Assembly: GCF_011299615.1 (NCBI RefSeq)
Contig: NZ_CP049861.1
Location: 496,001-560,000 of the forward strand
Source: Erysipelothrix sp. HDW6C
GTDB lineage: Bacteria; Bacillota_I; Bacilli_A; Erysipelotrichales; Erysipelotrichaceae
Direction of reading: 5' to 3'
DNA length: 64,000 nucleotides
Shown piece after piece: positions 1 to 64,000 of the stretch. The notes under the pieces were generated by a model. That model had not been told where the DNA came from, searched no databases, and saw nothing but the letters and a program-made list of their open reading frames with translations. Positions within the stretch are counted from its first letter, which is position 1; each line of letters opens with the position of its first letter. Made by a program: the position numbers and the translations under genes.

Positions 1-438
1 AACTGTACGATTTTTTGTATCTAAAACAATGGATTCTACATCAGAGTGCAAAACCTGCGTGTGATTTACAAATGCAGATGCAGAACTGAGAACCGTTCGA
101 ATGTATTTAAACATAACTTTCAAACTCTTAGATTTCTCTAAATAATAGTCAACATTAAAGTGTAACGACTCCAACTCAGTGTCTTCACTTGGCTTGGCTG
201 TAAGAATAATCGTCTTAATTTGTGGATGAATTTTCTTTGCTGTTTCCACAAGGCGTATCCCGCTAATTGAATTAAGATGCAAATCCGTTAACAATAAATC
301 ATATTGATTTGTTGCGAGCGACTCCAATCCCGTGATTGAATTTTGTGCCAAAGTGACATTATATCCTTCAATTTCTAATTTGCCTTTGAGGTATAAGGCG
401 TAATCGTAATCATCCTCAACATAAAGTATTCTTTGCAT
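1..438 (-). CDS. Response regulator, OmpR-like (partial, C-terminus beyond window edge)
   Basis: Reading the minus strand from the ATG at 438 gives 146 open codons that run off the left edge. The start is MQRILYVEDD, with the acidic pair of a receiver domain. The phospho-acceptor Asp sits in LLLTDLHL (about residue 56). A conserved T follows in TIILTAKPS and a Lys in YYLEKSKS. After about residue 125 the stretch SDVESIVLDTKN resembles the start of a winged-helix output domain, which would make it OmpR-type. A good Shine-Dalgarno (GGAGGT, 445-450) supports this start. It probably acts in the cytoplasm with a histidine kinase that is not in the window. It is divergent from the giant wall-protein gene at 898, so control of that gene is possible but unproven. 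The DNA-binding class is uncertain because the domain is cut. Confidence 0.85.
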   Translation of the reverse strand, partial: MQRILYVEDDYDYALYLKGKLEIEGYNVTLAQNSITGLESLATNQYDLLLTDLHLNSISGIRLVETAKKIHPQIKTIILTAKPSEDTELESLHFNVDYYLEKSKSLKVMFKYIRTVLSSASAFVNHTQVLHSDVESIVLDTKNRTV

Positions 439-897
439 GTATTGACCTCCGTTTTCATAATAAATCGATTATATCACTCATAATAGTAGCAGTTATGAAA
501 ATGTCTTGTATGTGTTTAAAAATGTAACTAAAGGGTTTTATTAAGAAGACTTATGTAAAATGAAGAGTCAAAATATGCACTTGTACCGTTAGAAATTACG
601 CCAAAACCACTGCAATATCCTTTGTAGAGTGGCTACAAGTTTATTCTGTAGACAGTGTTAAGACGTGTGTTAGGTTTGTTAGGAATTACACAAAAACGAG
701 TCATACAGGACATATACACCTGTTTTGGTAACAAAACTCGAATACAATACAAACGATGTGAATATAATGCCAGTGTATAACTATCGATATACGTATGTTT
801 AGAATAAACACAAGTTCTAAAACAAACTCATGACACCCGATGAGGATTTTCGAGCCTCATGGGATTGTCGAGTGTTTAAAGAAAAAGGAGGAATTGC
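439..897. other. Long intergenic leader between response regulator and giant wall protein
   Basis: This 459-base stretch separates two divergent genes and holds no convincing ORF. A TATAAT at 763-768 could be the -10 box for the plus-strand gene, but I see no good -35 partner. If it is used, the 5' untranslated leader is over 120 bases and contains the hairpin listed separately. The rest is AT-rich with no recognised riboswitch class. Confidence 0.5.
836..863 (+). promoter_or_regulatory. Leader hairpin just upstream of the giant-protein RBS
   Basis: CCC (836-838) plus ATGAGG (840-845) can pair with CCTCAT (855-860) plus GGG (861-863), leaving one bulged G and a 9-base loop. No T-run follows, so it is not a terminator. 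It lies about 22 bases before the ribosome binding site AAGGAGG (886-892). It could affect mRNA stability or translation of the 4287-residue protein, which is inference from position only. Confidence 0.5.
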
Positions 898-3800
898 ATG
901 TTTAAGAAATTTAGTAGTCGATGTACAAAACTATCAATGGCATTGTTACTCATATTTTCTTCGTTTACAGCCTATAGCGTAAGTGCTGAAGAAAAAGATG
1001 AGTACAGTAACGATGATATTAATATTGTTGTCGATAAATACTATAATCAGGAGACCAACGATGTCGAGATCATTGTCTCTCTAAAAGAAAAAGAAGAGAA
1101 TATAGAAATAAATGATATTCTTTTCCCAGGACAGGATACAGTGGAAGACCTAACTGAAGGATCCAAAGTAAATCCTGACAACGACGATCATAAATACACA
1201 TATACCGTAAATGAAAATGGTTATTATGAATTTAAGATAGATTATACAATCAAGATCGAAGTTCCTGTGGAAAAAGAAGAAGAGATAGTACCAGAACCCG
1301 TAAATTCGGATGAGGTTACTGTTGAGAATGATGAAGCATTAGAAGAACCCCAACTTGCGGAAGAAACTGATGCAGAAACTAAGATTGTAGAGCGTGATGA
1401 AACTTATAAGTTTACGGTTAAAGTTGACGCGATTACGGATGTGGAATCGATTGATGAGCCTGAATTTAAAGAGCCGTCAGAACCTGAAACTCCTATTGAA
1501 GAACCAATAGAGGAAGAAAAACCAGTTATTGGAAATTTCGCTGGTCAGTCAGGGTTGACGATTTCAACCAGTTTAACATCGCCAGCAAACTTGGATATCC
1601 AGAATCGAACGGTTCTCGATGTAAGTTTTACCGTTGGACTAAATACAGCAACAGTTATTTACAATCCAAAATTGATAATTGATCTTACAGGAGTTAACCT
1701 GCTAATTGATACTCAAAGTTTCAGTAAACCAAATGGATCAAAAAGTGCTGTCTATGATAGTAAAAATAACAGAATTATTGTGGAGTATAACGAGCCATTC
1801 TCTGGTACATCAACGTTTAACTTTAAAGCAAAACCATATATGGATGCAGTTAATGGAGAGCAATTTAAAATTAATGCAAGTTGGACAGGTTTTTCTGATT
1901 TAGCAAATACGAAACCATATGAAGATGCGAAAGTTGCAACAGCGAATATTACAACAGTGGGTACAGAGCATGGAACAATTAATGCGGATCCAACTAATAT
2001 CGCAACGTGGAATCAAACAGCTACTCCCTGGAGATTTAGTCAAGTGGCTAGTACTACAGTTTACAATAGGTACTATTTAAGCTCAAAGGCTGGAACAGAG
2101 TTTCCGGAACTATATTTTAAGAACTTAGTCATCGTAAAGGATATAACAGAGGAGAACTGGTCAACAAGCAAAAGCATGTATGTTGAGGCAGATAAAGGGT
2201 TAACTGACTACAACAGAGGTGTAATTACAGAAACGACCTCAAATTCCATTAGAATGGAATTTGGTGAGAGAACACTATCGCAGCTATATGTTCGCGAGGA
2301 TAGCAGTGTTCCGTCTAGCGCTCAAAAGAAAACCTACAATACAGAGTATCATGTTTATAATGGATCTGAGTATCTGTATTCATTTAAGAAAGAAATTGGT
2401 GTTCTACACGATACATCAATGTATGTTTATCCTGTATTGTCAAAAGAAAACGTTGGTATGAACGAGTCATTCTCATATACAATAACACCACAGATTAAGA
2501 GTGGTCCGAACCCAATGAAGGATATGGAAATAATAATTCCAATAAATTCAAAACTCAAGCCGATGATGATGAGCGCGGGTCCTGCTAGTTTTTTCTCAAC
2601 ATTTGAGTATTACTATGAGGTGAATAACTCTGGAACTTTCATCAGACAAACCGGAAGTTCATTTGCGGATTTAAGTAGCATAGCGAATATCACATCGCTA
2701 AAAATCAAACAAAGACTTCCTTCCGCTACATCAAATGACTATGCATCACTCTTGATTGTCTTTAAGAATATTGGACTAGGCACAGACGAAAAAGCTGACA
2801 TAGCGCCTAGCAAAATTACGTTCGTGAATACAGAGGGTAACACTGTTGATTATCTAGCGAAAAACACAGTAAAAAATACGGTTACTGGAATCAATACTAA
2901 TACAATTTCTGGACCCTCGAAAATAACAGCGTCAGTTTATAATGGTGTGAATGCAAGTAGTGGTCAGATTCCAACAACTCCTGTGACAAACGTAAATTTT
3001 AGCCAACAACTAAGACTTGGTAATTTACTTGGAGGAAATCTAGACAACGCATATATGTATGCTATTGTCCCGAAAGAAATAAATGTTCAAGCAGTTGCCT
3101 CTGAGACAATAAGAGGGTATCGAATAAAACCAGGTGCATCAATTAACGATGAACAGCTTACCCAAATGTCTATGACCTATCAATATCTCCAACTCGAAAA
3201 GATTTCATTGGATGAATCAAGAGATTTATATTTGATTAAGACAAATGAGCCTTTAAAGTCAGATACGCTTAGAAATTTCGACTTTCTCAATGCGAGACTA
3301 GGCTTTACAAGCTCGACATTGGCCGCTGGTAAACACAAGATAGAATTTGGTTTTGGTTCGTTGTCTTCTGATTTACTAGAAGGACAAACTTTAATGACAG
3401 ATATTGTCGAATCAACACTTGATGCTAAGGTAAAATCTGCAATTGGGTCATCAAATAGTAAAGTATTCAAACTTGACAAAGAAATTGAAATTGTAAGAAA
3501 TGATGATGTTCAAGGTCTTTCTTGGTCTAAAGGTGGACTTGATTCAGACTGGATTCTAACGGGATCTGGAATAAGTACAAGTATGGTCAACAGTACCATT
3601 GACTATAAGTATGAAATTACAAACACCTCAACAACAACATTTGATACATATGATCTCATCGATATTCTTCCACATAAAAATGATGAATACATTATTAACA
3701 GTGGTTCAAGAGGATCGCAATACGTTGTTAACCTTGGAAATACACCAATCAAGGCAATGATTAATGGTGTTGAGTCGGCGGTACTTGTACAGTATGCAAC

Positions 3801-6800
3801 AACATACAATCCTGATCGATTTGATAAGAATGGTAATGCAGTAACAGGTGATGGTCGATGGAGTACTCAAGCACCAGCAAACCGTGCTGATATCAAATCT
3901 ATCAAAATATCACTGGTTGGAACAAAATTTAAACCGGGCGATAAATTAACACTCGAATTCCAAGGTGTTTTACCATTAGGTACACCTCGAAATGATGAAC
4001 TCGCAAACAACACAGTTGCTTTGATGGGTAAATACTCAAATGGTGGTTCAACACTATCTAAAACATATGAAATGCCAGTTACATCAGTCAAGGCAACAAA
4101 ACCAGAAAACAACGGTGAATTGTCGGGGTCCGTATATATCGACCAAAACGGTAACGGTAAGAAGGATGGCGTAGATGCAGGTCTAAACCAATTGACAGTT
4201 GAACTATTCAAGAATAGTGATTTAGGAACTGCTGTTGCTTCGACAACCACAACAACAAGTGGTGCGGGGGTTACCGGTACATTTGGTTTTAGTAACTTGC
4301 CTTATAATGAAGATACAAACGCAAACGATTACTATAAAATTCGTGTGACTCTCCCAGAAAACGGAAGTGGAGTTACAGCAGGAGATAATAAAGTAATTAA
4401 TGATGCTACAAATCCTACAAAGTATGTGTGGCTGACAATTGGTGGAAAAGACTCATTTAAGTTAAGTGATGTTCCAGCAGTTGGATCTATCGCAATTGAA
4501 AACATCGATGGCGCTATAAAAGTGGTTACTCCTATTACAGGTTCAGTAAAATTTGTCGATAAAGCAGGGGTCGATGTTGCTTCTGATTATGGAAAGAACT
4601 ATTCAATTGAAATCTATGATGGCGCTACGAAATTAGGGACAGCGACATCAGGAAATGCTGGAGTGTTCACATTATCAAATGTTGTTCTAACTACCGCAAA
4701 TGAATACACATTGAAATTTACCAATAATACTGGCAAAGCATTTGTATTTGCTCCGAAAAATACAGAACCAAATGATGGGACGCTTAGAGTAACAATGGAG
4801 CCAGGAATCAAATCTGAAAACAATGTCATTTACATTACAGATAATCAGGCCCCTACGATTACAAATCTATTAGTTAATGCAGGTCAGAACCCAACAGATA
4901 TTACATATACAACTGGTGACTTAGTCACTGCAGTTGTAAGTCAAGCATGGGAAATTACAGGTCCTGCAGGTTCAACTAAGAAAACAGGTACTGCACAAAA
5001 CACAATTGCTGCAGCACTGACAGAGTTAAAGACAGCTGGCGTCACTGGTTCGTATACATTTAAACTAACCATTAAAGATGCCGCAGGTAATGAAGCAACT
5101 GACTCAAGAACATTCAATATTCTTGGAGCAGGTGCTACAGACAAACCTACAATTAACACAAGCAAGCCAACTTCCACAACTATTAACGTTAAGAAGACGG
5201 CTACAAACCCAACAGGTGCACAGGTCATTACGACATTTGGTATTACAGCCAAAGATGCACTGAATAACCCAATTACAGATATTTCAAAATTCACATTCGC
5301 AGATTTAGACAAAGTTGATTTCACAACAATTGGAACCTATACTGTGAAAGTGACAGTTCAGGATACTGTTGAAAATATTTCAGAACCCGCAACACAAGTT
5401 ACTTATGTTGTGAATGATACTGAAGTACCAACACTTTCAATCCCTAACAAAACAATTCAAATAAACAGTTCCAAAGCAGATCCAAAGACATTAACCTTGG
5501 ATCAAATGGAAAAAGATTTAAACCTATTTGGAACCGTTGTTCGTAGTGATAACGATAAGGCGTCAGAAGTAGCGGGTAAAATGCCACTTAAAGCTGATGA
5601 CTTCGCAAACATCATCTTCGATACAACAGGAACCTATACAATCAATGTTTATATTAAAGACATTACAGGTAACGCATCAGATCTCGTTATTGTTACAGTC
5701 AAAGTCACTGTCTATGATGATGTTGATGAACAATTTAACTGGGCTATTGATGCCGCAGGATTCACAACAACTATAGATAAAGTAAAAAATGAAGCAGGAT
5801 TGATTGAACAAGCGAAAGTAAAAGTTACCGATCTTGCAACGGGAACAGATATTACAAAAACTGATGCCGAAGTTCTTGTCTCACCGACATCATTAGGTGA
5901 AGGCTTAGGACAAGATGTTCAATTCACAGTAAGACGTCGTTCTAACAAAGAAATGTCAGAACTCGCAAAGAGTGTTAAAGGAAATGTCTATACACTCATC
6001 GATGGTGATCACGGTATCATCGTCAATAACATTGTGGAATCTGTAGATAACGTCAACACAGCAGCTAAGATTAACGCAGCCGCTGGCGGACAAATCTACA
6101 ATGTAAAAACAAACACAATTGACCCAACATTATCATTCGAACATAAGATTGGTACTGATGTGGTTACAAGCTTAAAAGCAGGCGTTAACCAACAAGTAAT
6201 CTTTACGGTTGTTGGCAAACCAACACTCACAAAGACAATCAATGCGAATGTCTATGACACAATGCATGATGGTCTGGGAATTATCGCTGAAGACTTCACA
6301 GCAATACCAAGTGAAGTTCAAACATCAGCACAAATCGCTGGAAAAGCGAAAGCATCCGTCTATGAAGCAGCGACTGGCGTGAAACGACCATCCGTTGCAT
6401 TTACGACAACACCGAACAAACTCGGTAAAGGTGCAAACCAAGAAGTTACCATTGAATATGATGCAAACCTTAAAACAAAGGTTAATGCAAGTGTCTTCGA
6501 TAAGATTTCTGGCAACGAAGCAATCTCAGCCAAATCAGAATTCACCATTGCATTACCAGAAATGAATAAAGATAAGTTAAAGGAATACTCAAATGTTGAA
6601 GCATGGGACATCTCGAATCCAGCTGAAGCGGTACAAATTCCATTAGCAAGCATTGATGTGGTTGACCCAACAACGCTTCCAACCGAAGCAGGAGATGTCA
6701 CATTCAAATTCAAAACAACCACAGCTGGTCAAGCAGAAATCACATCTGTCGGTCATGTTGTGAGTACAAGTATTAAACTAATTGCTGATGAATTCCTTGT

Positions 6801-9800
6801 CATGGATGTCCAGACAGCTAAAGATTCAAGTGATACTTCATTGCTTCTTGCAATGCGTGCCAGTGCAACCTTAAATGGTGCACCATTAACACCATTCATT
6901 GATGCCGAAGAAGTACTCAAAATTACAAGCGTTACCAAGGCACAAGAGGAGCCAATTACCATTGTCGTTAAAGCCGAAGAATTCAAAGGTCAAGACAAGG
7001 GTGATAAAACATCGAAAGAAATTAAAGTATATATTGTTGATAAGTTTGATCAAACAACGAAGGTCGGAATTAAAGCCAACTCATTCGTCGCAGGATTAAC
7101 CCAAGAAAACGCAGAAGACTTCAAAACAGAAGCAAATGTCAAAGCATGGGACTTCTCAACATTACCAAACGTCAAACCTACGCCAATTCACCGCGATAAC
7201 ATTCAAGTAACGCAAGGATTGGAAGGTGAGAAAAAAGGAACACTGGGCGCACGTCCTGTAACATTTAGAGCTACAGGTGTACAAGGTTCAGGAACCGCAA
7301 TCGTTACCGGTACAATTGTATCCAGCAAATCAGGCAACTACGCCCTTGACGCAAAAGCAGAAATTACAATCTCGAAAAGTGTAGTCTCTCCACAAACCGT
7401 TAAAGATGGTGCAGGCGTCAAAGCATGGGATATCACCGACCCTAACGATATTAAACCAATCAATGATGATCAAATCATCATTACAAATCTTCCTTTACCA
7501 ACAGAAGAGACAACAGGATTTGAAGTCATCTTTGGTATTAAGGATCAAGCAGTTACAACAAAAACAAAACTAAATGTTGTGAACTCCTTAATTGAAGTAA
7601 CACAAGATAAAGCCATTGTTATTACATTGGACGAGGCTAAGACAGCCGATTCAACATTCTTAGTTGGAAAAGCAAATATGTCAGCAAACCTTGGTTCAGA
7701 AACGATTATTCCTGTTGCATCATCAGACGAACTCAAGAAATTGACGAAACTGGTTGCAGCACAGAATACACCGATTAAAATTACATTCACAGCAACAGCA
7801 ACAAACGATGACACATTACCAATTGAACTTGATGTCTACGTTGTGGATAACTTCGACACAGATTCGAAGATTGGAATTAAAGCCAATGACTTTGTGATTG
7901 CGCTCCAAGACGTAAACCTAGCGAACTTTAGAACAGAAGCCGATGTTAAAGCATGGGACTTTACAGATATCGCAAATGGTAACGTGACAGAAATTAGTCG
8001 TAATTCAATCACGATTGAAAAAGGACTTGATAAGAAACTTGGCGCACGTGAAGTTCAATTCAAGGCTGAAACAAATAGTGGCAACAATACAGTTAAAGTT
8101 ACCGGAACAGTTTTTACAAAGCTTGACGGTGATTATGCAATTGATGCCAAATCAGAAATAACAATCGCGAAGACAGTTGTTACAGCTGATGAAGTCTTGC
8201 GTCTTGCAGAAGTGAAAGCATGGAACATTAGTGATCCATCAAACGTTACTGCAATTGCAGATGATCAACGCGAAATTAAGGGAATACTTCCTACGTCAGT
8301 GGGTGACCACACGGTTGTATTCGGTATTAAGAATCAACCTATCACTACAAATACCGCAATGAAGATTGTGAATTCATTGGTAACATTAACCAATGATAGA
8401 AATATTGTTATAAAACTTGAAGATGCACAGAACACAAGTTCTACTGACCTTGTTGCCAGAGCCCATGCTACAGCGAATCTCGGAGCTGAAAGCATTACAC
8501 CTTTCGTAACAACAGCAGACCTTGCGAAGATTACATCGGTGTTCTCAGCACAAGAAGGGGCCATCGCAATTAACTTCAATGCAACAGCACTTAACGGCGA
8601 TGAAGCTGTACCAAGCAGTGTCAATGTATATATCGTTGACGACTACGATACAACAACCAACATCGCTATTAATGCAAACGACTTCGCTATTGAATTAGCC
8701 CAAGTCAATGACAAAAACTTAAAGAATAAAGCTGAAGTGAAGGCATGGGATATGTCACCACTTCCTGAAAATGGACCGCGTAAAATCTTAGACTCAAACA
8801 TCTTTGTTACCGATGGTGGTACGAAGGAACTCGGCGAGCGTGAGGTAGAATTCACAGCCCGCACAACGGACCAAGAAAAACCAATCACAGTAACAGGGTA
8901 TGTATTTACAAAGATTACTGGAACGGTTGCCTTAGATGTTGATGCAGAGTTCACAATTGCTTCGAAAGAAGTATCTGTAGAAAAAGTAAGAGAACTCTCA
9001 CATGTGAAAGCATGGGATATTAGTGATCTTAAAGATGTCACTCAACTCGATGAAGAAGACATTGCCATCACACCTAATCCGCTACCGAATACGGTTGCGA
9101 AACATACGGTGACATTCGCAATTGACGGTACAACAGACACCTCAATCATGAACGTTACCGATACAAACATTGTGATGAATGCTGATGCAAACATCGTCTT
9201 AACAGTTGCACAAGCACAAGCAGCAAATGGTGATGACTTAATCGGTTATGCACATGCAAGCGCAACACTGGAAGGCAATGGTGTCAACTTAGTAGCCAAC
9301 GCCCAACAAGTCGCTGCTATTAACGCAGTTACAGAAGCACGCGTTGCACCACTCGATCTTGTGATCAATGCAACTGCAGTCACAGGTGATGATGCAACTC
9401 AAAAAACAGTCAAAGTGTATATCTTCGATGAAATCGATGAAACACACATGATTGCAATGAAAGCAAACAACTTTGTCTTAGAGTCAAGCACGATTACAGA
9501 CATCGAAAAAGATATGAAAACTGCCGCTAACGTTAAAGCATGGGACATCTCGGTCTTACCGAATGCAGCACCTGCTGCCATTGATCCAGATGCAATTACG
9601 ATTAGCGAAGGTAAAGAAAACAAACTTGGACAACGTGATGTCGTATTCAAAGCCGGCTTGACTGGTGGAAGATTCAAGACAATCACCGTTCTCGGAAACA
9701 TTGTTGATTCCTACAATCCAAGTACTAAAGAAGCAATTAACGCACACAACTTCGAAATCGCCTTAAGTGAATTATCAAACGAGAACTTCAAACTTAAAGC

Positions 9801-12800
9801 AGAAGCACATGCGTATGACCTTTCAGATTTAAGTGTAAACCCAGCACCTGAAGTAACATTGTCTGTTGTGAAACCAACTACAATGCCAACTCAAGCAGGT
9901 CCCATAACAGTTCGTTTTGAAACAGTTGCAGGAACTTACAAAGAAGTTACTGCTACAGTTGTAAAGACAAACATTACAATTACAGCCGATGCTAAGGTAG
10001 CCATTACTTTAGAAGAAGCCCAAGAAATGGATGAGCAAGGATTCATTAATAAAGTGAATGCATCATCCGTTCATAACCAAGGACTACCCGTTGATCTCAA
10101 AGCTGACCAAGATGTCATTGATCAATTGAATGACTTGACACAAAGTCCAATCACAGAGTTCAAGATAACCTTAACGTCAACCGTGACAACAGGTCCAGAA
10201 CCCCGTGATACGGCAGAAAAAGAAGTAACAGTTTATGTCTTTGATGAAATCGGTGGCGAATATGCAATCCGTGCCAATGGATTCTACGCCAAGGAAACAG
10301 AAGTACAATCAACAGCCAATATTGTCGCTAAAGCCAATGCTAAAGTGTACAAGACTGCTGATAACAAACTAGTTCCAATTCAAAAAGACATTATCAAAAC
10401 CTACATTGATGGTGAAGAAGTAACAAAACTTGGCTTGGGTGAAAACCAACACGTGATGTTCTACTCTGCAGCCTATGGTGTTGATATTACCAAAACAGTT
10501 CATATTTATGATGATGTTGATCCACTAACAGGATTAGCACTCAAAGCCAATAACTTCGTCGCATCTGTAGAAGATGTGAAGACAGAAGTTCAAGTTCTTG
10601 CGGAAGGGCAAGCACAGGTATATGATGCTGCTACAGGCGATGTTCGCGCAGACCTTGATGCATCAACAACCAATTACCCATTACCAGTAGGTCAAGACCA
10701 AGATGTCGTTTATACGTACGGTTCAAGCCTTTCAACATCGAAGAAAGCAAACATCTTCGAAGAATACAACCCAACGAATGAAGAAACAATGGATGCCTAC
10801 GACTTCATGATTGAACTCGATAAGGTGAGTGAGAAGAACATTATTGACGGAGCGAAAGCCAAAGCCTATGATGTTTCCGAGCAACCAATCATTACTCCAA
10901 TCGTTGATGGCGTATCTGTCGACAAGAACATAACACCACTTCCTACAACATTAGGAAAACATGCAATTAAATTTATAACAGAAAAAGGCACGACAAAAAC
11001 TGTATTTGCTTATGTTGTAAATGAAAATGATCCAGAAAAGAAAGTTGCCTTTGAAGGTCACGACTTCGTCATTGAATTGGACGATCTTGACTTACCAGCT
11101 GCAATTACGGAATCAGACTTCAAAGCCTTCGATACGTCTGTTGTCCCTGGTGCAAACCCAGTCAACATCACAAGCGAAGCAACAACGAAAAAAGCAATTC
11201 CTACAACCGTGGGAACACACACAATCACATTCGTGGTTCGTGGTGCTGAATATGAAGTGACAGCGTATGTAACCAACAAACGTGAAGGAAACATTGCCTT
11301 CTCAGGTCATGACTTTGTCATTAACTTAGCCGATGTAAACCGTGAAAACGTTATCGCTAAGTCAGACTTTGAAGCACTCAATGTTGCCAATGTTCCTGCA
11401 CAAGCAGCAACAGATGTCACAGACACTGCAACATTCAAGAAAGCATTGCCTACAACTGTAGGAACACATGTCATCACTTTCGTAGTCGAAGGTCATGAAT
11501 ATCCAGTAACAGCGTATGTCATGAATGAACACAAGCCAAATAGTTCGGTTGCCTTTGAAGGTATTGACTTCGTTATTGAACTCGATCAAGTAAACGAAAC
11601 AAACGTTAAGAGCAAATCAGAAGTTAAAGCTTGGAATGTGGAAGCTGTACCAGGTGGTGCACCAACCGCAATCACAGACATTACGATTACAAAACTACCA
11701 ACAACAGTTGGTACACATCCAATCGAATTTACAGCAGGGGATGAAACATTTGAAGTAACAGCGTATGTTGTTGACCAAGTAGTGGGCGATGTTGCCTTCT
11801 CAGGACACGACTTTGCGATTGCATTAGACGATGTCTCAGAAACCAATGTAAAACTCGGTTCCGATATTAAAGCATGGGATATTTCAGGATTACCTGAAAC
11901 AGCACCAACTGTTATTGAAGACATTAGTATTACAACCCTTCCTACAACGGTGGGTGACCATACGATTGAATTTACAGCAGCGGGTGAAACCTATGAGGTT
12001 ACTGCTTATGTAACAACAGTATTTAACAAAGAAACAAATATTGCACTAACAGCACATGACTTCAACATTCAATTGGAAGATGTCTCTGAACTCGAATTTA
12101 GAAATCTCTCTGGTGTTGATGCATGGGACATGAGTGATGTTGCTGAGAATGGTCCACAACCAATCGCAACAACACTTGAAACAGACTTACCTGAAGTAAT
12201 TGGTGATCATGATGTTATCTTCAAAGCCACGGTGGGCGAAAAGACAGAAACAATTAAAGTTACTGCACACGTCTTCACGAAGATTGATGGTAACCTTGCT
12301 CTCAACGTCCAAGACTTTGTCGCTAAAGTGGCAGATGTCAAAGACCAAGCGGGCATTATCGCATCATCAGAAGTTGATGTCATTGACATTACAACTTACA
12401 CTTCAGTAGGAACCGCAAACGTTGTTACCGACCCTACAAAACTCGCCGTTGGTCAAAACCAAGACGTCGAATTCACAGTAACTGGAACAGCGTTACAAGA
12501 AACAGTGATTGGAGACATCTACGATGACTATGATCCAATCACGAAAACAGCAATTGATGCACACAACTTTACGGCTCAGCTTGCAGATGTACAAGATAGC
12601 GATGCGATTGTAGAACACGCGCAAGCTGTAGTTTACGATACCATCACCAAGCAACCTATCATTGCAGAAATGGTAGCAACACCTGATGCACTTGAGTTGG
12701 GTGTTAATGAAATTACAATTCGCTCAGGAAACCTAAGGATTGATCTTGTGGTGGGGACTGTATTCAACAAGCTCGATCCAACAAACATGGAATCCATGAA

Positions 12801-13761
12801 TGCCTACGACTTCCCAATTGCATTAAAGGATATTTCCGATGATGCGTTCAAGAAACTCTCAGGTGTCAGTGCATTTGATGTGAGTGACCCAAATAATATT
12901 GGAGAACTCGATCTAAGCGAAATTAGTATTAAATCAGAATTGCCTACAAGAGTTGGCGAACACAAAGTTATCTTCACAACAGTGAAGGGAACTGAAATCG
13001 AAGTCATGGTTACCGTTTACTCGAAAGGGACAACGAAACCAAATGTTGATGCAATCTTTGCAAACGACTTTGTCATTCCATTCAAAGATCTATCAAAAGA
13101 AGAAATGATGGCATTGGCAGGAGTTGTAGCGTATGATGAAACCGTAAACCCTGGTTTACAACTACCAGCAAGTGCTATTGAAATGACAACATCATTACCA
13201 AATACATTGGGATATTATGATATTACGTTTATATTAGCAAGCGGTACAAGTGTAACGGTAACTGCAGAAGTAACCGGTGTCGTCATCTTTGAAGCGAATG
13301 ATATTGAAATGACGATGGAGGAGTTCAATGCATATAAAGCTTCGGGAACACTCCAAGAAGAAATTATCAAACGCTCAGGGGCTAAAGCAATTATTGAAGA
13401 AACGGGTACTGAAGTTGGTCCAATCAATGTTCTTGTCGAGGGTATTGAAGCTGTAAAAGCAGGCGGACTCTACAAAGTAAATCTAAACTACTCTGTTGAG
13501 CTTCTCCAATCTCCTAAGGCGCGAATGTTACGAAATGATGACCAAAAGAAAGTATATTCATTCAACAGTACAATTAATATGAAAATTACTGAAGAAATTG
13601 ATAACCCTGATGGTGGTACACCACCGCCATCAGGTCCACAATTACCTGCAACAGGAGTCCAAGATTACCATCTTGTTCCACTGGGTTCATCCTTAATTCT
13701 GCTTGGAATTGTTGGAATACTTCCGTTATTAAAACGAAAGAAAGAACACGAAATACACTAG
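898..13761 (+). CDS. Giant modular LPXTG cell-wall surface protein (4287 aa)
   Basis: The signal peptide covers residues 1-30, with likely cleavage after SVSA. An acidic Glu/Pro-rich region runs to about 210, then beta-rich adhesin-like regions to about 1070. An SdrD/Cna-B-like domain follows at 1072-1180 with a calcium-site-like loop DQNGNGKKDG, then a second B-like domain and two Ig-like units near 1310-1600. From about 1605 to 4130 there are about 30 related modules of 65-110 residues. Typical signatures are a NDFxIxL start, a KAWDxS centre and an LPTTVGxHxxxF end. LPATG (4249-4253), a hydrophobic segment and KRKKEHEIH form the sortase signal. It probably acts as a wall-bound fibrous adhesin; no enzymatic motif is seen. 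RBS AAGGAGG supports the ATG at 898. The frame is intact over 12.8 kb. I do not recognise a named homologue. Confidence 0.93.
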   Translation: MFKKFSSRCTKLSMALLLIFSSFTAYSVSAEEKDEYSNDDINIVVDKYYNQETNDVEIIVSLKEKEENIEINDILFPGQDTVEDLTEGSKVNPDNDDHKYTYTVNENGYYEFKIDYTIKIEVPVEKEEEIVPEPVNSDEVTVENDEALEEPQLAEETDAETKIVERDETYKFTVKVDAITDVESIDEPEFKEPSEPETPIEEPIEEEKPVIGNFAGQSGLTISTSLTSPANLDIQNRTVLDVSFTVGLNTATVIYNPKLIIDLTGVNLLIDTQSFSKPNGSKSAVYDSKNNRIIVEYNEPFSGTSTFNFKAKPYMDAVNGEQFKINASWTGFSDLANTKPYEDAKVATANITTVGTEHGTINADPTNIATWNQTATPWRFSQVASTTVYNRYYLSSKAGTEFPELYFKNLVIVKDITEENWSTSKSMYVEADKGLTDYNRGVITETTSNSIRMEFGERTLSQLYVREDSSVPSSAQKKTYNTEYHVYNGSEYLYSFKKEIGVLHDTSMYVYPVLSKENVGMNESFSYTITPQIKSGPNPMKDMEIIIPINSKLKPMMMSAGPASFFSTFEYYYEVNNSGTFIRQTGSSFADLSSIANITSLKIKQRLPSATSNDYASLLIVFKNIGLGTDEKADIAPSKITFVNTEGNTVDYLAKNTVKNTVTGINTNTISGPSKITASVYNGVNASSGQIPTTPVTNVNFSQQLRLGNLLGGNLDNAYMYAIVPKEINVQAVASETIRGYRIKPGASINDEQLTQMSMTYQYLQLEKISLDESRDLYLIKTNEPLKSDTLRNFDFLNARLGFTSSTLAAGKHKIEFGFGSLSSDLLEGQTLMTDIVESTLDAKVKSAIGSSNSKVFKLDKEIEIVRNDDVQGLSWSKGGLDSDWILTGSGISTSMVNSTIDYKYEITNTSTTTFDTYDLIDILPHKNDEYIINSGSRGSQYVVNLGNTPIKAMINGVESAVLVQYATTYNPDRFDKNGNAVTGDGRWSTQAPANRADIKSIKISLVGTKFKPGDKLTLEFQGVLPLGTPRNDELANNTVALMGKYSNGGSTLSKTYEMPVTSVKATKPENNGELSGSVYIDQNGNGKKDGVDAGLNQLTVELFKNSDLGTAVASTTTTTSGAGVTGTFGFSNLPYNEDTNANDYYKIRVTLPENGSGVTAGDNKVINDATNPTKYVWLTIGGKDSFKLSDVPAVGSIAIENIDGAIKVVTPITGSVKFVDKAGVDVASDYGKNYSIEIYDGATKLGTATSGNAGVFTLSNVVLTTANEYTLKFTNNTGKAFVFAPKNTEPNDGTLRVTMEPGIKSENNVIYITDNQAPTITNLLVNAGQNPTDITYTTGDLVTAVVSQAWEITGPAGSTKKTGTAQNTIAAALTELKTAGVTGSYTFKLTIKDAAGNEATDSRTFNILGAGATDKPTINTSKPTSTTINVKKTATNPTGAQVITTFGITAKDALNNPITDISKFTFADLDKVDFTTIGTYTVKVTVQDTVENISEPATQVTYVVNDTEVPTLSIPNKTIQINSSKADPKTLTLDQMEKDLNLFGTVVRSDNDKASEVAGKMPLKADDFANIIFDTTGTYTINVYIKDITGNASDLVIVTVKVTVYDDVDEQFNWAIDAAGFTTTIDKVKNEAGLIEQAKVKVTDLATGTDITKTDAEVLVSPTSLGEGLGQDVQFTVRRRSNKEMSELAKSVKGNVYTLIDGDHGIIVNNIVESVDNVNTAAKINAAAGGQIYNVKTNTIDPTLSFEHKIGTDVVTSLKAGVNQQVIFTVVGKPTLTKTINANVYDTMHDGLGIIAEDFTAIPSEVQTSAQIAGKAKASVYEAATGVKRPSVAFTTTPNKLGKGANQEVTIEYDANLKTKVNASVFDKISGNEAISAKSEFTIALPEMNKDKLKEYSNVEAWDISNPAEAVQIPLASIDVVDPTTLPTEAGDVTFKFKTTTAGQAEITSVGHVVSTSIKLIADEFLVMDVQTAKDSSDTSLLLAMRASATLNGAPLTPFIDAEEVLKITSVTKAQEEPITIVVKAEEFKGQDKGDKTSKEIKVYIVDKFDQTTKVGIKANSFVAGLTQENAEDFKTEANVKAWDFSTLPNVKPTPIHRDNIQVTQGLEGEKKGTLGARPVTFRATGVQGSGTAIVTGTIVSSKSGNYALDAKAEITISKSVVSPQTVKDGAGVKAWDITDPNDIKPINDDQIIITNLPLPTEETTGFEVIFGIKDQAVTTKTKLNVVNSLIEVTQDKAIVITLDEAKTADSTFLVGKANMSANLGSETIIPVASSDELKKLTKLVAAQNTPIKITFTATATNDDTLPIELDVYVVDNFDTDSKIGIKANDFVIALQDVNLANFRTEADVKAWDFTDIANGNVTEISRNSITIEKGLDKKLGAREVQFKAETNSGNNTVKVTGTVFTKLDGDYAIDAKSEITIAKTVVTADEVLRLAEVKAWNISDPSNVTAIADDQREIKGILPTSVGDHTVVFGIKNQPITTNTAMKIVNSLVTLTNDRNIVIKLEDAQNTSSTDLVARAHATANLGAESITPFVTTADLAKITSVFSAQEGAIAINFNATALNGDEAVPSSVNVYIVDDYDTTTNIAINANDFAIELAQVNDKNLKNKAEVKAWDMSPLPENGPRKILDSNIFVTDGGTKELGEREVEFTARTTDQEKPITVTGYVFTKITGTVALDVDAEFTIASKEVSVEKVRELSHVKAWDISDLKDVTQLDEEDIAITPNPLPNTVAKHTVTFAIDGTTDTSIMNVTDTNIVMNADANIVLTVAQAQAANGDDLIGYAHASATLEGNGVNLVANAQQVAAINAVTEARVAPLDLVINATAVTGDDATQKTVKVYIFDEIDETHMIAMKANNFVLESSTITDIEKDMKTAANVKAWDISVLPNAAPAAIDPDAITISEGKENKLGQRDVVFKAGLTGGRFKTITVLGNIVDSYNPSTKEAINAHNFEIALSELSNENFKLKAEAHAYDLSDLSVNPAPEVTLSVVKPTTMPTQAGPITVRFETVAGTYKEVTATVVKTNITITADAKVAITLEEAQEMDEQGFINKVNASSVHNQGLPVDLKADQDVIDQLNDLTQSPITEFKITLTSTVTTGPEPRDTAEKEVTVYVFDEIGGEYAIRANGFYAKETEVQSTANIVAKANAKVYKTADNKLVPIQKDIIKTYIDGEEVTKLGLGENQHVMFYSAAYGVDITKTVHIYDDVDPLTGLALKANNFVASVEDVKTEVQVLAEGQAQVYDAATGDVRADLDASTTNYPLPVGQDQDVVYTYGSSLSTSKKANIFEEYNPTNEETMDAYDFMIELDKVSEKNIIDGAKAKAYDVSEQPIITPIVDGVSVDKNITPLPTTLGKHAIKFITEKGTTKTVFAYVVNENDPEKKVAFEGHDFVIELDDLDLPAAITESDFKAFDTSVVPGANPVNITSEATTKKAIPTTVGTHTITFVVRGAEYEVTAYVTNKREGNIAFSGHDFVINLADVNRENVIAKSDFEALNVANVPAQAATDVTDTATFKKALPTTVGTHVITFVVEGHEYPVTAYVMNEHKPNSSVAFEGIDFVIELDQVNETNVKSKSEVKAWNVEAVPGGAPTAITDITITKLPTTVGTHPIEFTAGDETFEVTAYVVDQVVGDVAFSGHDFAIALDDVSETNVKLGSDIKAWDISGLPETAPTVIEDISITTLPTTVGDHTIEFTAAGETYEVTAYVTTVFNKETNIALTAHDFNIQLEDVSELEFRNLSGVDAWDMSDVAENGPQPIATTLETDLPEVIGDHDVIFKATVGEKTETIKVTAHVFTKIDGNLALNVQDFVAKVADVKDQAGIIASSEVDVIDITTYTSVGTANVVTDPTKLAVGQNQDVEFTVTGTALQETVIGDIYDDYDPITKTAIDAHNFTAQLADVQDSDAIVEHAQAVVYDTITKQPIIAEMVATPDALELGVNEITIRSGNLRIDLVVGTVFNKLDPTNMESMNAYDFPIALKDISDDAFKKLSGVSAFDVSDPNNIGELDLSEISIKSELPTRVGEHKVIFTTVKGTEIEVMVTVYSKGTTKPNVDAIFANDFVIPFKDLSKEEMMALAGVVAYDETVNPGLQLPASAIEMTTSLPNTLGYYDITFILASGTSVTVTAEVTGVVIFEANDIEMTMEEFNAYKASGTLQEEIIKRSGAKAIIEETGTEVGPINVLVEGIEAVKAGGLYKVNLNYSVELLQSPKARMLRNDDQKKVYSFNSTINMKITEEIDNPDGGTPPPSGPQLPATGVQDYHLVPLGSSLILLGIVGILPLLKRKKEHEIH

Positions 13762-13978
13762 AATTAGAGAATGAATGACTGGACTATCGTGCCAGTTATT
13801 CATCTCATTGATAATCACGACTCACAACTCTCGAAAGTGTCGTCGGATTGAACATGCAATTCATACGTACTCAAATATTGAACAAGGAGCTATCTCGAAA
13901 AGAGCAATTGCTCTCTAGCCCTCTGTTTAGTATCTGACGATAGACTAAGTATTTGTATAAAACTTAAGCATCGTAAAC

Positions 13979-14019
13979 TTAAGGTATTCTTCGAAATCAA
14001 TCAAAGGATACCTTTTTTT
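13979..14019 (+). terminator. Intrinsic terminator after giant wall protein
   Basis: AAGGTAT near 13981 pairs with ATACCTT ending near 14013, across a loop of about 20 bases, followed by a run of seven T. It lies about 220 bases past the stop codon. An earlier weak inverted repeat (ACTGG/CCAGT, about 13776-13797) has no T-tail. Confidence 0.65.
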
Positions 14020-14023
14020 AGAG

Positions 14024-14055
14024 TCAAAAAAGACGTCTTTTCGAAGACGTCTTTG
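14024..14055 (-). terminator. Intrinsic terminator of the ATPase gene
   Basis: AAAGACGTCTT (14029-14039) pairs with AAGACGTCTTT (14044-14054) around a TTCG loop. On the minus strand it is followed by a T-run (the A-run at 14026-14030). It sits a few bases beyond the stop codon of the minus-strand ATPase gene. Confidence 0.8.
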
Positions 14056-14059
14056 ATTA

Positions 14060-15163
14060 TTATTTAATTACTATTTCAGTATCGGTATTGAAGAAATGAG
14101 CTTTATTGAGGTTAAAGGATAGGCTTACGTCTTGATCTGGAGCATAGGCTTGGTTGACACCAACTTTAGCAATAAATTCAGTATCGCCAACTATTGCATA
14201 AAGCATTGTCTCAGAACCTAGTAATTCAGAAACAGAAACCTTTGCAGTAAGGACACTATCGGGGTGGGATTCTAAGACGAGTAGTTCGTCGTGAATATCT
14301 TCGGGGCGAAGTCCCATTGTAAGTGTACTGCCTTCATTATAACCAGCAGCGGATAGAAGCTTTTGTTTCCCCTCAGGAAGCGGTAAGCAAACGCCGTTAA
14401 AGAGCACTGAACCTTCCTTAAGCTCGACTGGGAAGAAGTTCATCGCAGGTGCTCCAATAAATCCTGCAACAAACATGTTTTCAGGGTGGTTGTAGACCTC
14501 TTTTGGTGAACCAACTTGTTGAATAAAGCCATCTTTCATAATGACAATACGATCAGCCATGGTCATCGCTTCAGTTTGATCATGGGTTACATAGATGGTT
14601 GTACTGTCGAGTCGGTGGTGTAATTTTGTAATCTCTGCACGCATGGCAACACGAAGTTTGGCATCGAGATTACTTAGAGGTTCGTCCATTAAGAATACCT
14701 TTGTATCCCGAACAATCGCCCGACCCAAGGCAACACGTTGTCGCTCTCCACCTGATAATGCAGAAGGTTTCTTATCAAGGTATCGTGTCAGTCCAAGAAT
14801 CTCAGCAGCATTATTGACTGCCTTATCAATCTCATCTTTGGGTGTTTTGCGAATCTTAAGACCAAATGCCATATTGTCATAAACACTCATATGAGGGTAA
14901 AGTGCGTAGTTTTGGAACACCATCGCGATATCGCGATCTTTGGGTTCAACATCATTCATAAGGACGCCATCAATGAAGAGTTCTCCTTCAGTAATGTCCT
15001 CTAAGCCAGCAATCATGCGAAGTGTTGTAGATTTACCACATCCTGATGGACCAACAAAAACAATAAATTCATGATCTTGAATCTCTAAGTTGAAATCAGT
15101 CACACTGTAACGTGTATTCTTTTCATAGCGTTTATGAATTCCTTTTAATGTAATTTCTGCCAT
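14060..15163 (-). CDS. ugpC: Sugar ABC transporter ATP-binding protein, MsmK/UgpC family
   Basis: This is the cytoplasmic ATPase that powers carbohydrate import, probably with the permeases at 18498-20285, which lack their own ATPase. Walker A GPSGCGKST is at residues 38-46, the Q-loop Gln near 84, the signature LSGGERQRV from 136 and Walker B VFLMDE at 156-161. A C-terminal TOBE/MalK-like region follows, with GLRPEDIH inside. The length, about 367 residues, is typical of the family. An ATG six bases upstream (15169) is only 2-3 bases from GGAGGT, while the ATG at 15163 has normal spacing, so I chose MAEITLKG. It is divergent from the PucR-type gene over a short region holding an AAGCGCTT palindrome. 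Such ATPases often serve several transporters. The symbol is family-level; msmK or msmX would be equally fair. Confidence 0.93.
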   Translation of the reverse strand: MAEITLKGIHKRYEKNTRYSVTDFNLEIQDHEFIVFVGPSGCGKSTTLRMIAGLEDITEGELFIDGVLMNDVEPKDRDIAMVFQNYALYPHMSVYDNMAFGLKIRKTPKDEIDKAVNNAAEILGLTRYLDKKPSALSGGERQRVALGRAIVRDTKVFLMDEPLSNLDAKLRVAMRAEITKLHHRLDSTTIYVTHDQTEAMTMADRIVIMKDGFIQQVGSPKEVYNHPENMFVAGFIGAPAMNFFPVELKEGSVLFNGVCLPLPEGKQKLLSAAGYNEGSTLTMGLRPEDIHDELLVLESHPDSVLTAKVSVSELLGSETMLYAIVGDTEFIAKVGVNQAYAPDQDVSLSFNLNKAHFFNTDTEIVIK

Positions 15164-15196
15164 ATTCATGACCTCCGTGTATCTAAGTACATTATA

Positions 15197-15210
15197 AGTA
15201 AGCGCTTTAT
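15197..15210. promoter_or_regulatory. Operator-like palindrome, AAGCGCTT core (site 1)
   Basis: The core AAGCGCTT lies at 15200-15207 in the divergent promoter region of the ATPase and PucR-type genes. A plus-strand extended -10 (TGTTATGAT, 15210-15218) starts right after it. A minus-strand TATAAT (complement of 15191-15196) lies right before it. The site could therefore control both genes. It resembles the centre of LacI/CcpA-family operators (cre), but the flanks match poorly. Confidence 0.55.
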
Positions 15211-15260
15211 GTTATGATATAGTCAACTTAACCAAATGTTTTGTGCAAGGAGGTGAACCA

Positions 15261-16085
15261 ATGCTCAAACAGTTGTTATCCATTTACCCACAGATTGAAA
15301 AATCATCTGAACCTAACGATATGCCGGACACATTATGCGTTCGGTATGGGGAGTTTTACTACAGTCTTGGGACACAGAATCTGAGTGAAACCGAACGTTT
15401 GTTGATTGAAACCATTATCGCGCAAACGGATGAAGCATCGCCATGGATACAATTTCTGACTCAGAAAAAACCAATTACCTTTGAGATGAATGAAGGGGTT
15501 ATAATTATTCAATTTCATTTACTCACAATTCCCGAATCCGCGAATTTATGGTTGGAGACATTTCAATCACTTTTTGAAACCGTCATAGAGGCATTTTATA
15601 CTTCAACATCTAGTGGAGCCCTTATTATTGCCCAGGAAATTATTGATGTTGAAGTTGTTATGGGACAGATCATGGCCATGAATTCAGACTTTGGAATCAA
15701 TGCATCAGTGTATATTGGTCAGACCTATTTCGATGAGTCATCACTAAATGTATGTGGAAATGAGGAAATCGAAATTTTTAAAACACTTGAGAATTACCCA
15801 CGAGTCCATACATTTAAAAGTTCATGGCTTCGCCATTGGATTGGACCAGCAATTCACAGTTCAGAAATCGCACGCAATTTGAAACGGAATATCTCTAATG
15901 AAGATGAGGATGGACTTTTGATCCAAGCGTTATGGGAGAGTCGTGGAAACCTAAGTACAGCTTCAAATCAGCTCTTCATTCACCGAAATACGCTAAATTA
16001 TAGAATTGATAGATTCAAAGAAAAGACAGGCCTTAATCTTCGTGATTATGATGACCTGTTGATGGTTTATTTGATGAATATTTAG
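15261..16085 (+). CDS. PucR/CdaR-type helix-turn-helix transcriptional regulator
   Basis: This is a 274-residue cytoplasmic regulator. The C-terminus (about 220-274) has the PucR-family helix-turn-helix: ESRGNLSTASNQLFIHRN, then LNYRIDRFKEKTGLNLRDY. The N-terminal 200 residues contain no domain I can name; they may sense a ligand. A GTG at 15243 would extend the frame by six codons, but AAGGAGGTGA (15247-15256) is ideally placed for the ATG at 15261. The gene is divergent from the ATPase gene and convergent with the AraC-type gene, sharing a terminator with it. It is likely a local regulator of the glycan-use locus; its target is not shown by the sequence. Confidence 0.85.
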   Translation: MLKQLLSIYPQIEKSSEPNDMPDTLCVRYGEFYYSLGTQNLSETERLLIETIIAQTDEASPWIQFLTQKKPITFEMNEGVIIIQFHLLTIPESANLWLETFQSLFETVIEAFYTSTSSGALIIAQEIIDVEVVMGQIMAMNSDFGINASVYIGQTYFDESSLNVCGNEEIEIFKTLENYPRVHTFKSSWLRHWIGPAIHSSEIARNLKRNISNEDEDGLLIQALWESRGNLSTASNQLFIHRNTLNYRIDRFKEKTGLNLRDYDDLLMVYLMNI

Positions 16086-16106
16086 GCACCATTAAAGGTG
16101 CCTTTT
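16085..16106. terminator. Bidirectional terminator between PucR-type and AraC-type genes
   Basis: GGCACC (16085-16090) pairs with GGTGCC (16097-16102) around an ATTAAA loop and is followed by TTTT. The stem begins at the last base of the PucR-type stop codon. The convergent AraC-type gene ends at 16111, so the hairpin may also serve it, although its T-tail on the minus strand is poor. Confidence 0.75.
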
Positions 16107-16110
16107 GTAT

Positions 16111-16932
16111 CTACAGGAGTACGCGATGCATTTTTCGATACTCACTTGCAGACATGTTATGAACTTTTCGAAAGTACTGCGAAAAGTAAGACGATGATCC
16201 AAAACCAACAATTCCTGATATCTGTGAGATGGATAAATCGGTATTAGCCAAGAGCTTTTCTGCCTCATGGATTCGCTTATTAAGGAGAAAATCTATTGGG
16301 GCATACCCCGAGTGCTCCTTAAACATGTGTGATAAGTAATATTTATTCATAAATGTGAGTGATGCAAGCAGGTCAAGTGTTATCTTCTCCCGATAATGAA
16401 TATTAATGTAATTCTCAATAAAAATACAATCATGATTGAGTGAAGTGTCTTCATCGGAAATATTTAACGATACAGACGTACGGCGAATAACGTTGATGAG
16501 TAATGTCTTGAGTAAATGGTCGATAATCATTTCAGAGTAGGAGTCGCAATCTTCTTTTTCAACAAGAATCGACTTAAGATAAAAGAGAATATCGTGTTTG
16601 TGTTTATAGTAGTTATGAATCGAAAATCCAGTGTCATGTTCATCAATTGAAAAGGCTACACCATCTATTCCAACAACAATATATTCTAATGGGTTATCAG
16701 GATCACTAATTTCGGTATGTAAAACATTGGGGTTGATAATCGCCATATCATCAGCTTTGACAGGTACAGTAGTTTGGTCACGGAATTGAAAACTACCTTG
16801 ACCACGTATTACATAGAAAAGTTCAGTAAAGGGATGAGAATGAAGTGTAGAGTGCCAATCAACATCGTAATGAGAGGTTGATATGTAGAGAAACTTCGAT
16901 TTCGTGATATTTTTTACTGTATCGATGACCAT
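16111..16932 (-). CDS. AraC-family transcriptional regulator with cupin sensor
   Basis: This 273-residue regulator has an N-terminal AraC-type cupin: SHYDVDWHSTLHSHPFTELF is the typical His-rich sugar-pocket start, followed by GQGSFQFRD. A helical linker follows, then two C-terminal helix-turn-helix motifs from about residue 170. The second includes ISQISGIVGFGSSSYFSQYF and FRKVHNMSASEYRK. AAAGGAGC upstream of the ATG at 16932 supports the start. It is divergent from the sugar-binding-protein operon across 185 bases, so activation of that operon on sugar binding is the simplest role. The effector (perhaps galacto-N-biose) is inference from neighbours. Confidence 0.92.
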   Translation of the reverse strand: MVIDTVKNITKSKFLYISTSHYDVDWHSTLHSHPFTELFYVIRGQGSFQFRDQTTVPVKADDMAIINPNVLHTEISDPDNPLEYIVVGIDGVAFSIDEHDTGFSIHNYYKHKHDILFYLKSILVEKEDCDSYSEMIIDHLLKTLLINVIRRTSVSLNISDEDTSLNHDCIFIENYINIHYREKITLDLLASLTFMNKYYLSHMFKEHSGYAPIDFLLNKRIHEAEKLLANTDLSISQISGIVGFGSSSYFSQYFRKVHNMSASEYRKMHRVLL

Positions 16933-17068
16933 AATAATGCTCCTTTGTATAATTCAATTATAGGGTGCTATGGTAAAATAGGCAATGTTAGTAACGAAAA
17001 TAATAGAACAATATTATAGTTTTGATAAAAAAGCAAGATACTACAAATCGAGAACAATATTCGTATAG

Positions 17069-17082
17069 GCAAAGCGCTTACA
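17069..17082. promoter_or_regulatory. Operator-like palindrome, AAGCGCTT core (site 2)
   Basis: GCAAAGCGCTTACA contains the same AAGCGCTT core (17072-17079) as sites 1 and 3. A candidate -10 box TATGAT (17089-17094) follows after nine bases, and the operon's first ATG is at 17118. The region also carries the divergent AraC-type gene. A CcpA/LacI-type protein is the likely ligand, by analogy with cre. Confidence 0.55.
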
Positions 17083-17117
17083 GTCGGTTATGATAGGACT
17101 ATACAGGAGGAACATGT

Positions 17118-18431
17118 ATGAAAAAGTTAATTGTGTCTGGTTTAGCACTCTTATTAATTCTTACAGGGTGTGGATCAAATGGAGATAAGCCATCCGAAGA
17201 GGTAACGCTAAAGGTAGCGGGACTTGAAAGTGGTTATGGAAAAGAAGGCTGGCAAAAGGTTGTTGATACATTTGCCGCTGAAAAAGGCGTTAAAGTTGAA
17301 CTTGAAATGGTACAAAATATTGAGGATGTATTGCGACCACAAATTCAAGCAGGTGATGTTCCGGATGTGATTTATCTTGCAATCGGATCAAAAGGAAAAT
17401 TAACAGATACTATGATTTCGGAAAAGAAAATCTTAGAAATCACAGATGTACTTGATATGAAAGTTTTTGGTGAGGATGTAGCTGTGAAAGACAAACTCCA
17501 AGATGGAGTCTTGAATACATTGCGCACGAATCCATATGGCGATGATAAAACATATCTAACACCACATTTCTTTGCGCCAACAGGACTTTTCTTTAATGAA
17601 GGATTGTTCAATGAAAAAGGTTGGGCAGTGCCAACAACATGGGACGAAATGTTCGCACTTGGTGACAAGGCAGCGGCTGAAGGAATCGCACTCTTTACCT
17701 ATCCAACAACAGGATACTTTGATGCATTCTTCTCAGCATTGCTTAATAATGTTGTCGGACCAGAAATGTATGCGAAACTCATGAACTATGATGAAGCAGC
17801 ATGGGCAAGTCCACAGACAAAAGAAGCCTTTGAAATTGTTGGAAAACTTGCACAATATACACATAAAGATACTGTATCCCAAGCAAATGGCGAAGGATTC
17901 ACAAAGAACCAACAACTTATTTTGGATAACAAAGCACTCTTCATTCCAAATGGAACATGGTTACCAGGGGAAATGAAAGATGCACCACGCGCTGAAGGAT
18001 TCGAATGGGGATTTATCTCAATTCCAAAAGTGAGTGCAACAGGTGATACGTATGCATCAACGTTTACAGAAGAAGTCTACATTCCAAGTGATGCGAAAAA
18101 TGTTGAATTAGCGAAAGAGTTTATTACATTCTTATACTCTGATAAAGCAGTTCAAATCTTCGCGGAAAATGGCGGTGCAATTCAACCCGTTAAGAAAGCA
18201 ATTGACTTCATTCCAGAAGGCAGTGATCTCAAACTCTTCTATAGCGTTTATGATAATGGTGCCAAAGCGAACTCGGTTGGATTTGCATCAAAAGATCCAG
18301 TTGAAGGTGTAGACTTAACATCATCAGAAGGTATTCTCTATGGAACCGTAAACGAAGTTGTATCAGGTCAAAAAACAGTTGATCAATGGTATCAAGAAGT
18401 TCTTGATGCTGTTGCAAAATACAATAAATAA
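17118..18431 (+). CDS. Sugar ABC transporter substrate-binding lipoprotein
   Basis: This is an extracellular carbohydrate-binding protein tethered by a lipid. The N-terminus MKKLIVSGLALLLILTGCGS is a lipoprotein signal with lipobox LTGC and modified Cys18. The rest has the pattern of family 1 solute-binding proteins, including VKVELEMVQNIEDVLRPQ, GDVPDVIYLA and FIPNGTWLPGEM. Its 437 residues are typical of the family. RBS AGGAGG precedes the ATG at 17118. It is the first gene of an operon with two permeases and the GH112 phosphorylase, so the likely ligand is galacto-N-biose or lacto-N-biose. That assignment comes from context, not from seen binding residues. Confidence 0.92.
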   Translation: MKKLIVSGLALLLILTGCGSNGDKPSEEVTLKVAGLESGYGKEGWQKVVDTFAAEKGVKVELEMVQNIEDVLRPQIQAGDVPDVIYLAIGSKGKLTDTMISEKKILEITDVLDMKVFGEDVAVKDKLQDGVLNTLRTNPYGDDKTYLTPHFFAPTGLFFNEGLFNEKGWAVPTTWDEMFALGDKAAAEGIALFTYPTTGYFDAFFSALLNNVVGPEMYAKLMNYDEAAWASPQTKEAFEIVGKLAQYTHKDTVSQANGEGFTKNQQLILDNKALFIPNGTWLPGEMKDAPRAEGFEWGFISIPKVSATGDTYASTFTEEVYIPSDAKNVELAKEFITFLYSDKAVQIFAENGGAIQPVKKAIDFIPEGSDLKLFYSVYDNGAKANSVGFASKDPVEGVDLTSSEGILYGTVNEVVSGQKTVDQWYQEVLDAVAKYNK

Positions 18432-18448
18432 AAGTGTACATGTGATTG

Positions 18449-18481
18449 AAGGCGGTGAATGTTCAATTCATCGCCTTATTA
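18449..18481 (+). terminator. Hairpin between binding protein and permeases (possible attenuator)
   Basis: AAGGCGGTGAAT (18449-18460) pairs with ATTCATCGCCTT (18466-18477), one G-U pair included, around a 5-base loop and a short T/A tail. It lies between the binding-protein stop (18431) and the permease start (18498). Such hairpins commonly allow more binding protein than permease to be made. Confidence 0.6.
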
Positions 18482-18497
18482 TGATTGGAGTGACATT

Positions 18498-19394
18498 ATG
18501 AACAAGAAAAAAACTCAAAAACGATTTCTAATTGGATGCTTAACACCTGCCTTGATTCTGATTGCAATATTTATGGTGTATCCAACCCTCAACATCTTCT
18601 ACATGTCGATGTTTAAATGGGGTGGACTCTCAGAAACAAAGACATTTGTTGGGCTGAACAACTTTATAACTTTGTTTCAGGATACAAAATTCCTACAGTC
18701 TTTCCAAAATTCAATTCTATTGATTGTTGTTGTGACCATCATTACATTTGGATTTGCGGTCGTCTTTGCGAATATTCTTGTCCGCGAGAATGTCAAAGGA
18801 AAGGGATTCTTCCGTGTCATATTTTATATCCCAAATATCTTATCGGTTGCGGTAATATCAGCGATATTTGCCCAAATATATGCTGTCGACACTGGGGGAT
18901 TGTTGAACAATATCATTTCATTGTTTAAACCCGAAACCTATGAGTCTATTCAGTTCCTTGGGGATCCCAAAATCGTGCTCTATGCAATTGCAGGTGCAAT
19001 GATTTGGCAAGCCATTGGTTACTACATGGTTATGTATATGGCAAGTATCAGTAGTATACCCGAGCACCTTTATGAGGCTGCAAAGATCGAAGGGGCATCA
19101 CGGATGACACAGTTCTTCCAGATTACATTGCCACTGATTTGGTCAAATCTGAGAACAACCCTAACATTCTTTGTTATATCTACAATCAATATGAGTTTCT
19201 TATTTGTAAAAGTGCTCACCAGTGGTGGACCTGGGGGTGCGAGTGAGGTCTTCTTAAGTTACCTCTATAAGCAAGCATACGACAATGCATCGTATGGTTA
19301 TGGTATGGCAATTGGTGTCATTATCTTTATCTTCTCGTTCGCGCTTTCAGCAATTGTAAATAAAATTACTGAGCGTGATACGATTCAAATGTAG
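18498..19394 (+). CDS. Sugar ABC transporter permease (first)
   Basis: This is a membrane-spanning importer subunit of 298 residues with about six transmembrane helices. The first is CLTPALILIAIFMVYPTL. The cytoplasmic EAA loop, which docks the ATPase, reads YEAAKIEGASRMTQFFQIT. An in-frame upstream start at 18459 lies inside the hairpin. The ATG at 18498 has GGAGTG at proper spacing and gives the normal MNKKKTQKRF start, so I chose it. It is followed nine bases later by the second permease. It belongs to the MalF/UgpA-like group of carbohydrate permeases. Confidence 0.92.
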   Translation: MNKKKTQKRFLIGCLTPALILIAIFMVYPTLNIFYMSMFKWGGLSETKTFVGLNNFITLFQDTKFLQSFQNSILLIVVVTIITFGFAVVFANILVRENVKGKGFFRVIFYIPNILSVAVISAIFAQIYAVDTGGLLNNIISLFKPETYESIQFLGDPKIVLYAIAGAMIWQAIGYYMVMYMASISSIPEHLYEAAKIEGASRMTQFFQITLPLIWSNLRTTLTFFVISTINMSFLFVKVLTSGGPGGASEVFLSYLYKQAYDNASYGYGMAIGVIIFIFSFALSAIVNKITERDTIQM

Positions 19395-19403
19395 GAGGAA
19401 CCG

Positions 19404-20285
19404 ATGAAAAAACTTGAAAAATTATCCACAGAATCTGTTTATAAGTTATTTATCTATGTCTTCCTCATTACTTTGGGGATTTCGATAATCGTACCGATTG
19501 GTTGGGTATTCTTAGCATCACTAAAACAACCGCAAGAATTCTTTATGAATCCATGGAAATTTCCCGATGCCTTCTATTTTGAAAACTTTATCAAGGCATT
19601 CAACGATGCAAAAATGGGTGATTATTTCATAAACTCGATTGTCGTGACAGGGTTGGGAATTCTTATTTTATTACTTACTGCGCTACCCGCTGCGTACGCA
19701 CTCTCACGATTTGATTTTAAATTGAAGAAGCCGATTAATGGTCTGTTTATGGCAGGTCTGTTTATTAACGTAAACTATATCGTAATTCCCATCTTTTTGA
19801 TGTTGATGCGGATGAATAATGCTGCAAAGGCAGTAGTTGGCGGTGATATCTTTCTAAACAATCGACTGGTACTTGCACTCGTTTACGCTGCAACGGCCTT
19901 ACCTTTTACAATCTATCTCTTAACAGGATACTTTAGAACCTTACCAAAGGCCTATGAAGAGGCAGCCTACATCGATGGTGCTTCTCATTTTCAAACAATG
20001 GTAAAAGTGATGATTCCGATGGCCAAGCCAAGTATTGTCACAGTAATCCTCTTTAACTTCTTATCTTTCTGGAATGAATATATTATTGCATTAACCTTAA
20101 TGCCCGGATCCATGAAGACACTTCCAGTTGGCTTGATAAACTTACAACAGGCGTCTCGTGGTGCTGCGAATCCAGGCCCAATGTATGCTGGCTTGGTTAT
20201 CGTTATGTTACCAACTCTGATTTTATATATATTCGTACAGAAGAAACTTACCCAAGGGATGACCCTTGGTGGACTGAAAGACTAG
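19404..20285 (+). CDS. Sugar ABC transporter permease (second)
   Basis: This is the second importer subunit, 293 residues, MalG/UgpE-like, with about six membrane helices. The EAA loop YEEAAYIDGASHFQTMVKV is clear. The end VQKKLTQGMTLGGLKD is the usual C-terminus of this group (TQGMTxGAxKG). TAGGAGGA overlaps the stop of the first permease and sets the start at 19404. It lies eight bases before the GH112 gene, implying one transcript for uptake and intracellular phosphorolysis. Confidence 0.93.
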   Translation: MKKLEKLSTESVYKLFIYVFLITLGISIIVPIGWVFLASLKQPQEFFMNPWKFPDAFYFENFIKAFNDAKMGDYFINSIVVTGLGILILLLTALPAAYALSRFDFKLKKPINGLFMAGLFINVNYIVIPIFLMLMRMNNAAKAVVGGDIFLNNRLVLALVYAATALPFTIYLLTGYFRTLPKAYEEAAYIDGASHFQTMVKVMIPMAKPSIVTVILFNFLSFWNEYIIALTLMPGSMKTLPVGLINLQQASRGAANPGPMYAGLVIVMLPTLILYIFVQKKLTQGMTLGGLKD

Positions 20286-20293
20286 GTGAAATA

Positions 20294-22486
20294 ATGACAA
20301 AAACAAAAGGTCGGGTGACCCTACCAAGCGAAAATAACTTCCTTGAGGAGACAAAAGACTTGATGAGTCGTTGGGGTGCTGATGCACTGCGTGATAGCGA
20401 TGGAACAAAATTGGATGATGCGATTAAAGACCTTGACGCTAAAATCTATACGACATACTTTGTGGCAAGAGGCGCCAATGAATTCGCATTGCAACATCTC
20501 GACGAAGCACAACAACTATTCCTTTCGAGTGATTATGTTGTAGCGACGGAAACATCATTAACGATTCATTTTTTAGAAGGATTTCTTTTAGAACAAATCA
20601 AACCGGATACGATCCATGATCCAAAAGTATGGTGGCAAGTCTATGATCGCACGACGAATACAGTTGTATCAACAGACCTATGGACGGTCGATAAAAGTTC
20701 AAATACCGTCACAATCCAAAAGACAACACCCTTTCATGAATACAGCGTTAACTTTCTAAGTTATATGATTTGGGACCCAACGCAAATGTACAACCATATT
20801 ACCAATGATTGGGGTGATAAGGACAAGGAAATTCCCTTTGATGTTCGCCAACCGCACTCATATCAGTTTATGCGTGATTCGTTGATAGAATTTCTGGAAA
20901 CAAATCCCAAAACGGATGTTGTACGTTTTACGACATTCTTCTACCATTTCACACTTTTCTTCAATGATAAGCGCAAAGAAAAGTTTGTAGATTGGTTTGG
21001 TTATGGATCCAGTGTATCTCCAGCAGCATTGGATGCTTTTGAAAAAGAGCGCGGTTACCGTTTGGTTGCAGAAGACTTCATCATGGGACGTACCTATAAT
21101 TCAACATTCTGCACACCAACGCAAAAATACCGTGATTACATTGATTTCCAACAACAGTTTGTAGCTCAACAAGCAAAAGAACTCGTAGATATTGTTCACA
21201 GTTATAATCGTGAAGCAGTCATGTTCTTGGGTGATAACTGGATTGGAACAGAACCCTATGGGAAATACTTTGCATCGATTGGTTTGGATGGTGTTGTTGG
21301 TAGTGTTGGAGGTGGCGCGACTTTACGGCTTATCGCCGACATTCCCCATGTTAAATATACAGAGGGACGTTTCTTACCATACTTTTTCCCAGATACATTC
21401 TTTGAAGGAAATGATCAAGCAATCATAGATGAAGCACTGACCAATTGGGTGGGTGCACGTCGCGCACTTCTCAGAAAACCACTGCATCGTATTGGCTATG
21501 GTGGGTATCCAAGTCTTGCTTACAAATTCCCAAAGTTTGTCGATTTGATTGCATCGATTACCGAGGAATTCAGAGAAATACTTGATCACATCGAGAACGC
21601 GAAGCCACTCAGCAAATTTAAAGTTGCAATCCTAAATGATTGGGGTTCCTTACGAACATGGCAAGCATTCATGGTTGCACATGCACTTCACTACAAACAA
21701 ATCTATTCTTATTTAGGAGTTCTGGAAAGTTTAAGCGGTATGGATATGGAAGTTGTATTCCTCAGTTTTGATGATATTCTCGAAGGAATTCCAGAAGACA
21801 TTGATGTAATTATCAACGCAGGTGATGCCAACACGGCTTTCTCTGGAGGCAATCGTTGGGACAATCCAGCGTTGTTAACGACAATCCGAAAATGGGTCCA
21901 TGATGGGCATGGGTTGATTGGTATTGGAGAACCCAGTGCCTACGAAAAAGGCGGTCGCTATTTCCAACTTGCGGATATACTTGGTGTCGAACGTGAGCGC
22001 GGGTTTACGCTTTCCACAGATAAATATTTTGAAACGCCATTGGATGCGCACTTTATTACTGAAGACCTGCAAGGATGTATGAATTTCGGTGAACAAATCA
22101 ATAACATTTACGCTACACATGCGCAAACTGAAATTGCCCATATGGAAAACGAAAATGTGGTTGTGAGTTCACATCAGTACGGTAAAGGACGCGGTGTATA
22201 TCTGATGGGGTTGCCATACAGTTTCGACAATACCCGTATCTTACTCCGCAGTATTTATTATGCATCAGGAAAAGAGAACAGCCTGAAACGCTACTTTGTT
22301 AGCAACCCAAAATGTGAAATTAATGTTTACCCAAGCAGTGGTAAGGTAGTGATTGTAAACAATACTGCTGAGGTTCAGACAACTGATGTTTATGATGGCA
22401 GTGGAACGCTACAAACGTTGACATTACAAGGTTCGGAAATTAAGTGGGGTGATTTGAATGAAGAAACCATTACTTATAATTCTTAA
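20294..22486 (+). CDS. lnpA: GH112 1,3-beta-galactosyl-N-acetylhexosamine phosphorylase
   Basis: This cytoplasmic enzyme cleaves Gal-beta-1,3-GalNAc (galacto-N-biose) or Gal-beta-1,3-GlcNAc with phosphate to Gal-1-phosphate and the free N-acetylhexosamine (EC 2.4.1.211). Family marks include GRVTLPSE at the N-terminus, YFVARGANEFALQHL and SYMIWDPTQMYNH. The likely general acid is Asp314 in LGDNWIGTEPYG, matching Asp313 of the Bifidobacterium enzyme. The length, 730 residues, is typical. There is no signal peptide. The RBS is modest (AGGTGA) and translation may be coupled to the permease. The sequence does not settle the GalNAc versus GlcNAc preference; the GH101 neighbour favours galacto-N-biose. 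A rhamnose-specific GH112 is the main alternative. Confidence 0.93.
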   Translation: MTKTKGRVTLPSENNFLEETKDLMSRWGADALRDSDGTKLDDAIKDLDAKIYTTYFVARGANEFALQHLDEAQQLFLSSDYVVATETSLTIHFLEGFLLEQIKPDTIHDPKVWWQVYDRTTNTVVSTDLWTVDKSSNTVTIQKTTPFHEYSVNFLSYMIWDPTQMYNHITNDWGDKDKEIPFDVRQPHSYQFMRDSLIEFLETNPKTDVVRFTTFFYHFTLFFNDKRKEKFVDWFGYGSSVSPAALDAFEKERGYRLVAEDFIMGRTYNSTFCTPTQKYRDYIDFQQQFVAQQAKELVDIVHSYNREAVMFLGDNWIGTEPYGKYFASIGLDGVVGSVGGGATLRLIADIPHVKYTEGRFLPYFFPDTFFEGNDQAIIDEALTNWVGARRALLRKPLHRIGYGGYPSLAYKFPKFVDLIASITEEFREILDHIENAKPLSKFKVAILNDWGSLRTWQAFMVAHALHYKQIYSYLGVLESLSGMDMEVVFLSFDDILEGIPEDIDVIINAGDANTAFSGGNRWDNPALLTTIRKWVHDGHGLIGIGEPSAYEKGGRYFQLADILGVERERGFTLSTDKYFETPLDAHFITEDLQGCMNFGEQINNIYATHAQTEIAHMENENVVVSSHQYGKGRGVYLMGLPYSFDNTRILLRSIYYASGKENSLKRYFVSNPKCEINVYPSSGKVVIVNNTAEVQTTDVYDGSGTLQTLTLQGSEIKWGDLNEETITYNS

Positions 22487-22625
22487 GCTCATCGCATTTG
22501 TTGTGGGTGTAGCACTCATTACAATCAATCAACGAACGATTGGTATGATGAACTTACTCTGGATGGTCGTAGGACTGGGTATTTTACTCTTTCTTATGTA
22601 CGACTACAATCGAAAATTTCGCTAA
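22458..22625 (+). CDS. Small two-helix membrane protein overlapping the GH112 gene (55 aa)
   Basis: The frame begins at the ATG at 22458, 29 bases before the end of the GH112 gene, with GGGGTGA correctly spaced upstream. It encodes MKKPLLIILKLIAFVVGVAL, a polar turn with NQRT, a second hydrophobic segment WMVVGLGILLFLMY and a basic end. Two transmembrane helices are therefore predicted. The overlap implies translational coupling, and a strong terminator begins at its stop codon, both signs of a real gene. I recall short proteins of this kind next to GH112 genes in other Firmicutes (possibly DUF6903), but I cannot verify that here. A role with the transporter is conceivable; the function is unknown. 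Confidence 0.75.
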   Translation: MKKPLLIILKLIAFVVGVALITINQRTIGMMNLLWMVVGLGILLFLMYDYNRKFR

Positions 22626-22653
22626 CCTCTTGAGAAATCAAGAGGTTTTTCTT
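22624..22653 (+). terminator. Intrinsic terminator of the transporter-GH112 operon
   Basis: AACCTCTTGA (22624-22633) pairs with TCAAGAGGTT (22638-22647) around a GAAA loop, followed by TTTCTTTTT. It ends the operon that starts at 17118 and separates it from the GH101 gene. Confidence 0.92.
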
Positions 22654-22703
22654 TTTGCGAAAGTTTGATAAAAACAAGAATACAACAATAGACAACAAAA
22701 TGC

Positions 22704-22736
22704 TTAAAGCGCTTTCATAGTGAAGCGTGCTATGCT
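22704..22736 (+). promoter_or_regulatory. GH101 promoter with AAGCGCTT operator (site 3)
   Basis: TTAAAGCGCTTTCA (22704-22717) is the best of the three palindromes, matching 13 of 14 positions of the cre-like consensus TGWAANCGNTNWCA. An extended -10 element TGCTATGCT follows at 22728-22736, so the operator overlaps the -35 position, where a bound protein would block polymerase. The GH101 ATG is at 22791. Confidence 0.6.
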
Positions 22737-22790
22737 TGAATTAGTTCAATATTGTTGATTAAATTCAGCAATGAGCCAAGGAGGAAGGCA

Positions 22791-25700
22791 ATGAGAAAAC
22801 GTATTTTCGCATACTTATTCTCTGTCGTCATGATGATATCATTGGTGGTTACCAATCCCACACGATTGATAGCAGATGGTGCAGAGTGGTACTCAGTTTC
22901 CAAGAGTGAGGGGACGGTCACTGAGGCAATTGATGAGGGCATTCGTTATTATGACTTATCATCAACAACAAAGAATGGCAATAACGACAATGCAGCAATT
23001 TTTGCGCGAACAACAGAGTGGGTTATGAATGGCAAAGAGGGCAATACAATCTTTGAATTTATGCCACAATCAGGTAAGAATCGTTTTGCTGTATTCCTAT
23101 ATTACACAGATGAGGCTAACTATTTGTCTGTCGGCTATGATATTGGCGGATGGTTCTGGGAGTATAAAATAGATGGCGTTGGTGACTATATGAAAACCAC
23201 GCGTATTCCAGCACCGGCAGTTAACAGTAAGAATACGCTTGAAATATCATTGAAGGACAACAAACTCCTCGCATGGAATACAAGTGATGCGGGAGAGCGG
23301 GATATGCTTTTTGATAAAATGGTTGATGTCGATGTTATCGATCAACTCTCAGAAAAATCACAAAGCATTAATATTAAACTTGGGACCTATGGTTCGGAGT
23401 TATCTTCAGTCCGTATTAAGGCTGTGGACCAAGAAAACATTATCATTCCTGATCCAGGGTTTGAAAGACCGGTGTTGGATATTTACGATCCTTATGATTT
23501 AGTAGTCGATTTTGAAGCACTTACGGATCAAGAACTCAAAGATATGTTTACAGTTCAAACTGGTGACATCGAAACCAGCATTGTTGATATCGATGGAAAC
23601 AAACAGATGAAAATCGATTTCAAGTCAACAGGTCGTCAACTCTTAAGTTTCCGTGAGACACCACTTCTTGAGAATTTCGAGATGAGTTTTGATATGAAAT
23701 TTGATGCAGTCATGAAACGATTCGGCCCGATGTTTAGGAATGAGGATGCAACATCATTTGCATATGCAGCTGTCGGTGATGCAATGAATCAGTACTTTAC
23801 GGAGCATTATGGTGTGAACAGCAGTTATTCATCAACCACAACAGCTACACAACTTGAGCCAGAGGAAACGTATCGATGGAAAGTTCGGGTTGAAGGAAAA
23901 GTTATCTCGCTTTTCATCGATGACATTAAAATTCTTGAAAACGAGATGACCAATATGCAAACCGGATTGGGAGCCTTTGGATTTGTAAAGGATCGTGGAG
24001 TTGCTACAGTCTATCTCGACAACATCCATGTGACAAAACTGGTCCCTGAACGTCCAGAAGATCCAAACAACGAAGGTGTCATTACAAACACGCTCCAAAC
24101 TGGATCGATGACAGTAGAAATTGATGAAGGCTTTCCGCGAATCTTAAGTTATACGATGACATCAGGCGATATTATGATGGGTCAACCTACAAAGATTGAC
24201 ACGATTCGTATCAACGATGTCGATATTGTGCCAACCGTGTCATTCACGCGCGTAAGTGATACGCAGGCAGACTATATCTTAGATGTCGTTGATGCATCGG
24301 CTTCAATAAATGCAACACTTAAAGCAGTGCTCACTGTGAAGGACCATACCGTGAGATTTACAATTACGGAAATCGTCAATCATAATGAGGATCAAACAAG
24401 TAATGCACAAATTATTCGTACAATCGAAATACCAAATCACAGTTTGGTATCGGTTCAATCCGATCAAGCCAATGCAAATATCGTGGGTACAGTCATGTCG
24501 ACAAACACAACAGTTAATGGTGATACATTAACGTATGTTGATGCGTCAACACGAAACTTTGCGGCAAATTACATGTACGGAATCGTATCCAATGATACAC
24601 TTTCCGCAAGTATTTACTCAAATACGCAATACTCAGCTGGAGGTGGAAATCGCGATTTTACACGAATCAATGCACGTGCAAAAGAGTTTAAAGAAAGCGT
24701 CTCCGTTGGCCTATCCAGTACACCTTGGATCTATCATCGTGATGTCATGTATGGTGATGATACCTTGGAACTTCCCGAAGTAAAAGTGGTAATTACCGGT
24801 GATGCAAATAATGATAATGTGGTGGATTGGCAGGATGGCGCAATTGCCTATCGAAACATCATGTACTCACCAATTGGAGCCGAAAATGTGAAGGATTTAG
24901 TGGCATATCGTATTGCCATGAACTTCGGTTCGCATGCTCAAAATCCATTCTTGATGACGTTGGATGGAATCAAGAAGATCAATCTTCATACAGATGGACT
25001 GGGCCAGTCAATTCTTCTTAAAGGGTACGGAAGTGAAGGTCATGACTCAGGTCACTTAGATTATGCAAATATTGGTGAGCGAATGGGGGGATTGGAGGAG
25101 TTTCGTCAACTTCTTGACGCATCAAAAGCGTACGGTGCTGAGATTGGCATTCATATTAATGCCTCAGAAACCTATCCGGAATCCAAGTACTTTGGTGAAA
25201 ATATTCTAAGGAAGAATGCAGATGGTTCCTATAACTATGGATGGAACTGGATTGATCAAGGAATCAATATCGACGCTTCCTATGACTTAGCCAATGGACG
25301 ACGCTTGCGATTTGAGGAACTTAAAGAAGCCGTTGGCGATCGACTTGATTGGATTTATGTTGATGTCTGGGGTAATGGTCAATCGGGCGACAATAATGCC
25401 TGGGCCAGCCACCAGCTCGCAAAAGAAATTCACGACCAAGGATGGCGTTTGGGTGGTGAATGGGGCTATGCATTTGAACCCGATTCAACGTTCCAACACT
25501 GGGCAGCAGATTTAACCTACGGTGGCTATTCACTTAAGGGAGTCAACTCCAATGTGAGCCGATTTATCTACAACCAGCAACGTGATTCATGGGTTGGAAA
25601 CTATCCATCATATTCTGGGGCAGCAGACTACCCGTTGTTGGGTGGCTATGATATGAAGGACTTCGAAGGATGGCAAGGGCGTAACAATTACGATGGTTAT

Positions 25701-28439
25701 ATTGAGAATCTCTTTAAAACCAATGTGCCGACTAAGTTTCTTCAACACTATGAAGTAAATCGTTGGGTAAATGGTGATGCAGTTTCAATGACGAATCCTG
25801 ATGGAAAACCAATCTCATGGGTTCCTGAAATGGAGATTAGCCTTGTTAATGAACAAGGAGACCGTGTCGTTGTAACGCGTAAGTCGAATGACTACGCAAA
25901 TGATATTGCAAATTATCGTTCACGTACAATGACATTAAATGGTCGCTTAGTCCTTGATGGAGAAACTTACTTATTACCATGGAATTGGGATGAGAATGGA
26001 AATCCTCTAACAGGAAATGATGAAAAACTCTACCACTTTAATACTCAAGGTGGAACTTCAACATGGGCAATTCCAAGTGATTGGAATGTAAGTGATGTCG
26101 TTGTCTACAAGCTCACTGAAACCGGTAAAGAATACATTGATACAGTTTCTGTAATTGATGGTGCAATTACACTCGATGCAACTGCAAGTACTCCATATTC
26201 AATCTATAAAGGCGAACAGGCACAAGAAACAGTAACGTATGGTGAGGGAGCACATATTGTTGATCCAGGTTTTAATACACAAAATCTTGATGTATGGAGT
26301 GTAACAGGGGATGGTGCAAGTGTTGTTAAATCACAAGCATCAAACGACATGTTAGCAATCACTGGTAATACTACGGAAACGCGTGTGTCTCAAGTACTTA
26401 CCGATTTAACCCCTGGGCAAAATTATGTTGCCTATGTTGGGGTTGATAATCGCAGTGATGTCAAAGCAAGTATCTCAGTAAGTTTTGGCGATACTGTTGT
26501 TGAAAACTACACCTTGAGATCAATTGCTAAGAACTACGTCAAAGCGTATGCACACAATACGAATTCTTCAACTGTTAACGGCAACAGTTATTTCCAAAAT
26601 ATGTTTGTATACTTTACTGCGCCAGATAGTGGTGAAGTTACACTGACCCTTGCGCGCGATGCAAGTGATCAAGCAACCTACTTTGATGACGTCCGCATAA
26701 CAGAGAATGAAGGTAATACGCATATAAATAACACAACCTTCTTCCAAGACTTTGAAAACAGTGCACAAGGAATTTACCCATTTGTAGTCGGTAATATTGA
26801 AGGTGTTGAGGATAATCGAACCCACTTGTCGGAATTGCATGCACCGTTTACGCAACGGGGTTGGAATCAAAAACAAATCAGCGATGTCATTGATGGCAAA
26901 TGGTCCCTTAAGACGAATGGTCTTACCCAACGAAACCGCTTGGTTTACCAAACGATTCCTCAAAATATTCGCTTTGAACCAAACCAAAAATACAAAATCA
27001 CATTCGATTATGAAGCAGGGTCTGAAGGGACTTACGCTTTAATTGTAGGTGATGGTGAGATGGGACAAGGTGAAGTAAAAACACCACTCAACGCAACCCT
27101 CTTTGATGAGGGTGCCAAGACCTATGAATTTGAAATCGTTGCATCACCGACAGGTCAGACATGGTTTGGTATTTTCTCAACATCAACGGCGCCGAATCTT
27201 CAAGGTTCCGCAGATAAGGAAGCAAACTTTAGAAGTTACAAAGATATTATGCTCGATAATGTACGAGTTGAACGTATTGAATCTGTTGATACGGTTGAAT
27301 TAAAAGACAATGTGACAAACGTTATACTTAGCGGAAGCGCAGACTTACTTAAGACAACCGATACGTTCAGTGCTCCATTTGATGAGACATTGAAAGCGAC
27401 ACTTGAAACAAATCATGAAGGCATGGATGTTGATGTATTTACGCTTAATGTACAACGTGAAGATCAAGCACTGACATTACCAGAGGGACGCAGTGTTGAA
27501 GTCATGGTACCTGTTAGGACAACCCTCAGAAGTCTGGAAACTGTCAATGGGGTTTACCAACAAACGGAAAATGGGGATCTTGTGCCCCTAACGTTTACAG
27601 TAGATGCGGGAATGATGCGTGCTCCTATCTCATCATTTGCACCGATTGTTGTAAACTATGGTATCGACACTGTCGATAAAACAGCTCTAAATGATGCCAT
27701 TCAAATCTTCACTACTTTAAATGAATCTGATTATACTGTGGAATCCTGGGCAAGTATGACTTCGGTCTATGATCAAGCAGTCGTTCTGTTTAATGCTACA
27801 AGTGCAAATCAAAACGATGTGAATGCCATGACCCAGTCCTTAAATGACGCATATGATTCACTTGTTCCGGTAACTGTTGTGGATAAGACACAACTACAAG
27901 AACTCGTCAATGCGTATGATACCTACGATTCGAGCGCATATACAGACGAGAGCTGGGCATTGTTAACTGCAGCATATCACGATAGTGTACTCTTGCTTAC
28001 AGCGCCATCAGCAACACAAACGCAAGTAGATGCAATGGTATTGCGCCTCAGGGCAGCATTTGATGCTTTGGTCGAATCTGAGCCATCAACGGTGGACAAG
28101 TCAGTGCTCGCAGCACTCATTGTAAAAATTGACAGTTATGATGAGAAAGCTTATACACCAGAGTCGTGGGCGGCGCTACAATCAATCTATGCGGAGGCGC
28201 GCATTATTCTAAATGATACAAATGCAAGTCAAGAATCCGTGGATGCAATGGTAATAAAACTGCAGCAAGCCCATGATGGTTTGAAGCGGATTAGCATTGT
28301 AAATCCAGTCGTTCCCGATAAAACGCTACCAACTACCGGGGTTCGTAATCAAAATACGATGGTACTTCTTGGTATCTTTGCGATTATTGCAGGTAGCATG
28401 TTATGGTATGGAATGAGACGTTACAAGAAAGAAGACTAA
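22791..28439 (+). CDS. GH101 endo-alpha-N-acetylgalactosaminidase, wall-anchored (LPTTG)
   Basis: This secreted enzyme releases the core-1 disaccharide Gal-beta-1,3-GalNAc from Ser/Thr of mucin-type glycoproteins. It has a signal peptide (about 1-32), concanavalin-like beta-sandwich regions (about 50-430), a mutarotase-like sandwich, then a TIM-barrel catalytic region. Asp858 in WIYVDVWGNG is the likely nucleophile and Glu890 in GGEWGYAFEP the acid/base. Their 32-residue spacing equals that of Asp764 and Glu796 in the pneumococcal enzyme. Galactose-binding-like regions follow, then three FIVAR-like helical repeats (about 1628-1820), each starting VDK, and a sorting signal LPTTG (1846-1850) with a hydrophobic end and RRYKKED. 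GGAGGAAGG fixes the ATG at 22791; the frame is open upstream to a TTG at 22752. Total 1882 residues. It supplies substrate to the preceding operon. Confidence 0.95.
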   Translation: MRKRIFAYLFSVVMMISLVVTNPTRLIADGAEWYSVSKSEGTVTEAIDEGIRYYDLSSTTKNGNNDNAAIFARTTEWVMNGKEGNTIFEFMPQSGKNRFAVFLYYTDEANYLSVGYDIGGWFWEYKIDGVGDYMKTTRIPAPAVNSKNTLEISLKDNKLLAWNTSDAGERDMLFDKMVDVDVIDQLSEKSQSINIKLGTYGSELSSVRIKAVDQENIIIPDPGFERPVLDIYDPYDLVVDFEALTDQELKDMFTVQTGDIETSIVDIDGNKQMKIDFKSTGRQLLSFRETPLLENFEMSFDMKFDAVMKRFGPMFRNEDATSFAYAAVGDAMNQYFTEHYGVNSSYSSTTTATQLEPEETYRWKVRVEGKVISLFIDDIKILENEMTNMQTGLGAFGFVKDRGVATVYLDNIHVTKLVPERPEDPNNEGVITNTLQTGSMTVEIDEGFPRILSYTMTSGDIMMGQPTKIDTIRINDVDIVPTVSFTRVSDTQADYILDVVDASASINATLKAVLTVKDHTVRFTITEIVNHNEDQTSNAQIIRTIEIPNHSLVSVQSDQANANIVGTVMSTNTTVNGDTLTYVDASTRNFAANYMYGIVSNDTLSASIYSNTQYSAGGGNRDFTRINARAKEFKESVSVGLSSTPWIYHRDVMYGDDTLELPEVKVVITGDANNDNVVDWQDGAIAYRNIMYSPIGAENVKDLVAYRIAMNFGSHAQNPFLMTLDGIKKINLHTDGLGQSILLKGYGSEGHDSGHLDYANIGERMGGLEEFRQLLDASKAYGAEIGIHINASETYPESKYFGENILRKNADGSYNYGWNWIDQGINIDASYDLANGRRLRFEELKEAVGDRLDWIYVDVWGNGQSGDNNAWASHQLAKEIHDQGWRLGGEWGYAFEPDSTFQHWAADLTYGGYSLKGVNSNVSRFIYNQQRDSWVGNYPSYSGAADYPLLGGYDMKDFEGWQGRNNYDGYIENLFKTNVPTKFLQHYEVNRWVNGDAVSMTNPDGKPISWVPEMEISLVNEQGDRVVVTRKSNDYANDIANYRSRTMTLNGRLVLDGETYLLPWNWDENGNPLTGNDEKLYHFNTQGGTSTWAIPSDWNVSDVVVYKLTETGKEYIDTVSVIDGAITLDATASTPYSIYKGEQAQETVTYGEGAHIVDPGFNTQNLDVWSVTGDGASVVKSQASNDMLAITGNTTETRVSQVLTDLTPGQNYVAYVGVDNRSDVKASISVSFGDTVVENYTLRSIAKNYVKAYAHNTNSSTVNGNSYFQNMFVYFTAPDSGEVTLTLARDASDQATYFDDVRITENEGNTHINNTTFFQDFENSAQGIYPFVVGNIEGVEDNRTHLSELHAPFTQRGWNQKQISDVIDGKWSLKTNGLTQRNRLVYQTIPQNIRFEPNQKYKITFDYEAGSEGTYALIVGDGEMGQGEVKTPLNATLFDEGAKTYEFEIVASPTGQTWFGIFSTSTAPNLQGSADKEANFRSYKDIMLDNVRVERIESVDTVELKDNVTNVILSGSADLLKTTDTFSAPFDETLKATLETNHEGMDVDVFTLNVQREDQALTLPEGRSVEVMVPVRTTLRSLETVNGVYQQTENGDLVPLTFTVDAGMMRAPISSFAPIVVNYGIDTVDKTALNDAIQIFTTLNESDYTVESWASMTSVYDQAVVLFNATSANQNDVNAMTQSLNDAYDSLVPVTVVDKTQLQELVNAYDTYDSSAYTDESWALLTAAYHDSVLLLTAPSATQTQVDAMVLRLRAAFDALVESEPSTVDKSVLAALIVKIDSYDEKAYTPESWAALQSIYAEARIILNDTNASQESVDAMVIKLQQAHDGLKRISIVNPVVPDKTLPTTGVRNQNTMVLLGIFAIIAGSMLWYGMRRYKKED

Positions 28440-28440
28440 A

Positions 28441-28475
28441 AGAAGTTGGAATCGCAAGATTCCAACTTCTTCTTT
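28441..28475. terminator. Bidirectional terminator after GH101
   Basis: AGAAGTTGGAATC (28441-28453) pairs perfectly with GATTCCAACTTCT (28458-28470) around GCAA, with T-rich tails on both strands. It serves the GH101 gene and the convergent membrane-protein gene that ends at 28483. Confidence 0.92.
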
Positions 28476-28482
28476 CTGTTCT

Positions 28483-30204
28483 CTATTCAGATACGAGTTC
28501 AAGAGATATTTCATTAACTTTGAAGAGTGTCCCATTAAAGAGTGTTTTATTAAAGTACTCACCAAATTCTTTTTGAAATTCGTCACTGACATTATAAATA
28601 TAAACATAATCATAGTTTTTAAGAATATCTTGATACCAGTCTTCAGAATCGACCCTTACCGTCCAATTTCCTGTTTTATCAGGATCAGTAGTAAGTGACC
28701 ATGAAAAGGGTGGGTTGATTGTATTGGGAAGCAAACTGTAGCGTGATTTCCAATATTCAAAACCAACAGTGTCCTGAGCAATGAAATATACGCGTGCATT
28801 GTCTAAACCGTGTGTGGCGGTAACTAACGCGTGGTCTTGTTGGGTTCGTACACTGGTTAGCTTGGAGAGGTAAAAACCATAAATTGTTGAGCATACTAGT
28901 AAACCAAGAGTGAGAGAAGGAAGTAACCATTTTCGGGATAGTGTAAAGGAATCTCGCATTGAGGCTATGAAAATAAAATAGAGTACAAGCGGGAAAATCA
29001 ATGTATATGTATAGCGATCAAACGAAGCAAGATTCACTGCTTCATACTCAGTAAAAATGAATACATAAAGGTATAATACACCAACTAAATAAAGTAATGT
29101 AAATCCAAGAATTGCGAAACTCAGCTTCTTTAGTGGTTTTTGTTTGATGATTAAAAGAGTTGTTAGACCTAAGACGAGGATGCATAAAAGTGCGGGTACA
29201 ATTGCCTGTATAAAATTGGCCAGAACCTCGTACTGGTATGTCGGTCCGTTCCCCATTAAGAATTTTCCAATTGCGTCAATACTCGAATTTCCTGGGGCGG
29301 CTTCTGTCGCGGGAAGAACTTGCTTGAGATGTATTGACCAGGAGAATTTTGTGAGGATTAAGACCAATCCCATTCCTAGAATTTGTTTGCGCGAAAGGTT
29401 GCGCGTGATAATACCGATAAGAAGAGCAATGAGTGCAATGCCGAGTCCCGAATCTTTGGTAATGATAAGCATAAATATTGCCAGACTCAGGTTCAAGGTA
29501 AAGGGTGATTCATGTTTGGCATATCCAATGAGTATATAGAGGAAAAGAAGTCCCAGAATCTCATCGACATAAAGTGAGTAATAATAACTTCTAAAGAAAT
29601 AGACTGGAATCGTGAATAGAAGAATCATCATCACTGCACTTTTGAGATTCAATTTCTTACAGTAACCAAACATAGGCACTAATATGGACCATTTAAATAC
29701 ATTGGTAATGATGAACATGTTTGGTTCCGTGAGTGATCCCGTGATGCGCATGGAGAAATACTGCAATGGTGAAAGCCCGGGAGGGTAGTTTGTAAAATGA
29801 ATGCGTTCAGGATTGAATGATGACAACTGATTGGTCGTAAACATATTCTTTACGGTTAATCCCCAGTGAGAGAATTCGTCCCATAGTGAAACTGAAACCA
29901 AGCGATTCATCAGGATAATACTTGCTGTCCCAATCAAGAAGCAAACAATAGCGGGGTCTTTAAAATCATTAAGGCTCACGTCGTGGCGTATCTTCAAAAT
30001 AAAAAAACCGAACGATATAAGAAGTAAGAACATAGAGAGATAGTATCCAAATGAGAGCAAATTAAAAATTCCAAACCCATAGTGTAAGAGGATGAGTATC
30101 ATGTAAGGAATGGCGATGGATGATGCAATGGATCTGTGGGTAAGCTTCGCAATATTAATTGCGGCAATAAACATTAAGCCAATCATTAGCAGGATATTAA
30201 TCAT
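28483..30204 (-). CDS. Multispanning membrane protein, GT-C glycosyltransferase-like
   Basis: The 573 residues contain about 11-12 hydrophobic helices, starting MINILLMIGLMFIAAINIAK. An acidic motif WDEFSHWGLTVKN after the third or fourth helix, followed by NYPPGLSPLQYF, resembles the first extracytoplasmic loop of GT-C enzymes (GT39-like), which take sugars from polyprenyl-phosphate donors. A soluble C-terminal part with YWKSRYSLLPNT follows. The ATG overlaps the end of the upstream GT2-GtrA gene by eight bases, so the two are probably translated together. The inferred role is transfer of a lipid-linked sugar onto a wall polymer or surface protein; the acceptor is unknown. I would not assign a specific family. 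Confidence 0.7.
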   Translation of the reverse strand: MINILLMIGLMFIAAINIAKLTHRSIASSIAIPYMILILLHYGFGIFNLLSFGYYLSMFLLLISFGFFILKIRHDVSLNDFKDPAIVCFLIGTASIILMNRLVSVSLWDEFSHWGLTVKNMFTTNQLSSFNPERIHFTNYPPGLSPLQYFSMRITGSLTEPNMFIITNVFKWSILVPMFGYCKKLNLKSAVMMILLFTIPVYFFRSYYYSLYVDEILGLLFLYILIGYAKHESPFTLNLSLAIFMLIITKDSGLGIALIALLIGIITRNLSRKQILGMGLVLILTKFSWSIHLKQVLPATEAAPGNSSIDAIGKFLMGNGPTYQYEVLANFIQAIVPALLCILVLGLTTLLIIKQKPLKKLSFAILGFTLLYLVGVLYLYVFIFTEYEAVNLASFDRYTYTLIFPLVLYFIFIASMRDSFTLSRKWLLPSLTLGLLVCSTIYGFYLSKLTSVRTQQDHALVTATHGLDNARVYFIAQDTVGFEYWKSRYSLLPNTINPPFSWSLTTDPDKTGNWTVRVDSEDWYQDILKNYDYVYIYNVSDEFQKEFGEYFNKTLFNGTLFKVNEISLELVSE

Positions 30205-31255
30205 TGTGCTTACCTTGGAAAACCCAGCGTCTTTGAATTTGATAGCTAATTAAGAATAATACAAGATCAACAAGAATCTTGATGACAAGTACCTTATGTC
30301 CCAAGAGTGCGTAGAAAGCAGAAACCAGAGCACCGGAAGTTAAGGATTGTACCACAACCAATATGTAATAACGTCCCATTGCATGTTTCTTATGATCGCC
30401 TGCAAAAACTACTTTCTCGTTGATCACAAAATTATATAACGAAGAAATAGCCCGTGAGACAAGCGTCGCAATCATAATTGCATGGGTCGTGTGTGCGAGT
30501 AGAAAGTAGCGCACCAATGCGAAAATTCCGATGTCAATTAGAAAGGAAGAGGCAGAGCTAAAGAGAAACTTGAAAAATGCAGAATATACCTTAATGGAAT
30601 CACGTACAGGTTTAAAGTGGGATTGCTCATTATTTCCATAATAAATTGTTTCGATGGGTACTGAAACAAAGGAAATATTATTTTTAGCGGCTTCCATAAG
30701 CATGTTCATCTCAAACTCATAGCGGTCACCTTTAACGTGTAAGAGATCCTTCATGAAATTATAGGGAATCCCTCTTAAACCTGTTTGTGTATCATGCAAG
30801 GCAACACCACTGCTTGCTTTAAAAACAGAACTTGTGATCTTGTTGCCAAAACGACTTTTTGGTGGAATATCATCCAAATTGAAATCACGCTCTCCCATAA
30901 TGAGTGAACTTGGGTTCTCATTTAGAGACGCTGCAACACGGTAAATATCATGAGGTGTATGTTGCCCGTCAGCATCAGCAGTAACGACACCAATAATGTG
31001 TGTATCCAAAAGGTAGGAAAATGACGTCTTCAGTGCGGCGCCTTTTCCTTTGTTTTCATTATGCACCAAAAGTTTAATTCCGTGAGTTTTAGGAATTGCT
31101 TCAAATATGGGTTGTGTTTCTGGATTGCTCCCATCATTAATCACAACAATTTTCACATGATTTCCAAAATCCGGATGTTGATGTAAATCATCAATAAGTT
31201 CAAGTAAAAGTTCTGTTGGGTTGTATGCGGGAAGTACGATTGCAAAATGCTGCAT
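30197..31255 (-). CDS. Bifunctional GT2 glycosyltransferase-GtrA fusion
   Basis: Residues 1 to about 220 are a GT-A fold glycosyltransferase of the dolichyl-phosphate-mannose-synthase type: FAIVLPAYNPTELL, VVINDGSNPE, the DxD motif at Asp94-Asp96 in VTADADGQH, and GLRGIPYNF. Residues 230-352 form a GtrA domain with four helices and the ends NFVINEKVVF and YQIQRRWVF. The first part would charge undecaprenyl phosphate with a sugar and the second would help flip it outward. With the overlapping GT-C-like gene it mimics a GtrA-GtrB-GtrC system in which A and B are fused. The RBS GGAGGT precedes the ATG at 31255. Confidence 0.92.
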   Translation of the reverse strand: MQHFAIVLPAYNPTELLLELIDDLHQHPDFGNHVKIVVINDGSNPETQPIFEAIPKTHGIKLLVHNENKGKGAALKTSFSYLLDTHIIGVVTADADGQHTPHDIYRVAASLNENPSSLIMGERDFNLDDIPPKSRFGNKITSSVFKASSGVALHDTQTGLRGIPYNFMKDLLHVKGDRYEFEMNMLMEAAKNNISFVSVPIETIYYGNNEQSHFKPVRDSIKVYSAFFKFLFSSASSFLIDIGIFALVRYFLLAHTTHAIMIATLVSRAISSLYNFVINEKVVFAGDHKKHAMGRYYILVVVQSLTSGALVSAFYALLGHKVLVIKILVDLVLFLISYQIQRRWVFQGKHND

Positions 31256-31579
31256 TGAATTACCTCCATTCTTATAGTCGTGAAAAGTCCGTTAACTAAA
31301 CTTTACCATAGTCATGGGACGAGAATCTTACGATTCTTTCACAAATTCACAGAAAAAATAACGTGCTCCTCAGAAAAGAATGGAAAACACGAGAAATTGT
31401 GATTTTCAGTTGTCGTTTGATAATGTTCGGTGAAAAGAAATGGTGTCTAATGAACTCTAGATAACCTTCTTTGTCACTCCATATTTAAAAGTCAATTGGA
31501 GAATTGCTTAGAATGTAACGAAAAAAGAACCGCTAAAATGTCGTGTAAATTTGCTATAATGTAAGCAAAGGAGTTTCTC
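31256..31579. other. Divergent intergenic region, GT operon and Ig-like protein
   Basis: These 324 bases carry the plus-strand promoter at 31552-31560 (listed separately). For the minus-strand operon no clear promoter stands out. A small inverted repeat, AGAATC-N4-GATTCT (about 31322-31337), is present. I see no coding frame or RNA gene here. Confidence 0.4.
31552..31570 (+). promoter_or_regulatory. Extended -10 promoter for the Ig-like membrane protein
   Basis: TGCTATAAT (31552-31560) is a full extended -10 element. The -35 region is poor, as is usual for such promoters. The RBS AAAGGAG (31567-31573) follows closely, so the mRNA leader is very short. Confidence 0.6.
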
Positions 31580-32812
31580 ATGGACAAACTAAAAATGTGG
31601 TTTCGCATCAAAAACAACCGTATCATTGTTGCAGTTGTTGCACTTGTAGTGATTGTTGGAACTGGGATTGGGTGGATAGTCTTAAGCAAACCTGAACCAA
31701 TTATTGTATTTAAGGAGCAAATTGTTGTTGAGTATGGAGATAAAATTATCCGGGAAGCAGATGTAATCGCCGAAATACTAGATCGTGAAAAGTCAAATTA
31801 CGAATCAGTCTCAATTGTAAATCCTGAACTCGTGTTTGATACGAAGAACGCGTTTCGTGTTGACGACGCAGCGATGAAAAAAGCTGGTATGGATGAAAAA
31901 GGAATTCAAATGGTCTCGGATATTCTCAAAGAAAGACAAGACATTGGGAAAAAACTCTCAGAATTTAAAGAGTGGCAATCGTTTTCACCATATCAAACAA
32001 AGGTGATTACACTCGCTGTTAATGGTAAAGAACGTGAGTACACTCTGGAGTATCTTGTCTTGGACACACAACATCCCATTTTGACTGGGGTGGTGGATTT
32101 TGATACAGACTTTAATGACGTTCCTGATTATACGAAGTTGTTTAAAGCATCTGATCCAGTAGATGGAGATCTTGCGGTTGTTGTAAGTGGTGATATCTTC
32201 TATGATCAGCCAGGGATCTATAAACTCGTTGCGACGGCAGTTGATAAAAATGGAAATAAACAAGAACAACCATTCACAGTTACAGTTAACGAAGCAAAGA
32301 GTGTAGAAACAGAATCTGCTCATTCAGCGGAGAATGAGCAACAAAATGGAACAGAGAGAACATTAGTATTCCGCGATCGAATCATGATTCCCTCACCAGG
32401 TCCATTGGGAGTTGGGCGTATCTTAGATCTAGAAGCATCGGGACTCGATGCATCCGAAGTGAGTATCGCATATAAAACACAGTCAAATGAAATAACCTAT
32501 TTTACGCCTCTTGAGGAAATTACCTTGGATGATTTACTGCATGAGAGTGAAGAACTATGTTATGCACACGCATCAGACCTGTACTATCTGTACAGTGATT
32601 ATCACATGTCCTACCAATGTAATCTGCTTTCAACCGGAAAGTATGGGCTTACTCTGATTGATGGGGCTGGATCACACTTTGCATTTGTTAAAAATCCCGC
32701 AACGGATACTATAATTGCGAACGTAAATGGTGTTAAGACAGAACACATCATTACATACTATCGCCGATTTGTTGGTGGCGTATTTGATCTCAAGGCATAT
32801 CAAGAAAGCTAA
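31580..32812 (+). CDS. Membrane-anchored protein with DUF5011-type Ig-like domain (410 aa)
   Basis: A short basic N-terminus is followed by one hydrophobic helix (about 14-34, IVAVVALVVIVGTGIGWIVL), so this is probably a type II anchored extracytoplasmic protein. Residues about 145-235 resemble a DUF5011/bacterial Ig-like domain: FNDVPDYTKLFKASDPVDGD, then GIYKLVATAVDKNGN. The C-terminal half, from about residue 255, is not recognised; it includes SEELCYAHASDLYYLYSDY with a Cys and a second Cys in YQCNLL, which might form a disulfide. RBS AAAGGAG supports the start. It precedes the 5162-residue protein on the same strand but has its own promoter and terminator. The function is unknown; sensing or chaperoning of surface proteins is a guess. 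Confidence 0.8.
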   Translation: MDKLKMWFRIKNNRIIVAVVALVVIVGTGIGWIVLSKPEPIIVFKEQIVVEYGDKIIREADVIAEILDREKSNYESVSIVNPELVFDTKNAFRVDDAAMKKAGMDEKGIQMVSDILKERQDIGKKLSEFKEWQSFSPYQTKVITLAVNGKEREYTLEYLVLDTQHPILTGVVDFDTDFNDVPDYTKLFKASDPVDGDLAVVVSGDIFYDQPGIYKLVATAVDKNGNKQEQPFTVTVNEAKSVETESAHSAENEQQNGTERTLVFRDRIMIPSPGPLGVGRILDLEASGLDASEVSIAYKTQSNEITYFTPLEEITLDDLLHESEELCYAHASDLYYLYSDYHMSYQCNLLSTGKYGLTLIDGAGSHFAFVKNPATDTIIANVNGVKTEHIITYYRRFVGGVFDLKAYQES

Positions 32813-32842
32813 GCCGTTATCCCTCTATAAAACACTTAAATT

Positions 32843-32872
32843 AGTGGTGAATCGTCAATTCATCACTTTTTA
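32843..32872 (+). terminator. Intrinsic terminator after Ig-like membrane protein
   Basis: AGTGGTGAAT (32843-32852) pairs with ATTCATCACT (32858-32867), one G-U pair included, around CGTCA, followed by TTTTTATTT. It separates this gene from the giant gene at 33001. Confidence 0.85.
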
Positions 32873-32936
32873 TTTGACTAATTAACTGAATTTGAGCGAT
32901 ATGTGAGCAATATGTTAAGTTGTTAGCCTTATTTGA

Positions 32937-32970
32937 TTGTTTCGTGATTTTCCCTTCTGTATAATAGAAG
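32937..32970 (+). promoter_or_regulatory. SigA-type promoter of the giant VPTG protein cassette
   Basis: TTGTTT (32937-32942), a 17-base spacer and TATAAT (32960-32965) form a good vegetative promoter. The -10 box lies inside an inverted repeat, CTTCT-N7-AGAAG (32954-32970), which could be an operator. RBS GAGGGGAG lies just before the ATG at 33001. The promoter probably drives all genes to the terminator at 49787. Confidence 0.7.
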
Positions 32971-33000
32971 CAGAGATTCTAATCATAGAGGGGAGATTTT

Positions 33001-36000
33001 ATGAAAAGAATAATTAGGCGAGGGCTTGTACTCTCGCTCACTTTAGCGTTACTGTTAACAGAAATGCTTTTTACTGCGGCTCCGGTTATGGCGGATGAAA
33101 CTGCAGGTATTGATTTAAATGGACTTGTCCAAGAGACAGGGGAACATCGATTGGATGAGAAAACATCAATCTTATCATCCGGGAATACCGTTGGTGTAAC
33201 CTATCGCTTGGTTCCAAATTTTACGGAAGGCGAAGCCCAAGGAACACGTGTGAAAATCTACTTACCATCATTTACCTATAGTGATGGTAAATATGCGGAA
33301 GTTCCGGTTGGAAGTGAACCGACCGCATTGGGGATTCATGGAGAAATTAGTGCGAGTGATGACTGGATTATTCATTCCTCACCGACCAAAGATGGCGGTT
33401 GGTTGGAACTGGAGTATCGTGGCAATATTCGTCCAGGATCAAATCCTGCTTTTGAGGTGAAGTTTTCAACGTACTCAGATGGCAGCAATGGTCCTTACGG
33501 GTCACTTCCTGAAGGTATCACGTTCAATGCATTTGGTTATGTTTCGTACGCAAGTTTCAACAGTTATCCAGATACGGGTTGGGAGACCGCAAATCAATTT
33601 GATCCTGAATCAAAAATCACAATGATTTCTTCTAACTTGAAATGGGAAGCAAACATTAAAGCAGCCGAAGGAGACAATCCTGAACCCATTCCAATGTGGG
33701 ATCGTTATCAATACATTGATTATACTTACGCAATTGAAAATACATCATCAAACTTGAATTCGATAATTGAGGGGTATACAGTCACCTTTAATGTGGATTC
33801 GACGGCGGATACACGCAATGGAATCTTGACCTATGATATTAACCGTTATCGTTACAACAAAGATGCTGAGGCAACACTCAATGAGGATCCTGGTGACACT
33901 ACAGGCCTTTTCGTAGGGGTTCCTGAAAAAGGTGGCATTCTAATTTACGACATTACGGATTGGAAGGAAGGGGAAAAACTTCCAGACCCGATTCCGTATA
34001 CCTACTCTGGGGTAGGTGTTATTGAAATAGACCAGAATACAAAAACGAACAATCAAAAAATAACACCAGAGGGTGCTACAGGTGCAAGCAAACGAATTTA
34101 TCGTATTTCGCTGCCAATGTCGCGACAAGGATTTCCAGATTTACCAACGGACTTTCAAGTCACCGCAATTACGAATGTTATATTTGCGAGTGATGCAAAC
34201 TGGTCAAAAACATCGAGTACAGTTCGCTCGATTGCAGAGCCTTCTTTCGCTGCAACAATCGATGTTCATGCACCACAAAATGAGATAGTTTTTGGTGAGG
34301 AGACAGTTATAACAATTGATAATCTTGTAAGTGGAAGTAATGTTCCGACTTTTGATAGCATGCTTGAGGTTCAGGTCGATGCAGGTTTTCATGCAAACCG
34401 TATACATGTAACATATCCGCGTGCACATGCATCAGATGCTGCATGGAAACCAACGCTGGAAACTGCGGTGTTATCTGATAAAGTTACCGGACAAGATCAA
34501 ATAATGGAGCCATTGACACTGCAACCCATATCGCAAACAATCGTTGGAGACACCGTAGTTGTCGTCTATGATATGAAAGATGTCTATGCGCGTGATGGGT
34601 GGAGTGGAACCGTGCGTGTTCCCGTGCAGAAAACAATCGACCCTAAAGCAAACACGGGTGTATCGATGGATTTAGTCGGCCAAACAACCATTATTGGACC
34701 AATCACTATAACAGGTATTTTTGAATATGTACAATACTCGGCAAACAATGGTGACTTGGGTGCTCCGACAGAGTATCTACAAACAATTAACCGTGAAACA
34801 ACGGATACATTAACACAAAATAGTATTTATCCTAAAGAACTGGTGCCTTTGCACCGCATCGTAGTAGGAGAAACTGCAGCAGCGAATCATACATACGCAG
34901 TAGATTATGACAGCAGCGCGGACTTAGATATTCAAGCGATGAGTGAAGGCGTTGTCATGGCGTCTGGAACATATACTGCATCATTAAATCCCCAGAATGA
35001 AGACATCGCAGTGCATGTCAATTCGCTAACAGTGCAGGCAATACCAACAGCACAATCCATCACGTTCAAAAGTCGTGATGGTAAACAATTCATTCTCAAT
35101 GAATCCAACCATGACTTCGCTATTGCGAAAGAACTTACGTTGGCGGCGCTGGGTCTCGATGATATTGCGACGATTCGAATTGATTTCAATCAATCATCAT
35201 TTGAAGATTACACGTCGCTTGTCATCGTGCATGCAACCATCAATAAAGGCGTTCTAGCAAACCATACAATTCCAGCGGTATTCGATGCGTATCAAGGTGT
35301 GCCTTTCAACAAGGACCGCAGTAAAAAAGTCGATACAAAGATAAATATTAAACTTCCTCAAGTGCTTTCGTTAACGGCACAAAATACCGCAACTTATGGT
35401 TCAAGCAACGGTACTGCCTTCTGGCCATCAAATGCGCAAAATCCCAATCAAGGAAGTCTAAGTGCACCATATGAAGGCATGATAAAAACGGTATACCGTG
35501 CAAACACCCAAGGTGTGATTGCACCGACATCGACCTATACCTTAGACTTTCAAAAACCGAGTGGCAAAGGATATTTGACCTTGGACACACTCCGTTTAAC
35601 GCCAGAATACCTAAACAATGCTGATGTTAAAACGATTGATTTCGTCGACATTGATGGTAAAATTGAACGTATTAATGTCCCAACCAATGATCAAACGATG
35701 CAAGAGGGATTTCAAATCACACTCAAGCGCCCGATTCAAAAAGTTACCATCTATGCAGATAATCTCAAATTATCCACACTCACAAACCTGATTGAAACAC
35801 AGATTCAATCAGATATTGATATGGGAACAACACAAATTGTTAAGGCGGAACTTTCAGGAACCCAACACGCACCGTATCCTGACACAAAGACAGCTTCAAC
35901 AAGCCATGCATATTCGGTCGCAGCAACACAATCATCTGTCAGCGTACGCGCGGTTCATCAGGTTGAGACAGGATTGGGTGTCAAAAACACGTATACGAAT

Positions 36001-39000
36001 TCTGTCTATCGTTACCTTGGCTATCCTTACTACATTCATGACTACACACTTGATATGGGGTATAAATCCATCGGAGGGTTTGTAACATCCTTAACACGAC
36101 CAACAAGTGCAAATCAAAGCAATGATCAAGTGTTGAATTTGACCATTGATGTCCCTGAAACACAATTTGATATGTACTATATCAAGATTCAAGACAAAGC
36201 ACGTGATTATGTCACAACCGTTGATATCTATCGCAAAGAAGGTGACAAGGAAGTGCTCTGGCAGCGTGTTTCCGCAGATGAATGGGTTTCAAATACTCAA
36301 GAAGGTGCTGGATTCTGGCGTATTAATGTCGCCCGACCTGAAAATAGTGGCACAGATCTTTTTGCATCCTATACGGATGTTGAAGGCGTAGTCAACCATC
36401 CGTATTACAAATCGGCATGGGAACCTGCTCCGGAAAATCCTGTAAGTAAAGTTGTCGTGAACTTTAAATTTGATCGTCAAGATCAAACCACTGCACCACA
36501 AATGTCGGGAAGTTCCAATGACCTTGTTGAAACGATGGGACGGTTTTACGCTGTTTCTGAGAAAGAAGCGAAAACTACTACAGTAACAGCTTTGGATACT
36601 TTTGGACTCAAAACCGAAACGACACGAACCGCAAACGCAACCATCAAGTCGGCAGTTATGAAACCTTACGCATACACGAAGACAGGTGTTCAAGATAAAG
36701 TTACCACAGCAAGTGCGACAGTTCTAATGGGTCAAGAGGGCGTTTATGTTGCGTCGCTTTGGAACAAAGATATTTCCAACGCGTACCAAAGTAACAACCA
36801 TTGGAACAGTGTATCATCAGAATATGTTGAATGGATTGCTGATAAAGACTATGCATCATTCCATGATGTCATGCTTTATGAGTTTGTATTCCCCAACAAT
36901 CCCACGACAAATAAAGATTATAATTTTGCGACAACCAGTATGTCAGTCACACCAGTGATGGCAAAAGATGTGTATGATCTCGCAATTTTCAGTGCGGATT
37001 CAACAACGCCACTTATTATTTCTGGTGAGACACTGCGTTCAAACGCGATCATCAAATTTGATACAAAGAGCCAAAACCGTGGAGTAACCGTACATGATGA
37101 CGGCACGCTCACTGTTGCTCTGGGTGAAAATGTTTACCCAACTCGTATTGAAATGAGTGTTAAAGAAATTGTCGGTCATGGTGATGGCAGTGCGGAAATT
37201 AAGGGACGTGATGCAAACACAATGGGGATTACCATCAATGACATTGACGTGCGCTTCGCAGGAATTGTTAATGGGAACATGCCATTAATTGGCACAAGCA
37301 ATGTCTACCGTCTGCCCAGTGGATTTGATCAAAAGAAAACGTTGATGCACACTTCCTCGGCTCAGTTGAGTGGTTACACACCGCGTCTTGGGGCTACCGT
37401 TGGACTTAGCAGTCCATCCGGTTCAACCTATGATTACCAAAGTGATGGAATCACACCAACATCAACTCGATTTAATCTTGATGTCTATAACAACAGTGAA
37501 GCTGATATTAAAGATGTAAAGCTAACCTTTAAACCCGACAGTGCTTTCCGAATGCAAACTATTCAAATCCCCGCAAGTATCTTTTCAGGAGAACAGTGGG
37601 CGGTCAGTGAGGTTGGTGTCGTTCATAATGGTGTTGCAATCGCAATGAATCTCAAGGATATTTTTGTGCTTGAAGGTGATAATTATCGATTGGATACGGC
37701 CCAACTCTTCGAAACCTATCCGGATGTCTTTAAAGTGAAGAAAAGCACATCACGATACAGTGATGTTGAAATCATTCAACAATCATTGGACGCAATTTCT
37801 GTGACGTTCAGTGCGCAAGAAGGAACCCTTTTATATGGGTCACTGGCGCGGAATGCCGATGCGACACTATCAAATCATTTAATTGTCGAGGGGGCAGAAA
37901 TCGTTGTTGATGGGAATTGGGTAGATCCGAGTGAGCATGGGAACTGGGATTGGAATTCACGCCCTGCATTTGTGAGTGATACAACCAATGCCTCAACAAA
38001 CTACACCAAACGCAGTGTAAACAATGTCTCCGCATTCGTAACGCCTGCTCAACCCATTTATGTTAATAACGGGGGTACAAATAACTCACAGACACCAAGT
38101 CTCAATTTAAATCATGATTTATACAACCGTATTGCGAACGTGCAGTTATCGGCAACCATGCGTGATGCAAATTTTGATTTTATTCAGACAAACCGTGAAT
38201 TTAGCGATACAAATTCATTGCAGGCAATTGCATACAACAATGTAGCTGTCGGTGATCAGATCACGATACTTTATGAACTCAAGAATAATGGTAACGCTAA
38301 TAACCTTCCAGTTTTCAATCCAACACTGTTTGTAAACACACCAAAGGGTCTAAAAATTGCCGACTTTAATGTGGTTACAACTGCGGATGCAGTTCCAATA
38401 CTTGACAATAATGTGCTGACGACGCGCGAAACAATCACGTCAAACATTGTCAAAGGGGCAAAGGTAGCGCTGGGAAGTGACCTTGGAAGTGAAAAAAATC
38501 TTGAAGTGCATTTTGGAGATACCGTTCTCCAACCCAATGAGTCTGTTTATGCATGGGTTACATTCGCTGTAATTAATGATTTTGGTGCAGATGTGTATGC
38601 ATCGCAAAATCAAACCATGACATGGAATGCATATGCAAAACCAGATACAACACACCACTACTTTTCTTATGATGTGAGCAGTACTTCAAGTGCACTGATT
38701 CAAAGTGGTCGGACGGATGTCACGATTGATTATGACAAATATCCGGGTGCAGAGAGTGTCGCCCACCTTTATAACACAGCATACCGTAATGCGAATCCAA
38801 ATCAATTAAAAATAGTAAACAGTTATGACGTGGAAAACATCTCGGGTCAGGCAATGCGACTTCAAATCAGTGATGTTATCAATGAAGTCAAGCACGATGA
38901 AACGACACTGTGGATGGATATTGTTTTAAACACGGATGGATTACGGGGGTTTGTCATGACAAAATTCCCAACAATTACCTATCCCAATATGACTTCGAAA

Positions 39001-42000
39001 CACTATACGCCGACATTGACATATCGTGACAAGACTGGGGTGTGGCAACCTTTGACTGAAGATACACCACTTGAACTCTTAATGTCACTGAACGAGATTC
39101 GCGTGTCCTATGGTGTGGTTGGGGCGTATGATGAAAACGGCGAAGTTCAAAAACTTCCCGAGATTTTGTTGCGTGGTGTGGGTCATTGGCAACAAGCAAC
39201 CACCGCGACACGAAAAGACTATCCAATAAAATCAAGTGCAACATTACATTATCAACATGAACACGATGAAATAAGCGTAGCCTTTAAGCAACTTAAGGAA
39301 TCCTCGGTAACGACCTACAAAGGACAACCATCAGTAGGTCTCAACATTCAATCCTTTGATACTGAGATTGAAGCAACGGCACCATACAACGGCACCGCAA
39401 TAGGAAAGACATCGTATCTCCCTCTGGAAACATTTTGGTATAAAATTACAGCTGAAAATATTAAAAATGATCAAGGACTCAAAGGAAATACGGCTTATGG
39501 AAAAGGCCCCCTCAATCAACCGATTATCATTGATAAGGTGCCAGAATATGTAACAACATCTTTGGATCCGTATATCGATGGCGAGATTATGAATGTTGAA
39601 TCAGCCATTGCTGCTGGAGCATTGGATCTGAAATTCTTCACATCAAACACTTCGCGTGACTTTATCTACCCTGAGGTTCATGTGTCAACCGTTCAAGGTC
39701 GTGATGTTGGGGGTTCACAAGCATACCATAATACCAATACAAAATCGGGTGATGGATGGTATGCTACAAACAATGAACCACCTAAAAATACTGCTCTCAA
39801 TCCTGCAAAGGTGATTACGTACCGTGTTTTTACCTATACATTCAAAGATGAAAAAATTGATCGTGGTGAACGCATTGAACTTGCTTACGCGGCAACAGCG
39901 CGTGAACACGATCTGCCCACCGCAACATATAAAGATGATGGACGTACGCTTTATGCACCGTATCTTGGAAACTATGGCCCCAACAATCCTGTTGTATCTT
40001 CAATTCGAACGACAGCAATGGACATGGCTTCATTGCGCCATGATGTTGGGATTACAGGAGTACGCAATCATGAAGAGGAAAAGACAGAGTTCTTAGCATC
40101 TTCATATGCCTATGCACCGGGATCTCTTGTTGCGAAAAACCCAAGTTCAAATCGCACCGTCGTAACCTTCTACGACCAATCCGCAAACAATCAAGTTGTT
40201 CATCAAGGGTTCCTCAATGAAGGGGGCTCACAGTCACTTTATACAACCGTTAATGGCACGACAAAAACAGATGTTTATGATTTGATGACACAAGCACGTG
40301 TCGAAGATGGTGCCATTAAAACTGAAGAAAGAATCCTTTGGGCTCAAGACAGCGTGCAATTAAGTAAAGGATGGTTATACAGTGCTTCAGAAATGGTTCC
40401 CGATACGAAACGTCAAACGCATGGTGTTGATGCTGCCAACTTCTATGAGCACGATGACAGTTTGAATCACTATAACATTGGGTATTTAGGGTACACACCT
40501 TACCTGTATGATGACTATACGTATGCCGTGCAATTGCATGAAATGTTTACGATTCGAATGCATGCCATTAATTACGGTGATGCATCGCTAAATGGGGGAA
40601 TCGAATTCCTCGAAGTTTTACCTGTTGGTATAAGTCCGTATGATGCGAATGGCGAATTGTCGCTTATCGCTACGTTGAATGATAAGAGACTCGATACGAA
40701 AAAACTTGATATCACAATCATTCAAACACCACAATCAGCGGACCCTGTTTATACTGCCCCGGAAACAGAAGGGGTGCCGTATGTTGTACGCATTCGTGTT
40801 GATGAAAAAGTGGGGCAATGGTGGAACCGCGGTAATCAGGATGAATACCAATTGACGGTTTCAATGAGAGTACGCGTTGAAAAAGAAGTGACACCCAACG
40901 CAAGTGGCCTTTCACTTTGGCGTGATACGTTAAGAGTATCCCTCATGAATCCTTCAGAAAATCCAAACTATGAGATCTATGATAGCCGTTATGGTGGTTT
41001 TAATCGTAGCTTAAGTTCTTACGATCGCCAAAACCTATACAACGATGCGATGGTACAAGGTATGAATGCACCGGTATCGGCAATTTCAGAAAGTAGTTCA
41101 ACCAGTTACTACTCATTTGAACCGTATGGATTGTATGTAAGGGGCCTTAACTCCAAAGCCACCACACAGATTGTTGATGGTGAAAAACAAGCAGTAGCAC
41201 AGGATGTTATTGCGATGCGAAAGCCAACCTTACGCATATGGACACAACCAAAAGTAAAAGGCGTGTTACCGTATGATGATACTTTCGAATCGTTTGTGTT
41301 ACCATATTATGAAACATTTGAATTACAAGCGACCGTTGAAAATGTGCAACTGGAAGCACACAATGAATATAACCGTAATAACAGTGGATACAGTTCAAAT
41401 CAAAATGATGACATTTGGCGTAATGCACCGCAAACAATTGGCGGTGCCCGTGGAGCATGGTTTGAACCGGTAGTGACGATGACACTTTCAGAAGGTATTG
41501 AACCTGTCGATGAGAATGGACAGGTGATTCCAAGTGGAGGCAGTGGTATTCAATTTAATGCCATGCGCCAAAATAGTGGCATCAATACCGTATCAAGCAG
41601 CGAAGACATCACGCGTTATTTTGATGTTACCTATGAATCAATCAATGAAAATGATGGTTCCAAACGTGGTGTCTTGAAATTTACGTCCAACGATGCGCAT
41701 GGTGCTACAGTTGGATATCTGCAAAACCTTGTCATTACACCGAAAGTAAAAACAGTCGGTGCACCATCATCACAAGGGAGTGCGCCGTTAACGCATTATC
41801 AAGACGTCCTAACTGTTGCGACATCAAGACGCGATGTATTCAATCCGGTTGTCTCTTCACAACACACAACAGGATCTGTACCTTCGCAAAGTACGCTTGT
41901 AATGAATAACGGCAGTTACTTGCGGGATAATGATCGCAAACGTCGGGACAGTTCCAGTACGTGGGCAGGAGCAACAATTACAAACCCTGGCATGATGCCA

Positions 42001-45000
42001 TTACCGGAACGTATGATTGCGGCAACGCAAAGTTTCGATGCCAAGACGATTGTTAATCTTCAAAAATGGTCACAATTACCTGCATGGAATACAATCCTTA
42101 AAGATGTTGTTGGGACAGCAGGGGGAGCATGGGGATCAACATCCCTTAGAACCCGACGCCCAAGTATTCAAAATCAAACAACAGTAGGTACGGATGCAAA
42201 CGGTGTTGTTCAAGAAACAGCATTGGTTGATCCAGCGGGTAAATTTTGGATCCGCACCACAGTTTCCAATCCAACTGAGCCCCATGTTAATCCGTATGTA
42301 CAATTGCAACAATCCAGTGATATTTATCACTCAACTTTTGTAATGACCTATGAAATCAGCGCACTTTCAAAGTTAACCGATAAGGTTCGCATTGCAACGG
42401 ACCGAGGGATTCTTGATCGCCCTGCTTTTGAGGCCCTTGGGTATAAAGTGGATGTCATTAATGCGGGAGCATTGATGCCTGAGGAAACACGTCAACATGT
42501 TCAATTTAAAGTAACCTTACCACCAGATGATAGTCTTGGGATTGCAGGGAGATTGAAGACGGATGCCTCCTTTACATTCATGTTTGAATCACAAATGATT
42601 GCTGGTTATGAAACAGGGTTTGACACGGATACACCAACATGGCAAAGTGATGCATTGCGCGTTGATTCATTCGTATCGATTGAACCGATTGAAGACGCGA
42701 AAGCGACCGTAGTTCAAGAACCGTCGTATGTCCGTTACCTGCAACGTCGTGATGAAACCTACGATATTGATCGCAATGGAACACTCACAAGTCTGTTCGC
42801 ATTTGATGGCGCAATGCTTGAAGTCATTAAACCTGCGGCACAGATTCGTAAGAATACAAGTAAGCCCCGCGAATTGTATTCAAATGGAAAAAGTGGTGAC
42901 ACCTATTTCAATACTTCAGAAGTTATTGATTACATGATGACCTATGTTGAAAACACGGGATCATCCGTTAAAGAATTTGTTGTTGAGGATATTATTCCCA
43001 CAACACAATCTGCTGATGACAGTATCAACACAAGCAAACTTCCCATTAATACAGATGTTTCGTATGTAAGTACGGGATCATGGCTCCTTCCGGATACAAC
43101 ACTTGTTGCACTTGCGGAAGCGGGATTAAGTGTTGATGATGTCTTTCAAATACACGTATATGTATCCAACGACATTGCGGTCAATGGGTATGAACCGATT
43201 GATGCATCGTGGACATTGCTTAATCCCCATGACACTTCGCTTCTAACAAACACGCAAATTCCGCTCGAAGGCACGCTTCGTAAAACCCGAAAAGTACGTT
43301 GGGTTATTACATCAAGAGATACGGATAACTTCTTAATACCGACAGGATTTAAATTGAATATTGATGCGGATCCGGACACACCAGGAATCCAAGATGTGAT
43401 TGAAACAGACCCTGAGAATCACAGTGTCAGTCTGTACCCATCATCGGTCACCGATGCAGCAATACATGTTGGTGTGAGGGCAGAATCTGATGCGAAGACA
43501 ACACTATTTATTCATAACACTGCCCAAGTGTGGAGCAATTATGTTGAAGACTATCGTATAAAATCAGCACAAAGCGAAACACGTTCATACCTTACGCCTT
43601 CGCGTCCGGTGGTAAATGTTGAGTATAGCTCACGATACTATCGTTCTGACAGCACGGGACAAAGACCAGAACACGAACGCTTTGGATGGAGTGATATTCG
43701 GACAATCAATCCACCACTCAGTCCATACCTAAAATTCAAAGGACGTTTTATTAATGGAGATGATACGATGTGGGCTTCTGATGAAAGTCATATTTATAAA
43801 TCAGATGCACTTATCAATCCCAATGTAACGTTCATGTTGCCGCGTGCGATGATGATCAATCCAACATCATTCACCTATGTCGCAATGGACTCCATTGATA
43901 GCAACCATGCGTTACACGATGACTACCGTTCGCAATATGTTCTTAAAAAGGAACAATCCAATATGTGGACATGGCGTGTTGTTCGTAAGGATGGCACGAT
44001 CAACAATACCGATATCAAGATGGTCAAATCGTATACGGGACCATGGCGCGATGCAGAACAAAATGTTGTCAACATTCGTTTTGAAGGAAGCATTGCTCCA
44101 GGCGATGTTATAGAAGTTGAGTTCATTGGTGAAGTGAATGAATACGAACCTGCTTCAACAGGAGACGACTTGAAGTCCTCCGCATATATTACCAACAACA
44201 CAGGGTTACTCCAACCACTGAACTCGCGTCAAAACAACAAGAATATTCTTGGCTATGGTTTGGATACGTATGATTTTGATGAGAATGGTATGACAAATGA
44301 CCGTCTTGTGTTTGCGGAACGAACGATGTTTGAATATGCAAATTATGATAACTTTGGAAAACGGAAAGTTGCTTACTCTGACTTGAATAAGGCTGGGACG
44401 ATTCACCCTTATGCCACACCTGTATCGGAAGGTCATAACTATCGTTTTGAGATATCTTTGGATAACTCAAAAGCACAAACAGCCAGCCCATATCCGTATC
44501 CGATGATGTACGATGTCTTGCCACATCTGGGTGATACGAATATCATGAACACAAAGGCAAGAAATAGTGCGTTCAAAGGATGGCTCCAACCAGATTCAAT
44601 TCGACTTACCAATGAAGGTATCAACAATAAGACTTACGGTAAGTCAGAATACACAGTGTATGTGGGTCCCTTTACAAAAGATGGTAATGGAAAAATAAGT
44701 AAAGGCGTGCATCCAAACGCTGATGTTGTTGCGAAACAACAGTTCTATACGGATATGTTGGATGCGAAACAGCGGAATGCTTACTTTGTGAGTTTGTCTG
44801 AGTTGGGGAATGATGAAGGATTGCTAAAAGAGGTTGAATCCATAATGGTACTCTTCACCAATCCGCAAGAGGCACTTACGGGTCAGCAAAAACTGAAACT
44901 TAGCTACGAATTGCAGGCACCGATTAATGCACCGGTACTCTTTGAGGAGCCAACAAATCCCAATGCATACCGTGATTATGTTGGTTGGAACTCTTTTGTA

Positions 45001-48000
45001 GGAACGCAAAAAGTTGTCGGATTTATGCCGCAAGAATCAAACATGGCAGGATCGTATGTCATGCAATATGCAGAAAAAACAGCAATTGGAAATTACATCT
45101 GGTTTGATGCAAACTACGATGGCATTCAAAATGAAGGAACATTAAAGACAGATGCAAACGGCCGTCAACTCCTTCAAGACTTTATTGACTTGGATGGGGA
45201 TGGCACGATTGATGATCCTGGAATCAATGGCGTTCGTGTAACACTTAAGTCGCCAAATGGTTACGATGTCGATGCACAAGGTCGCAGCATTGTTGTGGTT
45301 GATAACATATGGTATGTCATCGACGAAAGTACAGGAGACCTGTTACGTGATGATGTATTCAACATGCCAATTATCGCAAACGGCCCCACATCATTTATCA
45401 GTGAGTCCGATATTAATGGAAATGCTGGATACTATATACTTCCGAATATTGCGTCAGGAAACTACCGATTGGAGTATGTATTCCCCAAAGACTACGACAC
45501 TTATGGATTGACAACACCAGTAATTGGTGAAAATGCAGCATTGGATGTTTATGAACCGCAAGAAACCTATACACTGGGGAAATCGGTCCATCGTGCAATG
45601 ACATTAACCATGATCTCATCTGAATTCCAAATCGACGCAACAATGAGTGATGCACGCCGCATGGCTTTCGATGTAGGTCTTGGTGAAACTATCGACATTG
45701 GTGGAAACGTCTTCTTAGAAAATCCAGAGACATTTGATGGTTATTACCAAGCAGGTGAGAAACCACTTCCTAACTATCAATTGACACTTCGACACGAAGA
45801 TGGTACCCTTGTCAGAAATCTTAATGGTAAGGCGATGACTGCAGTCACGGATCGTAACGGAAATTATCAGTTCAAAGGACTGCCATTGAATAGCAACTAT
45901 CGAATCACGATTCAAGATGAAAATGGTGTTACATCGGTTTCCAAACCTATCTCGCCATTTATTCACAATACCGATCCACGTGCTGAGCGAGGCGATAATG
46001 ATGGTTATCGTGATGTAGAAGGACACTTTACATCACACGTCTTTACAACCCATGCAACTGCTAAGAAAAATGGTATTTATGAAATGATTCAAGGCATTGA
46101 CTTTGCCTTCTACCAACGGACGACTTACGGTTCCATTGGAAATCGCGTTTGGGATGATCGCAACAGAGATGGAATACAACAGACAGATGAACCAGGCCTT
46201 GCAAACCAGCTAATGATTCTGGAACAATACCGCAATATTAATGGGGAGTGGGTAATTCAAGAGAACTTCATGATGACAACGCAGTCAAATCATGATGGTT
46301 ATTACTACTTTGATAAACTACCAACCTTGGTTGTTATTGATAATGTGGAATATCCACTAGGATACCGTGTTCGTACTGGAAAATTACTGGATGGTTATAC
46401 AGTCACACTTCCGCATGTAAATGGGTCTGATGCGACAAGCGACAGTGATTTCTTTGCAGATGGTAGCATGAGGCCCGATGCCATGATTGTGTTGGGTGAA
46501 AACGTGGATGGTCTCATTTTGGCAACAAACAATCTGGATATTGATCTTGGATTGGTTGAACATGCCCGTGGTGGCATTCATGGAAAAGTATGGGATGATA
46601 TTCGTTTCGATGGAATCAATCATGCTTTAAAAGTTGGCGAAGAAACCGCAATCCGTCTCGAAGTGTATGCCGATGGACACTGGCAACAAGTTATGATGGA
46701 TGCAAATGGAAAAATGGAACTACCAGAGTCCACGCGAAGTGCTCAAAAAGTAATGCAAGTTGTAGCGAGTACCTATGCATTTGAGAATCTGTACCAAGTC
46801 CATCCACAAACTCTGATTCCTTTTGAATATCGTTTGGTTGCAGAAAATATCGATCTCACCCAACGAATTAGTCCGCAACGACAAGGAACAGATCGCGCGC
46901 TAGACAGTGATTTTGTGGAAAGCGATCGTAGCGCTACCATCACCGCAATGACAGATGGATTTACAATCTTTGATGAAGCTGTGCGAACTCCAGAGGGTAC
47001 TCATCCACTCTATACAGCCCAAACTCAGACACACATTGACTTGGGTTTGCATAAACTCTCAACACATGCTCAGATTGGAAACCGAGTGTGGAATGACCAC
47101 AATCGTGATGGTATTCAAAATGATGATGAGGTCGGAGTGGAAGGTGTTAAGGTGCAACTTCAAGTCTATAAAGACCAAGCGTGGGTTGCAGTGGAGCGCG
47201 GTGAAACAACAACAGATGAAAAAGGAAATTATACCTTTAATGTCACTGTTGCAGACGAGGGTCATATTCCCTATCAGTATCGTGTGTTAATCAATCGGGA
47301 AGCAGAACATGCAGTCACGCTTTACAAACAGGGTGATGAGACATTGGATAATGATTTCCGTGATGCAAACGATGACGATAGTGGCATTGTCGAAACAGAG
47401 CACACGCTTATTTCGCGAGAAATCCAACTTGTCGAAACAGATGTTAATGGGTATGCAGATTATGAAACCGTGGCGGACGACACTGATGTTGACGCAGGTC
47501 TCATTGTCTATGCACCCGTTCAGACAATCGGTGATCTTGTCTATCATGATCGCAACAACAATGGCCAGTTTGACATGGATGATGTTGGATTAGCGAACAT
47601 CTTGGTAAAACTTGAGAAATACAATCGCGAAAGCGAAATGTGGGAACCTTTCGCTGAAACAAATACAAATGAAGATGGATTCTACGAGTTCAAAGTTCTT
47701 GCCTTTGACATGGATCGAACATCAGCAGAATACATGACTGCGAATCAATATCGTGTGGCGGTTGTGTATCCAAACAACATGGTTGCTATCAATAACTCAA
47801 GGTTTAAAGAGACAGCGATTACTTATGATACAACGCAACATATGAGTGTAAGTGATACCATCGAACTTGTTGAACACGACATATCGGGGCGTGCTGATCG
47901 TGAGACATTACGCAGTGATGTGGATGTTGACCTTGGGATGCATGCTTATAGCACAACGGTTACAATTGGAAACCGTGTGTGGATGGATGTCAACGAAGAT

Positions 48001-48489
48001 GGTATTGAAGACGCAGCTGAAGTCGGTGTTGAAAATGTTCGTATCGACTTGCAACGTTTCAATGAAGAACTTCAGCAGTGGGTTCAGGTGGATACACGTT
48101 ATACGGATGCATTGGGAAACTATCAATTTGATGTTGCACCTACAGATTTTGATTCCAATTCACTGTACTATATGAAGACAATCAAATATCGCGTCCGTGT
48201 ATTCAAACCAGAAGGCACACTCTTTGCGAAATCAAATGTCGCAATTGAGAATATTGGGTCCGATGGTGAAGCAATTTCATATCAGCTGAATCGATACGAT
48301 GGTCACGATCTCACAACAATAGCGGATAACCTCGACCAAAACTTTGGTTTGGTTGTGATAAAACCGAAAGTGAATGTGATTGTACCAACAGGGAATGCTC
48401 CTGGTATTTTTATCACCCTGGCGCTCGTCTCTGGATTTGCATTCCTTGGATTGAAGAAAAAACGTGACGACGATGAAATCACAGATTAA
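33001..48489 (+). CDS. Giant surface protein with SdrD B-like stalk and VPTGN sorting signal (5162 aa)
   Basis: The signal peptide is about 1-32 (basic start, hydrophobic core, VMADE). Roughly 4000 residues of beta-rich, mostly non-repetitive sequence follow without a domain I can name. Residues 4027 to about 5118 hold seven SdrD/Cna-B-like domains. Most begin IGNRVWxDxNxDGIQ and contain calcium-site-like loops such as DRNRDGIQQTDE and DHNRDGIQNDDE. The end is VIVPTGNAPG (V5128 to G5131 core), a hydrophobic helix and KKKRDDDEITD. It is a sortase signal that deviates from LPXTG and is closer to the QVPTG of streptococcal T3-type pilins. It is likely a wall- or pilus-linked fibrous adhesin. The sortase gene overlaps its 3' end. 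The frame is intact over 15.5 kb. Confidence 0.93.
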   Translation: MKRIIRRGLVLSLTLALLLTEMLFTAAPVMADETAGIDLNGLVQETGEHRLDEKTSILSSGNTVGVTYRLVPNFTEGEAQGTRVKIYLPSFTYSDGKYAEVPVGSEPTALGIHGEISASDDWIIHSSPTKDGGWLELEYRGNIRPGSNPAFEVKFSTYSDGSNGPYGSLPEGITFNAFGYVSYASFNSYPDTGWETANQFDPESKITMISSNLKWEANIKAAEGDNPEPIPMWDRYQYIDYTYAIENTSSNLNSIIEGYTVTFNVDSTADTRNGILTYDINRYRYNKDAEATLNEDPGDTTGLFVGVPEKGGILIYDITDWKEGEKLPDPIPYTYSGVGVIEIDQNTKTNNQKITPEGATGASKRIYRISLPMSRQGFPDLPTDFQVTAITNVIFASDANWSKTSSTVRSIAEPSFAATIDVHAPQNEIVFGEETVITIDNLVSGSNVPTFDSMLEVQVDAGFHANRIHVTYPRAHASDAAWKPTLETAVLSDKVTGQDQIMEPLTLQPISQTIVGDTVVVVYDMKDVYARDGWSGTVRVPVQKTIDPKANTGVSMDLVGQTTIIGPITITGIFEYVQYSANNGDLGAPTEYLQTINRETTDTLTQNSIYPKELVPLHRIVVGETAAANHTYAVDYDSSADLDIQAMSEGVVMASGTYTASLNPQNEDIAVHVNSLTVQAIPTAQSITFKSRDGKQFILNESNHDFAIAKELTLAALGLDDIATIRIDFNQSSFEDYTSLVIVHATINKGVLANHTIPAVFDAYQGVPFNKDRSKKVDTKINIKLPQVLSLTAQNTATYGSSNGTAFWPSNAQNPNQGSLSAPYEGMIKTVYRANTQGVIAPTSTYTLDFQKPSGKGYLTLDTLRLTPEYLNNADVKTIDFVDIDGKIERINVPTNDQTMQEGFQITLKRPIQKVTIYADNLKLSTLTNLIETQIQSDIDMGTTQIVKAELSGTQHAPYPDTKTASTSHAYSVAATQSSVSVRAVHQVETGLGVKNTYTNSVYRYLGYPYYIHDYTLDMGYKSIGGFVTSLTRPTSANQSNDQVLNLTIDVPETQFDMYYIKIQDKARDYVTTVDIYRKEGDKEVLWQRVSADEWVSNTQEGAGFWRINVARPENSGTDLFASYTDVEGVVNHPYYKSAWEPAPENPVSKVVVNFKFDRQDQTTAPQMSGSSNDLVETMGRFYAVSEKEAKTTTVTALDTFGLKTETTRTANATIKSAVMKPYAYTKTGVQDKVTTASATVLMGQEGVYVASLWNKDISNAYQSNNHWNSVSSEYVEWIADKDYASFHDVMLYEFVFPNNPTTNKDYNFATTSMSVTPVMAKDVYDLAIFSADSTTPLIISGETLRSNAIIKFDTKSQNRGVTVHDDGTLTVALGENVYPTRIEMSVKEIVGHGDGSAEIKGRDANTMGITINDIDVRFAGIVNGNMPLIGTSNVYRLPSGFDQKKTLMHTSSAQLSGYTPRLGATVGLSSPSGSTYDYQSDGITPTSTRFNLDVYNNSEADIKDVKLTFKPDSAFRMQTIQIPASIFSGEQWAVSEVGVVHNGVAIAMNLKDIFVLEGDNYRLDTAQLFETYPDVFKVKKSTSRYSDVEIIQQSLDAISVTFSAQEGTLLYGSLARNADATLSNHLIVEGAEIVVDGNWVDPSEHGNWDWNSRPAFVSDTTNASTNYTKRSVNNVSAFVTPAQPIYVNNGGTNNSQTPSLNLNHDLYNRIANVQLSATMRDANFDFIQTNREFSDTNSLQAIAYNNVAVGDQITILYELKNNGNANNLPVFNPTLFVNTPKGLKIADFNVVTTADAVPILDNNVLTTRETITSNIVKGAKVALGSDLGSEKNLEVHFGDTVLQPNESVYAWVTFAVINDFGADVYASQNQTMTWNAYAKPDTTHHYFSYDVSSTSSALIQSGRTDVTIDYDKYPGAESVAHLYNTAYRNANPNQLKIVNSYDVENISGQAMRLQISDVINEVKHDETTLWMDIVLNTDGLRGFVMTKFPTITYPNMTSKHYTPTLTYRDKTGVWQPLTEDTPLELLMSLNEIRVSYGVVGAYDENGEVQKLPEILLRGVGHWQQATTATRKDYPIKSSATLHYQHEHDEISVAFKQLKESSVTTYKGQPSVGLNIQSFDTEIEATAPYNGTAIGKTSYLPLETFWYKITAENIKNDQGLKGNTAYGKGPLNQPIIIDKVPEYVTTSLDPYIDGEIMNVESAIAAGALDLKFFTSNTSRDFIYPEVHVSTVQGRDVGGSQAYHNTNTKSGDGWYATNNEPPKNTALNPAKVITYRVFTYTFKDEKIDRGERIELAYAATAREHDLPTATYKDDGRTLYAPYLGNYGPNNPVVSSIRTTAMDMASLRHDVGITGVRNHEEEKTEFLASSYAYAPGSLVAKNPSSNRTVVTFYDQSANNQVVHQGFLNEGGSQSLYTTVNGTTKTDVYDLMTQARVEDGAIKTEERILWAQDSVQLSKGWLYSASEMVPDTKRQTHGVDAANFYEHDDSLNHYNIGYLGYTPYLYDDYTYAVQLHEMFTIRMHAINYGDASLNGGIEFLEVLPVGISPYDANGELSLIATLNDKRLDTKKLDITIIQTPQSADPVYTAPETEGVPYVVRIRVDEKVGQWWNRGNQDEYQLTVSMRVRVEKEVTPNASGLSLWRDTLRVSLMNPSENPNYEIYDSRYGGFNRSLSSYDRQNLYNDAMVQGMNAPVSAISESSSTSYYSFEPYGLYVRGLNSKATTQIVDGEKQAVAQDVIAMRKPTLRIWTQPKVKGVLPYDDTFESFVLPYYETFELQATVENVQLEAHNEYNRNNSGYSSNQNDDIWRNAPQTIGGARGAWFEPVVTMTLSEGIEPVDENGQVIPSGGSGIQFNAMRQNSGINTVSSSEDITRYFDVTYESINENDGSKRGVLKFTSNDAHGATVGYLQNLVITPKVKTVGAPSSQGSAPLTHYQDVLTVATSRRDVFNPVVSSQHTTGSVPSQSTLVMNNGSYLRDNDRKRRDSSSTWAGATITNPGMMPLPERMIAATQSFDAKTIVNLQKWSQLPAWNTILKDVVGTAGGAWGSTSLRTRRPSIQNQTTVGTDANGVVQETALVDPAGKFWIRTTVSNPTEPHVNPYVQLQQSSDIYHSTFVMTYEISALSKLTDKVRIATDRGILDRPAFEALGYKVDVINAGALMPEETRQHVQFKVTLPPDDSLGIAGRLKTDASFTFMFESQMIAGYETGFDTDTPTWQSDALRVDSFVSIEPIEDAKATVVQEPSYVRYLQRRDETYDIDRNGTLTSLFAFDGAMLEVIKPAAQIRKNTSKPRELYSNGKSGDTYFNTSEVIDYMMTYVENTGSSVKEFVVEDIIPTTQSADDSINTSKLPINTDVSYVSTGSWLLPDTTLVALAEAGLSVDDVFQIHVYVSNDIAVNGYEPIDASWTLLNPHDTSLLTNTQIPLEGTLRKTRKVRWVITSRDTDNFLIPTGFKLNIDADPDTPGIQDVIETDPENHSVSLYPSSVTDAAIHVGVRAESDAKTTLFIHNTAQVWSNYVEDYRIKSAQSETRSYLTPSRPVVNVEYSSRYYRSDSTGQRPEHERFGWSDIRTINPPLSPYLKFKGRFINGDDTMWASDESHIYKSDALINPNVTFMLPRAMMINPTSFTYVAMDSIDSNHALHDDYRSQYVLKKEQSNMWTWRVVRKDGTINNTDIKMVKSYTGPWRDAEQNVVNIRFEGSIAPGDVIEVEFIGEVNEYEPASTGDDLKSSAYITNNTGLLQPLNSRQNNKNILGYGLDTYDFDENGMTNDRLVFAERTMFEYANYDNFGKRKVAYSDLNKAGTIHPYATPVSEGHNYRFEISLDNSKAQTASPYPYPMMYDVLPHLGDTNIMNTKARNSAFKGWLQPDSIRLTNEGINNKTYGKSEYTVYVGPFTKDGNGKISKGVHPNADVVAKQQFYTDMLDAKQRNAYFVSLSELGNDEGLLKEVESIMVLFTNPQEALTGQQKLKLSYELQAPINAPVLFEEPTNPNAYRDYVGWNSFVGTQKVVGFMPQESNMAGSYVMQYAEKTAIGNYIWFDANYDGIQNEGTLKTDANGRQLLQDFIDLDGDGTIDDPGINGVRVTLKSPNGYDVDAQGRSIVVVDNIWYVIDESTGDLLRDDVFNMPIIANGPTSFISESDINGNAGYYILPNIASGNYRLEYVFPKDYDTYGLTTPVIGENAALDVYEPQETYTLGKSVHRAMTLTMISSEFQIDATMSDARRMAFDVGLGETIDIGGNVFLENPETFDGYYQAGEKPLPNYQLTLRHEDGTLVRNLNGKAMTAVTDRNGNYQFKGLPLNSNYRITIQDENGVTSVSKPISPFIHNTDPRAERGDNDGYRDVEGHFTSHVFTTHATAKKNGIYEMIQGIDFAFYQRTTYGSIGNRVWDDRNRDGIQQTDEPGLANQLMILEQYRNINGEWVIQENFMMTTQSNHDGYYYFDKLPTLVVIDNVEYPLGYRVRTGKLLDGYTVTLPHVNGSDATSDSDFFADGSMRPDAMIVLGENVDGLILATNNLDIDLGLVEHARGGIHGKVWDDIRFDGINHALKVGEETAIRLEVYADGHWQQVMMDANGKMELPESTRSAQKVMQVVASTYAFENLYQVHPQTLIPFEYRLVAENIDLTQRISPQRQGTDRALDSDFVESDRSATITAMTDGFTIFDEAVRTPEGTHPLYTAQTQTHIDLGLHKLSTHAQIGNRVWNDHNRDGIQNDDEVGVEGVKVQLQVYKDQAWVAVERGETTTDEKGNYTFNVTVADEGHIPYQYRVLINREAEHAVTLYKQGDETLDNDFRDANDDDSGIVETEHTLISREIQLVETDVNGYADYETVADDTDVDAGLIVYAPVQTIGDLVYHDRNNNGQFDMDDVGLANILVKLEKYNRESEMWEPFAETNTNEDGFYEFKVLAFDMDRTSAEYMTANQYRVAVVYPNNMVAINNSRFKETAITYDTTQHMSVSDTIELVEHDISGRADRETLRSDVDVDLGMHAYSTTVTIGNRVWMDVNEDGIEDAAEVGVENVRIDLQRFNEELQQWVQVDTRYTDALGNYQFDVAPTDFDSNSLYYMKTIKYRVRVFKPEGTLFAKSNVAIENIGSDGEAISYQLNRYDGHDLTTIADNLDQNFGLVVIKPKVNVIVPTGNAPGIFITLALVSGFAFLGLKKKRDDDEITD

Positions 48490-49090
48490 ATATGCAATGC
48501 TAAGTTGTGTCGTACTTCTCAGTGCGACCCTCTCGCAAGCATATCCTGTTATAAAAGAAACGAAGAGACTCGAAATAAAAACGATTGAGAATAAAGATTA
48601 TATTGGAACCCTTAAGGTGGAAGGTATCTTCAACGAAGCCCTGTACGCACCTAATGACAACGAAAAGTACTTATTTCATAATGCTGAGGGGTTGGATGAT
48701 CGTCATGGCGAACTCTTTCTATCTGCAAACAGTGGTTCAGTGATGGGCGATTTTACATTAATCTATGGTCACAATAACTATGATGGAAGCAAGTTTGGTA
48801 ATTTGAGTTATCTGCTCGGTTTGGATGTAATTCCAGATTTGATTTACGAACAAGAAAAAGAAACACACACCTATGCATTTCTCTTTGCTTTTGAGTTTGA
48901 GGACGGAACAAGTGTGTTGGAACAGCAACTGTACGGTGAACAACGCATGGTGTATATTGAAACACTGAAGCAGCGGGCGATAAAATCAGATCATGAACAA
49001 ACAACAGTTGGTGATATTATTTTCCTACAAACATGCATCGGATCATATGGCGATCAACGCTATGTATTTGCCTTTACGAGGGTGTCGTAA
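48473..49090 (+). CDS. Class B-like sortase
   Basis: This membrane-linked transpeptidase has an N-terminal signal/anchor (AMLSCVVLLSATLSQAYPV). The catalytic His100 lies in LIYGHNNYDGSKFGNL, Cys188 in IIFLQTC and Arg196 in GDQRYVFAF. The G-H-N, TC and R pattern and the region between (HTYAFLFAFEFED) fit class B-type sortases better than class A. The 205-residue length is slightly short. The ATG at 48473 lies inside the end of the giant gene and no clear Shine-Dalgarno is seen, so translational coupling is likely; a GTG at 48464 is an alternative start. Its most likely substrate is the adjacent VPTGN protein. Whether it links to peptidoglycan or polymerises pilins is unknown. Confidence 0.87.
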   Translation: MKSQIKYAMLSCVVLLSATLSQAYPVIKETKRLEIKTIENKDYIGTLKVEGIFNEALYAPNDNEKYLFHNAEGLDDRHGELFLSANSGSVMGDFTLIYGHNNYDGSKFGNLSYLLGLDVIPDLIYEQEKETHTYAFLFAFEFEDGTSVLEQQLYGEQRMVYIETLKQRAIKSDHEQTTVGDIIFLQTCIGSYGDQRYVFAFTRVS

Positions 49091-49479
49091 TGAAGAAAGT
49101 GGTCTATCTTTGTGTCGTGATTTTGGCGTTGTTCATCGTATTGCAACCAGAGTTATCACGCCATATCCTAGGATTTAAACTGTTTATGATTCATGATCAA
49201 TCAATGCATGTTGCGATCGCAAGACAATCGGATAATGTACCACAAACAGGAATGGTTGTGATTCAAAATCACGATAAGTATGCCGTGGCATCTTCAAAAG
49301 ACGCAGCAATAATTATGAGTGAAGTACATGTGTATACCAAACAAAAAGAAGATACACTGTATCGTGTTGTCTTCGCTGTCCCACTTCATAGATTACTCGT
49401 GGGTGTTGTGTTTATTCTCGTTATAAAAGGAGGGTATGAATGGAAAAAAAGAAAATTACGATCATTGGGGTCGTCTTAG
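49090..49479 (+). CDS. Signal peptidase I-like membrane protein, apparently degenerate (129 aa)
   Basis: The gene starts at ATG 49090, overlapping the sortase stop by one base (TAATG). It has an N-terminal helix (VVYLCVVILALFIVL), then FKLFMIHDQSMHVAI and TGMVVIQNHDKYAV. These line up loosely with the SGSMEP and GDVVVV boxes of SipW-type signal peptidases. Near the C-terminus YRVVFAVPLHRLLVG and a second helix match the usual ending of that family. The Ser of the SM box is present, but I see no catalytic Lys or HRI-type motif, so it is probably inactive or a chaperone, as described for SipA of streptococcal pilus islands. The family call is tentative. An internal VPQTG is not a sorting signal. 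Confidence 0.6.
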   Translation: MKKVVYLCVVILALFIVLQPELSRHILGFKLFMIHDQSMHVAIARQSDNVPQTGMVVIQNHDKYAVASSKDAAIIMSEVHVYTKQKEDTLYRVVFAVPLHRLLVGVVFILVIKGGYEWKKRKLRSLGSS

Positions 49480-49784
49480 TATTCGCGGTTGTCTTCTTTG
49501 GCTATAAACAATACAACCGTACAGAGGTAAATCATGATCAGTTTACCGTGACATTAAATCAGCGATTCAAAACTGAAGTCCTGAACGACACAATCTATCT
49601 TTACATCCCAATTAATACCAACCTTGGTCATACAACTGTAAGTGTCTTAATTGATGGTAAGAAGGTTGATGCTCAAGAATTTCAATATATGATTTACAGT
49701 ATTGATACAAAGGTACCTCAGGAGAGTATTCGAACATTTGCTCTGAACGAGTTACCACTAACCATAAGTGTAATCGTATCCTGA
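49440..49784 (+). CDS. Small membrane-anchored extracytoplasmic protein (114 aa)
   Basis: The frame begins 40 bases before the previous gene ends, with AGGAGGG just upstream, so it is coupled to it. A basic start and one helix (ITIIGVVLVFAVVFFGYK) are followed by about 90 residues of mostly beta-forming sequence, including YLYIPINTNLGHTTVSVLID. No cysteine or known motif is visible. As the last gene of the giant protein-sortase cassette it may help assembly or be a minor surface component. I do not recognise the family. Confidence 0.75.
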   Translation: MEKKKITIIGVVLVFAVVFFGYKQYNRTEVNHDQFTVTLNQRFKTEVLNDTIYLYIPINTNLGHTTVSVLIDGKKVDAQEFQYMIYSIDTKVPQESIRTFALNELPLTISVIVS

Positions 49785-49786
49785 AA

Positions 49787-49817
49787 AGAAGTCGGAAAAT
49801 CTCCGGCTTCTTTTTAT
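49787..49817. terminator. Terminator of the sortase cassette (bidirectional)
   Basis: AGAAGTCGGA (49787-49796) pairs with TCCGGCTTCT (49802-49811), one wobble pair included, followed by TTTT. The convergent membrane-protein gene ends at 49814, so the hairpin can serve both directions; the minus-strand tail is a weaker T-run. Confidence 0.85.
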
Positions 49818-50779
49818 AAATTATTAATGTAGGTAAGTTCGCTGCCATCAGCTTCGTATTTAACAATACGTGAAACATTGTCATTTGCTGCAATTGCTTG
49901 TTCTGATTCGCAAATTTCTACAATAAAATAAGCAGTGTATTCGAGTTGGTAGGTTCTCAAATCAAAAATATCGGTATAGTCAAATAATATCACCAATGAA
50001 AACTCGGTTCCGTTTGGGAGGCGTTCCAAATCATCACAGTCAATTTGAATGGCATTGCTGAGATCAATCTCGAATTCTTCAGAAGAGAAGAGAATGTTGT
50101 GTTTAAACTCATGAACATAGTTCTTCTTAAGGCGTAAGGGAAGTGGTGAAACAATGTGTTGGCTTGTTATGACCAAATCCTTGATATGGTTGTCAGAGAT
50201 ATTCATAATCGTAAGATGATCAAGGAGATAGCGACTGGTGCTATCCACCGTATATTTACAATGAAGCAAGGGCATTACCTCGTCAGCGCGTTCGTTGAAA
50301 TGCGTGATGCGCACATCATGCTTGGATTCGCGACGTCGTTGATTCTCATGACTGATCGTAAGGTACAGGGCAACCATCGTAATTAAGCCCCCAGTAATAA
50401 ACCCGATAAAGCCAATCCATCCATCTGCAGAACCCACTTTGGGTAGATTAAGATTGGTCTCGTGATACAAACTCTTGCCTAATAAAATGATACTATATGC
50501 AAAGGGAATCGAGAAAACTACAAAATTGAATGTACTAATTTTGATTGCATCATCGACCAAGGACCACTTGCCACGTTTAAGTTTGCGACGAATGAAAATG
50601 AGGTAGGTTAATACAATCATACCTAGAGCCATAATGACACTGACTTTCAGAAAAGAACCGAAGTAAAGATAACGAGGTTTGATATCGAGAAGTATCGGTT
50701 TCATAATGAGCCCAAATGCAAGGACCACGAGTGCTACAACAATATCTACAATGATAATTCTGTTTGGTTTCTTATCCAT
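49814..50779 (-). CDS. Four-helix membrane protein of unknown function (321 aa)
   Basis: Four hydrophobic segments occupy residues about 10-155: VVALVVLAFGLIMKPILL, VIMALGMIVLTYLIFI, FNFVVFSIPFAYSIILL and IGFIGFITGGLITMVALYLT. A basic linker (HENQRRRESKHD) leads into a soluble, probably cytoplasmic C-terminal half with beta-type sequence. The first four-helix part and the GWIGFIGFITGG segment recall small channel-linked or signalling membrane proteins, but I cannot name the family. AGGGG precedes the ATG at 50779. It lies between the sortase cassette (convergent) and the acyltransferase gene (same strand, 68 bases upstream). Confidence 0.8.
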   Translation of the reverse strand: MDKKPNRIIIVDIVVALVVLAFGLIMKPILLDIKPRYLYFGSFLKVSVIMALGMIVLTYLIFIRRKLKRGKWSLVDDAIKISTFNFVVFSIPFAYSIILLGKSLYHETNLNLPKVGSADGWIGFIGFITGGLITMVALYLTISHENQRRRESKHDVRITHFNERADEVMPLLHCKYTVDSTSRYLLDHLTIMNISDNHIKDLVITSQHIVSPLPLRLKKNYVHEFKHNILFSSEEFEIDLSNAIQIDCDDLERLPNGTEFSLVILFDYTDIFDLRTYQLEYTAYFIVEICESEQAIAANDNVSRIVKYEADGSELTYINNL

Positions 50780-50847
50780 AATGTACCCCTATTCTCTATT
50801 AAATATAATATAAGTAGGTTCTAATACTGAAAAGTATTCATATATGA

Positions 50848-51912
50848 CTATGAGTGATGTGATTGATGTCTTCGTTTATTCAAAAGGTATTGGAGAAAAA
50901 GTCCAAACAAAGTACTGATGGCAAAGACAAGAATTTGGTGAAGTAAAAGTGCTGACCAAGGTGACAAAATGTTAGTGGATAAAATGTACAACGGACGCAG
51001 TTTGATTAGAACAAACTCATGGATTAGATAGGTCATGAGTGTGGCGTTTGCGAGTGTTTTAAAAACCATCCGGGTACGACATGCAAACGTTGCCTTATTT
51101 GCGAACCATTGAGAAATTACAAGTGTGGCAATGACAGATACAGCAGTAAACAATCCGTTTCTATCATCAAGACGTATGAGAGACCCATTGATAAACGCTG
51201 GATCATTGCGCGTGAAGGCAACGGAAATACCAACACAAACAATCATTGTTATTGCAGCAAAAACCGCATAACTCCGTCTAAATGTGCGAGTAGGCATCAG
51301 ATTGAAAATCAAATGTCCTAAAATGAAATAGCCAAGCGTCATTGAGAAGTATCCATATTGGAGAAGTGGAGAAACACTGATTCCACTCATTGTTTCAAGT
51401 GTCGGAATAAAAGATCCAAAGAAAATGCACAGACCACAAAAAATCAGATGTTCCTTGCGTGACATCGACTGGCACAGGACGCGAATAAAAGGAAGACAAA
51501 TAAGAAGCCCTGCGAATGTGTATAAAAACCACAGCGGAACCCGAAAGGGTTCAGAAATGATTGTTCTAAAAAAATAAAATAATGAGAAGTCCCGCAGACT
51601 TTGGTATTCGTAAAGTTGGAAACAATAATAGAATAATGAAGCGAGTACAAGGACAGTCAGAATCTTAAGAACACGCTGTCTATAGACAACAGAAAATGAT
51701 TCGATCTTAGGAATTAAGAGAGCACCACTTACAGCGAAGAATATTCCAACAGCGACTTTGCTTGTAAAGAAAGCAGCTAACAATCCCGACAGTGTCGCAG
51801 CATCAACGCCAAAAGTAATTACTTCAGGGATGTTAATTGTATGATTGACGATAACAAGAAATGAAGCAACAATTTTCAAGATGTCAAAAATTGGATTTCG
51901 TTTAGTTTCCAT
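50848..51912 (-). CDS. Acyltransferase-3 family membrane protein
   Basis: This integral membrane O-acyltransferase has about ten helices. The N-terminus METKRNPIFDILKIVASFLV with the conserved His in VIVNHT is the family hallmark, and VGIFFAVSGALLIPK follows. It probably adds acetyl or another acyl group to a surface polysaccharide. The open frame extends upstream to 52047, but that part overlaps the neighbouring gene deeply and lacks family features. The ATG at 51912 overlaps the glycosyltransferase stop by 11 bases, so coupled translation is likely and no separate RBS is needed. That gives 354 residues, normal for the family. Confidence 0.88.
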   Translation of the reverse strand: METKRNPIFDILKIVASFLVIVNHTINIPEVITFGVDAATLSGLLAAFFTSKVAVGIFFAVSGALLIPKIESFSVVYRQRVLKILTVLVLASLFYYCFQLYEYQSLRDFSLFYFFRTIISEPFRVPLWFLYTFAGLLICLPFIRVLCQSMSRKEHLIFCGLCIFFGSFIPTLETMSGISVSPLLQYGYFSMTLGYFILGHLIFNLMPTRTFRRSYAVFAAITMIVCVGISVAFTRNDPAFINGSLIRLDDRNGLFTAVSVIATLVISQWFANKATFACRTRMVFKTLANATLMTYLIHEFVLIKLRPLYILSTNILSPWSALLLHQILVFAISTLFGLFLQYLLNKRRHQSHHS

Positions 51913-53788
51913 AGTTTTCTGCTGCATAACTGGGTGCGTAGGAGTGGCCAAAATCAAGGGCAAAGAAATCATTGAGAAAACGTGCATAGTCATCAATAGA
52001 CTTAAAATTAACGCGTGCAGTAGTTTGATTTTCAACTTCTTCAACAATCTCCAAATTCATAATGGGATGCTTGAAGTCACCGATTGAAAGTATGTAGGGT
52101 TTACCCTCCGTAATCTTGGCATTGGTCTCAAAATACAATTGACAGGCATTGCTATCAAAACGCGCATGTTCTTTCTTTATACCGGCCATGGATTCAATGG
52201 TGATTCTTCCATCAAAAAATTGAATTTCATCGAATCGTGTGCGTTCGAAACATGTGTAGATCACCAATGAAAGGATGATCATATTGTAGACAAGCCAGTA
52301 GATTCCATAGTTTCCTGTGATACCTTGCACAAGATAAACATACAGCGCAATGAAGTGGAAAAGGAGCAAGACAATGTGTGGCCATGCAGCGCTTAGATCA
52401 AAAGAACGCTTGTTTAGCGTTACCCCCTTTTTGGTAACTCTAAAACGGGCGGATGCTCTTCGTGGGATAAACAACTCACGTAGGAATGCGAAAAAAAGTT
52501 TGGGTGCAACAAGATATTCCATAACCTGACTTACAATGAGGCTAGTGTGACCTTGTGTTGTAATTCGGAATGTAAGATATTGTGAGAATAACGAAGGCAA
52601 CCAAAAGGATAGAAAGACAAGGGGGTGTATTTTGATAAACTGTACTCCACCGAAAATAACTATAATAGGCAGCAAGAGATAGACAAGCTTCGAGAATGTT
52701 GACAACCAATAGATAACACCGTATCCATAAATAAAACGCTGTTTGATGCTCAGCTTTTCTTTGTTATAAATTCCATACTTTTTGAGAACTTGGATGGTTC
52801 CGCGTCCCCAACGATTCTTTTGTTTAATATAATCGTCAACGGTTTCTGCCGAAAGCCCACTTGCCAATTGTTTGTTTACAAAGGCGGACTTCCATCCTTT
52901 GTTTTGGAGTAAGAGTCCTGTTGCCATATCTTCAGTGATGACGCCACTTGCAAATCCACCAATTGAATCCAGTGCTGATCTGCGGAACAGCGCGTTGCTG
53001 CCGATGTACATCATTGCATCTTGTGTGTCTCTAGCCGGTTGCAAAACGCGCATAAAGAGATCTTGGTCGTTTGCGTAACGGCGCCCCAACTTCAGATTCT
53101 TTTGGAAGATATCAAGATTGTAAAATGTCTGAGGCGTTTGTACGAAAGCTACAGTGGGATCGTTAAAGTGATCCATTGTCTCGGTAAGGAAGTTGCGTTT
53201 AAGAACCATGTCAGCATCCTGTGTTACGATGATTTCCCCGGTAGTGACCGCCATAGCATTATTTAGATTTCCTGCTTTTGCATGAAGATTGTTTTCACGG
53301 GTTATGTAGTGTACATTCAAGTCAGCACATAATTCCTCAACATCTTTGCGTTTCCCATCATCACAAACATAAACATTGAGTTTTCCACTTGGGTAAAGGA
53401 CATTCTTTGCCCCTACGATTGTAGGTGTGATGACACTCAGCGGTTCATTGTAAGTTGCGATAAAAATATCCACTGAAGGAAGTGGACTGGATCGTTTCAT
53501 TTTTTCTTTTTCCTCAAATGGTGTCCAAAAGAGGATCAGTGCATAAACTGATTGTACAAGTCCAAACAACTCAGTAACAAGGATTAAGATGCTCCAGACG
53601 ATATTCTGTGCAGCGTCCAGAGGCAATGTGAAAAAACTGCGATACATCAGATAAACTAGTTGCAAGATTATTGTTACACAAAGCAAAAATCGAATATTTC
53701 GATTTCCATTTTGATACATTAAATAAGCCAAATAAACCAATAACATTGACACCAGTCCATAAGAAAAGACCAACATACTTAAATTCAT
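51902..53788 (-). CDS. Cellulose synthase-like GT2 glycosyltransferase
   Basis: This is a processive polysaccharide synthase of the inner membrane. Three N-terminal helices precede the catalytic motifs DVFIATYNEP, VYVCDDGKRKD, the DxD in VTQDADMV, TED in GVITEDMATG and QKNRW (QxxRW type). More helices follow (LPIIVIFGGVQFI and others). The C-terminal region from about residue 515 sits where BcsA has its PilZ domain, but I see no RxxxR or DxSxxG motif, so c-di-GMP binding is doubtful. The frame is open from 53851; the ATG at 53788 (MNLSMLVF) starts the first helix directly, so I chose it, although its RBS (GGGTGGGG) is imperfect. With the overlapping acyltransferase it suggests an acylated exopolysaccharide. 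The sugar is unknown. Confidence 0.87.
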   Translation of the reverse strand: MNLSMLVFSYGLVSMLLVYLAYLMYQNGNRNIRFLLCVTIILQLVYLMYRSFFTLPLDAAQNIVWSILILVTELFGLVQSVYALILFWTPFEEKEKMKRSSPLPSVDIFIATYNEPLSVITPTIVGAKNVLYPSGKLNVYVCDDGKRKDVEELCADLNVHYITRENNLHAKAGNLNNAMAVTTGEIIVTQDADMVLKRNFLTETMDHFNDPTVAFVQTPQTFYNLDIFQKNLKLGRRYANDQDLFMRVLQPARDTQDAMMYIGSNALFRRSALDSIGGFASGVITEDMATGLLLQNKGWKSAFVNKQLASGLSAETVDDYIKQKNRWGRGTIQVLKKYGIYNKEKLSIKQRFIYGYGVIYWLSTFSKLVYLLLPIIVIFGGVQFIKIHPLVFLSFWLPSLFSQYLTFRITTQGHTSLIVSQVMEYLVAPKLFFAFLRELFIPRRASARFRVTKKGVTLNKRSFDLSAAWPHIVLLLFHFIALYVYLVQGITGNYGIYWLVYNMIILSLVIYTCFERTRFDEIQFFDGRITIESMAGIKKEHARFDSNACQLYFETNAKITEGKPYILSIGDFKHPIMNLEIVEEVENQTTARVNFKSIDDYARFLNDFFALDFGHSYAPSYAAENYGN

Positions 53789-53859
53789 ATTAAAACCCCA
53801 CCCATTTCTTTTCAAATCGTGTATATACCCCAGATTTAATAAAGTACACAATGCTCAAT

Positions 53860-53887
53860 ATTATATCACTTTAATATTTATCGGCAA
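53860..53887 (-). promoter_or_regulatory. Promoter of the glycosyltransferase-acyltransferase operon
   Basis: On the minus strand TTGCCG (53882-53887), a 16-base spacer and TATAAT (53860-53865) form a plausible vegetative promoter about 70 bases before the ATG at 53788. Confidence 0.5.
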
Positions 53888-53906
53888 CCTTGCTCCGAGG
53901 GTGAGG

Positions 53907-53935
53907 TTGATTAACAAATGCATTTCGCATATACT
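53907..53935 (+). promoter_or_regulatory. SigA-type promoter of the lipoprotein gene
   Basis: TTGATT (53907-53912), a 17-base spacer and TATACT (53930-53935) match the vegetative consensus well. The lipoprotein ATG is at 53965. It is divergent from the glycosyltransferase promoter. Confidence 0.65.
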
Positions 53936-53964
53936 TTTAGTGAGGGTAGAAACGAGAAATAGAA

Positions 53965-54498
53965 ATGAAACGATTTATAATAGTATTATTAATGAGCTTA
54001 CTCATTGTGAGTTGCTCATCAAAGCAAGAGGAGAAACCAAAGGCAGAACCTGAGAAACCAGCAGTGATAGAAAAACCTGTTGAGAAACCAGTGGTCACGG
54101 AATCCAAACTAATTACAACAGAATGTACTTCGACAAGTAGTGAAGATATTGGATTCGACTCAATGTCATTTACACATAAAGATGACAAAATAAAAACACT
54201 GATCATTAAAGCAGAAATGCCAGTTGATTCGGTTGAAATAGCAGATATGATTGACGCTGAAGATAAAGAAGAATTTTATGCTGAGATGGGATACCCTGAT
54301 GAGATTGAAGTGTTACTCGAACGCAGTGGTGATACATCATTCACATTAAGCATGATTATTGACTCAGAGAATGCAACACCTGAACTTTACGAGTTCTTTG
54401 AAGAAGCGGGTGGCGCGTTTAAACTGATTAACTCAATGTCACCGAAGTTGTTAATCATGGCCTTAGAGACACAAGAAATGGCTTGCAAGAGCGAATAA
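53965..54498 (+). CDS. Small lipoprotein of unknown function (177 aa)
   Basis: The lipoprotein signal is MKRFIIVLLMSLLIVSCSSK, with lipobox LIVSC and Cys17. A Glu/Lys/Pro-rich linker (KPKAEPEKPAVIEKPVEKP) leads to a globular domain of about 125 residues, acidic, with two Cys: one in TTECTSTSSED and one near the C-terminus in MACKSE. The order and size weakly recall DUF1307/YehR-type lipoproteins, but I would not assign that. It has its own promoter and a terminator downstream, so it is monocistronic. The location is the outer face of the membrane; the role is unknown. Confidence 0.8.
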   Translation: MKRFIIVLLMSLLIVSCSSKQEEKPKAEPEKPAVIEKPVEKPVVTESKLITTECTSTSSEDIGFDSMSFTHKDDKIKTLIIKAEMPVDSVEIADMIDAEDKEEFYAEMGYPDEIEVLLERSGDTSFTLSMIIDSENATPELYEFFEEAGGAFKLINSMSPKLLIMALETQEMACKSE

Positions 54499-54551
54499 TA
54501 AGGTGTCACAATAACCACGAGTCTTAGGATTCGAGTTTTTCTTTGATTTAT

Positions 54552-54585
54552 AAAAAGACGAATGCAGGTGCATCCGTCTTTTTTG
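54552..54585. terminator. Bidirectional terminator, lipoprotein and DUF1304 genes
   Basis: AAAAAGACG and ATGCA pair with TGCAT and CGTCTTTTTT across one mismatch and a GG loop (54552-54584). A- and T-runs on the two sides suit both converging genes. Confidence 0.8.
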
Positions 54586-54597
54586 TTGTAAGGAAAT

Positions 54598-54960
54598 CTA
54601 AAAAATGAAAGTTGATAAGAGTGCAATGATTGCTAAACCACCTTGCGTAAGTATAATCTTCTTATTGCTAGTAAAACTTCCATACGTCGCAACACAGATA
54701 ATATATACCAGAACAAGTCTCGAAATCTCCAATGCCGACCCTGAGAAAAACAGTGCGTATAATAGAAATACACCAATCAGTCCATTGTAAACACCTTGGT
54801 TCTTAAGTAAAACCTGAATCGAAGGGTGTGCGATCGTGGCGTCATTCAAATTAAAAACCTTACTTGTTTGTTTTGATGTTGTGGCGAATGTTTCGAGATA
54901 CATGATAAAAAAGAATTCAATTGCAACGAATACAATTAAGAGCGATGAAATGAATGACAT
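54598..54960 (-). CDS. DUF1304-family membrane protein (120 aa)
   Basis: The protein has four predicted helices. The first ends in FFIMYLETFAT, and the loop contains LLKNQGVYNGLIGVFLL; both are typical of DUF1304 proteins, small membrane proteins without a known function. AAGGAG upstream of the ATG at 54960 and a good promoter support the gene. It is monocistronic, convergent with the lipoprotein gene and divergent from the LRR gene. Confidence 0.88.
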   Translation of the reverse strand: MSFISSLLIVFVAIEFFFIMYLETFATTSKQTSKVFNLNDATIAHPSIQVLLKNQGVYNGLIGVFLLYALFFSGSALEISRLVLVYIICVATYGSFTSNKKIILTQGGLAIIALLSTFIF

Positions 54961-55265
54961 AGAGTTTCTCCTTAAAAATTCGTTTTTATTATAGTTCTGA
55001 TGTTTGTCATATGCAAGCGATGTGCGCTATCACAAAGAGATGATGAAATATGAACTTTATAAATTAAACGTTCGAGTATAAACAAAAATTTATATGAACG
55101 CCTATCAAAAATACGGTTTGTTACATCACAGACAACTTTCGTCACAATTTGAAGATTATATTAAAATTGTGAGTTAATATACACAATGAAGATTAAAACA
55201 AGTAATTGCATGTGCGATTACAGATACCTTCAATCGCAAAGTAATAATGAAAGAGAAGGAAACCT
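54961..55265. other. Divergent intergenic region with repeated CACAAT half-sites
   Basis: This region holds the minus-strand DUF1304 promoter and the region upstream of the LRR gene. CACAAT (55143-55148), ATTGTG (55166-55171) and CACAAT (55182-55187) form two overlapping inverted repeats about 80-120 bases before the LRR start, a possible operator. The LRR gene's RBS (GAGAAGGAAA) is moderate. No coding frame is seen. Confidence 0.4.
54988..55016 (-). promoter_or_regulatory. Promoter of the DUF1304 gene
   Basis: On the minus strand TTGCAT (55011-55016), a 17-base spacer and TATAAT (54988-54993) precede the ATG at 54960. Confidence 0.6.
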
Positions 55266-56936
55266 ATGACAAACAAACTAAAAAAAATTCTGAATGTAAC
55301 TATTGCAGTAATGATAATGATGTTAGGAGCTGGCGCAATTCATGCGGCAGGTGACGAAACGATAGCAGATATATTCTTGGACTCAAAACTTGCATCTGCA
55401 GTAGCGAATCAATTAGGGAAAGCTGTGTCAGATCCCGTTGAACAAACTGAATTGAATTCTATAAAGGAAATTTTAATTACAAATGAAGCTGTTGCTGATT
55501 TAACAGGTCTTGTAAGACTAGAGAACTTGATTCGATTGAAAGTTACAAATGGTTCACTTACTGATTTATCAGAATTATCCTCAATGACCCAATTAAGGTT
55601 TCTCTATATTGGGTCCAATGATATTACAGATCTTGAGCCTATTCGCAGTTTAGTGAATCTTGAAGGATTGGAAATTTATAAGAATGCAATTTCCGATATT
55701 ACACCACTGAGCAATATGCCGAAATTAACCTACTTGCATGCATACGGTAATGCCATAACCGACATAGCGCCATTGGCAGCTCTGCCAAGAATTGAAAGGT
55801 TGGATTTAGGACTTAATCCTGTAGGGGATGTATCACCACTTGCTAACGCCGTATCATTGACAAGTCTTCAGTTAAACTCAACAGACATTTCTTCAATTGA
55901 ACATTTGTCACAACTTGTAAATTTGAAGAAACTTGGTTTCTTTAATAATAAGGTAGAAGATATTAGTGTACTTGAAAATCATCCAACACTGAAATCACTT
56001 GATTTCAGTAAGAACAACGTGAGTGATATCAGCATATTAGAAAACATACAAACATTAACAGAGCTTCGATTCAGTGAGAATAATGTCCAAGATATCGAAG
56101 CATTAAAAAACTTAAAACAACTTACAATTCTGGATGCTAGTATAAATAAAATACAGGATATTCAAGATTTGCAGTTACTAACACAGGTGGATACGCTCTT
56201 AATAAATGACAATGAAATTCACGACATTAGCTTCTTATCAGAGTTTAACAGTATGTCGAAATTCTCTGCCGCTAACCAGAAAATTGCACTTGATACTGTG
56301 GATCAAGGAGTATCTACAGAAATAAAAATCAGCGATAGAAATAATGAGGTTCCTGCTTTGAATTTCGTGACACAAGGTCTTTATGAGAATGGTGAACTTA
56401 CATGGGAGCATGCAGAATCCAATCAATTGACCTGGGATAATGGAACGAACTTCAGCGGAAGCATTAATCAGGATGTTTCTGAAATTCAGTTGAATAATTA
56501 TACTGTTACTTTTGATATGGGGTCTGCAGATTCCAATCAAATATCCAGTCAAACTATTGTAGAAGGCGACACAATCGTTCCCGTTGAAGCACCACAAAGA
56601 GACGGGTTCACATTTGAAGGATGGGGAATAAATACGCCTACCGGTTACATAAAGTGGGATTTTATAAACGATAAAGTTCATAATGATATCACGCTGGTTG
56701 CACAATGGGCAGCAATTGCTAAACCCAATTTGCCACATGATGATACACAGATACCACTCAATCCAAACAACTCAGATGAATTGCCACAAAGTGATGCAAC
56801 CCAACCAACACAAATAATGTTGGGAAATAGCAAACTTCCACAAACTGGGATTTCGAATCACTCACTATTAATCGGAGCTATCTTGATGATTACTGGATGT
56901 GCTGCCATCGCAATAAGAAAGGGAAAAGCATCCTAA
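55266..56936 (+). CDS. Internalin-like leucine-rich repeat wall protein (LPQTG)
   Basis: The signal peptide is about 1-28 (ending IHAAG). After a short cap region, about 12 leucine-rich repeats of 22 residues run from about 65 to 330, with the internalin-type pattern LxxLxxLxxNxIxDIxxL; examples are NLEGLEIYKNAISDI and LKSLDFSKNNVSDI. An Ig-like inter-repeat region follows, then a Listeria-Bacteroides (Flg_new/B-repeat) module near 415-485 containing YTVTFDMGSADSN and GFTFEGWG. A Pro/Asp-rich linker precedes LPQTG (524-528), a hydrophobic helix and a basic end. It is likely a sortase-anchored protein-binding surface factor; the ligand is unknown. Confidence 0.93.
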   Translation: MTNKLKKILNVTIAVMIMMLGAGAIHAAGDETIADIFLDSKLASAVANQLGKAVSDPVEQTELNSIKEILITNEAVADLTGLVRLENLIRLKVTNGSLTDLSELSSMTQLRFLYIGSNDITDLEPIRSLVNLEGLEIYKNAISDITPLSNMPKLTYLHAYGNAITDIAPLAALPRIERLDLGLNPVGDVSPLANAVSLTSLQLNSTDISSIEHLSQLVNLKKLGFFNNKVEDISVLENHPTLKSLDFSKNNVSDISILENIQTLTELRFSENNVQDIEALKNLKQLTILDASINKIQDIQDLQLLTQVDTLLINDNEIHDISFLSEFNSMSKFSAANQKIALDTVDQGVSTEIKISDRNNEVPALNFVTQGLYENGELTWEHAESNQLTWDNGTNFSGSINQDVSEIQLNNYTVTFDMGSADSNQISSQTIVEGDTIVPVEAPQRDGFTFEGWGINTPTGYIKWDFINDKVHNDITLVAQWAAIAKPNLPHDDTQIPLNPNNSDELPQSDATQPTQIMLGNSKLPQTGISNHSLLIGAILMITGCAAIAIRKGKAS

Positions 56937-57300
56937 GATCTGCAAAAGATAATTGTATAAATTACTATACTAGAGTTCTTCGTCCGGAAGGCTCTAGTTT
57001 TTCTATTATCTTAGGATTGAGGAGACAATTTGTCGTATAAATACACTTAAAAAGAGGTGTTAAGCCCCGCAAAATCGTCAGTTTGAAAATCTTAATAAAG
57101 CAAACAATGTTTAAATTATTTAAATATCGTTCAGGTTGTAATGAAATGATTTAAAAATATCGCTAAAATATTGGTTTTATGTCACTGAGAAGTGCATTAA
57201 TGACATCGGGTCACATTATGAATATAAGAATGGTATTATTCGGATTGCTAAGTATGTGTGCAATATTAACATACAGATTCTGCAATCGGAGGAAGATATG
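56937..57300. other. Intergenic region before the last giant gene
   Basis: It starts with the LRR-gene terminator. The remaining 290 bases are very AT-rich. No convincing promoter pair or coding frame can be named. RBS GGAGGA lies at about 57288-57294, just before the ATG at 57301. Confidence 0.4.
56969..57004 (+). terminator. Intrinsic terminator of the LRR gene
   Basis: ACTAGAG (56969-56975) with CTTC pairs with GAAG and CTCTAGT (56992-56998), with small internal mismatches, followed by TTTTTCT. Confidence 0.85.
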
Positions 57301-60300
57301 AAGAAAATATTTACAAGTTTGCTCGCTATAATTTTAGCGATTACCTCGTTCGTCGGTTCGGGTGTTGGAACAACATCTGTCTACGCGGATGGGAACTCAA
57401 GTTCTAATAATAATGTTACCTTGAGTATTCCCAATTACAACCCTTCTGAGGGATGGCTAGCGGGTACTGTTTATGACATGAGAATCGCTGTGAAATTTGA
57501 TGGCGACCTTCAAACAAAGAAGCAAGTAAAAATTACACTTCCCGAAGGAATCCGATTTGATAAAATCCCTGTTGAAAATCCTGAAACAATTGTTGATAAA
57601 ACAGTTGACACAGTTGCAACATGGTCAAAGTACATACAAAAAATTGAACGACCTAAACGACACGCTGAATATAACTCTTATAATGGGGAATTGATCTATA
57701 CAATCGACCCATCAATGGATGGTCTGATTATTGATAGTATCTCTGTATCTGTAGATATGACGCTTTACTATGGTCCAAAGGTATTCAAAAGTTCTGAAGG
57801 AAATGGAATACAAGTCGAACTATTAGAAAATGATATTTCAACGTCCCGTGCTTCACTCGATGTTAACGCTACGGGTGTTACTACGATGGCATTGACTGTA
57901 AACTATGCTCCAGTTATGCAATCTTTCCCTGAAGATGGGAAAAGATACACTGGAACAGGTTTTTCATTCTACCGTGCCGGTCATGGTTATACATTACCTT
58001 TCTATCTAAAGAGTGGTTACTTGGAAACACCGATTCCAGAACAAATGAAAGTTCACGATGTTACATCATCACCTAAAAATCCCGGAAAGACAATCATTAA
58101 TGAGACTCGTAAAGTCACGGAAACGACATATGATACACCGATGTACTTAACGATTCCTGGAAAACCAGCAACAACCTACGCGGGAGGTTATTTTATTTAT
58201 GAAATCCCAGCGAGTGCTACACCATCAGAAAAAGATGCAACAGGTAAGTACAAACCTTACGAAGCAGCTATGGTATCTGGTTATGTAGAGACTTACGATG
58301 GAACGATTCTTCCGATTCGAAATACAAACAACTATAAAATGTCACACGTCGTATTGGATGAGAACGACCCAGAAGCAAATAATGAAAAACTAACAATTGT
58401 TGCTTCACAAAGAAATTACAGTTCAAATAAACTACCGGCGGGAACAGAAGAATTTAAAATTATCGCCGCAAACTTTAGTATTGTAAATGGACCTTCGAAA
58501 CCTAAAAAAGCCCAATGGTTAGAGTATTTTATTGGTGATGGTTTTCTAGCTGATGAAATTTCATTTCCAGTAAGTGCAGGACAACCGAAACCTTCCATAA
58601 TGTATTATAGAACGAGTTTCGATGCTCCCGATGCCCCACTTCGCGAAGCAAAAGGAAACCAAATTATCATTTCAAGAAAGCATGAAATGACAGGTTATGC
58701 TATCAATAGAAAATCAATCCACCTACAAAATGGCGAATACTTAGTTTATGCGAAAGCATTTATTGGTGATGTCGGTGCATCAACAGGAAATGAGGGTAAC
58801 TATCTTGGTCGTCCAACACTTTTTGCTTTTGGTAAACTTTCAGATGATCCCGCAGTTACATCTGCTAAGATGAAACTGAAAACATGGTCGGATGATGGAA
58901 GTGGTGGTGTGGTACCAAACTCCTTAACGGACACTGATGCTTATGTAAATCGCGATAAGATCGGTCGAGAAAACCTAAGTTCTGGTGTGGTGAGTGGTAA
59001 AGACGGAACGATTGTTGCAGGAGGTGTTGTTAATGGGACGACACCAGTGGCTCCATTACAAATTACCGCTCAATTCGCAAACAATGGGTTTAACTATAGT
59101 AGTCAGGCAATGAGTATTCAAAACCCGACATTTTATATTCGTGTTCCGAAATATACGACTGCAGCGATGACAGATGCAAGTGGATTGAGCTTAGTTCAAG
59201 ACAGTATTGTTGTAAGACAAACAGGGAATTCAACACTTGAGTATGAAGTCAGTGGACCGACATACAGTAATGTGGATGAATCCGCAATCTATAAAGTCAC
59301 TACAAAAAACGCTAACTATGGACATTACTATGGAGCGCGTGATGCTGCTACTACGACAGCGCCATATGTGACGCAACCGATTATGCTTGATTTTAAACTT
59401 GAAGCATCCATTATTGGTGGCGGAAATTATGATCTTAAAGATATCATCTTTATTGAAATGCCGGATGGAAATTATTTCCAACCATCCTATGGTCAAATTG
59501 CGGTCGCAAAAGATAACTTTAATGTTCGTGGCGATGGCAAAAGAGGAAATATTTCAACAGTAAACTCTGTTCCGTTTAGTGTTGTATCGCAAAAAGCATT
59601 GTTAATCGATACATACTTCAAGAAACAAGGCAGTGACTATCGTGAACCGGCATATAACCCAACACTCGGGAATGCCGTTGATTTCACTGCGGGTTCTGAA
59701 TCGGGATATTATGTAGATATCATGAATAACTCCGGTGAAGCGATGACAGAGCTTACGACCTATGTTCCGTCTCCAAAAACAGGGATTGATTTTGGGGATC
59801 TCATTCATGGTGAGGGTGGCGAAACCTTCAACTGGGATATGACCATCATTCCTGTCTACGAAACCGAAGTGTATGTTCGTAATGATGCAGGCGTTGTTGT
59901 GAAACTGGAAGATGGACCAGAAAAACAAGCCATTGAGAATAAATATAAAGTATCGTATTCCAACACGGCACGTGATGAGAACTTCGCCGATGCAACCTTT
60001 GATCAATCCTCGCCCAATGGTGAAACAACCATGATTCGCATTAAGAATGTGGGTGGTATGGAAGATGGGGAGCGCATTGTCTATAAGTTTACGTATCTTA
60101 TTGCGGAAACAAGTCAAACAATTAAGGATCATCCAGAAAAACTCACGACTGTGAATGCATTCCGTCCGTACTATAAGTTTAAGTCATCTACTGCATCAGG
60201 ATCTCAAGTAGGAACCCTTGCAGCAGGTCGTCTTGAAATGGCAGAGATCAGTGGAAAACTCTTCTTAGATAAAAACCAAAACGGTATCTTTGATGCCGGT

Positions 60301-63300
60301 GATGAAGTCTTAGACCAAGTAAACATCAAAGCCCAAGCAAAGAATAAAGATACAGGTATCTTTGATGGTGATATCTCTGAAGGCATGACAGATGAGAACG
60401 GTCATTATAAACTCGATGTTGCCGTGGGTGAGTATCGTGTTGACTTCAATGACTTACTCTCCATGGATGACTATGAAGACTATCAATACTTCACAATTCC
60501 AAAACAAGGAAGTGATGATGCTGTCGACTCGGATGTTGATTACATCACCAAAGATGACTTGATTGCCGGTACGGTTGTGGTGGACTCACTCGATGATGTG
60601 CATGCAAGTGCCATCTCTGCAGGTGTGCTCGACTATCAAGGACAAGTCAAAGCCGACAGCCTTGAAGATGTGGAACTCCTTGCACCACTCAGTGGACCGC
60701 AAGCCTTACCGCAAACACAAAGTGTTGAGTTTACCCTCACAAACATCCTTAATATGGATCTGATTGATCAAGATTCCTTAGTATGGACAAGCTCTGATAA
60801 CACCGTTGCCACAGTCGCTCAAAACAGTGAGAAACTGTTTGGTGGTGATATCACGGCGAAGAAAGTCGGTGTGACGACTATCACTGTCACATTCAAGGAT
60901 GTCTTTGGAAATGACCAAACACTCAGTGTCAATGTCAAAGTGAATCCAAATACAGCACCTGAATTTACCTTCCCAACAGCCGGTAAGACGGTAACTTTCG
61001 AAGCGAAAGCCAATACAGAAGCAAACAAGATTCAAGCATGGACGGATGTCTTTGCAGGCCTTGAAGCACATGACGGTGAAGATGGAGAAATGACCGATAA
61101 GATTGCTTACTCTGTCTTACCTGAAAACTTTGATGTCAGTGTCGCTGGAACTACAGAAATCATCATCAGTGTTACGGATAGTGATGGAAACAAAACTCAA
61201 GATACCTTAACGGTTATCGTAACGGATACGACAGCCCCAGACCTTGCAATCACAAACAACCATTTATACATCCTTCAAACCGATGTAAATGAAGGTGTGG
61301 AAGCATCGTGGGTCAAAGAACACGGAGTCATTAGCTACAGTGATATTGTCACTGCCGAAGAGGACCTAACAGTAACCTATACCGGATTATCCAGTGTGAA
61401 TACAACGACACCGGGTGATACACAATTCAGTGTCCGTGTTGTGGATGAAGCAGGGAATGATGTTGAGAAAACTGTCACGGTCACGATTGTACCGAAGATG
61501 AGTGCCAACGCAAGCATTACCCTTATTCCAAGTGAAGTCGCAGGTGCAGATTGGAAGACGTTATCTGGAGTGGTTGCTTACAAAGTATCCCCAACCAGCA
61601 GTGTTCCTTATACCGTGTTTGATATCGATGCCACAAGCGTCTTGACAACACCCGGAACCTACACCTTAACCATCACAACCGAAGATGGCCAAACAACGAC
61701 AGTATCTGTAGTCGTCGTGGGTGCGAGTGTTGAAAACTATGATCTTTATGTCAACTTAGATGATGTGAAAGATGAAGCATGGTTCATTACGGAAGCAGGC
61801 ATTGTCGCATCTCCAGTCAGTGGTTCTGTAACGAACCTTGATTTAAGTGGTGTTGATTTCACAACAGCCTGTGATTATGACATCACCATCTCAGTAAGCT
61901 ATGATGGCAAAACAGGAACCCTTGATCAAACACTCAAGGTCCATGTCCTCCCTTACTTAAGCGCGAAAGCCGTTGTGATGGATGCCCAAGGACTTACAGC
62001 AGAAAATCTTGCTCAGAAAATCTTAACCGCATCCCAAGCAGTCGCGTATGATACCAGCGATGCAACACAGAAAGTGGCCTACCCACTGACGCTTGAAGCA
62101 GGGTATACAGTGGACACCAGTGGCGTTACCATTGCGAATGGTGAGTACACAGCCGTGATTACAGCTCCCAATGGAGAAACAGTCAGTGTCAGTGTGAAGA
62201 TTACGGAAGATGCCACCATCAGTGTGGATTCCCCACTGTACTCACGTACCGGAACGGTTCGTGATATGGACTGGATTAAGCATGAATCAAACATGAGTTG
62301 GACCCCTTCAAACCGTGTACCAACGATTAATGGAACGGTTGATTATACAACCGCAGGCACCTACAACCTCTCTGCAGCTATTACCAATGGTACAGATACA
62401 GACAGTGCAGCGTTCTCAGTGATTATCATGGATAACATGAAACCAACACTCGAAAACTTAGTCATCAATGCGACTGAAGTATCAACACTCAACTTGGTTG
62501 AGCGTGTCGGTATTAAAGCGTACGATCTAAGCAATCCACTTCAAGCGGTTGAAACACCGGTGAGTGTGGGTGGTGAAACCATTCAACCTGTTGAAGGAAC
62601 CTACAATGTAATCTTCACAGCTGCTGACAATACACCGGTCAATTATACCGTTACGGTAGTTGAAACGGTTACTATCAAAGCCGACCATAGCGACCTTTAT
62701 GTTCGTATGGGAAATGTGAAAGACACTGCATGGATCGCAAGTGAAGCAGGACTTACAATCACACCGTCAACCTTAACCCCAACCTTCACAGGAACTGTGG
62801 ACTATGGTGTTGCCGGAGATTATGAAGTAGTGTTACGTGTTGCGAAGTCGGATACTGACTTTGCGGAAACAACCATTACCGTTCATGTCGTTGCACCAAT
62901 CAGTGGTCATGATATTGTGGTGAATGCCACAGATGTAGCGGGACTTGATCTCTCTGCACTGGTACAACGTACTGAAACCACATCATGGATTGTGGATGAT
63001 GCCCATACAGCCCATGTCGCCTTGGCGAATGAGTATACCTTGGGAGGCGAAACCATTCTGAATACAGAAGGGGATTATGCTATTACCTTAAGTACATCAC
63101 AAGAAACAAAGAACATCAATGTAACTGTAATTGAAGATTTAGAACTGAATGTGACTCATGAGAAACTGTATGTGAAACAAGGTGATGCGAAAGATGCATC
63201 ATGGATTGAAACAACAGCGGGAATTACGTCTGGTCCATTAAGTACCGTCTTGTCGATTGATGAGAGTGCTGTGGATTATGCAACTGCAGGAATCTATGAT

Positions 63301-64000
63301 GTCGTAATTACGGCAGCACGTCCTGACAACAGTGCACAACTCACAGAAACGATCAAACTTGAAGTTGTCCCAGCAATGAGTGGAACACAAACCCTCAGTG
63401 TGGATATTGAAGACTTGAAGACGATGGATAAGGATGCAATCCTCGCAATGGTGAGTCCATCGGCATGGAATGTAGCGGATGGTATCTCAAAGACAGTCGT
63501 GACATCCTTTACAATTACCGAAACGATTAACGAAGTGGTTGGAACCCAAACACTCACCGTTGTCGCTGATAATGGGGAAACACTCAGTGTGACCCTCACG
63601 GTTACAGAGATTGTCCCAGACCTTGAACTCAGCGTGGCCAATACAACCCTTTATGTAAAAGAAGGCGATGTGATTGATAACACATGGATTCAAGACAAGG
63701 CTGTGGTAAGCTTCAGTCCAAGCAACGCTGTGATCAGTGTCGTTGGCTCTGTTGATACCTCAACTCCTGGAAACACGAGTGTTGTGATTAAAGCAACATT
63801 CCGTGATCAAACACAAACAAGACCCGTTCAAGTGAGTGTTATGCCGAAAATGAGTGTTGTAAATAATACAATTACCCTACCATTAAGTGAACTATCTGAA
63901 ACAAAAATCCTTGCAATGGTAAATGCGAGTGCATGGAATACAAACAATCCATTGAGTGCGGAAATTGTATCAGTATTCACCGTTGAGAACATGCCATCGA
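57301..64000 (+). CDS. Giant surface protein, N-terminal 2233 codons (partial at window end)
   Basis: The frame is open from the ATG at 57301 to the window edge with no stop. The signal peptide is about 1-37 (MKKIFTSLLAIILAITSFVG, ending VYADG). Beta-rich adhesin-like regions run to about 970, an SdrD/Cna-B-like domain follows at about 983-1090 (GKLFLDKNQNGIFDAGDEVL), then a Big_2-like Ig domain near 1140-1215 and a further Ig-like unit. From about 1310 two module types alternate. One has LYVxxGDVKDxxWI (six copies). The other resembles the KAWDIS modules of the protein at 898 (for example VGIKAYDLSNPLQAV). GGAGGAAG supports the start. It is probably wall-anchored, but the C-terminus is not in the window. 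Confidence 0.9.

Follow-up and report, generated by a model that had tools for sequence, protein, structure and literature searches.

The closest described counterparts of the locus reported here are the FCT-2/3/4 pilus islands of Streptococcus pyogenes, which combine a class B sortase (SrtC/Spy0129), FctA with a QVPTG or EVPTG signal, and SipA/LepA; the signal consensus of Spy0129 is (E/Q/V)(V/P)PTG (PMC3019223). The locus shares with these islands a class B sortase that is anchored N-terminally only, an (x)VPTG signal, the placement of substrate and sortase in one operon, and an extra small membrane protein. It also resembles the pairs SrtB-IsdC (Staphylococcus aureus and Bacillus anthracis) and SrtC-BasI (B. 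anthracis), in which an accessory sortase lies beside its substrate and the signal is unlike the housekeeping LPXTG, and, in the length of its substrate, the giant adhesins (the 7651-residue protein of Mobiluncus mulieris, fibrillar adhesins, and SdrD_B MSCRAMMs), which are very long single chains with repeated domains.

The locus lies in Erysipelothrix sp. HDW6C (GCF_011299615.1, NZ_CP049861.1), within a 64,000-nt stretch of the forward strand (positions 496,001 to 560,000) that we call the window and whose numbering is used throughout. Four genes on the plus strand form an operon with terminators on both sides, in the order giant protein, sortase, 129-aa protein, and 114-aa protein:

32843..32867, + strand: terminator-like hairpin closing the preceding gene (10-bp stem and T run; fold z, -2.2)
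32960..32965, + strand: candidate -10 element TATAAT, with a weak -35 element TTGTTT 17 nt upstream (from the sequence)
33001..48489, + strand: giant secreted fiber protein, 5162 aa (open reading frame from ATG, domain matches, homologues)
48384..48486, + strand: sorting signal NVIVPTGN, membrane helix, and KKKRDDDEITD (sequence; counterpart in a second Erysipelothrix genome)
48473..49090, + strand: class B sortase, 205 aa, with an N-terminal membrane anchor (TIGR03064, SrtB enzymes in the PDB, tree)
49090..49479, + strand: 129-aa membrane protein with two transmembrane (TM) segments (from the sequence)
49440..49784, + strand: 114-aa membrane-anchored protein (sequence, structure model)
49782..49816, + strand: intrinsic terminator (15-bp stem, T tail; -19.7 kcal/mol, z -6.3)

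A preliminary description of this DNA had reported overlapping gene starts, a small anchored protein at the end of the operon, one promoter, and one terminator. The overlaps measure 17 bp (giant and sortase), 1 bp (sortase and 129-aa frame), and 40 bp (129-aa and 114-aa frames, the latter preceded by the ribosome-binding site AAGGAGGGT); the last gene does encode a membrane-anchored protein, and the terminator, which also serves a convergent gene at 49814-50779, is well supported by its fold. The promoter stands less firmly: TATAAT at 32960-32965 was absent from the output of a consensus promoter scan, and since its -10 element is perfect but its -35 element poor, a single promoter is plausible and remains a candidate.

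The giant (573.9 kDa, pI 4.75, no cysteine) is hydrophobic in just two stretches, residues 8-31 and residues 5131-5152, and is ordered as a signal peptide, about 4000 residues of unassigned modules, SdrD_B-type repeats (approximately residues 4020-5120), the VPTG signal, a TM helix, and a charged tail. The tandem repeats are matched by PF17210 (SdrD_B) at an E value of 5.2e-64 in six stretches, and a Pfam search with residues 1-2500 gave no match. The N terminus carries a conserved, unnamed domain of 500 residues, part of a rare family found in one order only in the searches made here. The C terminus reads NVIVPTGNAPG-TM-KKKRDDDEITD. The genome encodes VPTG 21 times, and that of the giant is the sole one followed by a TM helix and a charged tail. 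The LPXTG anchor family matches at least 14 other surface proteins above its cut-off; the C terminus of the giant, with its VPTGN motif, is not among the 29 places matched by PF00746 (Gram_pos_anchor) at E≤10 and does not score as an LPXTG anchor. The open reading frame, hydrophobic segments, and C terminus all agree with the secreted protein of 5162 residues, ending in VPTGN, a helix, and a charged tail, and with the non-LPXTG signal that had been proposed for it.

Sequence profiles place the 205-aa protein, first read as a sortase from its His100, Cys188, and Arg196 motifs, in class B. TIGR03064 matches residues 39-201 of the 208-aa frame at an E value of 5.9e-11; the score of 42 bits is far under the equivalog cut-off of 153.75, and the Pfam score (21 bits) is also under its cut-off (26.6). 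A profile built on the sortase finds Lmo2181, BaSrtB, and Spy0129 at E values of 1e-12 to 3e-8. The protein has one hydrophobic segment (residues 9-27) and no C-terminal TM helix. In the tree, the cassette sortases of the two Erysipelothrix species that encode them form one isolated clade (support, 100/99), whose long stem measures 1.99 changes per site. They fall outside the ychF-linked branch, so that a housekeeping-type identity was rejected; a separate housekeeping sortase adjoins dnaX at C1:362853. An origin from a phage or plasmid was also discarded (no phage match; one weak Butyrivibrio plasmid sortase, 30%).

The two small proteins are less easily placed. The 129-aa protein exposes an external loop of about 60 residues between its TM segments, with an HDQSM motif, and had been called signal-peptidase-like; by eye it does resemble signal peptidases (LGFKLF...SM, TK..D, and VP near the second TM), without statistical support. 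Comparison by hhalign with S26B/SipW-type enzymes of the same order gave a probability of 2%, the score in an HMM test against signal peptidases lay within those of shuffled sequences (1 of 200 higher), Pfam and NCBIfam searches returned no S26 match, and the counterpart in the second species lacks even the Ser-Met pair; we do not claim the assignment. A PDB search with this protein yielded a chance match only (E = 0.52), and its AlphaFold model from a single sequence was too poor to use (pLDDT, 59). The model of the 114-aa protein is better (pLDDT, 84.8 overall and approximately 94 to 97 in the ectodomain), and its one external domain is small, beta-rich, and possibly Ig-like. Foldseek gave nothing at E≤0.001, and Ig-like or beta-sandwich domains are among the top rows of VIA-align at Z scores (up to 4.8) that are too low for a fold assignment; the fold may be a known one.

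The same gene order occurs in a second Erysipelothrix genome (a giant, a sortase, a two-TM protein, and the small protein in duplicate), and the arrangement is therefore not a matter of chance. Protein identities between the species are about 35, 39, 22, and 24% for the giant, sortase, 129-aa, and 114-aa proteins; the second giant ends in STKVPTGES...KRKEELEQED, and His100, Cys188, and Arg196 are all invariant. IVPTG in the giant and KVPTG in the second species share the VPTG core of the Spy0129 consensus, with I or K rather than E, Q, or V at the first position. Searches for further cassettes in contigs of 84,980 species and, within the order and the class, in 316 and 395 genomes respectively recovered the second Erysipelothrix genome only, the next-best sortase scoring 70 bits against 449 and 370 for the cassette pair, and 11 other Erysipelothrix genomes contain neither the N-terminal domain nor the cassette sortase (the C-terminal 1162 residues of the giant find a weak domain match only). 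The cassette parts co-occur in two genomes. Since all four genes are found together again in another species, we take the cassette for a genuine, though rare, variant of an anchoring principle that is already known. Five homologous giants of 4,473 to 7,311 aa exist in another family of the same order, and the four with readable 3′ ends bear different signals, with an anchored SBP_bac_5 protein in place of the sortase cassette, which indicates that the anchoring end has been exchanged. That giants without the cassette bear another signal fits a joint change of sortase and signal.

We consider it likely that the fiber is a single monomer attached by its own, private class B sortase with the help of two small membrane proteins. 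The giant would be exported by Sec via its signal peptide and be stopped in the membrane by its C-terminal helix and the charged tail, whereupon the adjacent sortase would cut VPT|G with Cys188, in an active site completed by His100 and Arg196, and probably fix the giant to the cell wall by its VPTG tag. The SdrD_B repeats, which bear Ca2+ loops, would lie near the wall as a stalk presenting the distal 4000 or so residues, and the two small proteins may hold or hand over the long substrate at the same membrane site or shape the choice of acceptor. We infer the cleavage, wall anchoring, monomeric state, acceptor, and helper roles from sequence; VPTG, for its part, is known experimentally as a pilus-polymerizing signal (PMC3019223), so the acceptor may be a protein amine instead of peptidoglycan.

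The combination of a class B sortase, (x)VPTG, and a small membrane protein recalls FCT islands, where SipA is found only with class B SrtC (PMC7900414), and the sortase profile (A1) does find the pilus enzyme Spy0129 (3psq; E = 3.4e-8). The cassette might accordingly be read as an FCT-2/3-like pilus, the sortase polymerizing the giant or joining it to another protein via lysines and the 129-aa protein serving as a SipA-type chaperone; the preliminary description had called the system "possibly pilus-like". We regard this as unlikely. The operon has no small pilin, tip pilin, or LPXTG basal subunit, and between the two terminators there is no second protein with a sorting signal; anchoring SrtB enzymes (46-51 bits) outscore Spy0129 (36.6 bits) with the profile; the signal-peptidase homology of the 129-aa protein is unsupported; and a single-chain fiber of 574 kDa has little need for polymerization. 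What endures of the proposed dedicated system for one giant is the sortase-signal pair, with a VPTG signal that is unique in the genome and kept in the second species; the pilus-like part is not supported.

Two other arrangements concern the partner of the giant rather than its polymerization. Sortase specificities can overlap, and sortase mutants of B. anthracis show partial substitution (PMC3208642), so a housekeeping sortase could anchor the giant while the cassette enzyme stays idle or serves another substrate; this seems highly improbable, in that cassette sortase and VPTG signal are kept together in two diverged species, the catalytic residues are retained despite a sortase identity of only about 39%, and the genome has no other VPTG sorting signal. 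Alternatively, the sortase could join the giant to the 114-aa protein, giving a fiber that is covalently membrane-rooted and not wall-linked. This protein is co-transcribed and membrane-anchored with a compact beta domain, its K74 is invariant in all three known copies, and protein lysines are acceptors of class B pilus sortases (PMC3019223); the acceptor idea draws on three sequences only, however, and non-pilus class B sortases use wall precursors, which makes it very unlikely in our estimation. A fuller version, in which the giant would be fixed to the beta domain at K74 as the candidate acceptor with the two-TM protein as scaffold, we hold to be a slim chance; if true, pilus chemistry would be used once per fiber to mount a monomer, as a sortase-built, membrane-rooted giant fiber.

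Under the preferred reading of a private sortase that attaches a single fiber, the sister-family giants, with their other anchoring end and downstream partner, offer a natural comparison for why VPTG class B sortases need small membrane partners, a question that is likewise unsettled for the SipA of streptococcal pili (PMC7900414, PMC4049620). If active, the pair of sortase and VPTG signal could serve as an orthogonal ligation tool.

Our search of the open-access literature agrees with the earlier view that the cassette is not described in this form. A neighborhood search for VPTG giants beside class B sortases, which had been suggested as a check, was borne out in the second Erysipelothrix species, and elsewhere large proteins bear other signals: the gene of a class B sortase is likewise directly preceded by that of a very large, LPXTG-like surface protein in Paenibacillus athensensis (2302 aa, VPKTG), P. 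whitsoniae (2030 aa), and an Anaerolineaceae bacterium (2058 aa), but the signals there are VPKTG or NPNTG and no helper pair is visible, and for P. athensensis and the Anaerolineaceae bacterium the sortase sits on a different branch of the tree from the cassette sortases. In giant adhesins, LPxTG-type anchoring is the rule and a cassette sortase is undescribed. SrtB-IsdC and SrtC-BasI handle far smaller substrates (IsdC binds heme) with the signals NPQTN, NPKTG, and LPNTA, whereas the Erysipelothrix cassette has a giant fiber, VPTG, and two extra membrane proteins. FCT-2/3/4 islands assemble small polymerizing pilins; here, one 5162-aa substrate stands without a tip or LPXTG basal subunit, the two-TM protein has no supported signal-peptidase kinship of the kind represented by SipA/LepA, and a small beta-domain membrane protein is added. 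Set beside these systems, the cassette is a compact four-gene unit in which one class B sortase is apparently devoted to one 574-kDa substrate.

The cassette comprises four genes:

33001-48489, plus strand: giant, a 5162-residue secreted protein
48473-49090, plus strand: 205-aa sortase
49090-49479, plus strand: 129-aa protein
49440-49784, plus strand: 114-aa protein

All four open reading frames, including the sortase residues His100, Cys188 and Arg196, lie where the preliminary description placed them; the window itself is C1:496001-560000 in a genome consisting of one 2.36-Mb contig (host genus Erysipelothrix in the GTDB sense). Successive frames overlap by 17, 1, and 40 bases; a terminator-like hairpin lies upstream of the unit, and a strong terminator hairpin (z -6.3) closes it at the 3′ end. 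For the single promoter also proposed there, TATAAT at 32960-32965 is a plausible candidate element, although a consensus scan did not list it.

The giant (574 kDa) is acidic and devoid of cysteine, with hydrophobic segments confined to the signal peptide and the C-terminal anchor. Residues 1-2500 have no Pfam match; the C-terminal part carries SdrD_B repeats (PF17210, E 5e-64) with DxNxDG loops and ends in NVIVPTGNAPG-helix-KKKRDDDEITD. This tail resembles the (E/Q/V)(V/P)PTG-class signals recognized by Spy0129, the class B pilus sortase of Streptococcus pyogenes FCT islands (PMC3019223). The genome's DNA encodes VPTG at 21 places; in-frame reading of each, covering both orientations, put only the giant's inside a sorting signal. 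At least 14 other proteins exceed the cutoff of the LPXTG anchor family, and a separate housekeeping sortase is encoded elsewhere; together with the unique signal, these form the main evidence for a private sortase-giant pairing.

The 205-aa protein scores 21 bits against PF04203, under the family cutoff, and E 5.9e-11 against TIGR03064. A single-sequence search recovers class B enzymes in the PDB at 3e-8, and a two-sequence profile matches Lmo2181 (1.1e-12), BaSrtB (4e-11), and Spy0129 (3psq; 3.4e-8). The TIGR03064 and PDB matches uphold its identification as a sortase and, at the sequence level, place it as a divergent class B enzyme. In a 62-sequence tree, it forms one clade with its counterpart from G008, a second Erysipelothrix genome (support 100/99; stem length, 1.99 changes per site), and this clade does not fall within the housekeeping branch linked to ychF; no similar sortase occurs in the other Erysipelothrix genomes searched.

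Gene order in G008 is identical. Its giant lies in pieces on three contigs, which jointly span the greater part of the window giant at identities of 34.6, 34.5, and 24.8%, and ends in STKVPTGES-helix-KRKEELEQED; its sortase has 227 aa (39% identity), its two-TM protein is 22% identical to the 129-aa protein, and the 114-aa protein has two tandem counterparts (24 to 27%). That gene order, triad, and signal are all kept despite this divergence argues for a functional unit.

The 129-aa protein combines a loop of ~60 residues with two membrane helices. It had been called signal-peptidase-like, a homology unsupported in Pfam, NCBIfam, the PDB, or a purpose-built S26B/SipW alignment, and its Ser-Met pair is lost in the G008 relative; any analogy with SipA, the small signal-peptidase-like FCT protein, would be one of position only. 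For the 114-aa protein, a confident model (pLDDT 84.8 overall, about 94 to 97 in the ectodomain) shows an N-terminal membrane anchor followed by a small beta domain with one helix; Ig-like/beta-sandwich domains are among its weak structural neighbors (Z up to 4.8).

With a profile of the giant's N-terminal 500 residues, giants turn up in only 6 of the 316 genomes searched from the order; in a class-wide sample of 395 genomes, 3 have them. Those from other genomes of the order are:

G117: two frames, 6939 and 6947 aa
G096: one frame, 7311 aa
G103: one frame, 6826 aa
G120: one frame, 4473 aa, ended by a contig edge

Pairwise alignment shows the G117 and G096 giants to be collinear with the window giant (22 to 28% identity). 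Four of these five giants have readable 3′ ends, none directly followed by a sortase gene; all four have, within ~50 bases downstream, a gene for a 457- to 480-aa membrane-anchored protein, and SBP_bac_5 matched both such proteins tested (E 1e-28 and 1e-18). Their sorting signals are of VDTGD, IDTGD, KTGDN, or PKTSD type. Given these other signals and an SBP_bac_5-type partner in place of a sortase, the anchoring end and its partner have been swapped as one module, and, against the four readable homologues, a sortase of its own is confined to the Erysipelothrix version. Giants with such partners (G117:C6, L150-L152; G096:C119, L153 and L154; G103:C56, L221) span 6.8 to 7.3 thousand residues, and the constant partner of these giant surface proteins is of a solute-binding type (SBP_bac_5, oligopeptide-binding, in the two tested).

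The surrounding region (genome C1:423000-570000) is rich in surface proteins: genes or frames of 1.9 to 5.2 thousand codons that match SdrD_B or LPXTG number at least nine; window members are 898-13761, 22752-28439, 33001-48489, and a frame running past the window end (SdrD_B match, 60256-60552). Three of the nine or more are frames of similar size (2510, 2509, and 2561) and have SdrD_B matches at the same profile positions. Other features are:

20294-28439: lacto-N-biose phosphorylase and adjoining 1895-aa LPTTG-anchored GH101 endo-alpha-N-acetylgalactosaminidase
50848-53851, minus strand, immediately downstream of the cassette: gene pair with overlapping ends, Acyl_transf_3 and a cellulose-synthase-like family 2 glycosyltransferase
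55266-56936: internalin-like LRR protein, 556 aa, with Flg_new repeat and LPQTG anchor

The first is a mucin-glycan foraging cluster and thus suggests an animal mucosal habitat for the host; the second is possibly for exopolysaccharide synthesis.

In the simplest account, the private class B sortase would anchor one monomeric fiber, with the two coexpressed small membrane proteins as helpers and a peptidoglycan amine, another protein, or the small 114-aa membrane protein as candidate acceptor. The pilus-like reading offered initially fares less well: the cassette lacks the other parts that define an FCT island, which makes a pilus of that kind unlikely. An FCT-3-like pilus locus occurs in the same order, in genome G093 (L019), where a pilin-like protein ending in SPTGIVV immediately precedes a 303-aa class B sortase, with a 257-aa KTGD protein next.

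Accessory sortases adjoining single substrates are already known (SrtB-IsdC and SrtC-BasI; PMC3019223, PMC3208642), as are giant adhesins (PMC10619420). The open-access literature searched contained no system that unites VPTG and a class B sortase with a 5-kilo-residue substrate and two membrane proteins as helpers, in keeping with the preliminary view that the system was undescribed in this form. Large proteins also adjoin class B sortases in Paenibacillus and an Anaerolineaceae bacterium (L051, L081, and L086: 2030 to 2302 aa, VPKTG or NPNTG, 16 to 75 bases upstream of the sortase), which are unrelated cases of a large fiber beside its own class B sortase. With the FCT pilus sortases, the anchoring of a monomeric fiber proposed here may share its VPT acyl-enzyme chemistry.

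What the first reader, a model, noticed from the sequence alone, without database searches (positions are those of the whole stretch)
49090..49479. Degenerate signal peptidase-like protein in the sortase cassette
Seen: an SM box, a TGMVVI box and a C-terminal RVVFAVP-helix, like SipW-type peptidases, but no Lys or HRI-type catalytic partner and only 129 residues. Known: SipA in streptococcal pilus islands lacks catalytic residues and aids assembly. Inferred: a pilus-type chaperone recruited independently or shared by descent.
Basis: partly seen in the sequence, partly recalled or inferred. Interest (0 to 1): 0.55.

Follow-up and report, generated by a model that had tools for sequence, protein, structure and literature searches.

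The report
Small membrane partner in sortase cassette
A 129-residue membrane protein sits in a tightly packed gene set with a giant surface adhesin and its own anchoring enzyme; its first third faintly resembles a signal peptidase whose cutting machinery has been lost, but the resemblance is partial and the fold is unproven.

Summary
The ORF is real: 49090-49479 (129 aa), third of four overlapping genes: a 5162-aa SdrD_B adhesin ending IVPTGNAPG, a class B sortase, this protein and a 114-aa one-helix protein, ending at a hairpin terminator. The set recurs in order in only one relative, another Erysipelothrix. There the ortholog (29% over 101 aa) keeps LG-x-KLF and the Ser but not the Met; the TGMVVI and RVVFAVP boxes are not kept. 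No family or PDB entry matches. Against a SipW (S26B) profile built here, residues 4-46 (first membrane helix, LGFKLF, SM) score above every one of 2000 shuffles; the C-terminal box does not, nor does the ortholog. Both membrane helices are predicted well, but the ~72-residue outer part is far shorter than in SipW (107-145), lacks the GD and THRI boxes, and AlphaFold2 gives it no fold even with SipW sequences supplied. Best reading: a dedicated accessory membrane protein of a class B sortase anchoring cassette, perhaps a stripped-down, non-cutting SipW descendant. It resembles streptococcal SipA in setting (class B sortase, VPTG-type signal) but not in demonstrable kinship. 'Degenerate signal peptidase' is plausible, not shown; 'SipA-type chaperone' is an analogy.

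The parts
33001..48489 (+). giant surface adhesin, 5162 aa; C-terminal part with five SdrD_B domains; non-LPXTG sorting signal IVPTGNAPG (VPTG at 48382-48393)
48473..49090 (+). class B sortase, 205 aa (P0002), start overlaps the adhesin gene by 17 nt; YGH, LQTC and Arg conserved with the ortholog
49090..49479 (+). the finding: 129-aa protein with two membrane helices (about residues 4-22 and 94-112), P0001; start overlaps the sortase stop (TAATG)
49168..49185 (+). LGFKLF, the segment best conserved with the ortholog and aligned with FGYKxF of SipW peptidases
49201..49206 (+). SM dipeptide (S38-M39); SI in the ortholog
49246..49263 (+). TGMVVI box; not conserved in the ortholog
49363..49383 (+). 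RVVFAVP leading into helix 2; resemblance to SipW GKVVFKIP not above chance
49440..49784 (+). 114-aa protein with one N-terminal membrane helix (P0003), conserved with the ortholog P0006 (E 1e-11); its ribosome-binding site GGAGG (49429-49433) lies inside the gene of the finding
49782..49816 (+). hairpin with T run at the end of the gene set (RNA fold -19.7 kcal/mol)

Best explanation
The gene encodes a small accessory membrane protein dedicated to one surface-anchoring cassette: giant adhesin, class B sortase, this protein and a second small membrane protein, made from one overlapping gene set. Both ends are in the cytoplasm and about 72 residues face outwards beside the membrane-anchored sortase and the membrane-spanning sorting signal of the adhesin. 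I infer that it does not cut; it works as a non-catalytic partner that holds or presents the adhesin's C-terminal signal, or the sortase, at the membrane. Its first third most likely descends from a SipW-type (S26B) signal peptidase that lost its catalytic core, which would make it a functional parallel of streptococcal SipA reached from a different branch. Shown: gene set, its conservation, predicted topology, N-terminal similarity. Inferred: loss of catalysis, partner role, origin.
For: Four genes overlap by 17, 1 and 40 nt and end at a hairpin. The same order recurs in G151/L041, with the sortase at 40-42%, this protein at 29% over 101 aa (E 6e-4) and P0003 at E 1e-11. The parts occur together: an adhesin segment in 2 of 272 family genomes, this protein's profile with strong hits only in the same 2 of 315 order genomes. 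N-terminal similarity to SipW: own-profile HMM E 0.0011 in 4374 ORFs, the best distinct protein after the SipW set and two clear S26B-like relatives, above the canonical SPase I rows; 0 of 2000 shuffles; 13.9-16.8 bits and 0 of 3000 shuffles in each of six half-samples. Two-helix topology as in SipW. A class B sortase with a VPTG-type signal is the setting of SipA. A class B sortase and a SipW lie together in 2 of 80 other loci, one as a fusion.
Against: No Pfam, NCBIfam or PDB hit to any SPase. The C-terminal half and the ortholog give no significant SipW match. In hhalign two copies of the housekeeping sortase, surely unrelated, score slightly above it, as do two canonical SPases and two degenerate neighbours of SipW: six of 582 control ORFs in all. 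Outer part of about 72 residues against 107-145 in 37 of 44 SipW rows (the other 7 are cut, fused or many-helix). AlphaFold2 with 26 SipW rows supplied gave no strands in the outer part (pLDDT about 44-53). No functional data.
Confidence: 0.45

Rival explanations
1. An orphan two-helix accessory protein of the same cassette, with no kinship to signal peptidases; LGFKLF and SM are chance in a fast-evolving membrane protein.
For: The ortholog does not match SipW and lacks the Met and TGMVVI; C-terminal half at chance; AlphaFold2 gives no SPase core; the neighbour P0003 is also an orphan membrane protein without any family.
Against: N-terminal score beyond all 2000 shuffles and robust in half-samples; LG-x-KLF, the segment that aligns with SipW, is what the two orthologs share best; two-helix topology fits SipW.
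Confidence: 0.41
2. A minimal but active signal peptidase using S38 with K86 as the general base, specific for the cassette's adhesin.
For: S38 aligns with Ser in the ortholog and K86 is invariant in the pair; the Ser-Lys spacing of 48 is within the range recalled for SPase I (40 to 55, recalled).
Against: No GD box, no box around the Lys, no GDN box; outer part too short; K86 lies near the membrane exit, not at the catalytic position of the alignment; the genome holds two intact SipWs and a canonical SPase; the adhesin has an ordinary AxA-type signal peptide by eye.
Confidence: 0.05
3. A true relative by descent of streptococcal SipA, brought in with the class B sortase.
For: Same setting: class B sortase and (E/Q/V)(V/P)PTG-type signal.
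Against: No match of P0001 to any PDB chain, SipA 4n31 included, at E up to 10; two helices instead of one; nearest profile is S26B; SipA has Asp and Gly at the catalytic places whereas Ser is kept here.
Confidence: 0.03

Closest known systems
SipA of the Streptococcus pyogenes FCT pilus islands (PDB 4n31, PMC4049620)
   Same: Small membrane protein beside a class B sortase and a VPTG-type substrate; reported as lacking the catalytic apparatus.
   Different: SipA has a solved SPase I fold (about 135 aligned residues in the crystal) and one membrane helix, and is needed for pilus polymerisation; here no fold, two helices, a shorter outer part, a single giant adhesin rather than pilins, and no sequence match.
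SipW-type signal peptidases, S26B (NCBIfam TIGR02228)
   Same: Two-helix topology and N-terminal segment helix-LG[FY]KxF-SM.
   Different: No GD box, no THRI box, outer part about 72 instead of 107-145 residues, no family hit.
Degenerate S26B-like proteins lying next to SipW genes in other Bacilli (L170:886-1479, L165:849-1478, L167:336-881)
   Same: SipW-like membrane proteins without the SM motif.
   Different: They keep most of the length (181-209 aa) and lie in SipW operons, not sortase cassettes.
Class B sortase Spy0129 and its EVPTG pilin (PMC3019223)
   Same: Class B sortase paired with a VPTG signal.
   Different: Cassette sortase P0002 is nearer to ordinary SrtB (best PDB hits Listeria Lmo2181 and B. 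anthracis SrtB); no pilin genes here.

Membership tests
S26B signal peptidase (SipW) | Match to TIGR02228 or a Pfam peptidase model | tested here: not met
   No such hit at E up to 10; a profile built here gives E 0.0011, N-terminal only
S26B signal peptidase (SipW) | Catalytic Ser in an SM box | tested here: inconclusive
   S38-M39 present without the usual Pro; Ser aligned but Met replaced by Ile in the ortholog
S26B signal peptidase (SipW) | GD(I)ITF and THRI boxes with the general base | tested here: not met
   TGMVVI only, not conserved; no His box
S26B signal peptidase (SipW) | Two membrane helices | tested here: met
   Hydropathy and both AlphaFold2 models
S26B signal peptidase (SipW) | Outer domain of SPase size | tested here: not met
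   About 72 residues against 107-145 in 37 of 44 SipW rows
S26B signal peptidase (SipW) | SPase fold of the outer domain | tested here: inconclusive
   pLDDT below 55 in the outer part in both runs, so no fold search was run
Streptococcal SipA | Sequence relation to SipA | tested here: not met
   P0001 has no PDB match at E up to 10
Streptococcal SipA | Encoded with a class B sortase and VPTG-type substrate | tested here: met
Streptococcal SipA | Needed for sortase-dependent polymerisation | not testable with these tools
   needs a deletion mutant
Class B sortase (neighbour P0002) | SrtB model match and His-Cys-Arg | tested here: met
   TIGR03064 E 5e-11 (below the equivalog cut-off), PDB SrtB hits, H100, C188, R196 conserved

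The most novel reading that the evidence does not exclude
A second, independent case of a signal peptidase turned into a non-cutting partner of a class B sortase: SipW stripped to its membrane helices and a short outer loop, evolving fast and serving the anchoring of a 5000-residue adhesin. Together with SipA this would say that class B sortases handling VPTG-type signals need a peptidase-derived docking partner, and that the membrane part of the peptidase, not its active site, is what matters.
Probability: 0.25. Interest if true: 0.6.

Novelty: new variant of a known kind. Interest (0 to 1): 0.34.

Why it matters
Why streptococcal pili need SipA is still unclear (PMC4049620, Introduction). 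A minimal protein in the same setting, outside Streptococcus and with almost all of the peptidase gone, would narrow what the partner must supply and offers a small system for testing it. If the peptidase resemblance is chance, the finding is still a conserved orphan partner of a class B sortase.

Tried and rejected
Rejected: remote hit of the two-row profile to the C-terminal domain of a D-Ala-D-Ala carboxypeptidase (L004, E 0.0015 over 4110 ORFs, but the locus had been picked by similarity to P0001 itself). Rejected: GroES hit (E 0.066). Rejected: paralogy with P0003 (P-value 0.25). Rejected: the 410-aa gene at 31580-32812 as part of the cassette; it is a genus-wide family, 11 of 13 genomes, five matches in this genome. 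First AlphaFold2 run on two rows: mean pLDDT 48.9; second on A5 (P0001, P0004 and 26 of the 44 SipW rows): 65.8, helices only; a fold search on such models would mean nothing, so none was run. Viral-contig scans with P0001 and with A3 found no relative; plasmids held one ordinary SrtB.

Rows dropped: L169 and L055 were taken out of the 44 SipW rows before the profile of 42 was made; of 86 relatives the tool kept 80. The six half-samples are random draws of 21 of the 42. For the outer-domain lengths 7 of 44 SipW rows (cut, fused or many-helix) are left out.

Full report
What is there. The window lies in a 2.36-Mb genome. Its genus is Erysipelothrix by inference: the syntenic locus in a genome of the same genus (G151) is the 5053-base contig titled Erysipelothrix sp. 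AS09scLD_209 (L041). The ORF is as reported, 129 aa. It is the third of four genes on the + strand: adhesin 33001-48489, sortase 48473-49090, the finding 49090-49479, P0003 49440-49784. Each overlaps the next (17, 1 and 40 nt), P0003 has its GGAGG inside the finding's gene, and a strong hairpin with a T run follows P0003. The terminator scan lists this hairpin only in a short form on the - strand, so the + strand reading rests on the fold.

Neighbours. The sortase matches the class B model TIGR03064 (E 5e-11, below its equivalog cut-off) and SrtB structures (best Lmo2181, E 3e-8); His100, Cys188 and Arg196 are shared with its ortholog. The adhesin ends in VPTGNAPG, helix and charged tail, and carries SdrD_B domains; its ortholog in G151 ends in VPTGESYS. 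Other anchored proteins of the window end in LPATG, LPTTG and LPQTG, so VPTG with its own sortase is particular to this set. Spy0129 of S. pyogenes, a class B sortase, takes (E/Q/V)(V/P)PTG and works in an operon with SipA (PMC3019223, passages seen).

Spread. Among 13 genomes of the genus the sortase is found in 2. An adhesin segment is found in the same 2 of 272 family genomes. The profile of the finding with its ortholog finds the same two at E below 1e-65 in 315 order genomes; the other six hits, at E 0.002 to 0.02, lie in frames of other sizes or with stops and are what chance gives. A search with the finding alone gave 54 of 272 genomes at E up to 1, all weak apart from its own. The genome-contig scan with the sortase pair returned 80 loci, of which only L041 is this cassette by its sortase score and by the profile of the finding. 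So the set travels as a unit and is rare; in G151 it has one more small protein, P0007, a relative of P0003 (E 4.5e-8).

Is it a degenerate signal peptidase? Family libraries and PDB give nothing. I collected SipW-type peptidases from 13 genus genomes and 60 class genomes; 44 rows passed, 42 were used. MAFFT without guidance lines up ILGFKLFMIHDQSM with xFGYKxFxVxSxSM, TGMVVI with GDIITF and RVVFAVP with GKVVFKIP. Statistics back only the first: 15-16 bits over residues 4-46, E 0.0011 among 4374 ORFs, 0 of 2000 shuffles; 0 of 3000 with the 33 SipWs from outside the genus, 1 of 3000 with the 9 from inside it, 0 of 3000 in each of six half-samples. Masking shows that the helix, LGFKLF and SM all contribute (16.0 falls to 7.5, 5.5 and 4.5 bits). 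The C-terminal part scores 0.9 bits, reached by 488 of 2000 shuffles; that of the ortholog 6.9 bits, reached by 72 of 2000. In hhalign the finding scores 28.3 against a maximum of 25.7 in 400 shuffles, but its own ORF ranks seventh of 582 control membrane-type ORFs, behind two SipW-neighbour degenerate proteins, two canonical SPases and two copies of the housekeeping sortase; the last are false positives and show the limit of this test. The two-row profile of finding and ortholog scores 29.4 against a maximum of 26.5 in 400 column shuffles, driven by the finding. The ortholog alone is at chance.

Structure. Hydropathy gives two helices, 4-22 and 94-112, in the finding and a like pair in the ortholog. 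AlphaFold2 on the pair: mean pLDDT 48.9. With 26 SipW rows added, which leans towards SPase, the helices are confident but residues 31-90 stay near 44-53 with no strands. The outer part has about 72 residues; 37 of 44 SipW rows have 107-145. If it comes from SipW, most of the peptidase core is gone.

Mechanism. Shown: one overlapping gene set, conserved in two species; predicted membrane topology; no complete catalytic signature. Inferred from the families: the adhesin's C-terminal helix stays in the membrane until the sortase cuts at VPTG and transfers it. A small two-helix protein made with them, probably in matched amounts by coupled translation, is best read as a partner that holds the sorting signal or the sortase. 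SipA is the precedent: SPase fold, catalytic residues replaced, peptide cleft kept, essential for polymerisation (PMC4049620, passages and Introduction). SipW also serves assembly in other bacteria: C. perfringens sipW-bsaA lies beside an srtB gene, although BsaA polymerised without srtB there, which warns against reading adjacency as function (PMC7395162, passages). A class B sortase fused to a SipW exists in L055.

Novelty. Paper searches with SipA, signal peptidase-like, class B sortase and SipW and with Erysipelothrix, sortase and signal peptidase listed no paper whose title or listed abstract start describes this cassette; I saw only the search listings for the Erysipelothrix papers, and the library holds open-licence papers only. 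I file it as a new variant of a known kind, a class B sortase anchoring cassette with a dedicated membrane partner, and leave membership in S26B and in SipA open or unmet as tabled.

Noticed in passing
L055:4167-5549: A 460-aa protein in a Pseudobutyrivibrio MAG fuses an intact SipW-type signal peptidase (SGSMEP, LHRV; 108 bits) to a class B sortase (Pfam Sortase E 8e-8), beside SipW-substrate-like genes.
   Followed up: partly
L170:886-1479; L165:277-852 and 849-1478; L167:336-881: SipW genes in several Bacilli have neighbours that are SipW-like but lack the SM Ser (DQMEPTI, IDEKVAD) or the whole motif: apparent non-catalytic S26B relatives in SipW operons.
   Followed up: partly
L139 (own genome C1:746516 region): An intact SipW lies next to a large SpaA/DUF7601/DUF5979 pilin-like protein with a SipW-type leader, and the genome search showed no sortase gene there.
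   Followed up: no
L032:227-574: The G151 cassette carries a third small membrane protein, P0007, a tandem relative of P0003/P0006.
   Followed up: partly
20294-22486 and 22752-28439: Lacto-N-biose phosphorylase next to an LPXTG-anchored GH101 endo-alpha-N-acetylgalactosaminidase, after sugar ABC transporter genes: looks like a mucin O-glycan use cluster (transporter by eye).
   Followed up: no
55266-56936: Internalin-like LRR protein with Listeria-Bacteroides repeat and LPQTG anchor.
   Followed up: no
31580-32812: Membrane protein with Ig-like domain belonging to a family with several copies across the genus (11 of 13 genomes).
   Followed up: partly
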